Translations under genes and position numbers: made by a program
In this document: positions 1 through 64,000 of the stretch, piece after piece
Layout of the letters: each line of letters begins with the position of its first letter
Position numbering within the stretch: the first letter of the stretch is position 1
The notes under the pieces: generated by a model
The model's input: only the letters and a program-made list of their open reading frames with translations
Databases searched by the model: none
What the model was told of the DNA's origin: nothing
NCBI RefSeq assembly: GCF_001625215.2
Contig: NC_030387.2
Span: forward strand, 372,001-436,000
Direction: 5' to 3'
Origin: Daucus carota subsp. sativus
Lineage: Eukaryota > Streptophyta > Magnoliopsida > Apiales > Apiaceae
Length of the DNA stretch: 64,000 bases

Positions 1-118
1 AAATTCTCATATACTGCTGATGGGTTCAGCTTCAGGGTTTATGTTATATAACGTTAACCTCTCGTGTAGTACCCTCAATTTCGATCTATTTTATGCTCCC
101 CGACCTCAGACTTCACTA
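1..118 (+). repeat. 3' flank remnant of a PR-10 duplication unit
   Basis: This stretch matches the segment that lies downstream of the PR-10 genes near 7.84 kb and 12.5 kb, and the reverse complement of about 60.97-61.21 kb. A shared run begins GCTGATGGGTTCAGCTTC. It is probably the tail of a further PR-10 unit that lies to the left of the window or was lost. No coding sequence is seen in it. Confidence 0.6.
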
Positions 119-119
119 A

Positions 120-2345
120 TATTTTATACAGCTCAATGTTGATGGAAAAGATCTAGATACTTCTCTTATTAGATATACTCTCTTCAAACTTGTGTATTGA
201 ATTTAGTAAAATGCATTTAACCTCGCCGCTTAGAAAATGCATAATTTCAGAAACTAGAAACTATCACAAGATTCCAGAGAGAGTTGTTGAAATTTAACAC
301 TCCTCCTCAACGACTACTCTCTTTAAACATCGATCTTGCAATCATTCCAAGCTGTCTTCTGAAATCTTCAAAATTTTTTTGTGTTCAGACCTTTAGTAAA
401 CAAATCTGCAACTTGATCGCCTGAATGAATATAATTCATCTCAATGTCTCCTTGAAGAACCTTCTCTGGCACAAAATGATAATGAATCTCCACATGTTTA
501 GTCCTTTCATGAAATATAATCTCCACATGTTTAGTCCTTGCATGAAATTTTGGATTCTCTGCTATTCGAATGACAGATTGATTATTACAATGTAGTACTA
601 CAGGCTTGTCTGCTGATTGATGAAGATCTTTTAGGAGTTGCATTAACCATATGCATTCTTGAGCTGCCATTGATGCTGATTCATATTCCACTTCTGCAGT
701 TGACAGTGACACAGATGGTTGTCTCTTACTGCACCATGACACAACTCCTGATAGAAGATTAAATGCATAACCAGTTGTCGATCTCCGTGTATCGTGGTCT
801 CCGGCATAGTCAGCATCATAATGGCCTATTATTCCGTTTGCATTTTTTATATACTGTTCCAAAATCAAAAGTTCCCTTGATATACCTCATTATGCGTTGT
901 ACTGCATCTAAGTGAAGCTTCCTCAGCTTCTCCATGAACCGCCTTAGCACTCCAACTGTGAATATAATGGGGGTGTTTGGCCGGGGCTTAAAAGTCCGGA
1001 TTCTGGGTTCATAAAAGTTAGAAGCACTTATTCGTACCGTTTGTGCAAAAAGTCAAAAAATACTTAAAAGAAGTTGAGAATGTTAGCTTTTGTTTCAAGG
1101 CTTCTACTTCTTTCTCAAACATTTTAATCACTTATAAGTCCTAACTTGTTTTTAAATTCTACTTCACTTTTTTACTTTAAGCAATAAGCACTTATTTTAA
1201 GCTAATCCAAATGACCCAAATGTATAGTCTTGTAATTGTTAAGTAAATAAGACTTCCAACTAGTTGTCTATATATGGTGGAATTTTCTAATTTTCGACCT
1301 TCAAATGCACATAAATTCATATTTGGCTCCATATATAGGGGTTGGTGATTGCAATAAATCATCCTTGACTTTTCAAGTATGTCATTTGCATACTTCTATT
1401 GGCACAAGAATATTCCTTCTTTTATTCGTTGTATCTCAAGACCCGGAAAGTGCTTTAGCTCTCCGAGCTCCTTCATTCAAAATCAAACTGATTAATTTGC
1501 TCTAATTTCGCTCATCTCTTTGTCATGGTCACTGTGATGATTAAATCATCCACATAGATTAAAACTACTGACAACTTTCCATCAGATTGTTTTATGAAAA
1601 AGCTTGAATTTGTTGGTGTGATTGAATAACCACTTTGCACAAGAAACTCGGCCATTTTTCCGTACCATGCTCGTGTAGCCTGTTTTAAGCCATATATAAC
1701 TTTCTTAAGTTTGCAAACATATTCTGGATGTGTCTTGCTTCGGAACCCTTCGGGTTGTTCTATATATATAAATAACTCGCCATGTAGGAAATAATTTTTA
1801 ACATCCATTAGCCATAGATTGCAAGACTTTGTTGCTGCTAGCGCAAGTAAGACCCTCACAGAAGTAATCTTGGCTACGTGACTGAATGTTTCATCGTCAT
1901 CGAGACCATATTTTTGGAAAAACCCTCGAGCCACCAATCGAGCTTTGTGTCTCTCTATAGTGCCATCAGGTTGAGTTTTTAATTTATATATAGATCCATT
2001 TACATGTTATGGAGCGTAAATCTTTAGGCTTAATTAGGAACTAATTCTCATGTATTATTCTTCTTTAGTGCCTCAATCTCTTCTTTCATAGTCTAGATCC
2101 ACTCATCAATTTTTGAAGCATCTTGGAACGGAGTTGGTTCTTTTGGTCCATTGTTTTCTATTAGAGAAAATTTTGCGTACTTTGGATTAGGCTTTCTTTT
2201 TCTCATCCTCACCGACCTTGGTAGCCACCTCGACCATGTACAAAACGGGTGCTTATGACGATCATATTGATTCATTCGTTGCTCGTGGGTTTGAAGTGAA
2301 CCCACAAGTTCATCATTGAAAATTGTGGACAACTTTTTCGACTCT
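120..2345 (-). mobile_element. Ty1/copia retrotransposon fossil (gag, RT, RNase H, 3' LTR remains)
   Basis: Minus-strand reading gives copia RNase H motifs near 370-870, reverse transcriptase with YVDDL near 1550, and short gag-like and pre-RT pieces near 2090-2330. A purine-rich tract at 300-309 is followed by TGTTAAATTTC, which looks like the start of a 3' LTR running to lower coordinates. The copy is broken in many places (well over five breaks), is internally shortened, and carries a MITE at 969-1217. It is old. The outer edges are approximate. Confidence 0.8.
969..1217. mobile_element. Tourist-like (PIF/Harbinger) MITE inside the copia fossil
   Basis: About 249 bp with imperfect terminal inverted repeats (GGGTGTTTGG at the left, the complement of CCAAATGACCC at the right). 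The internal sequence matches the element at 60620-60866, for example AATAAGCACTT near the right end and ACTTATAAGTC in the middle. The target-site copy is unclear here, but the sister copy has a TAA duplication. It lies within the copia fossil, so it is the younger of the two. Confidence 0.6.
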
Positions 2346-3048
2346 CAACACAAGTAACAACATAATCAAATTTGGTCAGCCAGGGCAGGAAAGTTTTTCC
2401 ATGACACGAACATCCATACTTTGAGCATTTCATTCTTTTCATCTAATCTTTCACTATCGATTATTTTGTTATGACTTATAATAGGTGCTAGTCCCATGTT
2501 ATGGAAAATAAACAATAATAATCTATTGTTAATACACATAAACAAAATTTTATATAAATATTTTACATGCAAATTTAATCAACTTTTTCTAGTCAACATA
2601 ATTAGAGACATAAAGGATAGTTTCTTTTGTATATAGATTTTAACTTAACATTGTTGGATATGTTTTTAGAATTGGTTGATATGCTATGATAATTAAAGAT
2701 GATATATATTAGGAATTTTTTTATAATATATAGATGTTTTTCAAGAATTTGCTTATATGGTCTGAATAATTTAATCCTAAATACACGACACTAATTATAT
2801 GGAGTGAAGGCTAGTATTTCTCGAAATTTATTGAAACATCTTGTATTAATTTTATATTCTTGAGGTTATAAGTTTAAGACGATGAAATTACACACATATC
2901 AAAATTACACACATCTCATAGTCCAGACCCTTTATTTATCTCTAAACATATAGAAGTCCAGGAAAAAAGAATGACCTGGACAAAAACATAAAAGTAGTTC
3001 CACTCCAAACACACACCAGAGACTTGGAAAAATGACACAAAGACGCAG

Positions 3049-3610
3049 TTAATTTGCAATGAGGTAGGCTTCAACAGCCTTAAATAGCATTGTGTTCTGC
3101 TCCTCGGCATACTTAATGTTCTCTTCTGGCACCACAGCATCTCCTTTGGTGTGGAATATGGCAGTCGTCTTGGTGGTGCTGCCTCCATCGGCAGTTGGCA
3201 CCACTGATAGATGATTTTCAATTTTATCAATGAATCCCATCAGAACGTCTCCGTCGATGACACTGTAATCGATTGTGAATCCCTTCTTGTCAAGGCCGTC
3301 AGTTCTCAGGGTCATTGTGGTCACTGGGCCACCTAGTTATTCATATAGGAAAACAAAAATTAAAAAATGTGCTTCAGCACAAACTGCTATAATAAATTTA
3401 TAAAAATGCTAAATAAGTAAGAAACTAACCTTCGGGAAGAGTGATGTGCTTGATGGTTCCAACTCCACCATCACCTTTGATTTCGACATTCTTGTAGGCT
3501 CCGGGAGCCGCCTTGGGGAGAATGTTATCGATATCAAGGATCAAGCCATGGAACATCTTCTCTGCCGGGACAGAGGAGGTGATCTCTTGTTCGTGCTTCT
3601 GGAGACCCAT
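3049..3610 (-). CDS. PR-10 / Bet v 1 family protein (Api g 1 / Dau c 1-like)
   Basis: Two exons (3430-3610 and 3049-3332) flank a 97-bp GT-AG intron that splits a Gly codon at residue 61, the usual PR-10 intron position. The product is 154 aa, the standard family length. The glycine-rich loop GDGGVGT lies at 46-52, the Bet v 1 signature spans about 93-121 (GFIDKIENH, then DGGSTTK), and the C-terminus is EAYLIAN. PR-10 proteins are small cytosolic proteins with a hydrophobic cavity that binds plant ligands, and many are stress-induced or allergenic. The start is set by the conserved MGLQKHEQEITSS and a TATA box about 100 bp upstream. The closest relative in the window is the gene at 22595-23161. 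All splice sites are intact. The ligand is unknown. Confidence 0.95.
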
Positions 3611-3708
3611 GATCTTTTCTTATAAACTGATAGTTGAAGATGTGAGCAAGGGAAAAGAATTTTAGAACTGTGAGACTGTTGCGATGAAAATAGAGAACTC
3701 AGAGCAGC

Positions 3709-3716
3709 TATTTATA
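3709..3716 (-). promoter_or_regulatory. TATA box of the PR-10 gene at 3049-3610
   Basis: TATAAATA on the minus strand, about 100 bp upstream of the ATG, in the block TATAAATAGCTGCT that recurs in front of several PR-10 genes here. Confidence 0.75.
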
Positions 3717-3979
3717 GTGCGAGTATGTAAAAGTATTAATGCATGTCTATTCTAATATTCAAATAAATATAAAACCTTGCAAGATATTGCGCTTCATATT
3801 GAAGAATATTAATCAAATTCTAGAATGCATTGACTGGTTTAGGTTCATAGTCATATGTAAGCACCGGAGAATATGAATAATATTCTAGGTGCATGTTGAA
3901 TAATATTGATATTTGGCAGGGAGTAAAGTATAGTATCACCTAGCTAGATTTCTAGTTGGGAGTTGAGTGTGCCGCGGAC

Positions 3980-4714
3980 TAGGGCTGAGCAAAAAACCGA
4001 TTTGAAACCGAAACCGAACCGAAACCGGGAAAAACCGGAGAAAACCGATCCGAATATAACCGATCCGAAACCGAAACCGAAAAATTAAAAACCGAACCGA
4101 TTTAAATGGTTGGGTTCCGGTTATACCTTCCAACCGAACCGATAAAAACCGAACCGAACCGATTATTAAAATAATAATTAAATAATAAATATTATACATT
4201 AATATTAATAAATATATAATGTATATCATATTTAAAAATTAAAAAATCTATTCGAATGTTTCTAACAACACATAACATAAGTCTGTAACTTTCAGTTTAG
4301 AGGCCCAGTACCAAGCACCAACAGTCTCTGAACTCTGAAATTACAGACTTATTGAAATTAAGAATTAGGTTGGCAATATGCTCACTGATCTGAGTCACTG
4401 CATCACAGAAGCACTCAAACTCTTTCACAGACCTGCATAACTATTAGAAGTTTGAACCTAGAATAGTACAATATACTCCTGTATTAATTATTATGTATTC
4501 TAATTTATCTTGTTTATATATTACTTTTACATTTTTATTTGGCGGTTTCTAAACCGAAACCGAGCCGATTATAACCGAACCGGTGTTTTAAAACCGAAAC
4601 CGAATCCGAATCCGAACCGGCGGTTGCGGTTTTTGATTTTAAAAACCGAAGATATATGGTTCCGGTTCCGGTTTTGTCCTAAAACCGAGCCGAACCGGCC
4701 CACGCTCTCCCCTA
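3980..4714. mobile_element. Non-autonomous hAT-type element rich in ACCGAA motifs
   Basis: The 735-bp element has inverted ends (TAGGGCTGAGC at the left, complement TAGGGGAGAGC at the right) and a perfect 8-bp target duplication, CCGCGGAC (3972-3979 and 4715-4722), the hAT hallmark. The ends are packed with degenerate AACCGAAACCG motifs and the centre is AT-rich. No transposase is present. The paralogous segment near 24.66 kb shows the empty site. Confidence 0.88.
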
Positions 4715-4935
4715 CCGCGGACTGGAGTTTAAAAGCCTCCATTCAAGACTGAATCAAAGTATAATTATGTGAATGACATACAAAGGCGTCGACTTTTGAC
4801 ATTTCCATCTTGACTGCAAATTATCAACAGTTGTTTTTTCGTTTAGTTTTTACTATTAAAGTACATAGTCTTAAGAAAGGGTGATTAATTAGCTCTTCAG
4901 TCCCGAGATAACGTTAATTGGTTGACCATTTCAAA

Positions 4936-6359
4936 TTACTTTTCAATTTTTTTTTTATGCGTTTCAAATAAAATAATGCTACTTTAACAATAATTCACTA
5001 CATGCTATTATAGACAAAATAATGTTCTGTGAGTAAAATATATAGGTTCCGAAATCAAGCGGTCTACTTGATATTCAACCACATATATGTGTTTATGTGT
5101 GGTGTGTGTTTTTTGTGTATATATATTCATAGTGATTCGAATATTTTGTTTGTGAGAATAATTGTTCTACACTTTTTAAAAAGTCTGAATTATTGTTTTG
5201 AAGATTTTTCTATTTTGAATGATGTAGTTTTTAGATGTGGCAGAATAATTATTCTTAGGCTAAAAACTGTTATTCGTATAGCGCAACAGTATTAGAGGAG
5301 AGTGGGCACACATATATATATTGCATGATAAATTCTACATAATATCATGTTATATAAAAGTCATATTTATTTATTTAACACGTTGCATACTATTTTTATT
5401 CATAATAAAATAATTAAATGACTTAGAATTAGAATCTAATTCAAATATTTTATTATAAGTGTAAATATAAAGTGGGTGGCTACTCTCATGTTTAATCAAA
5501 GTACAATTGTAAACTATTAAAAATAAGGATTTTAAGTCTCACAATTCTGATATCAATCTCCCGATGGAATACTGAAATTGTGTCCATAATATTAATTATG
5601 TACTAGATCAATTATAACTTCTCTCAAAATTCGTTATAACTACCAGAGGTACAATTAAAAGTTATCCGTTCTTCTAATTGTATAAAGCGCTCAATGATAG
5701 ATTAACAAATCAAGAGAAAACACAATCAAACTAAACAAATATAGAAAACCAAAAGAATACATCCATTCACTCCTTCTTCCAATATTTCTCACAAGTGCTT
5801 CTCTCCTCTTTCTCTCTGCCAAGGCTATCTATCTATTATTCCATATGATACAAAGTTATCTAATATATCTCTACTAATACAAAACCTAATTTTATAGTAT
5901 TTTCTTAATGGTTTCCTTCTAAAACAATCCAATTTCGAAAAACAAGTTGGATTTTACAAAAAAATTCCTAGGCTGATTTTCAGGCCTGGTTCTAGGCTGT
6001 TCCAGTTGGATTTTGATATATGGACCACTTAAAACTCGTAGGAAATTTTAATATCTTCGCCTGGGCTGTTGAATCGTCCAATTATGATATCTAAAACTCC
6101 AGTTATGACCCAAACAAAATTTAATTCATAACCTGTCCATTAAATCCGAATTTTCATCTAATTAAACCCAAATAAGTTCCGTTTGATCCAACTTTATGAA
6201 TATTTATAAAGCTGTCATTAAACACTTAAAAACAATGAGTAATAACCCTATTATTTACAAAATACTAAAATTATGGGAATAAATCATATGCAAGTACACA
6301 CATGTATATGCTTTATCAAACATAAAACATATGAACACATGATGCCCCTGTTCATTAAT
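4936..6359. other. AT-rich intergenic DNA, nothing recognised
   Basis: No reading frame, RNA gene or clear terminal repeat was recognised. The stretch is AT-rich with short runs only. Confidence 0.5.
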
Positions 6360-6821
6360 TTTTCAGGATGATTTCAATATTTCTCGGACAGATCATAGAC
6401 TAGCTAGATGATTTCAGGCCTGGTTCTAGGCTGGTTGGAAGAGCTAATACATGCAGAAAATATAGTAGATATAAACACATGATGCCCCTGTTCATTAATT
6501 TACTGCCCATATTTCATTGATAAATTAATATTAAAATAAATCAGATGAAATGTTAATAACTTTTACTGGCATCTGGGAACTTTTACTGGCATCTGGGAAT
6601 AACATTATATGCGGAAAATAACTTTATATATATGAAATATGTTCTACTTTTCAATTTATGTTGCTGCTGTCATATTTCTTTATAAGAAATAGAATGACAA
6701 ACACGAGTTTTGGTTAAACTTTGAGATCAAGCTAGTCAATTCTCTCTAGAATTTGATTAAAATTTAACGTGCAGCCAGCACCTTCCATATGCAAGATCCA
6801 ATACTATTCAGCAACGGGCAC

Positions 6822-6829
6822 TATAAATA
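6822..6829 (+). promoter_or_regulatory. TATA box of the PR-10 gene at 6949-7529
   Basis: TATAAATA about 120 bp upstream of the ATG, in the conserved block CACTATAAATAGCTGCC. Confidence 0.75.
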
Positions 6830-6948
6830 GCTGCCTTGAGGTCTCTAATATCATCATCTGCATCTCACAACACTAACCAGCTTGACCAGTTCTTCACAAC
6901 TTTCTTTTCCTTTGCTCATATATTCAGCTATCATTCTCCCAAAAAATC

Positions 6949-7529
6949 ATGGGTCTCCAGAAGCACGAACAAGAAATTACCTCCTCTCTATCAGCTGAGA
7001 AAATATTCAATGGTTTGATCGTTGATGTTGATACCATTTTCCCCAAGGCCGCTCCCGGAGCTTACAAAAATGTCGAAATCAAAGGTGATGGTGGAGTTGG
7101 AACCGTCAAGCACATCACTCTACCTGATGGTTAGTTTCTTCTATATATATCAACTACTTAATTAATTGTTTATCAGTAGGTTCATATAAAATGTATATTT
7201 AAAAATCTCATTAAATTAGTTTTATGCACTTTTATGAATATTCAGGCAGCCCAGTCACAACAATGACCCTTAGAACTGATGCCCTGGACAAGGAGGCATG
7301 CACCGTCGAATACAGCATCATCGATGGAGACGTTCTGTTGGGACTCATTGACAAAGTTGAAACTCATCTTGTCGTTGTGCCAAATGCCGATGGAGGCAGC
7401 ACCACCAAGACTACGACCATATTCCACACCAAAGGTGATGCTGTCGTCCCGGAAGAGAACATTAAGTATTCCGAGGAGCAGAACATATCAGTATTCAAGG
7501 CCGTTGAGGCCTATCTTATTGCAAATTAA
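6949..7529 (+). CDS. PR-10 / Bet v 1 family protein (Api g 1 / Dau c 1-like)
   Basis: Exons 6949-7129 and 7246-7529 flank a 116-bp GT-AG intron in the standard place (codon 61). The product is 154 aa with GDGGVGT at 46-52, DGGSTTK in the Bet v 1 signature, the KGDAVVPEE motif and an EAYLIAN end. It differs by only a few residues from the genes at 11586-12154 and 61521-62097, with which it shares long 5' and 3' flanks, so the three are recent copies. The start is supported by MGLQKHEQEITSS and the TATA box upstream, and an AATAAA lies 130 bp past the stop. It looks functional. Confidence 0.95.
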
Positions 7530-7660
7530 TCACGTCTATGTGTGTGAGTGTGAGTTTGTGATTTCTATAAGTCTCTGGTGTATGTTAATTGTGTGACAAG
7601 TACTTTTATGTTGCTGGACGAGTGATTAAGATCCAGTACTTCTGTTTGTATGCTGAATCG

Positions 7661-7666
7661 AATAAA
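7661..7666 (+). terminator. Probable poly(A) signal
   Basis: AATAAA about 130 bp after the PR-10 stop. The same motif stands at the same place after the gene at 11586-12154. Confidence 0.5.
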
Positions 7667-8114
7667 AAGAGACTTAATTATGACATGTGCATGTGTATTG
7701 ATATCATGATTAAATATCGCATCTGAATATGGCAACTCTCCATCCATTTGAAATCTAATTTCTGTTTAAAAGCATAAACCATATAATAACACTGTAAGCA
7801 ATGTAAAATTATAACATTACCCTCATACCGGGCTGATGGGTTCAGCTTCAGGGTTTATGTTATGTAACATTAACCTCACTCATGTAGTACCCTCCATTTC
7901 GATCTCTTTTATTCCAGGCAGTGTGCACACGCTTGCAATCTTGTTGAGAGCAAGATGAGTTGAATAGCGAGATGACTGTTTATGATGACTATAACTTTTT
8001 ATGATGATCTGTGTAATCTGGTATAAAAGGATAGATTTTAAGGAATAGAAGTTTATACGGGGGAGGACCGGGTAAGGGACAATGGGCTGCTCTTGAGTTC
8101 GCCAGCTGGACTTC

Positions 8115-8477
8115 ATTTAACTGTGCTAGACTTGGCTTAACTCCTTCAACGAGCCTAATTCAAGCAAAGGTTCTGACTCGTTTAATTAAACAAGCTGACT
8201 TGGCTCTACTCGCGAAATTAAACAAGCCGAGTTTGGGTGGAGGTTTAGCCTCAATTAAGTGTAAAATTATATGAGCTGGTTCGCACGGCTCGTTAAAACC
8301 GGCTCGTTTAGCTAAATGAGCGGGCTCGACTCGTGAAATTAAATGATTGAGTTCGGACAGAGATTTATCTTGATTAGCTAAATGAGCTGGCTCGGGTCAC
8401 CTCGAGTCGATTAAACTTGGTTCCAATAATGAGGCTCGGCTCGAAACTTGGCTTGCTCGACTAGAATTATAGCCCTA
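8115..8477. mobile_element. Probable hAT-like MITE with degenerate GAGCC/CTCG motifs
   Basis: The block is full of degenerate repeats of the type GGCTCGACTCG / TTAAACAAGC and ends in ATAGCCCTA, whose complement TAGGGCTAT resembles hAT-MITE ends. It replaces the sequence expected after the PR-10 3' flank, so it may be an insertion. The left end and target duplication were not resolved. Confidence 0.4.
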
Positions 8478-8639
8478 CTAAATATTTCAAGCCAAATCAT
8501 TTATAAAAATTAAAACCATATAAGATTTCAAAAAAGATTGTTTTCTCAACAAACTCCCACTTTTCAAAGTGGAGACAAACTCGTCATCGCAAAAAATTTA
8601 AAATACAGACATACAATTTTGAGACAGTTCTATGTGAGC

Positions 8640-8830
8640 TAGAAAAAAGATGATTTTCAATGCATAGACATCTGGTTCTTTAGTAGAACTGCTGTGAAAG
8701 GTGGTTCTAGACATCGGTCATAAACCAATGTCTAAGACCCCTACCTTTTACATCACATGCAAAGACATCGGTCCTATTTTCAATAGACATCGGTTTCTAG
8801 CCGATGTCTAAGCCCTTTTTTCTAGTAGTG
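8640..8830 (-). mobile_element. Small CACTA-like element
   Basis: Read on the minus strand from 8830 it begins CACTACTAGAAAAAAGGGC, a classic CACTA terminus, followed by repeated GACATCGG subterminal motifs in both orientations. A degenerate opposite end, CTAGAAAAAAGATGA, lies near 8639. No transposase is present. It abuts the copia fossil at 8831, which it may have entered. Confidence 0.6.
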
Positions 8831-9690
8831 TTTGTCTTTCATGAAAATTAGGTATTCTTTTTCAAGTAGTTGTCCAAGGTTATGAATATTGTTCTCCATG
8901 TATGGAACATAATAGATATCTTTAATTTTTCCTTGTTTGTCATCCTTTCTAGAATAACATATTTCATCCTTTCCTTTGGCTTCAATCTTTGATGAATCTC
9001 CAAAAGACACGAATCCATAATCTATTTTTTTTAAAATCAATAAAGAGATGCTTGAGTCCAAACATATGGTTGCTGGCACCGCTATCAAGGTACCAAATAA
9101 TATCATCTTTTGGAACCATATCTTTGCAGGCCATTAGCAGAACACCATTATCTTGTTGCTCTTCCGTTTCGACTAAATTTACCTTTTCCTCACCCTTCTA
9201 CTAGCAATCTTTGTGAAAGTGTCCAAATTTTCTTCCACCTCTACCGCGAACTACGTCCTTGTCCGCCCCAATTTTGTTGATTTGTCTACAAATTTTATTA
9301 ATATTTTGCTTGCATGCCCATGTCGTCTCCTTCGATTAAAACTTTGATTTGCACATCCACGTCCTCTCCTTCTAATGCATTGTGTATACAACATCTTATC
9401 TTTGTCTTCAATAGAGGTATTAGTTTTCAGTACTTGAGGTACTGTCTCTTCCATCTTTAATAACTTTATGAATATGCTTGCAAAGATCCCATAGGTTAAT
9501 CTATGATCATGGTTTTTATATCATTTGATTCTTCAATGGAGATGCAAAAAAGTTGCAAATTTGTTTTCAAAGATCTTAGAATCTTTTCATTGACACGAGC
9601 ATCTTCAGTATTTTCTCAATAATTCTTCATTTTGTTTATAACTGAAGGAACCCATGTGAAATAATCTGGGACTGATTTTATTTCTTTTAG
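8831..9690 (-). mobile_element. Ty1/copia fossil fragment (gag and protease region)
   Basis: Minus-strand translation shows copia protease-region motifs (FGDSSKIEAKGK, DIYYVPYMENNI) near 8840-9010 and arginine-rich gag-like pieces further right. The copy is broken in several places and incomplete, and no LTR was recognised. It is old. The right edge is approximate. Confidence 0.65.
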
Positions 9691-10069
9691 AGTGATTGAC
9701 ACTTTGCACCCCTTATGTTTAGGTGCTTTTTCGATTTGGTCTCAAACAATTTTTTTTAACAGTATGCACCCTAATTTGTAGAGTTTAGTTTATAAGATTC
9801 TAGTATAATTCCAGTATAAGAGGTAATTAGAACCGAACAAGGAATCAAAAAGAAACTGTCTCTCTGCGTATTTTCTTTTGTTCTAATATCTTCTTGTTAA
9901 ATACAAACTTCTGCATTTATCTTAGGAGAAATACAAATCATCCCATCATACATGAATTAGAATTAGATACATCTTTTCAATTTTATTAATCATATTTAAT
10001 GTATTCTCACATATTGAACGTAACCTATTACAATATTCCTCAAACTCAGGAATTTATATATTAGTTTAT
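9691..10069. other. Intergenic DNA, nothing recognised
   Basis: AT-rich stretch between the copia fossil and the truncated PR-10. No coding or RNA signal was seen. Confidence 0.4.
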
Positions 10070-10250
10070 TCAACGCTCTTGCTGGTGCTTCTGGACCCAT
10101 GATTTTGGTGGAAAATAATAACTAAAGATACGAGCAAAGCAAAAGGAAGCTGAGAATGAACTGAAGGTTTATGCCGTGAGATTGATACGATTATATGAGA
10201 GAACTGGAGCAGCTATTTTAAGCGCCACTACTCAATGGGTGATGATGGAT
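10070..10250 (-). pseudogene. Truncated PR-10: promoter, 5' UTR and first codons only
   Basis: On the minus strand the sequence matches PR-10 promoters and 5' leaders (AGCTGCTCCAGTTCTCT, then a leader ending AAAATCATGGGT). The ATG is at 10100. The reading is ATGGGTCCAGAAGCAC where intact genes have ATGGGTGTCCAGAAGCAC, so two bases are missing just after codon 2 and the frame is lost. Homology stops after about 30 bases of coding sequence. The TATA position reads TTAAAATA, a weakened form. It is clearly dead. It lies between the intact genes at 6949 and 11586, in the opposite orientation. Confidence 0.75.
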
Positions 10251-10389
10251 CTGGTTTAATCTCATAAAATTATAATACGGTAATGTTCTTCTTAGAACTC
10301 TTAGCCTAACAAACCTTAGAATCCTTAGGTTCTACGTAGAACTGTACATGCAAAAAGTGTCTTATATATGTATTATATTTTAAAATTAT

Positions 10390-10860
10390 GTTCGAAGACA
10401 TGCAACGATGCAAAAAACATGTATTTAAATTTAGATCTTCAAAAATCTATTTAAAATTTAGGGTTTCGCACAAGAATCTTAGTGGTTCTAAGGTTCTTTT
10501 TTAAGGATTGATTCTCTCTCGACGCGACAATATAGTGATTTCAATACTCGGACAGATAGACTATCCAGATGTTATTGCAAATTCCAGAAAGCATGACTTG
10601 GATACGCATGCAGGCTGGTTAAATGGAAGAGCAATTATATATAGGCAGAAAATATACTTTGAAATTATTTTTGAACACATACAACAATGCAAAAAAACAT
10701 GTATTTAGATTTAGATCCTGAAAATTTATTGAAAATTTAGGGTTTTGCAGAAACTCTTAGTGGTTGTCAGGTTATTGGTTCTCTCAGGTTAGGGCGACAT
10801 TATAGTAATGTATGTGTTGCATGTTTATTTTTTTAAGTTAATTTAAGATCTTTCAGGATG
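10390..10860. repeat. Imperfect tandem duplication upstream of a PR-10 gene
   Basis: AACATGTATTT near 10416 and 10696, and ACAGATAGACTATCCAG near 10549 and 10877, show two copies of a block offset by about 280-330 bp. The left copy also has MITE-like ends (TCTTAGAAC and its complement nearby). It probably arose by local slippage or unequal exchange. Confidence 0.55.
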
Positions 10861-11470
10861 ATTTCAACAGTACTGGGACAGATAGACTATCCAGGTGTTA
10901 TTGCAGTGAATTGAAGTCTTGATTTGTATTCTAGAAAGCATTGACCCGGACATACAGGCTGGTTAAATGGAAGAGCTTATACAGGCAGAATATATACTAA
11001 TTAATAGAGATAAACACATTATGCCCGTGTCCATTAATTTATTGCTTATATTGCAATGATAAATTATGTTAAAAATAAATCAGATAAATTGTTAATAATT
11101 TTTACTTAATTATTTTAGTATGGTTGAGTTTGCATGCTTGTTTTATTTGAGAAAACTTACAATCCTAATTCTGAAATCTAACTGTTTTTAATTCGATCAG
11201 GATGAGAACACTTGACTTCACCTACAAAAATCTTCAATGCAGAAACTCAATAAGTTCAAATATGATATCTTGCATCTACAACACGAGTTTTTGTCTATAA
11301 CTTTTTGAACTCAATTATGTAGTCAATACTCTCTAGAATTTGAATTAAAGATTTAACGTGAGGCGCAGCAACTTGCATGAATATTTCAATTATCTTGCAA
11401 GATCTTCTATTTATTTAAAAATTTTGAAATATTAAGGTGCATTAACATCCTAATATTCAGCCACTGGCAC

Positions 11471-11478
11471 TACAAATA
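11471..11478 (+). promoter_or_regulatory. Variant TATA box of the PR-10 gene at 11586-12154
   Basis: The position that is TATAAATA in the sister genes reads TACAAATA here, within an otherwise conserved GGCACTACAAATAGCTGC block. This may weaken the promoter. Confidence 0.6.
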
Positions 11479-11585
11479 GCTGCTTTGAGTTCTCTAATTT
11501 CATCATCTACATCTCAAAGCAAAAACCTTAAGTTCTTATTCTTTGCTCAGATAAATATATTCAGCTATCATTCTCCAAGAAAATC

Positions 11586-12154
11586 ATGGGTCTCCAGAAG
11601 CATGAGCAAGAAATTACCTCCTCTCTATCAGCAGAGAAAATATTCAATGGCTTGATCGTTGATGTTGATACCATTTTCCCTAAGGCCGCTCCCGGAGCCT
11701 ACAAAAATGTCGAAATCAAAGGTGATGGTGGAGTTGGAACTATTAAGCACATCACTCTTCCTGATGGTTAGTTTCTTCTTTAATGTCAGCCACTTGGTTA
11801 TCGGTAGGTTCATATAAAATGTATAAAAAATCTCATGAAATTAGTTCTGTGTACTTGTATGAATATTCAGGTAGCCCGATCACCACAATGACCCTTAGAA
11901 CTGATGCCCTGGACAAGGAGGCATGCACAGTGGAATACAGCATCATCGATGGAGACGTTCTGTTGGGACTCATTGACAAAGTTGAAACTCATCTTGTCGT
12001 TGTGCCAAATGCTGGCGGAGGAAGCACCACCAAGACTACGACCATATTCCACACCAAAGGTGATGTTGTCGTCCCAGAAGAGAACATTAAGTATTCCGAG
12101 GAGCAGAACATATCAGTATTCAAGGCGGTTGAGGCCTATCTCATTGCAAATTAA
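11586..12154 (+). CDS. PR-10 / Bet v 1 family protein (Api g 1 / Dau c 1-like)
   Basis: Exons 11586-11766 and 11871-12154 flank a 104-bp GT-AG intron at codon 61. The product is 154 aa with GDGGVGT at 46-52 and an EAYLIAN end. It is nearly identical to the gene at 6949-7529, with two notable changes: the conserved NADGGS reads NAGGGS, and KGDAVVPEE reads KGDVVVPEE. The frame and splice sites are intact, but the TATA box is altered (TACAAATA). It may be expressed less than its sisters. This is an inference only. Confidence 0.94.
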
Positions 12155-12286
12155 TCACGTCTATGTGTGTGAGTGTGTGATTTCTATAACTCTCTGGTTT
12201 GTGTTAATTGTGTGACAAGTACTTTTATGTTGCTGGACGAGTGATGCTTAAGATCCAGTACTTCTGTTTAATTGTTTGCTGAATCG

Positions 12287-12292
12287 AATAAA
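12287..12292 (+). terminator. Probable poly(A) signal
   Basis: AATAAA about 130 bp past the PR-10 stop, matching the position in the sister unit. Confidence 0.5.
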
Positions 12293-13014
12293 AAGAGACT
12301 CAATTATGACATTTGCATGTGTATTGGTATCATGATTAAAAGTCGCATCTGAATATGGAAACTCTCCATCCATTTGAAATCTCACTTTTGTTTAAAAGCA
12401 TAAAAACGATATAATAAGCGAACAAACTAATAACGCAGTGGTTAAAATTATATATATGTATGGATAAAATGCCACTTTAAGCAATGTAAGATAAATCTCA
12501 TACCGGGCTGATGGGTCCAGCTTCAGGGTTTATATATATGTTATATAACATTAACCTCACTCTTGTAGTACCCTCCATTTCTATCTCTTTTATTCAGGTG
12601 CTGGGTGCACACGCTTGCAATCGTGTTGAGATCAAGATGAGTTGGTTAGCAAGATGACTGTTTATATATGATGACTATAACTTTTTGTGATGATCTTATA
12701 ATCTGGTATAAAAGGATAGATATTAAGGAATAGAGGTAATAAGGGGAGGACTGGGTAAGGGACCATGGGCTGCTCGCCAGATCGCCCGGCTGGAACTATC
12801 AAGACAATTCTTGGATCCGCCAGAGGCTAATACAGATGCGAAGATTAAGACAGAAAAGAGGAGGGGACTATCGAATGTACTTAAAATGTCAAACATCTGA
12901 GCTTGCCTGGAAAATTGAACTGCTTGCCAATATTGAAATTTTACCAAAATCAGAAGTTTCCTTCAAACTTGAATTATATGCAGATTTTAAACTTTTTACA
13001 TGATTATACAAGTC

Positions 13015-13336
13015 TGTTGGCATTAATCTAAAACTTGTCTGCATGATATGCATCAGTGATGTAGTTTACTAGTCGTTGCGTAGTTGTAGGAAATGATTGA
13101 ATAAAACTTAGTAGTAGAATTGTAGTAGGAGAGTTGTTCCTTGTTTCTAGCAGTAGTTAGCTAGCAGTGTTTAGCACTTAGTTACTAGTAGTTATCTTTA
13201 CTTATTTTGCTTTCTATTTAACGCATGTAATCTGGATGGAATGAAGTTAAGTCTTTGGAGTAACATTTGCCTTGTTTTCTCAGTTTCAATATCAAACAGA
13301 ATACTATAAGTATTGCTATATTTATAAACTTCTACA
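13015..13336 (+). repeat. 5' LTR of the copia element
   Basis: Begins TGTTGGCATTAATC and ends CTTCTACA. It is 322 bp, like its partner at 17475-17796, and I found no difference between them by eye. Confidence 0.95.
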
Positions 13337-13338
13337 CT

Positions 13339-13350
13339 TGGTATCAGAGC
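13339..13350 (+). promoter_or_regulatory. Primer-binding site (initiator Met-tRNA type)
   Basis: TGGTATCAGAGC, two bases past the 5' LTR, complements the 3' end of plant initiator methionine tRNA. Confidence 0.9.
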
Positions 13351-13385
13351 CAGGTTTAGTAACGAGGTGAGTGTCAAAGGCTGAG

Positions 13386-16300
13386 ATGGACGCGAACAAG
13401 CTTAAAGGAGGTTCGATTGGCCTTAGTTACCCTATGTTGGCAAAGGGGAACTATACGGCGTGGTCCATGAAAATGAAGGTATTTATGCAAGCACACGGGG
13501 TGTGGGATGCTGTTGAATCAAGTAATCCCAAAGCTGCAGTTGAAGAGAAAACGGACAAGATCGCATTGGCTATGATCTATCAAGCGATTCCAGAGGAGAT
13601 AATGTTGTCGCTTGCAGATAAACGGACGGCCAAAGACGCCTGGGAGGCGATTAAGACCAGGTGTCAAGGTGCTGAAAAGGTTAAAAAGGCGAGGGTTCAA
13701 ACACTGAGAGCCGAATTCGAGGCGTTAACTATGAAGGATTCTGACCAGCTTGATGATTTCTATACAAAAATCAATGGAATTGTGTCGAATATACGGGCCT
13801 TAGGCGAAGAAATAGCAGAAGCATACATAGTCAAGAAATTGTTGCGAGCTGTTCCATCAAAATTTTTGCAAATTGCCTCCGCTCTTGAGCAGTTCGGGAA
13901 TCTCGACACCATGTCTGTGGAGGAGGTCATAGGATCCCTTAAGACTCATGAAGAAAGGTTAAGGGGCACTGTAACCAGCAACGAAGAACAACTGATGCTA
14001 ACAGAAGAAGAATGGCAAAAGAAAGAAAATGATGGAGGGAAACTATTGCTTACACGAGAGGAGTGGATAAAGAAATCAAATCGAGGAGCATCAAATGGAG
14101 GGGCAAGAGGACGTGGGAATCGTGATAAGAGTCAAGTAAGATGCTACAATTGTGGTATTGTTGGCCACTTTGCAGCTGAGTGTAGAAAACCACGTCGTGC
14201 AAGAGAACAAAAACAAGAAGTGAACATTGCCTCAATAGAAGATGATGAGCCTGCTCTGTTGTTGGCAAAGCACGAAGATGCAGATGTGGTACTGCTAAAC
14301 GAAAGTAAGTTGACACCAAAACTTCTATCTGCAGGCGTCGAGAAACAGGGAGAATCTAATGTCTGGTACCTGGATAATGGAGCCAGCAACCACATGACGG
14401 GTGATAAATTGAAGTTTGACAAGTTGGATGAAGAAGTCAATGGTAAGGTAAGATTTGGAGATGGTTCCACGATCAAAATTGAGGGAAAGGGCTCGATAAA
14501 ATTCAGGTGCAAGAATGGAGAAGAGAAAACACTACACGATGTCTATTACATACCGACTTTGTGTAATAACATTATCAGCATTGGGCAACTTTCTGAAGGA
14601 GGGAATAAGGTAGTAATCAGTGGGGATTTACTCAGAGTGTATGATGATCAGGAGAGATTGCTGATGAGGGTCAAAAGATCGAGCAACAGACTGTATAAAC
14701 TCATTATCGAGTTGAGTACACCTATTTGCTTACTCACAAAGTCTGACGAAACTTCTTGGATTTGGCACTCGCGTCTGGGGCATGTAAATTTTCAAGCTAT
14801 GTTATTGATGTCAAGAAAGCGGATGGTAGATGGTTTGCCTGAAATTGTTCAACCCAAGGGAGTGTGCAGTGGATGTCTTATGGCCAAACAAGTAAGAAAA
14901 TCTTTTCCTTCTCAGTCAAGTTTTAAAGCAAAGCATGCCTTGGAACTCATTTATGGAGACCTGTGTGGCCCAATTGCACCCAATACACTAGCTGGAAATC
15001 AGTATTTTTTCTTGTTGGTAGATGACTATACACGTGTTATGTGGGTGTACATGCTTAAAAATAAAAATGATGCATTTGGTGTGTTTAAGAAATTCTGTGC
15101 TAAAGTTGAGAACAAGCGAAGTGGGAAAATTGGAATGTTTAGAACTGACAGGGGAGGGGAGTTCATGTCGAATGAATTTAAAGCATATTGCGAGGAGCGT
15201 GGAATAATCAGGCAATTTACTGCTCCATACACACCTCAGCAGAACGGCGTGGTGGAAAGGAGAAACCGGACAGTGGTTGAAATGGCCAGGTCCTACTTGA
15301 AACATATGAAGATGCCTTCAACAATGTGGGCTGAGGCAATCAGGCATTCAGTCTATGTTCTAAATAGACTTCCAACTCGAGCTTTGTCTGACCAGACTCC
15401 TTATGAAATGTGGATGAAAACAAAGCCAGATATTAGTCTTATTCGGGTTTTTGGCTGTGTTGCTCATATGAAAATACCGGGAAACAGAACAAGTAAGTTG
15501 GATGATAGAAGTTTGAAGGTGGTTAACCTTGGGAAAGAGCCTGGTACAAAGGCCTACCGTCTGTATGATCCAGGATGCAATAAATTGTATGTTAGTCGAG
15601 ATGTAACGTTTGAAGAAGAGAAGGCTTGGGATTGGAACAATTCGGGCGAGACAGAAACGAGTCGTGTGCAGTCCTTCACTATACCAGATGGGTTCACAAA
15701 TGAGAAAAGTGACATTGAAACTTCAAGGCAGGAACATACAGGTGCCGCAGAAGAAAGTGAGGCTGTGACACCAGTATCTCAGCACTCGAACTCAGTCTAC
15801 AATTCTGAAAATTATGATGACAGTGCTACTCCTAAGAAGTTCAAATCTATTGACGACGTGTATCAAGATACAGAGGAGATAGAGATTGAAGATGAGCTTC
15901 TACTCATGGGTATTGATGAGCCAACCTCATATAGCCATGCAGTGAAAGATAAGGCCTGGAGACAAGCCATGAAGAATGAAATGGAATCCATCGAGAAAAA
16001 TGGAACGTGGGAACTCACTACTTTACCACCAGGACACAAAGAGATTGGTTTAAAGTGGATCTACAAGTTAAAAAAGGATGCTGATGGGAATGTTGTGAAG
16101 CATAAGGCTCGATTAGTTGCTAAGGGATATGTGCAAGAAAAAGGAGTTGATTTCGACGAGGTCTTTGCCCCGGTAACACGCCTGGAGACAGTACGCTTAT
16201 TGCTAGCTTTAGCAGCAAAAAATATGTGGGAGGTGCACCATCTTGACGTTAAAACGGCTTTCTTAAATGGCGAAATTGGCGAAGAAGTGTATGTAACACA

Positions 16301-17459
16301 GCCGGAGGGGTTCATAAAAAAGGGCAAAGAAAATCAAGTGTACAGATTGATCAAAGCACTATACGGGCTTAGACAAGCACCTCGGGCGTGGTACTCGAAG
16401 CTTAACAAATGCCTGGAAGATCTTGGGTTCATAAGATGTCCATACGAACATGCAGTTTATGTTCGACGTAAAGGAAACGAGGCAATAATCATTGGAGTAT
16501 ATGTAGATGATTTGCTGATCACAGGAACTGATATATCTCTTATTAAGCAATTCAAGGAACAAATGAGCACCAAGTTTGAAATGAGTGACATGGGAAAATT
16601 AAATTATTACTTGGGGATTGAGGTGAAACAAGGAGCTGGGTTCACTGAGTTGAAACAATCTGGTTATGCTAGAAAGGTCCTCGAACGAGCTGGTATGTCT
16701 CAGTGCAATCCTTGTAAATATCCCATGGATCCGAAAGAAAGCTTGACTAAGGACGAGGGAGGCAGGACTGTTGATGTTACACAGTTCAGAAGCATAATAG
16801 GTGGATTGCGATACCTTGTCCATACCAGACCTGACATAGCATTTTCGGTGGGAATCGTGAGTAGATTTATGGAAAGGCCAACCATTGTGCATTTGAATGC
16901 AGCAAAGCGGATTTTAAGATACATTAAGGGCACCTTGGACTATGGACTGGTGTATACTAAGGATGCTGGGAATAATATTCTGACAGGATACTCGGATAGT
17001 GATCTTGCAGGTCATGTTGAGGACAGAAAGTCGACTGGAGGCATGGTTTTCTATTTAAACGAAAGTCTGGTCACCTGGGTTTCGCAAAAACAACGTTGTG
17101 TCGCATTGTCTTCATGCGAAGCGGAGTTCATGGCGGCAACAGCGGCGGCTTGTCAAGCAATATGGCTGAGGAACGTGCTGAAGGAGATAACAGGTGAACA
17201 AATTGGTCCCGTGCTTATTTATATTGATAATAAATCTGCTATTGATCTAGCAAAGAACCCGGTTTTCCACGGGAGGAGCAAACATATCGACATCCGATAT
17301 CATTTTATACGTGAATGTATTGAACGTGGGGAAGTCATAGTGAAGCATGTTAGCAGCGAGAACCAGAAGGCTGATCTATTAACAAAGGCTCTGCTTGCTG
17401 TGAAGTTTGAGAGAATGAGGAGTTTGCTGGGTATCGAGCATCTCAGTGGACAAGTTTGA
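13386..17459 (+). CDS. copia gag-pol polyprotein
   Basis: A single frame of about 1357 aa counted from the ATG at 13386. The frame is open a little upstream, but without an ATG. Parts in order: gag, a CCHC zinc knuckle (CYNCGIVGHFAAEC) near residue 250, protease near 330, integrase with its HxxxH region and catalytic core near 460-640, reverse transcriptase with YVDDLL near 1040, and RNase H near 1200-1300. Copia elements make one polyprotein that their own protease cuts. The element supplies its own promoter in the LTR. Confidence 0.93.
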   Translation: MDANKLKGGSIGLSYPMLAKGNYTAWSMKMKVFMQAHGVWDAVESSNPKAAVEEKTDKIALAMIYQAIPEEIMLSLADKRTAKDAWEAIKTRCQGAEKVKKARVQTLRAEFEALTMKDSDQLDDFYTKINGIVSNIRALGEEIAEAYIVKKLLRAVPSKFLQIASALEQFGNLDTMSVEEVIGSLKTHEERLRGTVTSNEEQLMLTEEEWQKKENDGGKLLLTREEWIKKSNRGASNGGARGRGNRDKSQVRCYNCGIVGHFAAECRKPRRAREQKQEVNIASIEDDEPALLLAKHEDADVVLLNESKLTPKLLSAGVEKQGESNVWYLDNGASNHMTGDKLKFDKLDEEVNGKVRFGDGSTIKIEGKGSIKFRCKNGEEKTLHDVYYIPTLCNNIISIGQLSEGGNKVVISGDLLRVYDDQERLLMRVKRSSNRLYKLIIELSTPICLLTKSDETSWIWHSRLGHVNFQAMLLMSRKRMVDGLPEIVQPKGVCSGCLMAKQVRKSFPSQSSFKAKHALELIYGDLCGPIAPNTLAGNQYFFLLVDDYTRVMWVYMLKNKNDAFGVFKKFCAKVENKRSGKIGMFRTDRGGEFMSNEFKAYCEERGIIRQFTAPYTPQQNGVVERRNRTVVEMARSYLKHMKMPSTMWAEAIRHSVYVLNRLPTRALSDQTPYEMWMKTKPDISLIRVFGCVAHMKIPGNRTSKLDDRSLKVVNLGKEPGTKAYRLYDPGCNKLYVSRDVTFEEEKAWDWNNSGETETSRVQSFTIPDGFTNEKSDIETSRQEHTGAAEESEAVTPVSQHSNSVYNSENYDDSATPKKFKSIDDVYQDTEEIEIEDELLLMGIDEPTSYSHAVKDKAWRQAMKNEMESIEKNGTWELTTLPPGHKEIGLKWIYKLKKDADGNVVKHKARLVAKGYVQEKGVDFDEVFAPVTRLETVRLLLALAAKNMWEVHHLDVKTAFLNGEIGEEVYVTQPEGFIKKGKENQVYRLIKALYGLRQAPRAWYSKLNKCLEDLGFIRCPYEHAVYVRRKGNEAIIIGVYVDDLLITGTDISLIKQFKEQMSTKFEMSDMGKLNYYLGIEVKQGAGFTELKQSGYARKVLERAGMSQCNPCKYPMDPKESLTKDEGGRTVDVTQFRSIIGGLRYLVHTRPDIAFSVGIVSRFMERPTIVHLNAAKRILRYIKGTLDYGLVYTKDAGNNILTGYSDSDLAGHVEDRKSTGGMVFYLNESLVTWVSQKQRCVALSSCEAEFMAATAAACQAIWLRNVLKEITGEQIGPVLIYIDNKSAIDLAKNPVFHGRSKHIDIRYHFIRECIERGEVIVKHVSSENQKADLLTKALLAVKFERMRSLLGIEHLSGQV

Positions 17460-17463
17460 GATT

Positions 17464-17474
17464 ATGGGGGAGAA
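17464..17474 (+). promoter_or_regulatory. Polypurine tract of the copia element
   Basis: ATGGGGGAGAA lies immediately before the 3' LTR, the place where plus-strand DNA synthesis is primed. Confidence 0.85.
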
Positions 17475-17796
17475 TGTTGGCATTAATCTAAAACTTGTCT
17501 GCATGATATGCATCAGTGATGTAGTTTACTAGTCGTTGCGTAGTTGTAGGAAATGATTGAATAAAACTTAGTAGTAGAATTGTAGTAGGAGAGTTGTTCC
17601 TTGTTTCTAGCAGTAGTTAGCTAGCAGTGTTTAGCACTTAGTTACTAGTAGTTATCTTTACTTATTTTGCTTTCTATTTAACGCATGTAATCTGGATGGA
17701 ATGAAGTTAAGTCTTTGGAGTAACATTTGCCTTGTTTTCTCAGTTTCAATATCAAACAGAATACTATAAGTATTGCTATATTTATAAACTTCTACA
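17475..17796 (+). repeat. 3' LTR of the copia element
   Basis: 322 bp, identical by eye to the 5' LTR, and followed directly by the AAGTC target duplication. Confidence 0.95.
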
Positions 17797-18070
17797 AAGT
17801 CAAAATTCATCCTTTTTAAATGCCAAACTGGCCTGTCTTAAGAGTTCTGTATAAAATTTCTCATTAATAGATATACGTGCACAACTGGAACTGCAAATTC
17901 TACTGCAGAATGGTAACATAATAAAGTACTAGAATAAATTTTGATACTAAGAGATATTCATGCTTATTGATAGGTTCCAAGTGAACTAACATTACACATG
18001 TATACATCTCCTGCATTTAGAACACACTTTATTCAATTCAGTAAACATACATTGACACCTATAAAATATA

Positions 18071-18280
18071 CTTCCTCTGTGATTGTGTACCGGACAAACC
18101 AAGGATTTGACACGTATTTCAAGATTTTTATAAAATATAGTTTATAAATTATTTATAAAAAATATTTTTCTGTTCAGAAACAAAAATTTAGAAAAAGTAG
18201 AATTATACTTTATAAAAATTTTAAAATACGTGTCAAGTAATGTAAAAAAACTGTATAGAAATGAACGAGGGGACGGATAG
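18071..18280. mobile_element. Stowaway-like MITE downstream of a PR-10 gene
   Basis: Imperfect Stowaway ends (CTTCCTCTGTGATTG at the left, GAGGGGACGGATAG at the right) flanked by TA on both sides. It lies 92 bp past the 3' end of the PR-10 coding sequence at 18372. Confidence 0.65.
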
Positions 18281-18371
18281 TATACATCAGAAAAGACAGA
18301 AACTACATCAAACACTCATTCAAAAGGATGCAGGTGCACTACTCCCAAATAACACAAACCCGACAGATTGA

Positions 18372-19187
18372 TTAATTTGCAATGACATAGGCCTCAACAA
18401 CCTTGAAAAGCAACGTGTTCTGCTGATCGGCATACTTGATGTTCTCTTCTGGCACCACGGCGTCGCCTTTCGTGTGGTATATGGCTGTGGTGGTGGTGGT
18501 GCTGCCTCCATCAGCATTAGGCACAACCACAACATGATTTTCAATTTTATCAAGGAATCCCATCAGGATGTCTCCCCCGATCGCGCTGTAATCCAGTGTC
18601 CGTGCCTTCTTGTCAATAGCATCGGTTCTAACTGTCATTGTGGTAATTGGGGCACCTGCAATGAAAATAGGAAATGATACTAAATTAATTTTGTCCAATA
18701 CTCCCTCCTTCCCCGTCAATACAATACATTGGAGGACGGGGACGCTCTAATGCTCGAATAAACTAGTATAGTTCTGCAAATTATTTTTAATATTTTCTCT
18801 TTATGTATAAAGATATAACAATTTTTATTTTTATATAAAAAAAAATTTAAAAAAAAAGTTCTAAAACTATATTTTACCAAAAATACGTGCCGAGCAGTGA
18901 AATAAAACATATACAGGTGAATAAGATAGAGAGAGTCTGAATTATGAAAAACATGCAGCAACTAGAAACTCAAATGATGTAATTAAGAAATCCACTGGAA
19001 ACTGACCATCAGGAAGAGTGATATGTTTGATTGTTCCAGCTCCGCCATCGCCTATGGTTTCGACATGCTTATAAGCTCCTGGGGCAACCTTGGCCAGAAT
19101 GCTGTACATATCAATGACTAAGCCCTGGAACATTTTCTCTGCTGAGACAGATGAAGTAATCTCGAGTACATGCTTCTGTACACCCAT
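18372..19187 (-). CDS. PR-10 / Bet v 1 family protein, divergent subgroup A member
   Basis: Exons 19007-19187 and 18372-18655 flank an unusually long 351-bp GT-AG intron at codon 61. A 235-bp Stowaway MITE inside it explains the extra length. The product is 154 aa (start MGVQKHVLEITSS, loop GDGGAGT at 46-52, end EAYVIAN). Oddities: the usual IDGD reads IGGD (residue 87), and the lysine of the Bet v 1 signature (DGGSTTK) is threonine (DGGSTTT). DMYSILAKV replaces the common DxDTxxPKA. The frame and splice sites are intact. The changes may alter ligand binding, which is unproven. Confidence 0.92.
18701..18935. mobile_element. Stowaway MITE inside a PR-10 intron
   Basis: CTCCCTCCTTCCCCGTCAAT follows TA at the left. 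The right part (GTGCCGAGCAGTGAAA) matches the element at 44670-44920 read in reverse, so both belong to one family. The right end, GAGAGAG, is eroded. Removing it leaves an intron of about 115 bp, like the sister genes. Confidence 0.75.
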
Positions 19188-19266
19188 GATCAAGTAACAA
19201 GATAGCTGCAAGTTTATGCTATATTTGATTGATATGAAGATGAATTAGCTAGGAACTAGGAGCTGA

Positions 19267-19274
19267 TATTTATA
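19267..19274 (-). promoter_or_regulatory. TATA box of the PR-10 gene at 18372-19187
   Basis: TATAAATA on the minus strand, about 80 bp upstream of the ATG. Confidence 0.7.
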
Positions 19275-20379
19275 GTGAAAGTGTACGGCAGTACTTTCGA
19301 TATTTAATATATTAATTAATCCAATGATGCATGCATGTTTACTTTTCTTTCTCGTTTGGAAAATAATTGCAAGATAATATATATAATTCTAACACCTTAG
19401 ATAGACGCACAAGTTATCGTTTCTTAAATTCAAAAATTAAGCTTTTTGAATTATTGACAAGCTATAATCGAGTTGAATGGTCATAGATAGTGTACCGTGG
19501 GCGGTCTTTGTAAATTGTTTATATAATTTGGATTTGTAAGTTAAGTCAATGTTTTATCGATAGTTTTCAAGATCGGCCTAAATTTACGTTTAAAATCATC
19601 AATATAATTATTACGTCAAATTCGTACATGATATTTGAGTCTTGTTGTATCCTGATCACCCAAATATTTTCTTCATATTCCAAGAAAACGTAATTTGGTT
19701 TGTTGTCGTATTAAATCTATATATATGAACTTAGATAGTCATCTTATCGGTGGCTTGCAAAATTCTCCGCACATTACTTTCTATTGACGACTTTATTTAC
19801 ACTATATTAACACATTATTATTGTCATTGCCGGTGATAAGAAAATGGCTGTGACATGACTCATAAATAAACTCGACTCTTTTCTTCCCATGCAATATATA
19901 CTCCCTTGATGCTGAAATTTCTCATTATTCAAAGAGGTAATTGCAATTTGGAAATTTAATTAATCGCAATTCCTATCTTTATATTTTAAGAACGATACGC
20001 AGCTCTTCCGTTAAATTTCATTGACTTCCGCTAAAATAGCCCTTCAGTCTCAATTTACATGTTCTTTTTGTTTTTCAATTGACTAATTTTTGACCAACTA
20101 TTAGAAAATATTTATTTATTATTTTAGAAAATAGAAAGTTACATATTAAAATAGACTATATTTACTTTTTAAAAACAAACAATATGCAAATGGATGAGGA
20201 GAACACGAATTCAACCAAGTATGTCAAAAAAAAATGATCAAACATACTAATAAAACGAAAGATATAAAACGACAATCTAAAGAAATTGGAAATGAACACA
20301 TGACGAATCGAGATTATGTGTCGGAGAGGATCAAAGATGAAAATGAGTGCATCAAATGAGAAAACAACGCCTGTAGTTG
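19275..20379. other. Intergenic DNA, no gene recognised
   Basis: AT-rich region upstream of the PR-10 gene. No coding or RNA signal was seen. The right part may be the inside of a decayed LTR element (see 20380-20650). Confidence 0.4.
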
Positions 20380-20650
20380 CTCTAATACCATGTTAATTTG
20401 TATAATCTTCAACCGAAATTCACACAAAATCAACAATCTTCATAACAGCATATAAAGAGAGAGAAAGACAAGAAATTCATTTTTTTATTGAGAGGATATC
20501 TTTACAACTAAATGAATATTACAATCATGATAGAATGTTTTAATAGTGGAAGCAACAAACTTTCTAAATAAGTTGTGATATGACGTGGCTAATATATACA
20601 CTATATGTGTTATTCGTCATATAACTTAGTCGATTCATGCAAAAACCTCG
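20380..20650 (-). mobile_element. Possible LTR and primer-binding-site remnant
   Basis: GCTCTAATACCA at 20380-20391 is, on the minus strand, a one-base variant of the TGGTATCAGAGC primer-binding site. It adjoins TGTTAATTT, which could be an LTR edge. No partner LTR or coding part was found. It is old and incomplete. Confidence 0.35.
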
Positions 20651-20691
20651 CACATCACATTTTATGTTGCTTTTAATATATATATATATAT

Positions 20692-21318
20692 AGGGTCTTA
20701 CTCCAGTACAAACTCCTTACTGTACAAACGTACAAACCAGTGATTATAACAATAATATTTAGTGATTAGCATATTTTAATTTAACAAATACATACATACA
20801 TTCATCACCACCGCCACCACAATCACCTCCAATCACCACCACCACGACCACCCCACCCACCACCACCACGACTGCCCAGCGCCACTCTCTCTCTCTCTCC
20901 ACCATCCACCACCAACCACCACTGCCCAGCGCCTCTCTCTCTCTCACCACCACCCACCACCTATCACCACCCACCACCACCACTGCTAGCGGCTCTCTCT
21001 CTGGTTGTTCCCTCACTGATTAGTGCTATACACACACAAACACACACATTCACCACTGCTTTTCTCATCTCCCTCAATCGTGTCTCTATCCCTCAATCGT
21101 GTTTCTAGCACTGCCCTTGCGCCGGCGTCGCGGCTGCCGCCGGCCACGCTGCACCACCACTCGGCTATGCCGCCCCGTAAGTGCTCCCCTCCCCTTATCT
21201 CTCCATCAGACCCTCCTGGTAGATTTAGTGATTATGTTCAATCATTTAGTGATTGTGTTCAAGTCATTTAGTGATTGTTTGTACGTTTGTACACTAAGGA
21301 GTTTGTATTTGAGCACTT

Positions 21319-21322
<4 letters not shown>
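20692..21322. mobile_element. Non-autonomous inverted-repeat element set in TA repeats, carrying CCACC/CT-rich cargo
   Basis: Inverted ends of about 46 bp. The inner parts (ACAAACTCCTTA, GTACAAACGTACAAAC) match closely and the outer parts (AGGGTCTTACTC versus AGGGAAGTGCTC) match loosely. It is flanked on both sides by (TA)n, as for plant MITE families that target TA microsatellites. The interior is unusual: long CCACCA and CTCTCT runs, and a short GC-rich stretch near 21115-21190. Open frames through it are low-complexity and not credible genes. Confidence 0.7.

Positions 21323-21366
<44 letters not shown>
21323..21366. repeat. (TA)n microsatellite
   Basis: About 22 uninterrupted TA units directly after the inverted-repeat element. 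Confidence 0.95.
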
Positions 21367-21371
<5 letters not shown>

Positions 21372-21857
21372 ACTATTTAGAAGATATTATTGGTCATGGC
21401 ATAATACTGTCTTCCAGAACTGATTAACAATTGTAAATTTTATCTTGCACTATCGGTTATTTTGTTATGAGTGGAAATGATTTACAATTGTAAGGTTTTA
21501 TATCTTTCACTATCAGTTATTTTGTTATGAATTATAAAAGGTGCTAGTCCTCTGTTATGGGAATCAAATAAGCAACAATGATTTATCGCTTATCTACATA
21601 AGTGAAATTTTATACAATATTTCACATGTTAAATTTAATCAATTCTTTTTAGTCAACATGGTTGAAGACAAAAGGGGTAGTTCTTTTCTGATATGCATTT
21701 CACATATTCCTTAGTTTTATTCCAGCAAATCAATCCATGATGTTGAATTTGACTTGCTAGTTTTGACGAGGTTTTAAATCATCCATAACGGGAGAGTCCA
21801 AGTCCCCTTTATTTGGATTTCATTCTTATGCCAAACATGCCCTTATTTATTTTGATC

Positions 21858-22235
21858 GAGAGCATCTCAAACATTTCAAAATTCTGATTTATAATATAAT
21901 AAATCATTCTATAATACAAAAGATAATAGGTAATATTTTGTACACTTCAATCATATTATTATTTTTGTCTAAAAATATACATAATCCATTAATGTGGCTG
22001 TATTTGGCCAACCTTTAGAAACATGTAAAAAGATTCAACATCATATATCATCATATTAAAATAATATATTCTATTTATAACAACTTGAAATAATATTAAC
22101 ATACCATATATAGAGATAGTCAGTCAATACTGTCAATATCATTGAAGAAAAATGTCTTATAAGGATTCAGCAAATTTTAGAAGATATAGTCTTACATGTC
22201 TCATTTAACCAACCAATTTTAGCAATGCGGTTCCA
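21858..22235. mobile_element. Decayed MITE related to the element at 48602-48997
   Basis: Shares a GAGCATCTCAAACA start and internal motifs (TTCAGCAAATTTTA, CAATACCATTGAAG-like) with the Harbinger-type MITE at 48602. The right end is eroded. It is absent from the paralogous segment near 2.65 kb. Confidence 0.5.
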
Positions 22236-22594
22236 AATGGTTTTAGAAGTGGTTGATATGCCATGATAATTGATAATTTATAAATATTTTTTAAGAATTT
22301 TCTTATATCATCCCAATAATTTAATCCAAAATACATAGCTTATAACTAGTGAAGGCTAGTATTTCTGGAGTATTTATTGAAACATCTTGCATCATATATT
22401 CCAAGTAAGTTTAACACGATACAATTACACGTACACATCTCATAGTTCGACATCTCATAGTTGAGACTCTTTATTTATCAGTAAACACAGACAAGTCCAA
22501 GAAATGAGAATGACTTGGACAAAAACATAGAAGTACTTCCACACAAACACACGCCAGAGACCTGGAAAATTGACACTCGCACACAAAGACGCAG

Positions 22595-23161
22595 TTAATT
22601 TGCAATGAGGTAGGCTTCGACGGCCTTGAATAGCATTGTGTTCTGCTCCTCGGCATACTTAATGTTCTCTTCTGGCACCACAGCATCTCCTTTGGTGTGG
22701 AATATGGCCGTAGTCTTGGTGGTGCTGCCTCCATTGGCAGTCGGCACCACTGATAGATGATTTTCAATTTTTTCAATGAATCCCATCAGAATATCTCCGT
22801 CGATGTAACTGTAATCGATTGTGCAATTCTTCTTGTCAAGGCCGTCAGTTCTCAGGGTCATTGTGGTCACTGGGCCACCTGGTTATTCATATAGGGAAAC
22901 AAAATTAAAAAAATGTGCTTCAGCAAAAATTGTTATACTAAATAAATTTTAAAAAAGTGGTTAATAGGTAAGAAACTAACCTTCGGGAAGAGTGATGTGC
23001 TTGATGGTTCCAACTCCACCATCACCTTTGATTTCGACATTCTTGTAAGCTCCGGGAGCCGCCTTGGGGAGAACGTTATCGATATCGAGGATCAAGCCAT
23101 GGAACATCTTCTCTGCCGGGACAGAGGAGGTGATCTCTTGTTCGTGCTTCTGGACACCCAT
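22595..23161 (-). CDS. PR-10 / Bet v 1 family protein (Api g 1 / Dau c 1-like)
   Basis: Exons 22981-23161 and 22595-22878 flank a 102-bp GT-AG intron at codon 61. The product is 154 aa (start MGVQKHEQEITSS, loop GDGGVGT at 46-52, end EAYLIAN). It is the duplicate of the gene at 3049-3610. Differences include V3 for L3, NV for NI near residue 29, SYIDGDI for SVIDGDV, and TANGGS for TADGGS. A TATA box precedes it at 23270. Frame and splice sites are intact, so it is probably functional. The shared flanks show that it was copied with its promoter. Confidence 0.95.
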
Positions 23162-23269
23162 GATTTTTTCTTAGAAAATAATATCTAAAGATGTGAGAAG
23201 AAAGTTGTGAATGAACTCAAGTGTAGAACTGTGAGACTGATGCGATGAAAATAGAGAACTCAGAGCAGC

Positions 23270-23277
23270 TATTTATA
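23270..23277 (-). promoter_or_regulatory. TATA box of the PR-10 gene at 22595-23161
   Basis: TATAAATA on the minus strand in the same TATAAATAGCTGCT context as the duplicate gene at 3.6 kb. Confidence 0.75.
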
Positions 23278-23597
23278 GTGCGAGCACCTCAATGTAAAAA
23301 TAATGCATATTCAAATAAATATAAAACCTTGCAAGATAATCCGAATACATGCAAGTTATTGCGGTGGATGTTGAATTTTTTAATCTAGTTCTAGAATGCA
23401 TTGACTCGTTGAGGTTCATAGTCGTATGTAAGCACCGGATAGATTACGGTTATTTGGTAGGGAGTACAGGCATTTAAATCAGATTTTGAAACCATCACGT
23501 ATATGCGTTTAAATAAAACCAGAAAATATAATCCAAGCAGTGGGTTTATCTTTTGTGGTCTGGGGACATCTATGTTCAAACCCATACTCATTTTTAA

Positions 23598-24382
23598 GGG
23601 GTTAATAGGCAAAAATATCACTGAACTCATGGCCAACTTGCAATTGAGTTATTGAATTCAAAAAGTTTGCAAATGGATCACAGAACTAGATTTAACTTGC
23701 AGTCAACTCACTGAACTAATAAAAGGTTGCATTTAGGTCACAGCGCCGTTAAGTATGAGTTGACTTTAACGGAATCCGTTAAAAAATATAAAAAATAATA
23801 ATAAAAAACTTTGAAAACAAATATGAAATTTCATTTTTTTTGAAAAATTTTGAAAACTTAAAAAAAATCTGAAAATTTTAAAAAAATATGTAAGTTTATA
23901 AAAATATGGAAAAAATCTAAGAACTTCAAAAAATTCTAAATTTTTTGAAATTTTAAAACTTCAAAAAAAAAAAAAACTTCAAAAAAAAAATGGAAATTTA
24001 GAAAAAATTCTGAAATTTTTTTAATTCCAAATATTAGGTATATTTTTTGAGTTTCGAGATTTTTTAAATTTTTTCAAAATTTTTGGATTTTTTTTAAAGT
24101 TTTTACATTTTTTCATATTTTTTAAAGTTTTTTCAAAATTTTCAGATTTTTTTAAGTTTTAATAATTTTTTAAAAAACCGATTTTTTTTTTATTTTTTTA
24201 ACGGATTCCGTTAAAGTCAACTCATATTTAACGGCGCTGTGACCTAAATGCAACCTTTTATTAGTTCAGTGAGTTGACTGCAAGTTAAATCTAGTTTTGT
24301 GATCCATTTGCAAACTTTTTGAGTTCAGTGACCAAATTGCAAGTTGGCCATGAGTTCAGTGATCTTTTTGCCTATTAACCCC
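23598..24382. mobile_element. Non-autonomous DNA element with long (about 190 bp) inverted repeats
   Basis: 785 bp, starting GGGGTTAATAGGCAAAAA and ending TTTTTGCCTATTAACCCC. Arms of about 190 bp match closely, and an 8-bp target duplication ATTTTTAA lies at 23590-23597 and 24383-24390. The middle is A/T runs with no coding sequence. Long arms and this duplication size suit Mutator-like or hAT relatives. The superfamily is not settled. Confidence 0.85.
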
Positions 24383-24905
24383 ATTTTTAAGATGTATTAT
24401 AAACTTAAGTTTTATGAGAAATATTGTAGAAAAATATGATGAATAAGTTGAATAAGTATTCGTTTCGAACATACGACTAGTTCAAATTATTTGAAATAGA
24501 ATGATATATAGAGAAAATATAAAAATTAAAGATATTTATATAATCTTCTCAAATTTATAGTACAAATTTCATTTCGTTCTTCTCATATTTCGTTCAATTT
24601 TAGTTCAGCACAGCTTTTAAAATATAGTATCACCTACCTAGATTTTTACTTGGGAGTTGAGTGTGCGACGGACTGGAGTTTAAAAGCCTCCATTCAGGAC
24701 TAAATCAAAGTACTATGTGAATGACATACAAAGGCGTCGACTTTTGACATTTCCATCTGACTGCAAATTAACAACAGTTTCCCTTTCGTTTACTCCGGTT
24801 CATACTTGTCATGTTTAGCTTTTATCTACATAAGAGTAAGAGAGGATGAAAACTTTTCAGTCCGGAGATAGCCATTTCAATTTACTTAGTCAAAGTTAAT
24901 TGTTG

Positions 24906-25210
24906 ATACTAGCTTTTAAGATGTATTATAGTTAGACCTACAATAAGTTTATTTACTATTTCATTTTTAAATAAAAATTTAAGATGTATAATATTATTAT
25001 CAAAATTCTAACTTATCTTCACTCTGTCTCATCTGAAGAATATCTCCTGAGTTCGACTCTGATAAAATACATCTCCTTATCTGATAGTTAACATATCTAA
25101 CATACATCCCCACTGGCCACTATTGAATCAAATCAACTTTCATAGAAACAACAAAATATTAATATTATAGACTTAGGAATATACTATTTATATTAATATT
25201 ATAGACTTAG

Positions 25211-25249
<39 letters not shown>

Positions 25250-26632
25250 TATATATCGTGAATGTTTTTACTTGTTGTTCTTATGTAAGATAACATAAAA
25301 GTTGAGAAGAAAATGTAGGTTGTATAAAATTCGTCTAAAGTGTTTAATAACAAATAACTAATACTTAAAATTAAATATTATTTACTATAATTTTTAGTTT
25401 TCACTTATATACATATATGTGTGTATATATATATGTGCGCGCGCGGACGCAGGTGCGCAAGTGCAAGTGATTAATTAGAAATCAATATTATTAAGAAACT
25501 AAAAACCACTCCCGCAATTATTGTTTATAACTAGGTACAGAATCACTTGTTCATGCACTATTAATCAATATTATAAAATAATTAATATAATTATTTTGAT
25601 AATTGAGAAAAATTTCTTATATTTATTATTGATGGTCAATTATTGATGATTAATTATTGTTGTGGAAGGTTCATGATAATAGCAAGGAACGAAAAGAGGT
25701 ATGTAGTGGTGGTAAATAGTCATTAATAGTGGCAAGTTACGGTGGCAAATGATGATAGGCTAATAGCGATTGTATGTGATGATGACAGTATTGAAAGGGT
25801 TCGATAATGATGTTAGGTGGCAAGTTAAGGTGGCAAATGACCATAGGCTAATCTATATATTTATATTTGTGAGATTTCTAACTTCAATATAGTGATTATA
25901 AATGATGTACAAACAAGTAATATTTGTAGGTGAAAATTAGTGATAAAAAATTGGTCAAAGACTAGTTTCTAGTTTCTAACCTAATTTTTTTATTATATAT
26001 AGATGTTAATTGCAATATATGCTAACTTTTAAAAATTAAGATGTATAAGTCGTCTTCTAAGTACACATGTTTAAGGTGGATAAAATAATTTCATTATTTA
26101 TCATGTCTCACAATAATAATTCACTAAAAAAATTATATCATTTATTTAACTTATTTTATAATATGATCTCGAAGTTTCACTTATATTTTTGTTACTAATT
26201 GTAAATATACATTCTTGTTGTATTTTTTAATTAACCAATACATTTCCAAAGCTTTAAGGGGGTACCAAGTGAGCTTATCATGATTATATTATTTCACACT
26301 CTTGCTTAATTATAGGTATACTGAAACTCAAACAAAAAAAAAAATCAAATCAAACATGTCACCTTTGTAGGACTTCAATATGATATTTCTCCATAAGCCC
26401 CTCATGACTTTTTAGGGGCCCATATATAGTCTATCAGAGTATTAAAAATCTTAATCATTAAAAATTTAAAATTTTGAAATTTGAATAATATTATTTAATA
26501 AGATGATGTTTTGAGTTGTCTATAATTATGTCTATGTTAAAATTATTATTACTATTTCAATTTATTTTTTTTAACGTAAGAACCGCAGCCGCTACCCTTT
26601 GAGTGCGCACGGGATAAACCCACGAGTATGAG
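24906..26632. other. AT-rich intergenic DNA with short repeats
   Basis: Holds a (TA)n run at 25212-25245, a short duplicated ATTATAGACTTAGGAATATA block near 25161-25215, and a repeated GGTGGCAAATGA block near 25740 and 25835. No gene was recognised. Confidence 0.5.
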
Positions 26633-26826
26633 TTGGAACTTGTTGTTTTGGAAGAAACAAAAAAATTATTTAGATATAATATAATGATCAACTTAAAAGT
26701 TATTGTAAATATACCAAAGAAAAATATTAAATTATTATTTGAGGAATATTTTGATTACAAGAAAGGTCATTTCACAAAATTTATTATTATATACGCCATC
26801 TAATATCTTGTGCATTAGAGTCTAGC

Positions 26827-28802
26827 TATAAAACCCCCCATCCAACTATCTAAATAAATTAACACTTTGTATTATTTAATTCTCATTAAGATTTTATAAC
26901 CTACCCATCTTTGTTGAAAGCAACTTTTACATCCTCGTTATTCTCGAATTCACCAGTCAGATCTAGTTTTATTGAAGAGTTTACAATACATACAACTATA
27001 TTCAAGAGTTTGCAAGATCCATACATTCAGATTTCATCGGAAATAACTTGGTAAGTCATTTTCTAATTCGATTCGTAGTCAATTGTTTTTACATTTATTC
27101 CAAAATAAAAAAGCTGAAATCAATCTAATTCGATGTATTCTGTACACGAATTCATGTACTTGTTGTTTGATTCTTAAAATGTCGATCGATTTGGCTTTGA
27201 TTGAAATTTTGAGTTTCAAATGAATTGTTGTATCGAAACCTCGCGATTGAGATTTATTTTAGATATTTGGGTTAGATTCAGATCTTAATTGGTAATCATC
27301 CTAAAAATTTTGTTTTTGTGAGAATAAACCAATCTACATGTTAATATATTAAATTGTTGCTTTGATTTGATTTTTTTGAAATTGCACATATCATGAGACG
27401 TATAAGATTTTTTACTTGATTATATATTAGATTTTTTATTATGATTATTAATTTTATATATTTTTATGATGCAGGAAACAATAAAGAAAGTGCTTCAAAT
27501 AAATGTCTTTTGGAATGACACCGGGCAGGTTATATTTTCATATATATTAAAGTTTAATAAAGATTTCATATGCAGGACATTAATCTTTCCATTTTTCATG
27601 TGAATATATGTATGTAAATGTGTTCGACAAGAAAAAACTTACAATATTTTATAATCTTCTTCCCGAAATGTCATTAGAATACACATAGGTTTTGTGTGTG
27701 GGGGGCAACTAAAAAGGGAATGAAGGAATATCTATCATATATATAACAATAACAGTAGTGCAAAATTTTATGAGATGGTGTTTTTTCTAGAGTCAATCAT
27801 AGTTTGCATCGGTTGACAATTGTTGTAAAAATCCATAATGGGCGTACTCCCTCCAACTCATCCAATTGTTTATATTTGACTGTGGCCCACAGTTTAATTA
27901 AGAAAATTGTATAAGTTATTGTGAAAAGCGAGTAAAATAGGTCTTGCCAAGTTTTAATCTATAGATTTGGAGAAATGGATTAAATTATAGGTGGGTATAA
28001 TTTTTATTTTATAAAGGTTTACTTGAAAAGTTTTGAAATGTAAAGTCTTGACCAAGACAAAACGAATGTAAAGAAATGGTTGGGAAAGATGGCGTAATTG
28101 GTACCAGGCTTGTTATGCCACACGTCCTTAGAGTCTGGAGATAGTAACCGGAAAATATGGCTCAGCTTGAAAGCTAAAACTCTTTTTTTTTCAAATAGCA
28201 TCAACTTTATTTTAAATATGCCTCTCATGATCATTCAGGTCAAACTTGTGAGATGCAAAGTCGAAAATATTCCAATCGATATATGGTTTAATCAGCTGGG
28301 TGGACTTTCGACATTAAGTTTTCTGGAACAGGTATTGCACCGGCATTTTAATTTGATAATTTATAAGTTTCTTCTTTATAAAGAAGATAAGACACAATTT
28401 TATTGTAATGCAGGTGGATCAGCTCGTTAACAAGAATCATCTTTTTAAGCGGAGTATTCTGCTCATAAAAGCTTAGTGCCACTATGAATGTCGTATCCTT
28501 GACGTTTTTCATGGTTTACTGGCTACATATGCTTTGGAAGCTTTGATTCTATTCATATTCCAGCTGTTTAATTCATCTTTAAATGGACCTCTACTGGTAA
28601 ATTTTATGTGACTGTGTGTGTATGACATTGTAGTTATTTATGCATTCTATTCTTGAGCATGTTTGTTCTGTAATGTATTTTACTATTTTTACCAGTGTAG
28701 GTGCGTTATCGATTTTTCGATTATTTTGCAAAATTTGATCGTAAGAACTATTGTTTCAGTTTGGAGGTCCAGTTCTCACATCATCCCTTCCCAATCTAGT
28801 TG
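26827..28802 (+). pseudogene. Nucleotidyltransferase (TUTase / poly(A) polymerase-like) pseudogene, left copy
   Basis: Starts with a TATAAAA and a leader exon with a GTAAGT donor near 27050. A 54-nt exon lies at 27475-27528, followed by exons with intact splice sites at 28239-28331 (VKLVRCKVENIP, NQLGG), 28414-28596 (NHLFKRSI, ATYALEAL) and 28701-28802 (YRFFDYFAKFD). These are the core and substrate-binding parts of plant NTP-transferase/TUTase-like proteins. It is dead: a Trp codon in KAWCHYE is TAG, the last exon is one base short against the right copy (102 versus 103), and the ATG of the small exon reads ATA. No catalytic loop or 3' exons were recognised. The parent gene is not in the window. 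Confidence 0.8.
27847..28094. mobile_element. Stowaway-like MITE, left arm
   Basis: CTCCCTCCAACTCATCCAAT at the left, GGTTGGGAAAGATGG at the right, TA on both sides. The same element sits at the matching place in the right arm, so it predates the inverted duplication. Confidence 0.65.
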
Positions 28803-30100
28803 GTAAACATATATTTTCAATTAATGTGTCTTCTTTATTGCACTAACTACTAATATAGTGGTAGAAATGATGAAATTCTTTTTTTTGTGTACATGTAATT
28901 ACGGATCAAGGGAATGGATATTGCTTTGAAGAGAAGATATGAGATCATATACCGAATTGTTTTTATCATATATGCTTGGTTGATCTCCTTGGTGAATTCG
29001 GAAAGCTACACGATACTTATGAATACATAAAACACGTAAAATGTGAACGTGAACCAGGCTTGTGAGGGGCAAATATTTTATTCGACTTAAATCATGAGAA
29101 TGCTTGATATTACATTTTGCTGACAAAGATGTATATAGCTACGGGAAGATGGAGCAATATTGTTGATTTTTGAAGCCCTATAACTAATCGATTAATGTTG
29201 ACCTTAAAGATTTAGGTGGTTTAGAGTTCACCCTGCCATCTCAATATAAGTAGCTTGCTTGTTCCTTGCAAGTCGAACCTATATTAATTTGTAATATATA
29301 TACTATTCCATTTCTAAGTAAAAATTTAAGATTCATACAACACAGTAATAAGGACTTATTTCTAGATAAAAGTACATAAAACTCCACTTTTTTTGAAAAA
29401 GATAAATTCTTATTTCTTTTATCAAATAATGAAAATGAAATACCTCTTTACTATTTAATTATATCAGGAAAAAACTTATTAAATAACTCATTCTTTTAAG
29501 AGAATAAATATTTATTTTTTTATATGTGGTACCCAAAGGGGCACAACAATATACCAAAATTTGGAAGAAGATTATAAAACCTATGTTTATTTTAAAAATG
29601 AACTTGTAAAAGGGGACAGAGGGAGTATGTTCTTGCCTTTGAAGGTTTATAATTAATACAAGTCCGTTAGTCATGAGAAAAAAAAAGTTACTCTTTACCC
29701 AGCCAAACACCTCTTGGAAAACATATATGGTCATGTTGTAGCTTATGATGAATCACCAAATTTTGGCATATTGTTGTGCCTGTTTGGGTACCACATATAA
29801 AAAAAATAAAAATTATTCTCTTAAAAGAATGAGTTATTTAATAATTTTTTCTAATATTGTTAAATAGTAAAGAGGTATTTCATATTCATTATTTGATAAA
29901 AATTAAGAGTTTGTTTTCTTTTAAAGTAAAGTTTTATGTACTTTTATCTAGAAATAAGTCCTTACTACTCTACTTTGTTGTATGAATCTTAAATTTTTAC
30001 TTAGAAATGGAATAGTATATATATTACAAATTAATATAGGTTCTACTTGCAAGGAACAAGCTAGCTACTTCTATTGAGATGGCAGGGTGAACTCTCTAAA

Positions 30101-30302
30101 CCACCTAAATCTTTAAGGTCAAAAGAGAAAAACATTAATCGGTTAGTTATAGGGTTTCTAAAATCAACAATATTGCTCCAACTTCCGGTAGCTATATACA
30201 TCCACCTAAATCTTTAAGTTCAAAAGAGAAAAACATTAATCGGTTAGTTATAGGGCTTCTAAAATCAACAATATTGCTCCAACTTCCGGTAGCTATATAC
30301 AT
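30101..30302. repeat. 101-bp tandem duplication
   Basis: Two near-identical copies (30101-30201 and 30202-30302), each starting CCACCTAAATCTTTAAG. The left arm has a single copy, so it arose after the inverted duplication. Confidence 0.9.
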
Positions 30303-30401
30303 ATTTGTCAGCAAAATGTAATATCAAGCATTCTCATTATCTAAGTCGAATAAAATATTTGCCCCTCACAAGTCTGGTTCACGTTCACAGTCTACGTGCA
30401 T

Positions 30402-31383
30402 TGTTATTTTACACCAACTAAGAGAAAGATTGTAGAAGGGGGGGGTTGAATACAATCTTTTACAAATTTAAAAGATTCAAGAATAATATACTAAGAACAC
30501 AGTAAACAGAAAAACACCAAGTATTAAAAATACGGGTGGATTGAATGATCCACCCGTGAGATTTTATATCGAAGAATCTGTGGATTGTTTACAATTCGCA
30601 CAGCTGCTGGTTCATCACTCAAACAAGTTCTAACTCTCAGATTTTTCTCTCAAGTAATTTGAACAAGTTCAACTGATGCTACTAACTTGGTTATATACTC
30701 CAAGTTTTACAAAGCTTTTAGCTAGATTACAAAATGCACTCTAATCTAAAAACAATGCTGCACAACTTTGTCTTATGCATGCTTTCTGAGATGTCTTCAT
30801 CTTTGACCATCACCTTGATTTGATCCAGATTGCACTGCATGAGATAAGTATGTTTCTGCTTCTTCTTTATTTTCCTAATTAGGCTTCCATGTCTATTTTA
30901 GTGTAATTCGATCCATGTGATTTGTCAGACTTAAGCTCTAGTCACTTTCAACTGCTCTTTGCTTCATCAGTTGAAAGTTCTGGTTGCTTTCAACTGCTCT
31001 TGACTTTATCAGTTGAATGCCCGGCTCATCAGTTGAATGAATTACAAACTCCATCAGTTGAATGCTGTTCCAGTCTCATCAGTTGAATTCCTCAGCATCA
31101 TCCGTTGAACACTTTGTCTTCAGTTGAATGCTTGATTTTCATCAGTTGAAACATCATCCAGTCTTCATCAGTTGAATAGTTACATCTCACCAGTTGAATA
31201 TCCTTCACTTAGATAAAATTACATGGCATTGGATATTTACAATTAGCCATCCTATTCTACCCATCCGTTGATAATTCCCAAAGACAAGAAATGTAACAAT
31301 TACAACTGAAATTTGATAAAGATTCTAAGTAAGACATGTTACAAAATGTTTATGTTATCATCAAAAATTATTGATTCCTAACA
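30402..31383 (-). mobile_element. Solo LTR of a Ty1/copia (SIRE/Maximus-like) element
   Basis: 982 bp. Read on the minus strand it begins TGTTAGGAATCAATAA and ends GTGTAAAATAACA, with TG...CA ends and a perfect 5-bp target duplication TGCAT (30397-30401 and 31384-31388). No internal region or second LTR is present, so it is a solo LTR left by recombination between two LTRs. The left arm shows the empty site. The lineage guess rests on LTR length and start only. Confidence 0.85.
30960..31215. repeat. Array of CATCAGTTGAA-type motifs inside the solo LTR
   Basis: About ten copies of (C)ATCAGTTGAA(T) at irregular spacing of roughly 15-30 bp, plus two copies in the reverse sense (TTTCAACTGCTCTT). 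They lie in the LTR's regulatory part. Confidence 0.8.
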
Positions 31384-31631
31384 TGCATGTTTTATGTATT
31401 CATAAGCATCGTGTAGCTTTCCGAATTCACCAAGGAGATCAACCAAGCATATATGATAAAAACAATTCGGTATATGATCTCATATCTTCTCTTGAAAGCA
31501 ATAGTTCTGCTCTGCCGTTCCCTTGATCAGTAACTACATGTCCAAAAAAAAAAAGGAATTTCATCATTTCTACCACTATATTAGTAGTTAGTACAATAAA
31601 GAAGACACATTAATTGAAAATATATGTTTAC

Positions 31632-33610
31632 CAACTAGATTGGGAAGGGATGATGTGAGAACTGGACCCTCCAAACTGAAACAATAGTTCTTCCGATCAA
31701 ATTTTGCAAAATAATCCAAAAATCGATAAAGCAACTACACTGGTAAAAATAGTAAAATAAATTACAAAACAAAAATGCTCATCAAATGCATAAATAACTA
31801 CAATGTCATACACACGCAGTCACATAAAAATTACCGCTAGAGGTCCATTTAAAGATGAATTAAATAGCTAGAATATGAATAGAATCGAAGCTTCCAAAGC
31901 ATATGTAGCCAGTAAACCATGAAACACGTTAAGGATACGACATTCATAGTGGCACCAAGCTTTTATGAACAGAATACTCCGCTTAAAAAGATGATTCTTG
32001 TTAACCTGGTGATCAACCTGCATTACAATTATATTGTGTCTTATCTTCTTTATAAAGAAGAAAATTATAAATTATCAAATTAAAATGCTGGTTCAATACC
32101 TGTTCGAGAAAACATAATGTAGAAAGTCCACCCAGCTGATTAAACCATATATCGATTGGAATATTTTCGACTTTGCATCTCACAAGTTTGACCTGAATGA
32201 TCATGAGAGGCATATTTAAAATAAAGTTGATATTATTTGGGAAAAAAAAAGTTTTAGCTTTCAAACTGACCAATATTTTCCGGTTACTATCCCCAGACTC
32301 TAGGGACGTGTGGCATAACAAGCCTGGTACCAATTACGCCATCTTTCCCAACCATTTCTTTACGATTGTTTTATAAATGTCCTCATCAAGACTTTACATT
32401 TCAAAACTTTTCAAGTAAACCTTTATAAAATAAAAATTATACCCACCTACAATTTAATCCATTTCTCCAAATCTATTGATTATAACTTGGCGTGACCCAC
32501 TATTTTACTTGCTTTTCACAATAATTTATACAATTTTCTGAAATTGTGGGCCACAGTCAAATATAAACAATTGGATGAGTTGGAGGGATTACGTCTATTA
32601 TGAATTTTTACAACAATTGTCAACCGATGCAAACTACAATTGACTCTAGAAACAACACCATCTCATAAAAATTTTGCACTACTGTTATTGTTATTATTAT
32701 ATATATGATAGATATTTCTTCATTCCCTTTTTAGTCCCCCCCCCCAAACAAAACAAAAAAACCTATGTGTATTCTAGTGACATTTCGGTTGTCGAACACA
32801 TTTACATACATATATTCACATGGAAAATGGAAAGGTTAAGGCCCTGCATAAGAAATCAATATTAAACTTTAATATATGTGAAAATGTAACCTGCCGAGTG
32901 TCATTCCAAAAGACAATTATTTGAAGCACTTTCTTCATTGTTTCCTGCATCATCAAAATATATAAAATTAATAATCATAATAATAAATCTAAGAATTAAT
33001 AATAATCAAGTAAAAATCTTATACGCCTCATGATATGTGCAATTTCGAAAAAATCAAATCACAAATCGTGTTGATGCTTTTGTGCCACAATTTAATATAT
33101 TAACAGGTAGATTGCTTAATTCTCACAAAAAAAAATTAGGATGATTAACGATTAAGATCTGAATCTAACCCAAATATCTAAAATCAATTTTAATCACGAG
33201 GTTTCGATACAACACAATTCAATTAAAACTAAAAATTTCAATCAAAGCCAAATCGATCGACATTTTAATCAAACAACAAGTACATGAATTCGTGTACAGA
33301 ATACATCGAATTAGACTGATTTCAGCCTTTTTATTTTGGAATAAATCTAAAAACAATTGACTACGAATCGAATTAGAAAATGACTTACCAAGTTATGTCC
33401 GATGAAATCTGAATGTTATGGATCTTGCAAACTCTTGAATATAGTTGTATGTATTGTAAAGTCTTCAATAAAACTAGATCTGACCGCTGAATTGGGGAAT
33501 AACGAGGATGTAAAAGTTGCTTTCAACAAAGATGAGTAGGTTATAAAATCTTAATGAGAATTAAATAGAAAGTTTTAATTTATTTAGATAGTTGGATGGT
33601 GGGTTTTATA
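31632..33610 (-). pseudogene. Nucleotidyltransferase (TUTase / poly(A) polymerase-like) pseudogene, right copy
   Basis: Mirror of the left copy. Exons with intact splice sites lie at 32100-32192, 31835-32017 and 31632-31734 (minus). The Trp lost in the left copy is kept here (KAWCHYE), the last exon keeps its full 103 bases (NYCFSLEGPV), and the small upstream exon keeps ATG. It has its own stop, TAG for the Gln of FIFQLF. The two copies therefore decayed separately and this one is the better preserved. The TATA-like TATAAAA is near 33604-33610. No 3' exons were found. Confidence 0.8.
32337..32589. mobile_element. Stowaway-like MITE, right arm
   Basis: Counterpart of 27847-28094 in the opposite orientation, with TA on both sides. 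Confidence 0.65.
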
Positions 33611-33814
33611 GCTAGACTCTAATGCACAAGATATTAGATGGCGTATATATCAATAAATTTTGTGAACCGACCTTTCTCGTAATAAAAATATTACTCAAAT
33701 AATAATTTAATATTTTTCTTTGGTATATTTACAATAACTTTTAAGTTGATCATTATATTATATGTAAATATTTTTTTTATTTCTTCCAAAACAACAAGTT
33801 CCAAGTCTTCCATA

Positions 33815-34005
33815 AAACTCCGAATTAGTTATTTTCTTTTGATATTTTCTTGTTTTTCAATAATTCTACACACCCGCATCTGTTCCTGCATCTTAGATCT
33901 ACTCGATTTTCAAAATTTTGATGCGGTGATAAATCAATTGAGATGAGTTAATGACGAGTTAGGCGACTTCAATTCAGTTTTAGCCATACCCCATGTGCAT
34001 ATTAT
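33815..34005 (+). repeat. Dispersed repeat, copy 1
   Basis: Shares TAGATCTACTCGATTTT, GGTGATAAATCAATTG and TTAATGACGAGTTAG motifs with 36590-36775 (reverse) and 41005-41165 (forward). No coding potential was recognised. It is of unknown type, perhaps part of a decayed transposable element. Confidence 0.65.
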
Positions 34006-34753
34006 ATTTAAATATATTTTTATTTGAGTAAAAAAAATAACTTTACTAAAAAAACACGTTTTAGAAATAATCTTATGAAGTTTGATCGTGTACTAAAATC
34101 ATATATGTAATAAAGAGAATATACAAATAAAATCGAAGTCGTATAGATGTAAACCAGGAAGAATTCTGCTTCTTTTAAAACTCTGTCTTAACTTGCTGTT
34201 TTGAATAAAAACTTGCTATTAAAATTTCCTGCAACACTGGGTTAACACATATAAAACAACAGGCTAGAAACAAGCAATATCAGAATGTTAAGCTGAAATA
34301 GAAATAAAGCTTGCTAAAATGCGATCATTAAAACTTGAGATTTAAAATCTCCCCCTTTTTGTATTACACACTTATTTCAAAGACAAATATACTCCCCCTG
34401 AATATGATAATCCTGCAATCATGTTAGCCACAAATAAAATTCTAACATATGTTATTATGCAACTATGACTCAGGTAATCTTTAAACACAATACTTAAAAT
34501 CAAGAAATTCAAATCCCGTTGATAACACAACATAACCAATCCATAAATCAACCATGGTTTGCTGATAAAATTAGCATCGTGGAGGAAAAGATTTGTGGGA
34601 ACAAATTTAAATAAAGCAGGTGTCTCTCCCTGTGTAGTTATGCTTTCATATATTCTCTGTAAAAACAGTGATCATGTAATGCTTTCAGCCGCATATATGC
34701 AATTCTCTATTTCTTCTCCTGCCTTATATTATGATAGATATAGATTTGTAACA

Positions 34754-34990
34754 TGGTATCAGAGCTTAGACTCGCGGAGACTCGAGTTCAACTTCCTGTG
34801 ATCCCAATATTCTCAGAATTTATTAAAGATACGAAGGCAAGTTTATGCCCTAAAAGATGGGCGCCCGTGATCCACTCTCGACCAAAATGGGCTTTCGAGT
34901 GAGGTGGAATGTTAGAATATGATTCTGTAATCCCTCTTCCTAACACCTTGAGGTTTTAGCCCTCTTCCTTAATGCTTTCTGATATGTGTA
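34754..34990 (+). mobile_element. TRIM-like LTR element remnant
   Basis: A primer-binding site TGGTATCAGAGC (34754-34765) is followed after only about 130 bp by a purine-rich tract and TGTTAGAATATG (from 34910), the layout of a miniature LTR element without genes. The 5' LTR was not matched convincingly. It is old and incomplete. Confidence 0.45.
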
Positions 34991-36589
34991 TTTATATCTA
35001 GTTTAAATTAAAATTGACTTATTGGTATTTTTATATATTAAATTTATAAGTGAGCTTTCCTACTTATAAGATAAAACTTAAAAAATGAAAATCCTAATTT
35101 TCATTTCAATGATTGTTTATGAAATTTGATTAATAAGAAATATAGTAATCAATCTAAAAGACAGTAATTGATAATATTGTGTATTTATCTAAGTTGTGTG
35201 TCAAATAAATAATAATAAATTTATCAGAATTAATAAATTAAAATTTTATATTATTCATATATAAAACAGAGTTTAATGCTAAATCAAAGATTTTCAAAAT
35301 CCTATTAGTTTCAGTATTTCCATCCACTGCTTTGTTACACGTACGTCAATAGCACATTAAGTTATTCCCTTTCCGGATGAGGATATATATGCTTTCTTGC
35401 ACCCACTCCAATGAACTCCTGTGCATTGCTAATTGCTATATCAGATATTCAGATCTGTCTTCACTAAAATAATACTACCAAACCATAAAGAAAAGAATGC
35501 AATAATAAGATCTAATAATTGAAGTAAAGATCTCACAGCAAATGCTACTGTCCCCTATCTCTTTTCAGGTCTGTTTTTGTTTTTAATTTTAATCAAATTG
35601 AGCAATATATGAACGAAATTTATATATTATATGAATGAAAAATATTTTTTCTTCCATTTCAATTCATGTTATTCTTTTTTAATCACATATACTAAAAAAT
35701 TTAAAAAAATTGCTTTCCCTTCTATTATATTGACTTAGTATAGTATTAGTTAGATTGATATGTTGAAAATAAAAAATTAAAAGAGAGGATTACGTAAAAT
35801 TATTAATAAATACATGTTGAAACAAAGGCTCTAACTAATTATAAAAGGATGTTATTCAGAATAGAAATAAAATGGTTGTGTATTTTGATTGATGAGTATT
35901 AATAGAAGCAAGTACGTTTATTTAAAAAAAAAATGATTTGTGTCGGTCTGATAAAAAAAATGATTTGGGTATTAAGTGGGTTTGTCCGATTTGGTCGGGA
36001 CACCGGAAACAGTTTTTTATTTCTGAAACAAATAATTTGAGTATTAATTCTCGTCAACGGGATTCAATATATTCACTATCAATTTAAAATGTCAAATTAA
36101 AATTGCTTTTTTTTTTATCACAAAACATCCATATCAGTCAATCGTATCGAAATACAATGCAGAGATGATTTTGGAAATTTAATCAATAAAATTTTAATGA
36201 CAGAAAAGAAGGAAATAAAGAGCGCCAGAGAGGAAAAAAAAAGGAGGAAAGAACACAAAATATTATGTCATGCACCGAAACAAAATCATCAAAATGAAAC
36301 AATTGTTAATAAACGTCAAACAGAATCACAATATACGATTCAAAAGCCATCAAGTATGACACTCCCTCGAAAGGAACACAACAATTAAAACTAAATATAC
36401 AACAAGTCTAAAACATAATTTGCATATATAAAATCTTATATATCTAGTTATAAACGAATAGCAAAATTCAATTATGAAATATATACGACAAATATATCTA
36501 AAAGCACCAAAACAAAAGATTTTGAACTCATACCATAGTCGTGGGTCAATTCACACGATCCTTAACTCATCGACTATAAATATATATGT
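34991..36589. other. AT-rich intergenic DNA, nothing recognised
   Basis: No gene, RNA or clear element was recognised. Short frames are low-complexity. Confidence 0.4.
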
Positions 36590-36775
36590 ACACATCGGAT
36601 ATGACTAAAACTGAATTAAGATCGTTCAACTCGTCATTAACTCATCCCAATTGATTTATCACCGAATCAAAATCCTAAAAATCGAGTAGATCTAGCATCC
36701 AGGAAAAGATCGTGGGGAGAATTATTGAAAAAGAAGAACATGTCAAAAGAAATTAACTAATTTGTAGTTTTTCAT
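36590..36775 (-). repeat. Dispersed repeat, copy 2
   Basis: Reverse-orientation copy of 33815-34005, with the same TTAATGACGAGTT and TAGATCTACTCGATTTT motifs on the minus strand. Confidence 0.65.
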
Positions 36776-37048
36776 CGGTGGAAACCGATGAAATTGCCGA
36801 TTAAATTACAATTTGCAAGATTCGGATGTCGATCAATTTACTTAAACAGTTGAACATAATTAATCAGAGCTGTTAAATGTAAGAACAAGTGAACAACAAT
36901 TGCTGAGATGCATAATTTCAGAACCATTACACATTTGTGTCGTGACATTTTATTTATTTCAAGGAGACACTGATTTTCTCACATACACAAATTCTTATTA
37001 AGCTTCGGCATCTTTAGCCTTCTAAAATCTCATCAACAAATGGAGTCA

Positions 37049-37601
37049 TTAATTTGCAGTGAGGTAGGCCTCAACAGCCTTGAAAATGGCATTGTTGGTC
37101 TCAGTAGCATACTTAATACTCTCTTCTGGCACGACAGCGTCGCCTTTGGTGTTGAATATGATTGTGTTCTTCACGGTGCAGCCTCCGTCAGCTTTAGGCA
37201 CGAACACAACATGATTGTTAATGGAGTCGATGAATCCCAAGAGAATGTCCCCGTCGATTACAGAGTAACTGTAAGTTAAGGCTTCCTTGTCAATTGCATC
37301 AATCTTCTGCTTCATTGTGTTGTAGGGGCTGGCTGCATTTTTGTGCACAATTTTTTTTGTTAGAATAAAAAACATGTCGATAAAAAATATGATGCATGTA
37401 TTGTAAAAAAGACTAACCATCTCCGAGATGGACAAGCTTGATGGTTCCAACTCCGCCGTCTCCTTGAAGGATTTCAGAACTCTTGATAGCGCCAGGGAGA
37501 GCCTGAGGAAGAAGTGTATCGATGTCGAGGCACAAGACCTGGTACAACTTGCCTGCGGCGACTGTAGATGTTACTTCTACTTCGCTCTTCTGGACACCCA
37601 T
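37049..37601 (-). CDS. PR-10 / Bet v 1 family protein, subgroup B
   Basis: Exons 37418-37601 and 37049-37332 flank an 85-bp GT-AG intron that splits an Ala codon (residue 62). The product is 155 aa (start [13 protein letters not shown], loop GDGGVGT at 47-53, [12 protein letters not shown], end EAYLTAN). The extra residue before the loop, the LVHLGDA and the TMKQK segments separate it from the TMTLRTD subgroup and resemble the carrot Dau c 1.02-type isoform. VAAGKLYQV replaces the common SAEKLFKA. It is one of three subgroup B genes in a row on this strand. It looks intact. Confidence 0.94.
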
Positions 37602-37703
37602 TATACTTAACTAGAGCTGATAAGATAAATTGAGGAGATAGGTTTTGAAAAGAAGGATTGAGAAACAATGCTGAGGGATGAATGCTGGAGAAGTTTGAGC
37701 TGT

Positions 37704-37711
37704 TATTTATA
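37704..37711 (-). promoter_or_regulatory. TATA box of the PR-10 gene at 37049-37601
   Basis: TATAAATA on the minus strand about 100 bp upstream of the ATG. Confidence 0.7.
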
Positions 37712-37719
37712 GAGCCTGT

Positions 37720-38500
37720 TCTTGAATTATATTGCAGTCACTTTATATCAGTAATGCAGTAATAATAAGTTTGCATTGTTCTCTACTATTTCAAGCAATT
37801 TTATTAAATGCCTAAGAAGCATTTATTTGGCATTTGAAAGAGCGGTGAAGTTTGGTGTATAAATTGCTCTGTCTCTGTTCTAGATCTGATTTCAGATCTA
37901 TTTACATGATCATGTCATAAGAAAGCATGGGCAATCGGTCAGTAATTGATATGGGCCGGTCAGATTAAGTGTGACGCGTGCAAGCCTCAGCTATGCAGTG
38001 ATGGACCTGAATTGGGGTGAGCAACTCCTTTCACTTCATGGTTATGAGCGGGGTTAATAGGAATCGGAATCTAAAACAAATTATGAGATTTGAATTAGCA
38101 ATTTTGTTGAACAGAATGGGAAACTCATTCTGACTTGGTGGTTAAATCATTTCTTATACACCCCTTGAAATACGCATTCCTATATCCCGATTCCTATACC
38201 CTTCTTGCAGGAGTTCTTGAAAAAAATGACTGGATCACACTCTTACTCGAACTTTAGTTTCCATTTAACTGATGACATGAGCTTTCGTGCCGCTTTAAAA
38301 GATGTATCAATTTATCTTTGGTAAAAAAAACTTAAGGTTGTGATCTCAATCAGTCTCTGATAGTAATTAGGGGATGATACTGAACCATTAATATATCAAT
38401 AAGCAAAAAGGTATAACTTCAGAAAGATTACAATACTCGAAACGATATTACATCAATAATAGAAAAACCTCGTACATGTCACACGTACACAAATTATTCA
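37720..38500. other. Spacer between two PR-10 genes
   Basis: Upstream region of one PR-10 and 3' region of the next. No other gene was recognised. The right part (ATCAATAATAGAAAAACC) matches the 3' region of the gene at 42301. Confidence 0.5.
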
Positions 38501-38556
38501 AGCTCAGGCATCACTGGCCATCCAGGTCTCACGAACATACTATTATATAATCATAC

Positions 38557-39130
38557 TTAGTTGGCAATGAGATAAGCCTCAACAGCCTGGAAAATGGCGC
38601 GGTTCTGGTCATTAGCGAACTTAATGTTCTCTTCAGGGACGACAGCATCGCCTTTGGTGTTGAAAGTGATGGTACTCTTGACAGTGCAGCCACCATCAGC
38701 ATTAGGGACATACGCGAAGTGGTTGTTGATGGATTCAATAAATCCCAGAAGAATGTCTCCGTCGATGATGCTGTAAGCGTATGTGAAGGACTCTTTGTCA
38801 ATGGCATCCACCTTTTGCTTCATTGTCTTGAAGGGGCTCGCTGCATTGAGACACGGATGAATTAGTATCTGATCGATTTTTTAAAATTGTAAATTACTAA
38901 CAAGTAATATGATCATGGTCATAATAAAAGATAAAACAGGACTAACCATCGCCAAGATGGACAAGCTTGACGGTTCCAACTCCACCATCGCCCTCAAGAG
39001 TCTCGGAACTCTTGATAGCACCAGGGAGAACCTGAGGAAGAAGTGTATCGATGTCGAGGCACAAGGCCTTGAACAGTTTCTCTGCTGATACAGAGGAAGT
39101 GACTTCGGCTTCAGTCTTTTGGACACCCAT
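38557..39130 (-). CDS. PR-10 / Bet v 1 family protein, subgroup B
   Basis: Exons 38947-39130 and 38557-38840 flank a 106-bp GT-AG intron splitting an Ala codon. The product is 155 aa (start [13 protein letters not shown], loop GDGGVGT at 47-53, [21 protein letters not shown] in the signature, end EAYLIAN). It is close to the gene at 42301-43116. TATA box at 39233. The cysteine in DGGC is typical of this subgroup here. Frame and splice sites are intact. Confidence 0.95.
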
Positions 39131-39232
39131 AATTCTATTGAAACAGAAACTGAGAAAAGTACTAAGAGCTTATCAAGGAATGCTGTGAGATTGGTACGAG
39201 GAAATGAGGAGGTTTTGGCCACTATTTATAGT

Positions 39233-39240
39233 GCTCAGTA
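39233..39240 (-). promoter_or_regulatory. TATA box of the PR-10 gene at 38557-39130
   Basis: TATAAATA on the minus strand about 105 bp upstream of the ATG. Confidence 0.7.
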
Positions 39241-40475
39241 TGGATCTCCTCTTGCTAATCTAGATTATTCAGTGATAAATATTTTTGAATACGGTTATTG
39301 AATGTGATTAGCTAGGTAATAGTTGTGCCAAGTGAGTACTGGTTAGTGGTTAGTGGTTAGTCTTGGCTTTACATAACACCTACTTTCCATTTTCCACGTA
39401 GAAAATGTCTTAAAGCAGAGCTTGTTGTGTATGTGTACATCAAACAAGTAGCCAGAAAGCATGACTTTGAACAGTTTTTCTTTTATTATGACTTTCAACT
39501 TTGAGGGCTGATAAAGACGCTTTGAAATATTTATATATTATCATTCACTTACGTGTCCGGCCGGGCGTTGTCTTCTGCGATATATGTGAATTTAATTAGG
39601 TAAAAAGATGCCTTGGACAAGTAAGTGGACCGTTTTGGTTCATACTTAATAAGTCCGGAAATTTCAAAATCATTTTCTGATACTAAATGGAAATGTATAT
39701 TTATTTATTGAGCAACTCAGTTATTGTATTTTTTTAAACTACTTATTCTCATATTTCTCATTCTCATTTTCGATAATGATTTTCGTTGATATCTATTTTC
39801 CAAACAAGCGCTAGATTTCTCTACTTTTAGATCGTTTGCATGAGCTTGGTAAGAACGATTAAGCGTAGGCTTGGTAATATTTACAGAAATGATAAAATTT
39901 CTTCAAATAGATTATTTGTAATCTTATTTTGAAGAAATGAATATTTATAAATTTTATACAAGTACGAGAACATGAAGGAGTGGCGTTCTGCATCTAGAAT
40001 TATGGTACGTAGACATGTGCAATGTGATGCAAGACGGGGACAAACACATTCCACTTGATTTTGGTGTAGAAAATTTTGGTTGTGAATTTTCAACATTGAC
40101 CTGCATGTGCACGAACTGTCAATCCCAATTCCCAAATACTGCAATTTGTTTTCATGATAGGGTGATGGCCAGTGAGAGAAACAAAGATTCTTAAGTTTCT
40201 TAGAAAAATAAAATATTACTTACTTTAAAAACGATTTAAAACAAATTTGATTGATAATATCTGATTGAGTTCACTCACACTAATAATAACGGAATCTTTT
40301 TTATGTGTACGAGTCTTTCAATTAAAAATGATCATATATTTGCTGCAACATTTAGAAAAAGAATTTGAGAAGATAATTTGAAATAAATAACATTACTAAA
40401 ATAACTCCTTGTGTTTCTTTTACTCAGACACTTTTGACTTGGGTACGTACTTTTAGGTGGGTTGACTGATTAGTA
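39241..40475. other. Intergenic DNA, nothing recognised
   Basis: Upstream side of a PR-10 gene. Includes a short GGTTAGTG tandem near 39340. No gene was seen. Confidence 0.4.
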
Positions 40476-40710
40476 CTCCCTCCGTCCCATTTTAACTGCT
40501 TTTGACTTTTTTACACGTATTTTAAGATGTTAAAAAAATGACATCTAAACATGATTATTTTTTATAAAATTTATATCAAATAAAAGTTTAAAGTCTAAAC
40601 TTTTATTTGATATAAGAATTGAAATTTTTTATTGAGTGTAAATATTGTTTTTTTACACCTCAATATACGTGTTAAAAAGTCAAACATCAGTTAAAATGAG
40701 ACAGAGGGAG
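40476..40710. mobile_element. Stowaway MITE
   Basis: 235 bp with CTCCCTCCGTCCC at the left and GACAGAGGGAG at the right, flanked by TA on both sides. The inner arms also pair (TTTAACTG, AGTCAAA). A well-preserved copy. Confidence 0.9.
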
Positions 40711-41004
40711 TAAAAATTATTATTTTTAATTATTTTTTTGTGAATTATAATTTTGAGTACATATTTTTATTTTGAAAAAAAAATTTAAAAATAATATTTT
40801 TAAATATTCGGTCAAAATATAAAAATATGTGTCAAAAAATCAAACATCATATATTAAAAAGATAGCACAGCCATAACGAACATTAATCATGATACATGAT
40901 AGTAACTACTGCAACCAGTAGGAAGTCGATATAATCCATCCGTTAAATATGGCGTCTTTAACTTGAAGCTGCTGTTAGAGTTTTCATTTATAGAAAGTTC
41001 CGAA

Positions 41005-41165
41005 TCAGTTAATTATTTTTGATTTTTTTATTTTTCAATAATACTTCTCACCGAATTTGTTCTTAAATGATAGATCTACTGAGAATATGATTCGATGATA
41101 AATTATTTGGGATGAATTAACGACGAGTTAGACGACTGTAATTCAGTCTCAATCATGCTCGATAC
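41005..41165 (+). repeat. Dispersed repeat, copy 3
   Basis: Third and most diverged copy of the repeat at 33815-34005, with TAACGACGAGTTAG near the right end. Confidence 0.6.
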
Positions 41166-41950
41166 CGATTGCAATTCCTCCTTTTTTTCTCTAGCTCTTT
41201 GTTATTTTCTTTTCGCGGATATGGTGTCTTTCATCTGGATTTTCTTTTCGGTCACTAAAGTTGTATAATTGTATTGACTAAATTTCTGAGATCATTTCTG
41301 CATGATCTTTGGTTAGTCGGTAGAATTTTTGAATAAAAATTCTCCTCTTCTTAATTCTGCGAATTTTTTTATTTTTTTGAGTGGCTTTTTCCGGACATCA
41401 AAATTTTTATCTACAGTAACATCTCCATCGGTCCATCCTTTGCAGAATGACATTTTTTTAAGCCCCCTAAAACAGAACACAACCACAAACCTCTGCAGAA
41501 ACAACTCTTCAGTTTGCAGTGATTACAATTTAACTAAAGCTCAGCTTCTGCTCATTTACGCATCAGCAATTCTCTAACTCTCTAACAAACTACGGAGGAT
41601 CAGATATAAGTCTCAGATTAAGAGACATCAAATAATAAACATGACAAATATGAATAGAACCAGAAGTGATGTTATCTCGAATGAAATGACAATAGATTAT
41701 GAGATGTGTTCTCCTAGCCTAAAAAACTGGAATCTCGGCAATGAATTTTGCAGCAAATTTTCACTTAACAAATGTATTAGGGTTGGAAGATAAAACTTCC
41801 AAATTAAAATAGCTCTTACTCATATACTCTGCTTCTGCAGTAGTTTTAACACGGCTAACACATTTATGTGAAACAGGTGCTCAGAACATTAATATGATTA
41901 TTTGTTATTAACATCCATGATCAAATACAAAGTTTGATTGTGAAACCTTG
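41166..41950. other. Intergenic DNA, nothing recognised
   Basis: No gene or element was recognised. It lies between the dispersed repeat and the inverted 3' UTR repeat. Confidence 0.4.
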
Positions 41951-41959
41951 TAAAAAATA

Positions 41960-42231
41960 CAAGGTTTTTCTATTATTGATTAGATTTCGAGTGTTAATTT
42001 GATGTTCTTGAAACAAATAAAGTTTCTCCAGTATGGTAATCCTTCTGAAGTTATGCAGAAGACAGTGATTCATCACAAAATACTATTATAACGCGAGGAG
42101 AAAGGAAAGATACATGTACTGAAGTTGAAACATAACTTCAGACTGATTACAATACCGGAGAAACATTATTTGTTTCAAGAACATCATATATGTATAACAC
42201 TGGAAATCAAATCAATAATAGAAAACCCTTG
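41960..42231. repeat. Inverted duplication of a PR-10 3' region
   Basis: About 100-bp arms (41960-42055 and 42131-42231) pair with gaps, sharing TGATGTTCTTGAAACAAATA and GGAGAAACATTATTTGTTTC-type motifs. The right arm matches the 3' region of the PR-10 at 38557, so it is the native 3' end of the gene at 42301 and the left arm is the inverted extra copy. The loop is about 75 bp. Confidence 0.8.
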
Positions 42232-42300
42232 TACTTGTCACACGCGCACACATTATTGATTATTCTCAATCGCCCTCATCAAAATATAGCATGATCATAA

Positions 42301-43116
42301 TTAGTTTGCAATGAGATGAGCCTCAATAGCCTTGAAAATGGCGAGGTTCTGGTCATTAGCGAACTTGATGTTCTCTTCAGGGACGACAGCATCGCCTTTG
42401 GTGGTGAAAGTGATGGTACTCTTGACAGTGCAGCCTCCATCAGCAGTAGGGACGTAGGTGAAATGGTTGTTGATGGATTCCACAAAATCTAGAAGAATGT
42501 CTCCGTCGATGATGGTGTAAGAGTAGGTGAAGGAGTCTTTGTCAATGACATCAACCTTTTGCTTCATTGTCTTGAAGGGGCTAGCTGCAATACACATATC
42601 CATAATTAACATATGTGAGTTGATCATCTAAAAAGATATTTATGCATCATGTCTACTGTTGTAGCCAATAAGCAGGACAAAATCAGTTTTTGGGGTCTTT
42701 AGTCTGTCTATATTATGGTTCGTCATCTAAAATCTTAAGACGTTCATAGTCTGTTGTGAGAATATTGGGGTGACGGAGAGTCAAACTTAGAGACATTTGT
42801 CACACCTGGCTCTGATGCCAAAACTGGTCCATCTAAAACCTAGTCTAGAAGAAGACGTTATATGAATCTTATGCTATATTTCAACATTACGTGATAATGA
42901 GGTGTGATTATAAATGATAAAAGAGTACTAACCATCGCCAAGATGAATAAGCTTGACGGTTCCAACTCCACCGTCACCCTCAAGGATTTCGGCACTCTTG
43001 ATAGCACCGGGAACAACCTGGGGAAGAAGTGTATCGATGTCGAGGCACAAGGCCTTGAACAGTTTCTCTGCTGACACAGAAGAAGTGGCTTCGACTTCAC
43101 TCTTTTGGACACCCAT
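42301..43116 (-). CDS. PR-10 / Bet v 1 family protein, subgroup B
   Basis: Exons 42933-43116 and 42301-42584 flank a long 348-bp GT-AG intron splitting an Ala codon. The extra intron length holds a decayed LTR-element piece. The product is 155 aa (start [13 protein letters not shown], loop GDGGVGT at 47-53, [14 protein letters not shown], end EAHLIAN). Two local changes, LLDF for LLGF and EAHL for EAYL, mark it off from its neighbour. TATA box at 43218. Its 3' region takes part in an inverted repeat that could fold into a hairpin. It looks intact. Confidence 0.94.
42660..42840 (-). mobile_element. LTR/TRIM-like remnant inside a PR-10 intron
   Basis: On the minus strand TGGCATCAGAGC (42809-42820) resembles a primer-binding site, followed nearby by CCCCAATATTCTCA, a motif also found just after the site at 34754. 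It is a small, old, incomplete fragment. Confidence 0.45.
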
Positions 43117-43217
43117 GATACAGAAACTGAGAAAATAAGAGCAAATGCAGGAGAGCAGGGGTGAATATTATAGATGTTGTGAGACTGGTACGAGTTAATA
43201 TGAGAGCTTTGAGCTGC

Positions 43218-43225
43218 TATTTATA
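43218..43225 (-). promoter_or_regulatory. TATA box of the PR-10 gene at 42301-43116
   Basis: TATAAATA on the minus strand in an AGCTC-flanked context, about 105 bp upstream of the ATG. Confidence 0.7.
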
Positions 43226-44669
43226 GTGACTCATATTTGCTGTTCGGTCGTCGTATCAATATATTACTTATATTTTAATAAATATATAATTCAATTATCA
43301 TTAATAAAATCGCAACTTTCGGTACATTATCCGTTATCCAGAAAGAAAAGGACAGATATATAGGTCGACTATAATACAGGTGTATTAATTGCGTAACCAT
43401 GAATTGAGGAAGCATTGACAATAGTAATAGCATGGGTTGGCTTGGTCAAAATAAGTGTAATAAGGGTTGCACACCAATTCCAAAATTTTTTAGAATTATT
43501 TAGCTAAATCAACGACTTCAATGTAGATTGACTCGACTATAATTCAGTTTCGTATTCAATTTTAAATAAGAAATTAATTGCCTAACATAAAACATAGTAA
43601 GTAATTGATTGGCTCATCAGATTTCTAAAAGAAAATGAGTAATGCTAAATATTCTAAATATTGTCCCAAATAAATAATAATTGATTGATTTATGTGTATA
43701 CATGAGGTATTATTATTATTGATTTGTTTGGAATAAATTAAATATTATCAATGTGAAAATAATTTTTAAATTAAATAATATTTTTTTAAAATAATGTCAA
43801 AAACTTAATAGATTTGAATTGAACTTTAGAAGTCATATTTGGTTGGTATCAATCACACCTACTTAATAAATATTCTTATTCCCATCCAAGTGTGCGGGGA
43901 CAAGTTTAACATTAATATATGCTCGCATAATGAGATATATTGTAAAACTGAATTATGAAAAATGTGACTTGGCCAAAATTTGGCTCAGTATTTGCCGCCC
44001 TGCTCTAAACATACGAAAACGTACGAATTTGACACAAAATAGAAAAACATGTGAACATCAATACATTATACAGACTAGAGAGTCATCGATGTTTCACGGT
44101 TGTGAGTTTTTTCAACTTTGATGTGCTCAAGCCCAATACGACAGTCATTCCTTTTTTCCATTTCCATTCGTCGACTTATGAATTATTCCTATGCTTATTC
44201 AATCATTTAAATTATAATATTATTACTCTACAAAAATCATAATATTATTACTTTACTTGTTTATCAAATTAATAAAATGTCCCTTCTATATAAATGATAA
44301 AATTATATGGTCAATACGTTTTAATACAGCTCATATTTAGAAAGAGATATTCAGTTTTGAAACTAAATTAAATAAAATTTTGTTAATTTATTTGATCAAG
44401 CTCGGTAAAAATTGATAAATTAACAAAATTTTGATAAATACAACTTATCGGATCTTAAAATTATTAGTATAATAATAAATCTTATAAATTATAATTTAAA
44501 GTGTTTTTTCCTATGTTTGTAAAATTAACTTTTCAAAAATAAAATAAAATTATTTAAAAAATTTATGCTATGGGTAATTGTAAAATAAGTTATGCACGTA
44601 TTCCGAGAACACTTAAGTACCAAATTATACACGTGATTCGAGAATAGTTAATTACCTTAAAGAATAGTA
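43226..44669. other. Intergenic DNA, nothing recognised
   Basis: AT-rich. No gene, RNA or clear element was recognised. Confidence 0.4.
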
Positions 44670-44920
44670 CTCCCTCTGTCCCAGTCAATTGTATACATTT
44701 CTTTTTCACTGCTCGACACGCTTTTTAAGGCTCTTATAAAATATAGTTCTACAACTTATTTTTAAGATTTTCTTTTTTTGTATAAAAGTATGAATGTTAT
44801 ACTTTTATACAAAAAAAGAAAATCTTAAAAATAATTTACAGAACTATACTACATTGAAGCATTAAAGTCCGTGCCGCGCCCCCGTCCCCCAATGTATACT
44901 ATTGACCGGGACGGAGGGAG
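44670..44920. mobile_element. Stowaway MITE
   Basis: 251 bp with CTCCCTCTGTCCCAGTCAAT at the left and GACCGGGACGGAGGGAG at the right, TA on both sides. The long inner arms include AAAAAAAGAAAATCTTAAAA and its complement. Same family as the copy in the PR-10 intron at 18701. Confidence 0.9.
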
Positions 44921-44991
44921 TAGTACCTAAGCATTAAGTTATGCGTGTAATTTGAGAATACATAGAGACTAAATCTATATTTAGGGTCGTA

Positions 44992-45541
44992 AAAGAACCG
45001 AGTCGAACTAAGTTTTACTGAGTTCGAGTCGAGTTTTTTCTTAATGAGACAAGTCAGACTCGATAAACTTATCGATCTTTTTTCCGGTTCGAACTCGAGT
45101 TCGTTAAAAATCGAGTCGGGTTCGAGTTTTTAACGAACCGATCCGAGTCGAGCCGAACTGAGTTGATACCGAGCTATTCAATAAAATTTCTATTTTTTTC
45201 AAATTTCAACAATTGACTTTGTCTATTTAATACACAATTTAAAATTTAATTACAAAATTGAAAATAAAAAAGTTAAAACTAAAATCTAAAACCAAAGTCT
45301 AAGATTAAAATTTCTTTTTTTTCAATGTATATTTTTTATCGAGTCGAGTCAAGTCGAAACCGAGTCCGGGTTTTTTAAAAAGTCGAGTCGAGTCGAACAA
45401 CTAAAAAGCTTGGTTCGACTCGTTAAGCTTATCGAACATTATTGGTTGTTCGAACTCGAGCTCGTTAACGAGTCGAGTCAAGTTCTTACCGAGTCGAGTC
45501 GAGTCGGCTTAACGATCAGCTCGGTTCATTTACGATAGTAT
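44992..45541. mobile_element. hAT-like MITE with GAGTCGAG motifs
   Basis: Ends pair imperfectly (TAGGGTCGTAAAAGAACCGAG at the left, complement TACTATCGTAAATGAACCGAG at the right). Both sides are packed with degenerate GAGTCGAG repeats and the centre is AT-rich. No clear target duplication was seen. The design resembles the ACCGAA element at 3980-4714. Confidence 0.6.
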
Positions 45542-48500
45542 TTTACTCGATACTTAAACTGTGAATCACTTTCATAAATACAGGAGTTGTAATAAATATC
45601 AAAAACATAATTCAAATAGAACAATTCATTGTTCTTTGTTCTTTCCCTTGCTATTTTCTCTATATATTTTATTCTTTCACATATAATAGATAATTAATTA
45701 TTTACAACACATTATCAGCACGAGACACTATCAAATTGATTTAGATTAAAAAGGAACTTTGTCACACCCAAACAAGATACATAATATACATAATAGAGAA
45801 GTGCAGTCTAAACAATTGAAATTAAAGTTGAGATTTTCGTAAAGTTAATATACATTATAACTCTACTCATTTCATAATTGTTATTATTATTATTGTTTAT
45901 AAATTTACAATTATTCGATTTGTGAAAGATGATTATGTCGTCAAAATATCATTATCAAGATGGTTGTGCCGTCAAATAATATCATTATCGTCAAATAATA
46001 TCATTATCAAGATGGCTCTATTGTCAAGTAATATAATTAAGAAAGTTGGCTATGTCATCAAAACCTATTAATTATATCACAGTGTGCATATATATGGTTC
46101 TTTATGTATTAATCCGATATATTGATATGTCATGTGTTTTTAATATTTATTTACATTTAGAATAACAAATTTTGTTGGAGTTTATTGCATTAGATATTTT
46201 CGAAAGTAATTTTCATTCGTAGATGGTGAATGCAAAACTATACCTTGTTTCTAGGGATTAAAAGACGTTATAAAATCAAGAAAAGTCTCAAACCAGACAA
46301 TGTACAAAAATTGTGATATTTCTTATGAATCAGATATGCGAGTACTTTAAATATGAAACTTAATTCTTAATAGTTCATTTGTCATTTGTAATAATTTTAA
46401 CCTCGATCATCAAAAACTAGTCACTTTACTATCTATTTAGAATGGTTGGAATAATCTAAGGTTGCCGGATATTAAATATGTTATTAAAATTAATTCTGAA
46501 ATGTAATATGATAATTACCTCAACTCTAACTACTAGAAATGAAACAAATAAATATTAACTAAACAAAAAGATACTACAAAAAGGAGACAGGTATACACCA
46601 ATTTTACTAACATTCTAATATGAAACAACGAGAAGTTGTATGTGATATATATGGGTGTTATCTTCGTTAAGATGATCAGTTTTTATAATATATTATGTTT
46701 TCTGTATGCTTGTTTTATGTATTTATTTTTTTAATCAAAAATATTCATCATATGTATGTATACATATAATATGAGAATAGCCGATGTGAAACAACTCACA
46801 CAATTTTATAAAATATGAAAGTTATAATTGACTAAAGATACTAATTGGCTTTATTTTAGAATCGGTGTACATTAGTGCATGTTTATTTTTCTTTGATATA
46901 AAGGTAGTATAGGATTTTTTAGGTGATTGAATTCATTTGTAACTTCGTTGAAATTTGTTCAGATTAGGTTGTGAATTTTGTTGAGTTTAGTGGTTTTTAT
47001 TTTTCTAACTTATTTTATCTTGGCTGGATTTGTTGTGGTCAGCCACAAAATTAGTCGAAAGCGTGGTTTTGTTCTAATTTTCAATATGTATTCTCCGTGT
47101 TCTTAGTAGTTCTTGAATGGTGGATGTGTTTAATGTGCGTTTGATCTTCTACATTATAAGTTTTAGTTTTTAAAATTGTTTTTAGTTGCATGTACGAATA
47201 GATTATTGATTTGTTATGATTTGAATATCAATTGTTTTAATTATGGTATTATACATGTATATATGTTAGTGTGCAATAATTTTTTGTAGGAAGGAATTAA
47301 ATTATTCAGTTATACATTAGAAGGAATTAAATATTTGTGTAAATGCGATTTTATATATACACATATACATATTAGGGATTAATTGATTATTTTTAATAGA
47401 ACTTTTGCAGCTTGAAGATTAAAATCATGAAATTGATTTTTTTTATAAACACATCAAAATTTTAACAAAAATACCATAAAACCACAAAACTCAATTATAT
47501 ATGGATTTTGATTTCAAAGAACAACATGTCAATCCTATTATCACATAAAAAATTTGAAAAAACCGGCCGCGGCCAAAAGGGATCAATTCTAGTATAAAAA
47601 AAACACTTCTGTAGGATCAATTGTAGTATCAAAATTGCAACCAAAAAGACAACTAAAACAACAAATTAGAAATCAACTCAAAAGCAACCTTCATAATCCC
47701 TTTTTCTTTATAATCCTCATAGCACCCTGACGGCGCTGTTTGTGTGTTTGAGATATGTTATGTTGAGTTGCGAGTCCAGTATTTGTTGGCTGAGTAACGG
47801 TATTTGAATCATAATATACACATCTCTAAATTCAAAAGTTAGTTCCCGAATTTATAAACTTAGAGTTTATAGAGTAAAATCGGAGTTTTGGATTCAATTG
47901 ATTGATTGAGGTTTGGATTGAGTTTGGGGTTTGATTGTATTGGCGAGAGAAGCCGGAGTCCGGTGCGGACTCCGGCAACAGTCCTCTACTGAGAACGAGT
48001 AATGGAAGGGGGAAGGCTTGGCCGCAATCACGTCGGTGTCGCAGACGGAGTCGCGAGGTGAGAAAAGGAGGTGGGAGGAGGTGTGTGGTTATATGCATGG
48101 AGGATGGGTGTGCCAAGGCCGAAGTTAGCGAAATCTCCACCGGTTGTTGGTGGGTTTGAGAGAAGAAAGAGAGAGGAAGTAGTATATTTGTAAATAAAAT
48201 TCAAAATATAATATATTTAAAAGGTTAAAAAGAACCTGACAAAAAAAAAAGTTAAAAAGAAGGTAGTAAATTTACAAATAAAATTCAAAAAATAGTATAC
48301 TTGATAAATTCTTTAAATTGTTTTGTAAATTGTCGATCTTGGATTTTTCATTCAATAGACAGTTGAAGTGTCCGTCTTTTGTAAAATATAAAATAAAATA
48401 TTGACTAAAAACCGGTTGTTTCGCGGAGTGGTATGAATTTATAATGTGGAATCTCAAATTCAATATACTCAATTTAGAAAAATCAAGATAATAATTTGAA

Positions 48501-48601
48501 TTAGTTAAAAATACTAATATTATCATTATTATAATATATTTTTGTATTATTAATTTACATTTAATTACTTAAACAAAGTGCATCCTCGTACCCCCCTCTT
48601 A
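45542..48601. other. Intergenic DNA with weak LTR-like and short repeat traces
   Basis: ATTATCAGCACGAGAC near 45710 resembles the half-tRNA primer-binding site of some copia elements, and the sequence before it could be an LTR end. Short ATCATTATCAAGATGG repeats lie near 45950-46020. A GC-rich patch near 47940-48110 holds an inverted GGAGTCCG...CGGACTCC but no recognisable gene. Confidence 0.35.
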
Positions 48602-48997
48602 GAGCATCTCCAACCATAGAGTACCCTTAGCTAAAATGTGAGTTGGTATACCATAATTAAAAATTATAGCCAACATCGTCAAAAAAGTACACTCCAACCA
48701 CGCCCACCTGTTGTCTATAATTTTAGCCAACCTCCTATGGATGGCTAAATTTGTCGAACCTCTACAGGTCTGTAAGAAAATCTGTAGCAAGATTGCACAT
48801 CATTTATTACCATATTGAACTGATATATTCTATTTTAACAATTTGAAATATTAATAACATACTACTTTTAAATTATAGCCAACCAAGATAGCCAATACCA
48901 TTGAAGCAAAATGTGTTACAGGTTCAGCAAATTTTACATAAAGTCTTGCAGGTCCAATTTAGCCAACGATTATAGCCAAACGCCGTTGGAGATGCTC
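48602..48997. mobile_element. PIF/Harbinger-type MITE
   Basis: 396 bp with terminal repeats GAGCATCTCCAAC and GTTGGAGATGCTC and a TTA target duplication on both sides (48599-48601, 48998-49000). Inner motifs ATAGCCAAC recur. Related decayed copies lie at 54312-54697 and about 21858-22235. Confidence 0.85.
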
Positions 48998-49444
48998 TTA
49001 CCCACCTATTTCAAAAATTCATAATGAGATATAAGTTTCAAAATCTATTTTTTACCAACCAAATATCATATATAGATTTGGAATAAACTATTCATACCCT
49101 AATTCAAAAAACTCTCAACCAAACAGGTCTCTAACTCTTACCAAATTCCAAAACGCTCAAAACCAAACGACCGAAGAGACTGATGATCGATTTCACTATA
49201 ACGAACTTAATTATTCTTCCAGTCTTTTGGGTCTACTCGTGCATGGCTGAATATATATTCTAATCATCTGTCTTTTTACAATCTCGCTGTCTTTGGAATT
49301 CAACCTTAAATTCTACTGTGACAAAATACATTCAAATCTTTCTACTTAAGACTGCATGTTCGTGTTTGATGTGCAGGAATTCAATAGCGTAATGATATTT
49401 GTTTAGTGTGATGTATTTGGACTCGTGCACAATTGCAATACGAG
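48998..49444. other. Upstream region of the PR-10 gene at 49538
   Basis: No gene was recognised. AT-rich, ending in the TATA box. Confidence 0.4.
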
Positions 49445-49450
49445 TATAAA
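49445..49450 (+). promoter_or_regulatory. TATA box of the PR-10 gene at 49538-50091
   Basis: TATAAA about 93 bp upstream of the ATG. The surrounding block differs from the other PR-10 promoters. Confidence 0.65.
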
Positions 49451-49537
49451 TTTTGCCCCTCATTGATTCATTTCCTCACACCAAATTAGTTTCAGCTAGA
49501 TAGCACAAGCAACTCCAGTTTCAAATGATCATACTCC

Positions 49538-50091
49538 ATGGGTGCTATCACCACTAATGTTGAGGTTGAATCCTCAGTGCCAGCACAAACAATTTACAAG
49601 GGATTTCTCCTTGACATGGATAACATCATTCCTAAGATTCTCCCGCAGGCTATTAAGCGTGTCGAGATCATTTCCGGAGACGGCGGGATCGGAACCATCA
49701 AGCAGATCACTCTCGGAGAAGGTATACATATATATAGTTCTTGGTTAGCATTTGCTTTCAATTTTAACATATGCTTAACGTTGCTGAAATATTTGTAGTG
49801 AGCCAATTCACCATCGTAAAGCAAAGGATCGATGAAATAGACAGGGAGGGCTTGAAATACAGTTACAGCATAATTGAAGGTGATCTACTAATGGGCATAA
49901 TTGAGTCTATAGCAAGTAAATTCACCGTCGTGCCTACGGAGGGAGGGTGCATTGTCAAGAACACGGCCGTTTATACTCCGATCGGTGATGCCGTGATCCC
50001 AGAGGAGAATGTCAAGGAAGCTACTGAACAATCAGGGATGGTATTCAAGCAAATTGAGGCTTACCTTCTAGCAAATCCTGCTGCCTATTGA
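49538..50091 (+). CDS. PR-10 / Bet v 1 family protein, divergent member
   Basis: Exons 49538-49721 and 49799-50091 flank a short 77-bp GT-AG intron splitting a Val codon at residue 62. The product is 158 aa (start MGAITTNVEVESS, loop GDGGIGT at 47-53, VKQRIDEIDREGL). The signature is one residue shorter (PTEGGCIVK) and the tail is extended to YLLANPAAY, as in many non-Apiaceae PR-10 proteins. It is the most divergent copy here, with a different promoter and no shared flanks. It may represent an older lineage. It looks intact. Confidence 0.93.
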
Positions 50092-50874
50092 TTTCTACAC
50101 TATACATTTATATAGCAAACTTCCCCAGGAGCCTATGCTTTGTATTTAAATTCTTTTTGTTGGATCATCTTTAATCTGCATTACTCAAACTATCATTGTG
50201 TTACTATACTTGGAAAACCCAAGTCTAAACTGAAGTATCAAATATTTTATTGCAGGCCCATAAAAGGCCACTTGTAACAGTTCAATTATTGAAGAACAAA
50301 TCAATAATTCAGACTAAATTGAAATATAATAGGAACTCAATATCTTTAGAAGGGACAACTGTTAGAAGAATCTAAAGCGCCGCGTCTCAATCCACCTAAC
50401 CAAATAATATATGGCATATAGATAGTCCATTTCAATCAACCTGCTAACTACAATTCAAGCAGTGTTTTCAATTCAATCAGCCACTAGCATATAATTCTAA
50501 TATTAAGTACCAACAAAACTCCGTAAGGATGCAATCTAGTTAAATGAATAACATGCATCAATAAAAAGAACAAGTGCGTGAAGATTCATAGTAAAGTGAA
50601 ACAGTATAGACATGCATAGTAGTGACTAGATTAACTGTTAGAACTTATTCAGATACTGATCATGGCTTCGTAATTACATATCAAGCATTCCACATTCATA
50701 CTACATTTATTATGCATATATAATAGTTTACTAATTACCACAATCTCCCAGTACAGACTTCATCTCTCCTAGCTGCTTCTACTGAATATGCCGTGCATAT
50801 CTTCCACCACTTTGCAAACTACAATTAATGCTTAGGCATATAATCAGTACAGAGGCTATAACATCTCTCATAAC
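50092..50874. other. Convergent 3' flanks of the PR-10 and Di19 genes
   Basis: The two genes point towards each other. Nothing else was recognised in the spacer. Confidence 0.5.
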
Positions 50875-53800
50875 TTATAAGTCATCACTGAACATGGTTG
50901 ACATCAGCAGCCCCTGGACAAACTCGCATCTCCTAGCTTTCTCTTCTTGATCCTTCTCGGACAGAGGAGACTTGTGGACAGTCCTGTTATCATAAGGAGA
51001 CAGTTATTAGTTATTCATACAAAAAGAAATGACAAGAAACAGTGTTGCAAGAACACTATGCTAGTAATTGCTTTTAAAGAAATGTGAGATAATACTTTCA
51101 GATTTGAGTACTGTGTTTTATATCCTAACTGGACTAGGATGCAGCAAATAATTCTTACGTCCAGAAGACTATCTAAAGAGAACCTAGAAAAGGGCATCAA
51201 GTTCATATTAATTGTGATCCTGAATAAAGACCCATGCTTGCATTGACAAGCTAGAACTAGATGTGCCAAATAGATGCAAATGAATCGCCAGCTAAGACAC
51301 TCTAAAGTGTTCTATTTTTCTAGAAATATAGCTACCTCCTTTGATTACAATTATCCAACCCTAGCAACAGTAATAGATTTCTAAATTTGTATTCACATAT
51401 AATATAACATGCCAAAGTCCTGTTTTAACCTCCTGTTTGCTATCTACAAGTAAAATGAGATCGCAGTATATAGTCAACTGAACAGCTACACTAATGTACA
51501 CTGCAAGTATACAGGAAACTGCATACTTTCAGCTATATCTTGAAAGAAATATATAAAAGAGACAAGGAACAACAATGGCCAACTATCAACACGTTGAAGA
51601 AGTGAGACAGCTACCATCATGACCTCTATATGAGTAAGTGAGAAGGTTTTTGCAGCATCTTTTACATATTAACACATACAATAAAACCTAGAGCATGATA
51701 AACACAAATTGATCACATCTTTTGTATTCATAGAAGAATGAAAGTATCACCAAGTATATAGATCTTAAGACACATTCATGAATAAATTTTTTGAATGTTA
51801 CAAAGTAACAATGTAGCCTTAAATGTGCTACTGAACAAAACAGAGCCTTCAAGGTAAACAGTAACACTAAGTGGTAAGGTAAACAGTAACAGTGGTAAGG
51901 TACAGTAACAAGTATACCGAGGTCCCGTGATAAGTATACTACTATACATGCAATACTTGACAGTTGGCATTATCAAGATATATGCTAGAGAAAGCTAAAC
52001 TAAAGAGAAAGCCCCATGTCCCTCCCTCACTTCCATCTCCATATCACAAAGACCAGGTCAGGGAACCTATATTACTTGTTAATAAACTCCTGATCCACAT
52101 GATATTCCCAGAGTACAGTCTAATACAGCACTTCAGTCTCTGACACTCTTCCCAACTAACATAAGGACGTAACTCTAGAATGGGTTCTTTTTATAAGGTT
52201 TCACTTTTTGCCTTACCCTTTCAGGTCTGGATTTGGGCAGGTCAATTAGCTTTTACCCTACCCTGTCAGGTCTGAATTAGGAACCTCAATGACTATATAT
52301 CTAATTTTTTGGGCAACCAAAGCAAGTAGATGCTATATCTGGATGTCATCTATGGCAACTAAATGAAGAAAGGCTTTTCCACCTTTCTGCAAGTTGCACT
52401 AAAGATGTACTGACAGTCTGACACTAAGAAATCGACTAGATGACATCTTATCGCCTTCAACCACTGCAACTGCAAGTATTATAAATAAACAAGTACAAAA
52501 ATGTGACAAGTATAACAAGATACTGGACGCAATCATCCTGTGTACGCAGTTAATAATGCCACGCCAAGCCCTATCTACATGAAGAATCTTCTCACAGTCG
52601 TAATGAACCAGGTCAAGTAAAGGCATCACTAATTTTACTTCACTTTTTAAACTTAACACTAATTCCATAAGGAAACGTCTACCACTGCAAAATCACCCCA
52701 ATAGGATGTCCCAGATATATAAGAATTAAATTTTTACTGGCAATTTTTAAGCAAGCGCCCACCACTTCAAGGTCAAAGAAGCTGACCCGCCAAACTAAGA
52801 CTTGGACATCTACAGTTCTAATCAAGAAATCAACAGATATACTGAGGTTCAACGATTAATGCATAAAATACCAATTACAATGCCTGATCAAAAAATTATT
52901 ATTTTTAGAGTAAATTATTACTTGGTCCAGTGTTCATACCTTTCAGCTGAGCTTACAGTGGAGTCATTCGCTACAGCGCCAATCTCATCTGAAGAATGGG
53001 GTTGGACAGCTATTGGTTCATCACTCACAACTGGAGATGTGTTACATATAAATGAAGACAACAATGAGTCTGCTTCTGTATTAGTGGACGAAACCAAGTT
53101 TGAAGAACCCCCAAGAAGTGATTGCAGATTTCCGTCCCGCAACTCTCTCCTCAATATAGAGAGTGTTGAATTGGATCCACCTCTGCGATATCGTCTCTTG
53201 CGCTGCACGTTATCTTTAGTCAAGGAAAATAGATAATTTCACATAAAAATCTAAACTCATCTTTTAGTATAGAAGCAGTCAAGCAATCTGAAGCTGTTTT
53301 GATTAACTCACTGATCACCACATGCAAATATGCAAGTTCATAAGGGCAACTTTCTTTGACCAAATAAAGAGAATACAAACTTAAACACAATAAGGTTTGT
53401 CCCGTTCGTCATCCACAAAAGAAGTCCAAAAAGATAGTAGCTAGTACTTAGTTAATTACGCCAATGATTTATATTATAAAGCAGAACTTTTTTAATGCAT
53501 ATAATATTGAGAATCTTTTATCTATAAAGCATATACTTAGAGAAACACTGAAATATTATGCATCGAATTACAACATCTAGAAATAAAAACAAACAGCTGC
53601 TTAAGAGAAAGGATATTTTTAGAAGACTTCCATGCTGCATCGTGATGTGGCCAACCAATTCCGTTCCCACCTTCCTTGCACAAACTGGGCACACCTGCAT
53701 AAAACAATATATGAAGAGCTTATATCATTCTGCTGACCGCAATATAGATTATGAATTACAAGTGTGGCTGCTGATATGTACAAATATGTAAAAGATCGGC

Positions 53801-55258
53801 CATCAAAAAATTTAAGGCATCATACATGATACCAAGTTTCTATATTTACCAGAAACATCTGGTCTTTGCTATAATTTTGATTCCTACACAGCTTCCTCAA
53901 AAGAGATCTTACTAACTATACTAAACACCAAGCCACTTAAAAAGCCTTATACACAAAAAAGCAAAGGTAAAACTGTGGCAAGTCCACTTATGTTACTGCC
54001 TAAAAAGACATAAGTTTCTAAATGTGTTTTTCTTGTATCCTCTTTACCACATTGCGTAATGCAGCAGTGAAAAACAGAGCATGGTCTGTATGATCATATG
54101 TATAACTTGAGACCAAATAACATTTAAATTTTTAATACAAGTCAAAATCATATTGTAAACACCAATGACTGATAGAAGTGCTAGTCGAACATACAGATAT
54201 CTTCCAAACTTGAACGTTTCTTTCTTGTCCAATATCAATATGTACTCCGTTTCGAACTTACAACATGCACATAAAAAATTTTAAATCAAGAAGACTCCAA
54301 GGGCACACTCCAAGCATCTTCAACCATGGAGACCTCTTACCTAAAATGTCCAATTGACATTCAAATAGTACCAAATATACTTACCCTCTAAAAATTATAT
54401 CACTCCAAAGGCACACTCCTGTTAACTATAAATTTAGCTACCCAAGTTCGGTCTTCAATATTTGTTGATTGCAAACCCATTATCTAAATATATCCACGTC
54501 ATCTCCCGCCCAAATTGTCATCTCTCCCATTATTTAGAGTTTGAAAGTAATAACAAAATCTTGTCTTTTACATATAGCTAACCATTATAGCTAACACCAA
54601 CGGAGTCCAGACTCTTACAGATTCAACAAATTTTAGATAACCATTATTTTATATTATTTTAGCTAATCATTACGACTACTCCCCTTGGAGATGTTCTAAT
54701 AACCCTAAATCCAAAAGCTCAACTCCCCTAGAATGGAAAATTTAAACTCCATTCCAACAGGCTAATCAATTTATCGACAATGCTCAACTTCCAAGTCCAA
54801 TTAATCACTCTACAATACTTTATACTACAACCTAACACACTCAAACATATTCTGAAAATATTAAAAAAGCAAACATCTTTAACTCAAAAACACATAAAAC
54901 AAAATCAAAAAAAAAAAAAAAACATACCCCATTTTTGACTTCCACCATATGCTCCTCATCAATATGGCAACAGAGTCCCACCATATCGAAATCTTCACCG
55001 CAAAACGGGCACAGAAACTCTTGCCTCAACCCCTCTTCACCTTCCATCTCCTCTCCTCCACTGAAAGAATCTGCAAGCACACAAATCAAAAAACCCCAAA
55101 TTTCAGCTCAATTTTCCAAACCCACGAAAACTACAAACAAATATACATAAATTACAGATCAAGAATCAAAACCCAAATCACAAATTCAACAACCAACCTG
55201 ATCGGAACTGGTAACGCCTTGCTGAAGTAGAAAGCCTAGCCCAAGAATCTGAGTCCAT
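50875..55258 (-). CDS. DI19: Dehydration-induced 19 (Di19) family zinc-finger protein
   Basis: Five exons: 55198-55258, 54928-55070, 53617-53694, 52940-53208, 50875-50983. Phases agree throughout and give 219 aa, the usual Di19 length. The N-terminus MDSDSWARLS is a Di19 hallmark. Two Cys2/His2-like fingers follow at about 40-94 (FLCPFC...CCHIDEEH and CPVC...HITMQHG), then a basic QRKRRYRRGG stretch, the STLSILRREL segment, and a C-terminal Di19 domain ending CEFVQGLLMSTMF. Family members are nuclear proteins linked to drought, salt and light responses. Intron 3 (53209-53616) has AT-AC borders of U12 type. Intron 2 holds a MITE. Intron 4 is long (about 2 kb) and seems empty. Confidence 0.93.
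53209..53616 (-). other. Putative U12-type AT-AC intron of the Di19 gene
   Basis: The donor reads ATATCCTTT, the branch-site match TTCCTTGAC lies at 53219-53227, and the intron ends in AC 11 bases past the branch adenosine. These are near-perfect U12 (minor spliceosome) signals. Splicing here joins LLK to VQRKRR in phase, restoring the conserved Di19 protein. No GT donor exists at the needed place. Confidence 0.88.
54312..54697. mobile_element. Decayed Harbinger-type MITE in Di19 intron 2
   Basis: Ends AGCATCTTCAACCA and TTGGAGATGTTCT, and inner motifs (ATAGCTAAC, TTCAACAAATTTTA), match the element at 48602-48997 with many differences. It is older than that copy. Confidence 0.65.
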
Positions 55259-55887
55259 TTTATATAGATAAACAACAGAATATATAATAAAGCTGCTTCT
55301 TTTGATCCAAGAAAAGGGCTTTTGTCTGAATTAGGCTTCAGTTATGTTCTAAAACTGACAAGACACAAACACATCAGATAATCTATGTATGTAAGTATGA
55401 TTATATGTATAGCCCTAGGAGAGAGAAGGGAAAAGGGGGTGTGTGGAGAAGGTTCGAAGAAATAGAGGAAATAAAAAGCTTTTAGTCCCCTCCACCAAAC
55501 TCTGTTTTTCCACACAGAATGTGACAACATAGTTTGGTTGTGTTCGTGTAATAAGGATCGGGGTTGTGTCTTATTACGCTGATGCCACTCAGGAAGTGAC
55601 AAATTCGAACAAAGCGTGTGTCAGGTTTGGTGAAACAGCGTTATTCTGTGCAACGGGAATATGTGTGTCTTGTGCATCATGTGGGAGTAAATTTTGGGCA
55701 CTTTGAGCCTCCACTTGTCAAAGATGAAAATAATACCAGAGCAGCTCGTCGAGCTGCCAAGAGCGGTGTCAATGCTGTGTGGCATGATATAGACCGGTAT
55801 AAATTTTTTTTAAACTAATATCCTATTTTTTAGATAAAATTTAGAATGGATTTCATTAATATTTTGAAAGAGATTCAATCGGGACAA

Positions 55888-56350
55888 ACCCAATGACCAT
55901 CCAATGATCCTTAAAAAATATTTCGGTCTGGACCGAATAGTCCAAACAAGATATAATTTAGACACTGCAGAGACCTAATCCTGGCCATCCAATGGTCCTT
56001 AAAAAATATTTCGGTCTGGACTGAATAGACCGAATAGTCTAAACAATATATAATATATATTCATATCGAAGAAAGTTCTATGAAAACAGTATAATTTGGA
56101 CACTGCAGAAACCTAATCCTGGCCATCCAATGGTCCTTAAAATATATTTCGGTCTGGACCGAATAGACCGAATAATCCAAACAATATATAATATATATTC
56201 ATATCGAAGAAAGTTTGTATAATTTGGACACTGCAGAGACCTAATCCTGACCATCCAATGATCCTTGAAAAATATTTCGGTCTGAACCGAATAGACCAAA
56301 TAATCGAAACAATATATAATACATATTCATATTGAAGAAAGTTCTTATGG
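55888..56350. repeat. Minisatellite of about four units
   Basis: Four copies of a unit containing CCATCCAATGGTCCTT and ATTTCGGTCTGGACCGAATA, spaced about 87, 137 and 129 bp. Units include a TATTCATATCGAAGAAAG segment. The palindromic GGTCTGGACC core recurs. Confidence 0.85.
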
Positions 56351-56864
56351 AAACTGTTTAGTAATTTATATTGCAAACTTAATGCACGCTACCGTCACAC
56401 TTACAATATGGAGCGATTAAGTTTTCGCAATTTTAAACTTAATGCACGCTACCTTTATAGATCAAAATCCACAACACATACCTTACGTCTAAACAAACTC
56501 GGTTCAACCCAAGTTATGAACCCACACTTATTTTATTTATCTTCAATTCCCAATTCAAACGTCCCCAAGTCTCCGGTCCATTTTGTTTTGAGAAGAAAAA
56601 TTAGTCAAAGTTTGATCCCCGATTCCCCGGTCTAAAAACCAAGTCCTTCAAATATCAAATATTATTGCAGTCCTTGCAAGAAATGGAGTCGGTCAACCAT
56701 ATCTTGAATCTCTATCCTCACCCCGCTGCCACAATCATTTTAACATACCTCGTGACATTGTTGCCTCTGTGATATCACTCATGTCTCCTTACAATTGGAG
56801 ATTAGTATTTTTAAATTTTTTGGACCAAGTAATTTGAACTAATTTTCGCCTACCGTCTCTGTTC

Positions 56865-57028
56865 TAAAAGTCGATGATTAATCACGATTAATCTATGTTT
56901 CGTAACCCGTCAAACTGAGCCGAATTAATCATCGATCAATCTGATTAATCACGATCAATATAATTAATCTCTGATTAATCTTTGTTACGTGACTTCACCG
57001 AGTCCGATTCTCGTTTTTTACAACCCTG
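56865..57028. repeat. GATTAATC-rich block, possible MITE
   Basis: Several GATTAATC and ATCGATTAAT-type palindromes, ending TTTTTTACAACCCTG, whose complement CAGGGTTGTAAAAAA resembles a hAT-MITE end. The other end is unclear. Confidence 0.35.
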
Positions 57029-57341
57029 CCTACCGCTGGTATGATAGTTGAAATCAGGAGTTTACTTGCCGTATCATGATTTATCAAAATCTTTTGGTAA
57101 ATTGAAGACTTTTAGTTAAATCGTATTGCAATTAATAAATCGATAAAATATGTTTTAAAAAATTGATTAGAAATTTTTCAATAAATTGGAAATCTTTACC
57201 ACACTACCAGCTAATCAGTTTGATTGTGATGTTTAAACAACTACTTAAACAGTAGCTTAATGTCAATTCTCTTTTGATTTTTCAACAATATGCACTTAGA
57301 CCACTCAAACAACTACCACTAAACCACTTAAACAACCAGCA

Positions 57342-60300
57342 ATGGATGTATCTGCCATCATTCTGTTGTTCTGCTTCACTTTTTCATCCACCTTGATAAA
57401 CCCTGTTGCAGAAGACACAATAACAGCCCATCAGACCATTAAGGACGGCGAAACCATCGTTTCAAGCGGGGGAGAATTTGAGCTGGGATTTTTCAGCCCT
57501 GGTAGTTCTACGAATCGATATCTGGGTATCTGGTACAAGAGAATATCCAAGGGGACTGTTGTATGGGTTGCTAACAGGGATACTCCTATTAGTAATTCTG
57601 CAGGTGTTTTAAGGGTCAATGACAAGGGAATTATTTTGCAGACAGATGACAGGATCATATGGTCATCGAATATTAACATATCGGTGAAGAATCCTGTTGC
57701 AAGACTATTAGATTCAGGGAATTTGGTTGTAAGGGATGGTGATCATGGTATGAAAAATGCAGGGGATTTTATTTGGCAGAGTTTCGATCATCCTGTAGAT
57801 ACATTGCTCCCTGGCATGAAATATGGAATAAACTTGGTGACTGGCCTAGACACCTACTTTACAGCATGGAAAAGTGTTGATGATCCATCCACGGGGAGGT
57901 TCAGTAAACGACTTGATCCTAATGGTTTTCCGCAGTATTTTCTGTTGAAAGGTTCTGTAAAATGGTCCAGGAGTGGACCATGGATTGGTGGCCAGTTCAG
58001 TGGGTATCCAAAGGGTAATCCAAATGGTATATATTTAGACAAGTTTGTTTTCAATGAGAAGGAAATTTATTACCAGTTTGATCTCGTCAATAGAACTTCT
58101 GCTGTGATAAGGTTCATGTTATCTCCCAATGGAGAAATTAAGCTTCTTGTGTGGAATTATCAAAATCAAATTTGGAAGGTATATGTCACCTTGACCATCA
58201 CTGACTGTGATCGTTATGGATTTTGTGGTGCTTATGGTATCTGTAACATTAACAGCTCACCGAGATGTGAATGTATGAGAGGATTCGTTCCTAAATTCCC
58301 AGAGAAGTGGAAGGCAGTAGATTGGTCTAGTGGATGTGTTCGCGAGAAAAAACTAGACTGTGAGACTGAAGCAGGGTTTATAAAATATTCTGGTGTGAAG
58401 TTGCCAGATACACGACACTCATGGTATGATATGAGAATTAGTCTGGAAGAATGTTACAGGCTGTGTCTGAAAAACTGTTCGTGTACAGCTTATGCGAATG
58501 CAGATATTAAGCGTGGATGCATTCTATGGTTTGATGATTTAATTGATGTTTTAGGCTACGCAGAAGGACAAGATTTATATGTCAGAATGCCAAAATCTGA
58601 ATTAGGTATGGCACTACTCTACAAACTAAAGTTAATTTTTTCATCGAATTTGAAGAATTAAAGTACAACCTCAAGCCTTGGTTTTCATTTTTGGCCATGC
58701 AGTAGATAGTCAGGGACTCGAAGCTAAGAGGCATATATGGATCATTCTATTTCCCTTCGCAATTGCTCTAGTGATATCCCTATATTTGTTTAGAAAGAGA
58801 AAACAGAAGGGAGAAGGTAAATTATTCATGGAAACGGTACGCCTAAAGCCAAAACTAATTCAACCTGATTAGTAAATGTGGAATTTTTGACAGGAATACG
58901 TTACAAGAACATGAATACTAATTACCTCTGTGCTGAGTTGTGGTTAATTTTACTTCAAACCTTGCAGAAAAATTGAAATCCAGTTCAGAAGGTGTTGCCT
59001 TGAACAATATTGAGAGTGAAGATTTGGAGTTGCCTTTAGTGGACTTTCAAATAATTGCAAATGCCACAGATAACTTCTCCCCAGATAAGAAGCTTGGAGA
59101 GGGAGGTTTTGGACCCGTCTACAAGGTAAGTTAAATTTGTACATGACCATGTTCATTATCTGTAAATAATTCATTATAACATAAGACTGTCTAACCATAT
59201 CAATATCATAATCGGTCACAACTTTCAGGGCCTGCTGAAGAACGGACAAGAGATAGCAGTCAAAAGGCTTTCGAAGAACTCTGATCAAGGACTAGATGAG
59301 TTCATAAATGAAGTTTCTTGTATTGCAAAACTTCAGCACAGAAATCTTGTGACACTTCTTGGTTGCTGCACAGAAAAAGGAGAAAGAATATTGATATATG
59401 AATATATGGCTAATAAGAGTTTAGATGCTTTCATTTTTGGTATGTCCTGTTCTTAAAATTTTGTTGAGATATTAGGGATGAACTTTATGCTAATTTATTA
59501 TAATATACTGAGGATATTTCACGTATATCTCCATGTGAAGACAACTATAATTACTTGTTGACAATTGATAGATGAAGAAATAGGAAAATCAGTGGACTGG
59601 CCAGAACGATACAACATAATCATTGGCATTGCTAGGGGGCTTCTATATCTTCATCAAGATTCAAAGCTGAGAATCATTCATAGAGACCTCAAAGCTAGTA
59701 ATATTTTACTTGACCATGAGATGAATCCAAAGATTTCAGACTTTGGCATGGCGAGATGTTTTAAAGGAAGTCAAACTGGAGCAAATACATCAAGAATTGT
59801 TGGGACATAGTAAGAGATTCTATAATCCTGCAAGTTATTGTCTCCTTTTGTTGAGGATTAATATGTCCAATTTCTCCTTTGATTCCTTACAGCGGTTACA
59901 TGCCCCCTGAGTATGCTATTGACGGACAGTTCTCTATCAAATCTGATGTATATAGCTTTGGTGTTTTACTCATAGAAATAGTGAGTGGACAGAAAAACAG
60001 ATTATTCAGTCATCCTGATCACAGCTTCAACCTACTCGGGCATGTAAGTAAGCACACTTAACTAAAATCCTTTTCTGCTATTGGTTTACCTACTAATTAC
60101 AAATAAATAATTAACTTCTAGGCATGGAAGAGTTATAATGAAGGTAAGCTTATAGGGCTAATCAATAAGGCGATCCTGGAGTCAACTAACCAGAAAGAAG
60201 TGTTTCGTGTTATCCAAATTGGACTCCTTTGCGTTCAGGAGGATCCGATAGACAGGCCAGTTATGTCCCAGGTGGTTCTGATGTTGAGCAGTAAGATGAA

Positions 60301-60427
60301 ACTGCCTCATCCCAAGAAACCTGGTTTCTTCACGGAGAGAAAATTTCATGACAGAGATCATTTATTGATCAACTTTAGTTCATCAGGCAACAATTTGACA
60401 ATCACCTCTATTCTGCCTCGACAATAG
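57342..60427 (+). CDS. G-type lectin S-receptor-like serine/threonine kinase (S-domain 1 class)
   Basis: Seven exons: 57342-58605, 58703-58816, 58968-59125, 59229-59439, 59572-59809, 59893-60043, 60122-60427. All are GT-AG and in phase, giving 813 aa. Order: signal peptide (about 1-24), B-lectin domain (WVANRDTP), S-locus glycoprotein region with the Cys-rich [15 protein letters not shown] domain (C...[11 protein letters not shown]), membrane segment about 433-451, then the kinase with GEGGFG at 503-508, Lys 524, HRDLKASN with Asp 621, and DFG at 639-641. It is an RD kinase with all catalytic residues. The kinase exons of 211, 238 and 151 bases are typical of the class. Such proteins sit in the plasma membrane and sense extracellular cues. 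The ligand is unknown. It looks intact. Confidence 0.94.
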
Positions 60428-60619
60428 TCTTTCCACGTGCAACCTTGATGAGTTAAGAGATTAAGAAATTGAGCTGTCCTGATGGTTCGAACCAAACAAG
60501 CAAGTGATGATGAACCAGCATATATGGATAGCCATCTGTTTTCAACATGAAATATTGGGTAATTCTTGAGCATTATTCTTTAATTTTCCTAGTTTAGTCA
60601 TTAGTGTGACCAGTACTAA

Positions 60620-60866
60620 GTGCCTGTTTGCCCACGAGTACTTCTGGCTTTTTTCGATAAGAAACCGGCTTCTACTTTTCTTGACCCATTTGTGTAAAAA
60701 GTCAGAAGTACTTATAAGAAGTTGAAAATGCTGTTTTTTTTTCCAGGGTTTCTACTTCTTTCCCAAACAGTTTAATGACTTATAAGTCTTAATTTACTTC
60801 TCACTTCCAGTTCACTCTTTTACTTGAAGCAATAAGCACTTTTTTTAAGCTTACCCGAACGGCCCC
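60620..60866. mobile_element. Tourist-like (PIF/Harbinger) MITE
   Basis: 247 bp with a TAA duplication on both sides (60617-60619, 60867-60869) and ends GTGCCTGTTTG and CGAACGGCCCC. Same family as 969-1217. It lies about 190 bp past the kinase stop, in or near its 3' UTR. Confidence 0.78.
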
Positions 60867-60986
60867 TAAATATGGCACTCTTTACCTGTAACTATTGAAG
60901 ATACAGTCAGGGTTCAACTCATATCTGTTGCTACAAATTTGAAAATAGTGCCTCGTTTATTTAGATGGTTAACGTTATAAAACATA

Positions 60987-61167
60987 AGGAAAATGCTTGG
61001 TGCACATAATTGTGTACAAAAACATGTACATAATGACATGTGGCAGATTTTAATTAGATGGCCCCCCTGCATTTACACCAACCACCCCAATTAAAATCCA
61101 CCACATCATTTGCCACATCATTATGTACAAATTTTCTGTACACAATTATGTGCACCTAGCACTGCTC
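60987..61167. mobile_element. Short MITE with about 50-bp inverted repeats
   Basis: 181 bp. Arms share GGTGCACATAATTGTGTACA and CATAATGA(C)ATGTGGC. The 8-bp target duplication AAAACATA lies at 60979-60986 and 61168-61175. The matching sequences at 1-60, 7.85 kb and 12.54 kb lack it, giving three empty sites. Probably hAT-related, judged by the duplication length. Confidence 0.85.
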
Positions 61168-61378
61168 AAAACATAAACCCTGAAGCTGAACCCATCAGCA
61201 CTATATGAGAATTTTTGTTACATTGCTTATTACAGTGACATATTATCCATACATGTATAAATTTAACCACTGTGATATTAATTTGTTCGCTTATTATATC
61301 TTTTTATGCTTTAAAACAATAACGAGATTTATGCTTATAATTATACACATGCACATGTCATGCATAGTTGAGTCACTT

Positions 61379-61384
61379 TTTATT
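61379..61384 (-). terminator. Probable poly(A) signal
   Basis: AATAAA on the minus strand, about 140 bp past the PR-10 stop, at the place where the sister units have it. Confidence 0.45.
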
Positions 61385-61520
61385 CCATTCAGCAAACAAA
61401 CACAGAAGTACTGGATCTTAAGCATCACTCGCCCAGCAACATAAAAGTACTTGTCACACAATTAACATACACCAGAAAGTCATAGAAATCACACACTCAC
61501 ACTCACACACATAGACGTGA

Positions 61521-62097
61521 TTAATTTGCAATGAGATAGGCCTCAACAGCCTTGAATACTGATATGTTCTGCTCCTCGGAATACTTAATGTTCTCTTCTG
61601 GGACCACAGCATCACCTTTGGTGTGGAATATGGTCGTAGTCTTGGTGGTGCTTCCTCCGTCAGCATCTGGCACAACGACAAGATGAGTTTCAACTTTGTC
61701 AATGAGACCCAACAGAACGTCTCCATCGATGATGCTGTATTCGACGGTGCATGCCTCCTTGTCCAGGGCATCAGTTCTAAGGGTCATTGTGGTGATCGGG
61801 CCACCTGAATATTCATACAAGTACATAAAACTAATTTAATGAGATTTATTAATATACATTTTATATGAACCTACGTACTGATAACCAAGTAGTTGATATA
61901 TATAGAAGAAACTAACCATCAGGAAGAGTGATGTGTTTGATGGTTCCGACTCCACCATCACCTTTGATTTCGACATTTTTGTAAGCCCCGGGAGCAGCCT
62001 TGGGGAAAATGGTATCAACATCGACGATCAAGCCATAGAATATTTTCTCTGCTGATAGAGAGGAGGTAATTTCTTGTTCGTGCTTCTGGAGACCCAT
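61521..62097 (-). CDS. PR-10 / Bet v 1 family protein (Api g 1 / Dau c 1-like)
   Basis: Exons 61917-62097 and 61521-61804 flank a 112-bp GT-AG intron at codon 61. The product is 154 aa (start MGLQKHEQEITSS, loop GDGGVGT at 46-52, end EAYLIAN). It is nearly identical to the genes at 6949 and 11586. Differences include IFYGL for IFNGL, and PDADGGS for PNADGGS. It belongs to an inverted copy of the same unit, about 50 kb away, with shared flanks on both sides. The TATA box reads TATAAAGA. It looks intact. Confidence 0.95.
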
Positions 62098-62216
62098 GAT
62101 TTTTTAGGAGAATGAAAGTTGAATATATGAGCAAAGAAGAAGAAAGTTGTGAAGAACAGATCAAGCTGATTAGTGTTGTGAGATGTAGATGATGATATTA
62201 GAGACCTCAAGGCAGC

Positions 62217-62224
62217 TCTTTATA
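62217..62224 (-). promoter_or_regulatory. TATA box of the PR-10 gene at 61521-62097
   Basis: TATAAAGA on the minus strand, where sister genes have TATAAATA, about 120 bp upstream of the ATG. Confidence 0.65.
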
Positions 62225-62800
62225 GTGCCTGTAGCTGAATATCAGGATGTTAATGCAGTTTTGATTTACAACTTTTAAATAAATATAAGATCTTGCAAGA
62301 TAATTGGAATTTACATGCAAGGTGCTGTGCACGTTAAATCTTTAAACCAAATTCTAGAAAGAATTGACTAGCTTGAGTTCAAAGTTATATATATGAAAAC
62401 TCGTGTTTGTAATTTAATTCTTACAAAGAAAATATGACAGCATCAACATAAATTGTCAACTACAACGTATAATTCATACAAATTTAATATCCGCAGATCA
62501 GCAGATGCATATTCTTCCTTTTCCATATAAGCTTATTTTACACAGACAGATGCAGGTAAAAGTTATTAACACTTCATCTGATTTATTTTTAACATAATTT
62601 ATCAATGAAATATGGGCATGATGTGTTTAATTTTGTTAATTAGTATATTTTCTGCATGTATTAACTCTTCCAACCAGCCTGTATATCCAAGTCAATGCTT
62701 TCTAGAATAACATTAAAAACTTCAATTCACTGGAACATCTAGCTAGTCTATCTGTCGGAGTATTGAAATCATCCTGGAAGATCTTAAATCAACATAAAAA
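62225..62800. repeat. Upstream flank of the inverted PR-10 unit
   Basis: Reverse-complement match to the upstream flanks at about 6.36-6.80 kb and 10.86-11.45 kb, sharing GGTTGGAAGAGTTAATAC-type and CAGGATGATTTCAA-type motifs. No gene was recognised. Confidence 0.7.
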
Positions 62801-62869
62801 GAAATAAACATGGAACACATATATTACTATAATAATATGATATTAGACCAGATCTATCATTACATCTGA

Positions 62870-63024
62870 GTCGTGGCACTTTAAACAGCTGCTCCGAGTT
62901 CTCTAATATCATTGTATCAATCTCACAGCATAAACCTTCAGTTCCTTCTCGGCTTCCTTTTGCTTAATTTTCTCATATCTTCAGTTATTGTTTTGCAGAA
63001 TAATTATGGGTGTCCAGAAGATAT
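62870..63024 (+). pseudogene. Truncated PR-10: promoter, 5' UTR and first codons only
   Basis: Homologous to PR-10 promoters and leaders (AGCTGCTCCGAGTTCTC, then a leader ending in an ATG at 63006 with the start MGVQK). After ATGGGTGTCCAGAAG the sequence leaves the family and meets a stop within a few codons. The TATA position reads TTTAAACA. A CACTA element begins 80 bp further on. It is the same kind of remnant as at 10070-10250. Confidence 0.8.
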
Positions 63025-63100
63025 GCAAGTGCATGGTAGATTGGTAGTCTTACTGAACTAGGATTAACTTTGCCTAATCCCAGTTTCCAACTTCAAGAAT

Positions 63101-64000
63101 CACTACAACAAACTGACCTATTTACGAAGGAATTTAAGGCTTACATCGGTCTTAAGTTCCCAAATTACAACAAAAATATTCCGTCATTTTTGCTCAAGTA
63201 GTAAGTTCAAAAAAACGTCACAGTTTTTGGCATGCGTCTAAGTACAATAACGCCTCACAAGTTTGACCTGGTGAGCCCACAACTTCAGTATAATAATAGC
63301 TAAGATTACAACACATAGTTCGTCGTAAGATAGAAAATTGATGACGGGAACTTCCAACATATGTATATTGCGGGCCCCTGTTAATATTTTTGCTTTGAGC
63401 ATGCGACGGAACTTTGTGGTCGCCTGGTCGGTAGTTATCTTAGGACGGAATTATTATGAAGAATGAGAAGTACAAGGGAAACCGAAACTTATGACATATG
63501 TGTCTATCGAAAGTTTAAAGTTATATATGACATGAACCTGCTGCATTTGTTGTGTTCCTACCATTTTATGGCATTTAAAATAGATCCAAAACTTTTTCGC
63601 ACACCGAATCCCTCTTTCCGTCATAAGTTAGTTGAAATATATTATTTCTTAACTCATAATTTAAATGTGACCGGTGACATTAAAAATGGTTGGTGAATTT
63701 ACGACAGAATACCGAAAATTCATCGTAAGTTCCATTGCTAAAACGACATCGTTCTCAGATCTGTCACTTTTTTGATTATTTTTAATTAGAAAAATATTTG
63801 AATAAGTAACTTATGACAGACGGAACCATCCGTCACAAGTTTACGACCACATTACGTCATATTTAATAATTGGAAACTGTACTTACGAAGGATAGGGTTT
63901 CGTCGTAACATCTTACGACGGATTCCAAGTTTCCATCATAAGTTGAGGCGCTCAGAAATTCCATTGTAAGTTATCGGTTGTAAATAGCCTTGTTTATTGT
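63101..64000 (+). mobile_element. CACTA (EnSpm) transposon end, running off the window
   Basis: Starts CACTACAACAAACTGACC, a typical CACTA terminus, followed by dense subterminal motifs TTACGACGG / CGTCGTAAGTT in both orientations (for example near 63700, 63850, 63910). AAT at 63098-63100 would be the 3-bp target site. No transposase lies in the visible part and the other end is outside. Confidence 0.75.

Follow-up and report, generated by a model that had tools for sequence, protein, structure and literature searches.

A chimeric pseudogene duplicated in inverted orientation in the carrot genome, with the potential to form a long hairpin RNA

Introduction

Two long, oppositely oriented arms face each other across a short loop at positions 26633-33804 of a 64,000-nucleotide stretch of the Daucus carota subsp. 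sativus genome (NC_030387.2, positions 372,001 to 436,000). This whole stretch is called the window here, and positions are given in its numbering. A sequence-only reading had described the arms as a tail-to-tail inverted duplication of a nucleotidyltransferase gene fragment that could encode a long hairpin. Is the locus a source of small RNA, or the relic of a duplication that is now decaying?

Geometry of the inverted repeat

The tail-to-tail arrangement was confirmed by self-BLAST, in which 26633-27630 pairs with 33804-32789 and 27663-29034 pairs with 32788-31388, both on opposite strands with E = 0. Inner blocks extend the repeat to 29564/29756, and end-to-end alignment of the arms gave the same arrangement. 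The parts of the repeat are as follows.

26633..29564, + strand: left arm, the chimeric pseudogene in its original, non-inverted form (self-BLAST, arm alignment, and upstream sequence common to the C3, C4 and C1 copies)
29565..29755, unstranded: loop of 191 bp, with a Stowaway-type MITE end at about 29586-29629
29756..33804, - strand: right arm, the inverted copy with later insertions (self-BLAST, arm alignment)
29343..29545, + strand: dispersed MITE-like repeat, left arm, with an inverted counterpart in the right arm
30402..31383, unstranded: solo LTR, right arm only, ends read by eye
30101..30302, unstranded: 101-bp tandem duplication, right arm only, copies 98% identical

A 5-bp target duplication (TGCAT; 30397-30401 and 31384-31388) flanks the solo LTR. 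Computed without 30399-31387 and without one copy of the tandem duplication, the arms are 2932 (left) and 2959 (right) bases long, matching the earlier estimate of about 2.93 and 2.96 kb. They are 93.8% identical over 2875 aligned columns and differ by 83 transitions, 95 transversions and 25 indel events. The identity of 100-column blocks ranges from 88% to 97%, with one block, starting at 28780, at 99%. There are 44 perfect runs of at least 21 bases, amounting to 1691 bases, the longest being 110. Gene-derived sequence is here repeated in inverted orientation at close spacing, and the potential for a long hairpin is present, as had been claimed.

A sequence search turned up no second complete copy of the loop. 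Its 16 other listed matches are 41-50 bases each and all lie in one MITE-end-like stretch, which we take to be of the Stowaway type from the motif GGGACAGAGGGAGTA.

Composition of the arms

Judged by homology, the locus does not simply duplicate a nucleotidyltransferase gene; both arms are chimeras of pieces of at least two genes. The following pieces can be distinguished.

26349..27690, + strand: promoter/leader module, with a TATA-like box, leader, intron-like stretch and small exon-like stretch at about 27478-27528
26826..26835, + strand: TATA-like box CTATAAAACC, left arm (motif scan)
33602..33611, - strand: TATA-like box CTATAAAACC, right arm (motif scan)
27690..28160, + strand: segment linking the promoter module to the nucleotidyltransferase part, its second half matching a dispersed repeat
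28156..28967, + strand: nucleotidyltransferase fragment, left arm (exons c, d, e and part of f)
28236-28331, + strand: exon c, left arm
28414-28599, + strand: exon d, left arm, with stop TAG at 28474-28476
28701-28804, + strand: exon e, left arm, frameshifted
28912-28966, + strand: part of exon f, left arm
28965..29177, + strand: PPR (E motif) gene, 3' end, left arm, joined to the nucleotidyltransferase part in a different frame
31455..32224, - strand: nucleotidyltransferase fragment, right arm (exons c, d and e)
32195-32100, - strand: exon c, right arm
32017-31832, - strand: exon d, right arm, with a stop at 31870-31868
31731-31630, - strand: exon e, right arm
30153..31457, - strand: PPR 3' end, right arm, split by the solo LTR and taking in the tandem duplication

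The assignment to a nucleotidyltransferase gene holds in part. The exons are those of a poly(A)-polymerase/TUTase-like gene, but only about 28156-28967 of the left arm derives from it, and the chimera includes the PPR piece. An apparently intact relative, the parent gene whose search the sequence-only reading had recommended, was found at C7:25.51 Mb; the left-arm fragment is 81-85% identical to it, depending on the stretch and the scoring. Neither arm has a counterpart of the parent's catalytic exon, which carries VFPYGSVPLKTYLADGDIDMT. A functional terminal nucleotidyltransferase gene in either arm is rejected, since the catalytic palm exon (DxD) is missing and the remaining exons contain stops and a frameshift. 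The stops in exon d differ, each arm having its own.

Nucleotidyltransferase homology stops at 28967 and PPR homology starts at 28965. This junction is common to both arms and to a collinear, non-inverted copy of the chimera on C3, as is an internal deletion in the PPR piece. In the PPR relative, at C1:2.76 Mb (L042:1005-3872), the frame is open from stop to stop over 955 aa. The locus consists of joined and disabled pieces of separate genes that have separate relatives elsewhere, as expected for a duplicated chimeric pseudogene. The earlier description had missed the PPR chimera, the non-inverted C3 version, the identity of the original arm and the absence of the catalytic exon.

The promoter/leader module has a history different from that of the nucleotidyltransferase and PPR pieces. 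It is present at C1:25.479 Mb and C4:20.546 Mb without the other parts of the chimera, within the 9.5 kb taken of each. A search with the C1 copy of the module led to no recognisable source gene. The TATA-like box reported for each arm is indeed there, the same in both; each box sits 193 bases inside the outer arm end and points at the loop. The C3 copy keeps TATAAAA, and C4 and C1 read TGTAAAA. Upstream of the box the arms are 94.8% identical. The linking segment gave at least 41 matches, with the best 40 of 188 candidates scored, and many of these cover approximately query positions 264-362.

Origin of the two arms

Homology upstream of 26633 is common to the left arm and the C3, C4 and C1 copies, and that of the right arm ends at about 33807. 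Because homology continues past the outer end of the left arm and is missing beyond the right arm, the left arm is taken as the original. The C3 sequence beyond the shared unit, when compared with 29292-29342, 29546-29760 and the right flank of the window, gave scores within one standard deviation of those of shuffled sequences, which points to no particular sequence as the chimera's original downstream neighbour.

Decay of the arms

Over 789 columns that could be compared with the parent gene, 20 changes are specific to the left arm, 19 to the right arm and 8 are ambiguous. The arms differ in 23 of 441 exon columns and 17 of 286 intron columns. With changes equal between the arms and exons changing like introns, both arms drift in the manner of a neutral pseudogene. 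Transcription is compatible with this lack of selection between them.

The observed/expected CpG ratio, considered as a possible methylation trace of earlier siRNA activity, is 0.72 and 0.74 in the arms, 0.60 in the parent gene, 0.69 in the window, and 0.80, 0.90 and 0.92 in the C3, C4 and C1 copies, for which partly different stretches were used. Some past methylation of the arms is possible, because their values lie below those of the three copies, though above those of the parent gene and the window.

The locus is probably a chimeric pseudogene that was duplicated in inverted orientation, is non-coding and is decaying, most likely without a maintained function.

Potential for a hairpin RNA

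A rather unlikely alternative is an active hairpin locus of the GmIRCHS kind, in which transcription from one arm through the loop would give a 2.9-kb hairpin and siRNAs silencing the locus and perhaps the parent genes. A tail-to-tail chimera with a promoter module and a short spacer is also described for GmIRCHS (PMC13051633). Long perfect duplex runs persist, and each arm retains its TATA-like box, a putative promoter element pointing at the loop. Any transcript that ran across the loop would be expected to form a long, imperfect hairpin and might then be processed by Dicer enzymes, the route proposed for GmIRCHS in soybean.

Both parent genes have close matches in the arms. Among 1060 windows of 21 nt in the parent nucleotidyltransferase exons, 208 match the left arm and 235 the right arm with at most three mismatches; for the PPR open frame the counts are 98 and 89 of 2848. 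These totals were taken from reversed controls of the same length, and the seeding can miss some windows with three mismatches. Exact 21-nt windows number 5 (left) and 10 (right) for the nucleotidyltransferase gene and 8 and 0 for the PPR gene. The left/right control counts at three mismatches were 0/0 of 1060 for the reversed nucleotidyltransferase exons, 0/0 of 2848 for the reversed PPR frame, 0/0 of 2380 for the first 2400 nt of the PPR frame, 0/0 of 1342 for a lectin kinase open frame and 5/3 of 4069 for a copia open frame. A hairpin transcript could therefore target the parents, and silencing by the locus is possible, as far as these matches indicate. It is very unlikely that the locus acts as a two-gene hairpin, a single siRNA source with its own promoter in each arm that down-regulates both a possible RNA 3'-end modifier and a probable organelle-RNA factor (PPR).

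The neutral drift of the arms counts against an active hairpin locus. The transition:transversion ratio of 83:95 gives no sign of cytosine deamination, although it discriminates little, the MITE controls also being near 1 (524:540). In the transcribed orientation there are seven AATAAA motifs in the left arm and five in the right arm and loop (one in the solo LTR, one in the loop), so a transcript could stop short of the far side of the loop. Literature searches, covering titles and the beginnings of abstracts for most papers, returned no paper tied to the locus.

Comparison with known systems

The closest known case is soybean GmIRCHS (the I locus; PMC13051633). There, the promoter-bearing 5' portion of one gene is combined with a tail-to-tail inverted pseudogene repeat, and the spacer is short, as in carrot (78 bp in soybean, 191 bp in carrot). 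The carrot locus differs in having the promoter module in both arms, in holding pieces of two genes in each arm, and in its arm length of 2.9 kb as against 1087 bp. For GmIRCHS, detection of CHS dsRNA and a seed-coat phenotype are reported.

Adjacent inverted paralogous pseudogenes that can fold as one transcript are described for rice (PMC2708354). In the two rice cases, to which small RNAs were mapped, the stems measure 154-185 nt, against 2.9 kb in carrot.

Other explanations

A mobile fold-back element, moved as a unit by its 2.9-kb terminal inverted repeats, merits little credence. The long inverted repeats, the short centre and the presence of chimera pieces at several places would suit such an element. 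However, neither a second inverted copy nor several copies with the same ends occur among the left-arm matches listed (best 40 of 299 candidates), and no further complete copy of the loop was found. Position 26633 is not an element end, the homology running past it into C3, C4 and C1, and no target duplication was seen by eye at 26633/33804. A fold-back DNA transposon is thus disfavoured.

There is only a slight chance that inverted duplication has given rise here to a young miRNA gene. Inverted duplication is one proposed origin of TE- and pseudogene-related plant miRNA genes (PMC3237417), and the carrot locus likewise has an inverted gene or pseudogene piece that could target its parent. Its arms, however, are long and have drifted evenly. 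In the 100-column blocks no short foldback is conspicuously conserved, and a search of 26000-34500 for known RNA families in Rfam found nothing up to E 0.5.

Assembly errors are known to occur at long inverted repeats, but an artefact placing one region twice is hardly credible given the 6.2% substitutions, the indel events and the different stop codons between the arms, and the solo LTR with its target duplication in the right arm only.

Proposed history and significance

The decaying duplication probably arose in five steps. Pieces of the nucleotidyltransferase and PPR genes would have been joined at a short microhomology, and to the promoter/leader module. The chimera would then have been copied between C3 and C7, and the MITE-like repeat would already have been in the C7 copy before the inverted copying. 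An inverted copy of about 2.9 kb would next have been made immediately downstream, leaving the 191-bp spacer, with template switching or break repair as the probable mechanism. Finally both arms would have drifted, the right arm gaining the solo LTR and the tandem duplication.

The locus is most likely a neutral relic and possibly an occasional source of siRNA. Within one genome, separate gene pieces, a chimera, a non-inverted copy and an inverted copy form a series, which ends in an arrangement much like that of soybean GmIRCHS. If no siRNAs are made, the locus shows that an inverted duplication of 2.9 kb next to a gene array can just decay; if they are made, it would offer a natural way to test whether a two-gene hairpin silences both of its sources.

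Structure of the inverted repeat

Judged from its sequence, the locus is a chimeric pseudogene that has been duplicated in inverted orientation. Self-BLAST and repeat finding place two inverted arms around a 191-bp loop, in agreement with the sequence-only reading of about 2.93 and 2.96 kb around a loop of about 190 bp. The same reading took the duplicated unit for a nucleotidyltransferase gene fragment. Nucleotidyltransferase exons are present in both arms, but the arms are chimeric, also containing a promoter/leader module and the 3' end of a PPR gene.

26633-29564 (+), left arm
29565-29755, loop
33804-29756 (-), right arm
~26349-27690, promoter/leader module, which includes a TATA-like box at 26826 plus one intron-like and one small exon-like stretch
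part of 27690-28160, dispersed repeat
28156-28967, left-arm nucleotidyltransferase exons, matching a gene at C7:25.51 Mb
29343-29545, MITE-like repeat

Once 30399-31387 of the right arm and one copy of a 101-bp tandem duplication are excluded, the left arm measures 2932 bases and the right arm 2959. Aligned over 2875 columns, they show 93.8% identity, 25 indel events and a K2P distance of 0.065; the longest perfect runs reach 110 bases. At a substitution rate of ~6.5e-9 per site per year, this divergence corresponds roughly to 5 million years. An assembly artefact is disfavoured, because stops, indels and insertions differ between the arms.

Origin of the parts

The assembly searched comprises 441 Mb in 11 contigs, with the window at C7:372001-436000, and the genome matches listed all lie on contigs C1-C9. 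The sequence-only reading had suggested looking for an intact parent gene, and an apparently intact nucleotidyltransferase gene was found at C7:25.51 Mb (L036:2683-6168). All seven of its homologous exon blocks have an open reading frame, and one contains VFPYGSVPLKTYLADGDIDMT; the gene's start, stop and splice sites were inspected by eye only. When joined, the exons match the Pfam MTPAP-like palm domain (E 5e-11), with weak matches to solved structures of TUT7, Cid1 and GLD2 (best E 5e-4). This gene, which is diverged from the nucleotidyltransferase genes at C7:33.75 Mb and C8:0.43 Mb, may be an additional member of their plant family. Neither arm has a counterpart of its catalytic exon. In the left arm, exon d contains a stop and exon e is frameshifted; the stop in right-arm exon d is at another site.

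The PPR relative, at C1:2.76 Mb, has a 955-aa stop-to-stop open frame with an E motif. Homology to it begins at 28965 and nucleotidyltransferase homology ends at 28967, with short microhomology at the junction, across which the reading frames disagree. An internal deletion in the PPR piece is common to both arms and the copy on C3.

The C3 locus (3.42 Mb) is collinear, with gaps, with 25213-29291 and lacks nucleotidyltransferase exon c. Among the matches listed for the left arm, none is an inverted partner beside it. The promoter/leader module has relatives there and at C4:20.546 Mb and C1:25.479 Mb, the latter two without the remaining parts of the chimera within the 9.5 kb fetched. Left-flank sequence beyond 26633 is common to C3, C4 and C1, whereas right-arm homology ends at ~33807; this indicates that the left arm is the original, from which the right arm was copied in inverted orientation. 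After the inversion a solo LTR of 982 bp, flanked by a TGCAT target duplication (ends determined by eye), entered the right arm; at least 39 other copies of this LTR are nearly full and 99-100% identical, and one partial copy is 98% identical (40 of 1665 candidates scored).

Decay of the arms

Polarising the changes by the parent gene over 789 columns assigns 20 to the left arm and 19 to the right, with 8 left ambiguous. Between the arms, 23 of 441 columns differ across the four nucleotidyltransferase exon pieces and 17 of 286 across the intervening introns. These near-equal counts, and the exon and intron differences, indicate that both arms are decaying neutrally. The MITE-like repeat is their most divergent part (22 of 196 columns). 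As a gauge of past methylation, the CpG observed/expected ratio comes to 0.72 for one arm and 0.74 for the other, 0.69 in the window, 0.60 in the parent gene and 0.28 in the solo LTR; the C3, C4 and C1 stretches, which partly differ from those of the arms, give 0.80, 0.90 and 0.92.

Neighbourhood

A Bet v 1 (PR-10) array of genes or pseudogenes in both orientations, linked by self-BLAST and ORFs and presumably Dau c 1-like, lies in the window. Of two pieces scanned against Pfam Bet_v_1, 49768-50091 scored above the cut-off and 18942-19244 below.

2720-3868, 6802-7789, 11277-12417, 18369-19244, 22270-23439, Bet v 1 array members
37048-37606, 38547-39130, 42291-43121, 49768-50091, 61343-62411, further members
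13015-17796, copia-type LTR retrotransposon
25213-25987, ~525-bp repeat (25463-25987) close to a (TA)n tract
34749-34959, dispersed repeat downstream of the inverted repeat
57300-60427, S-domain lectin receptor kinase-like gene

The copia-type element is probably a recent insertion, since its 322-bp LTRs are identical and it retains one open 1362-aa frame. (TA)n also adjoins many listed copies of the ~525-bp repeat (40 of 949 candidates scored), which may be a TA-microsatellite-associated element. The listed copies of the downstream repeat are numerous and ~75-91% identical (40 of 760 scored). Within the receptor kinase-like gene, 57300-58661 encodes B_lectin, S_locus_glycop and PAN domains, and kinase-like ORFs lie downstream.

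Hairpin potential

With up to 3 mismatches, the left and right arms match 208 and 235 of 1060 21-nt windows of the parent nucleotidyltransferase exons; of the 2848 windows in the PPR ORF they match 98 and 89. At 3 mismatches, each of five controls yielded between 0 and 5 windows. Exact windows number 5 and 10 for the exons and 8 and 0 for the ORF. Fewer windows are matched in the two further nucleotidyltransferase genes: 58 and 68 at C7:33.75 Mb, 13 and 11 at C8:0.43 Mb. Given this closeness to both parent genes and the long perfect runs, a transcript crossing the loop would fold into a hairpin for which possible targets exist in the genome. Transcripts may terminate early at AATAAA motifs, which occur in both arms. 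A search of 26000-34500 against Rfam found no match up to E 0.5.

The closest described case is soybean GmIRCHS, in which the promoter-bearing 5' portion of a DnaJ gene adjoins an inverted repeat of pseudoCHS, arranged tail to tail around a 78-bp spacer; CHS dsRNA is reported for it (PMC13051633). The carrot locus matches the structural part of this kind; unlike GmIRCHS, it carries the promoter module in both arms, and its arms hold pieces of two genes. Other papers describe two pairs of inverted pseudogenes in rice that have hairpin small RNAs (PMC2708354), inverted duplication as a proposed origin of pseudogene-related miRNAs (PMC3237417), and a tendency of hairpin transgenes to methylation and self-silencing (PMC9263138). 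The carrot inverted duplicate is most likely a neutral relic, with some chance of being a natural source of hairpin RNA.
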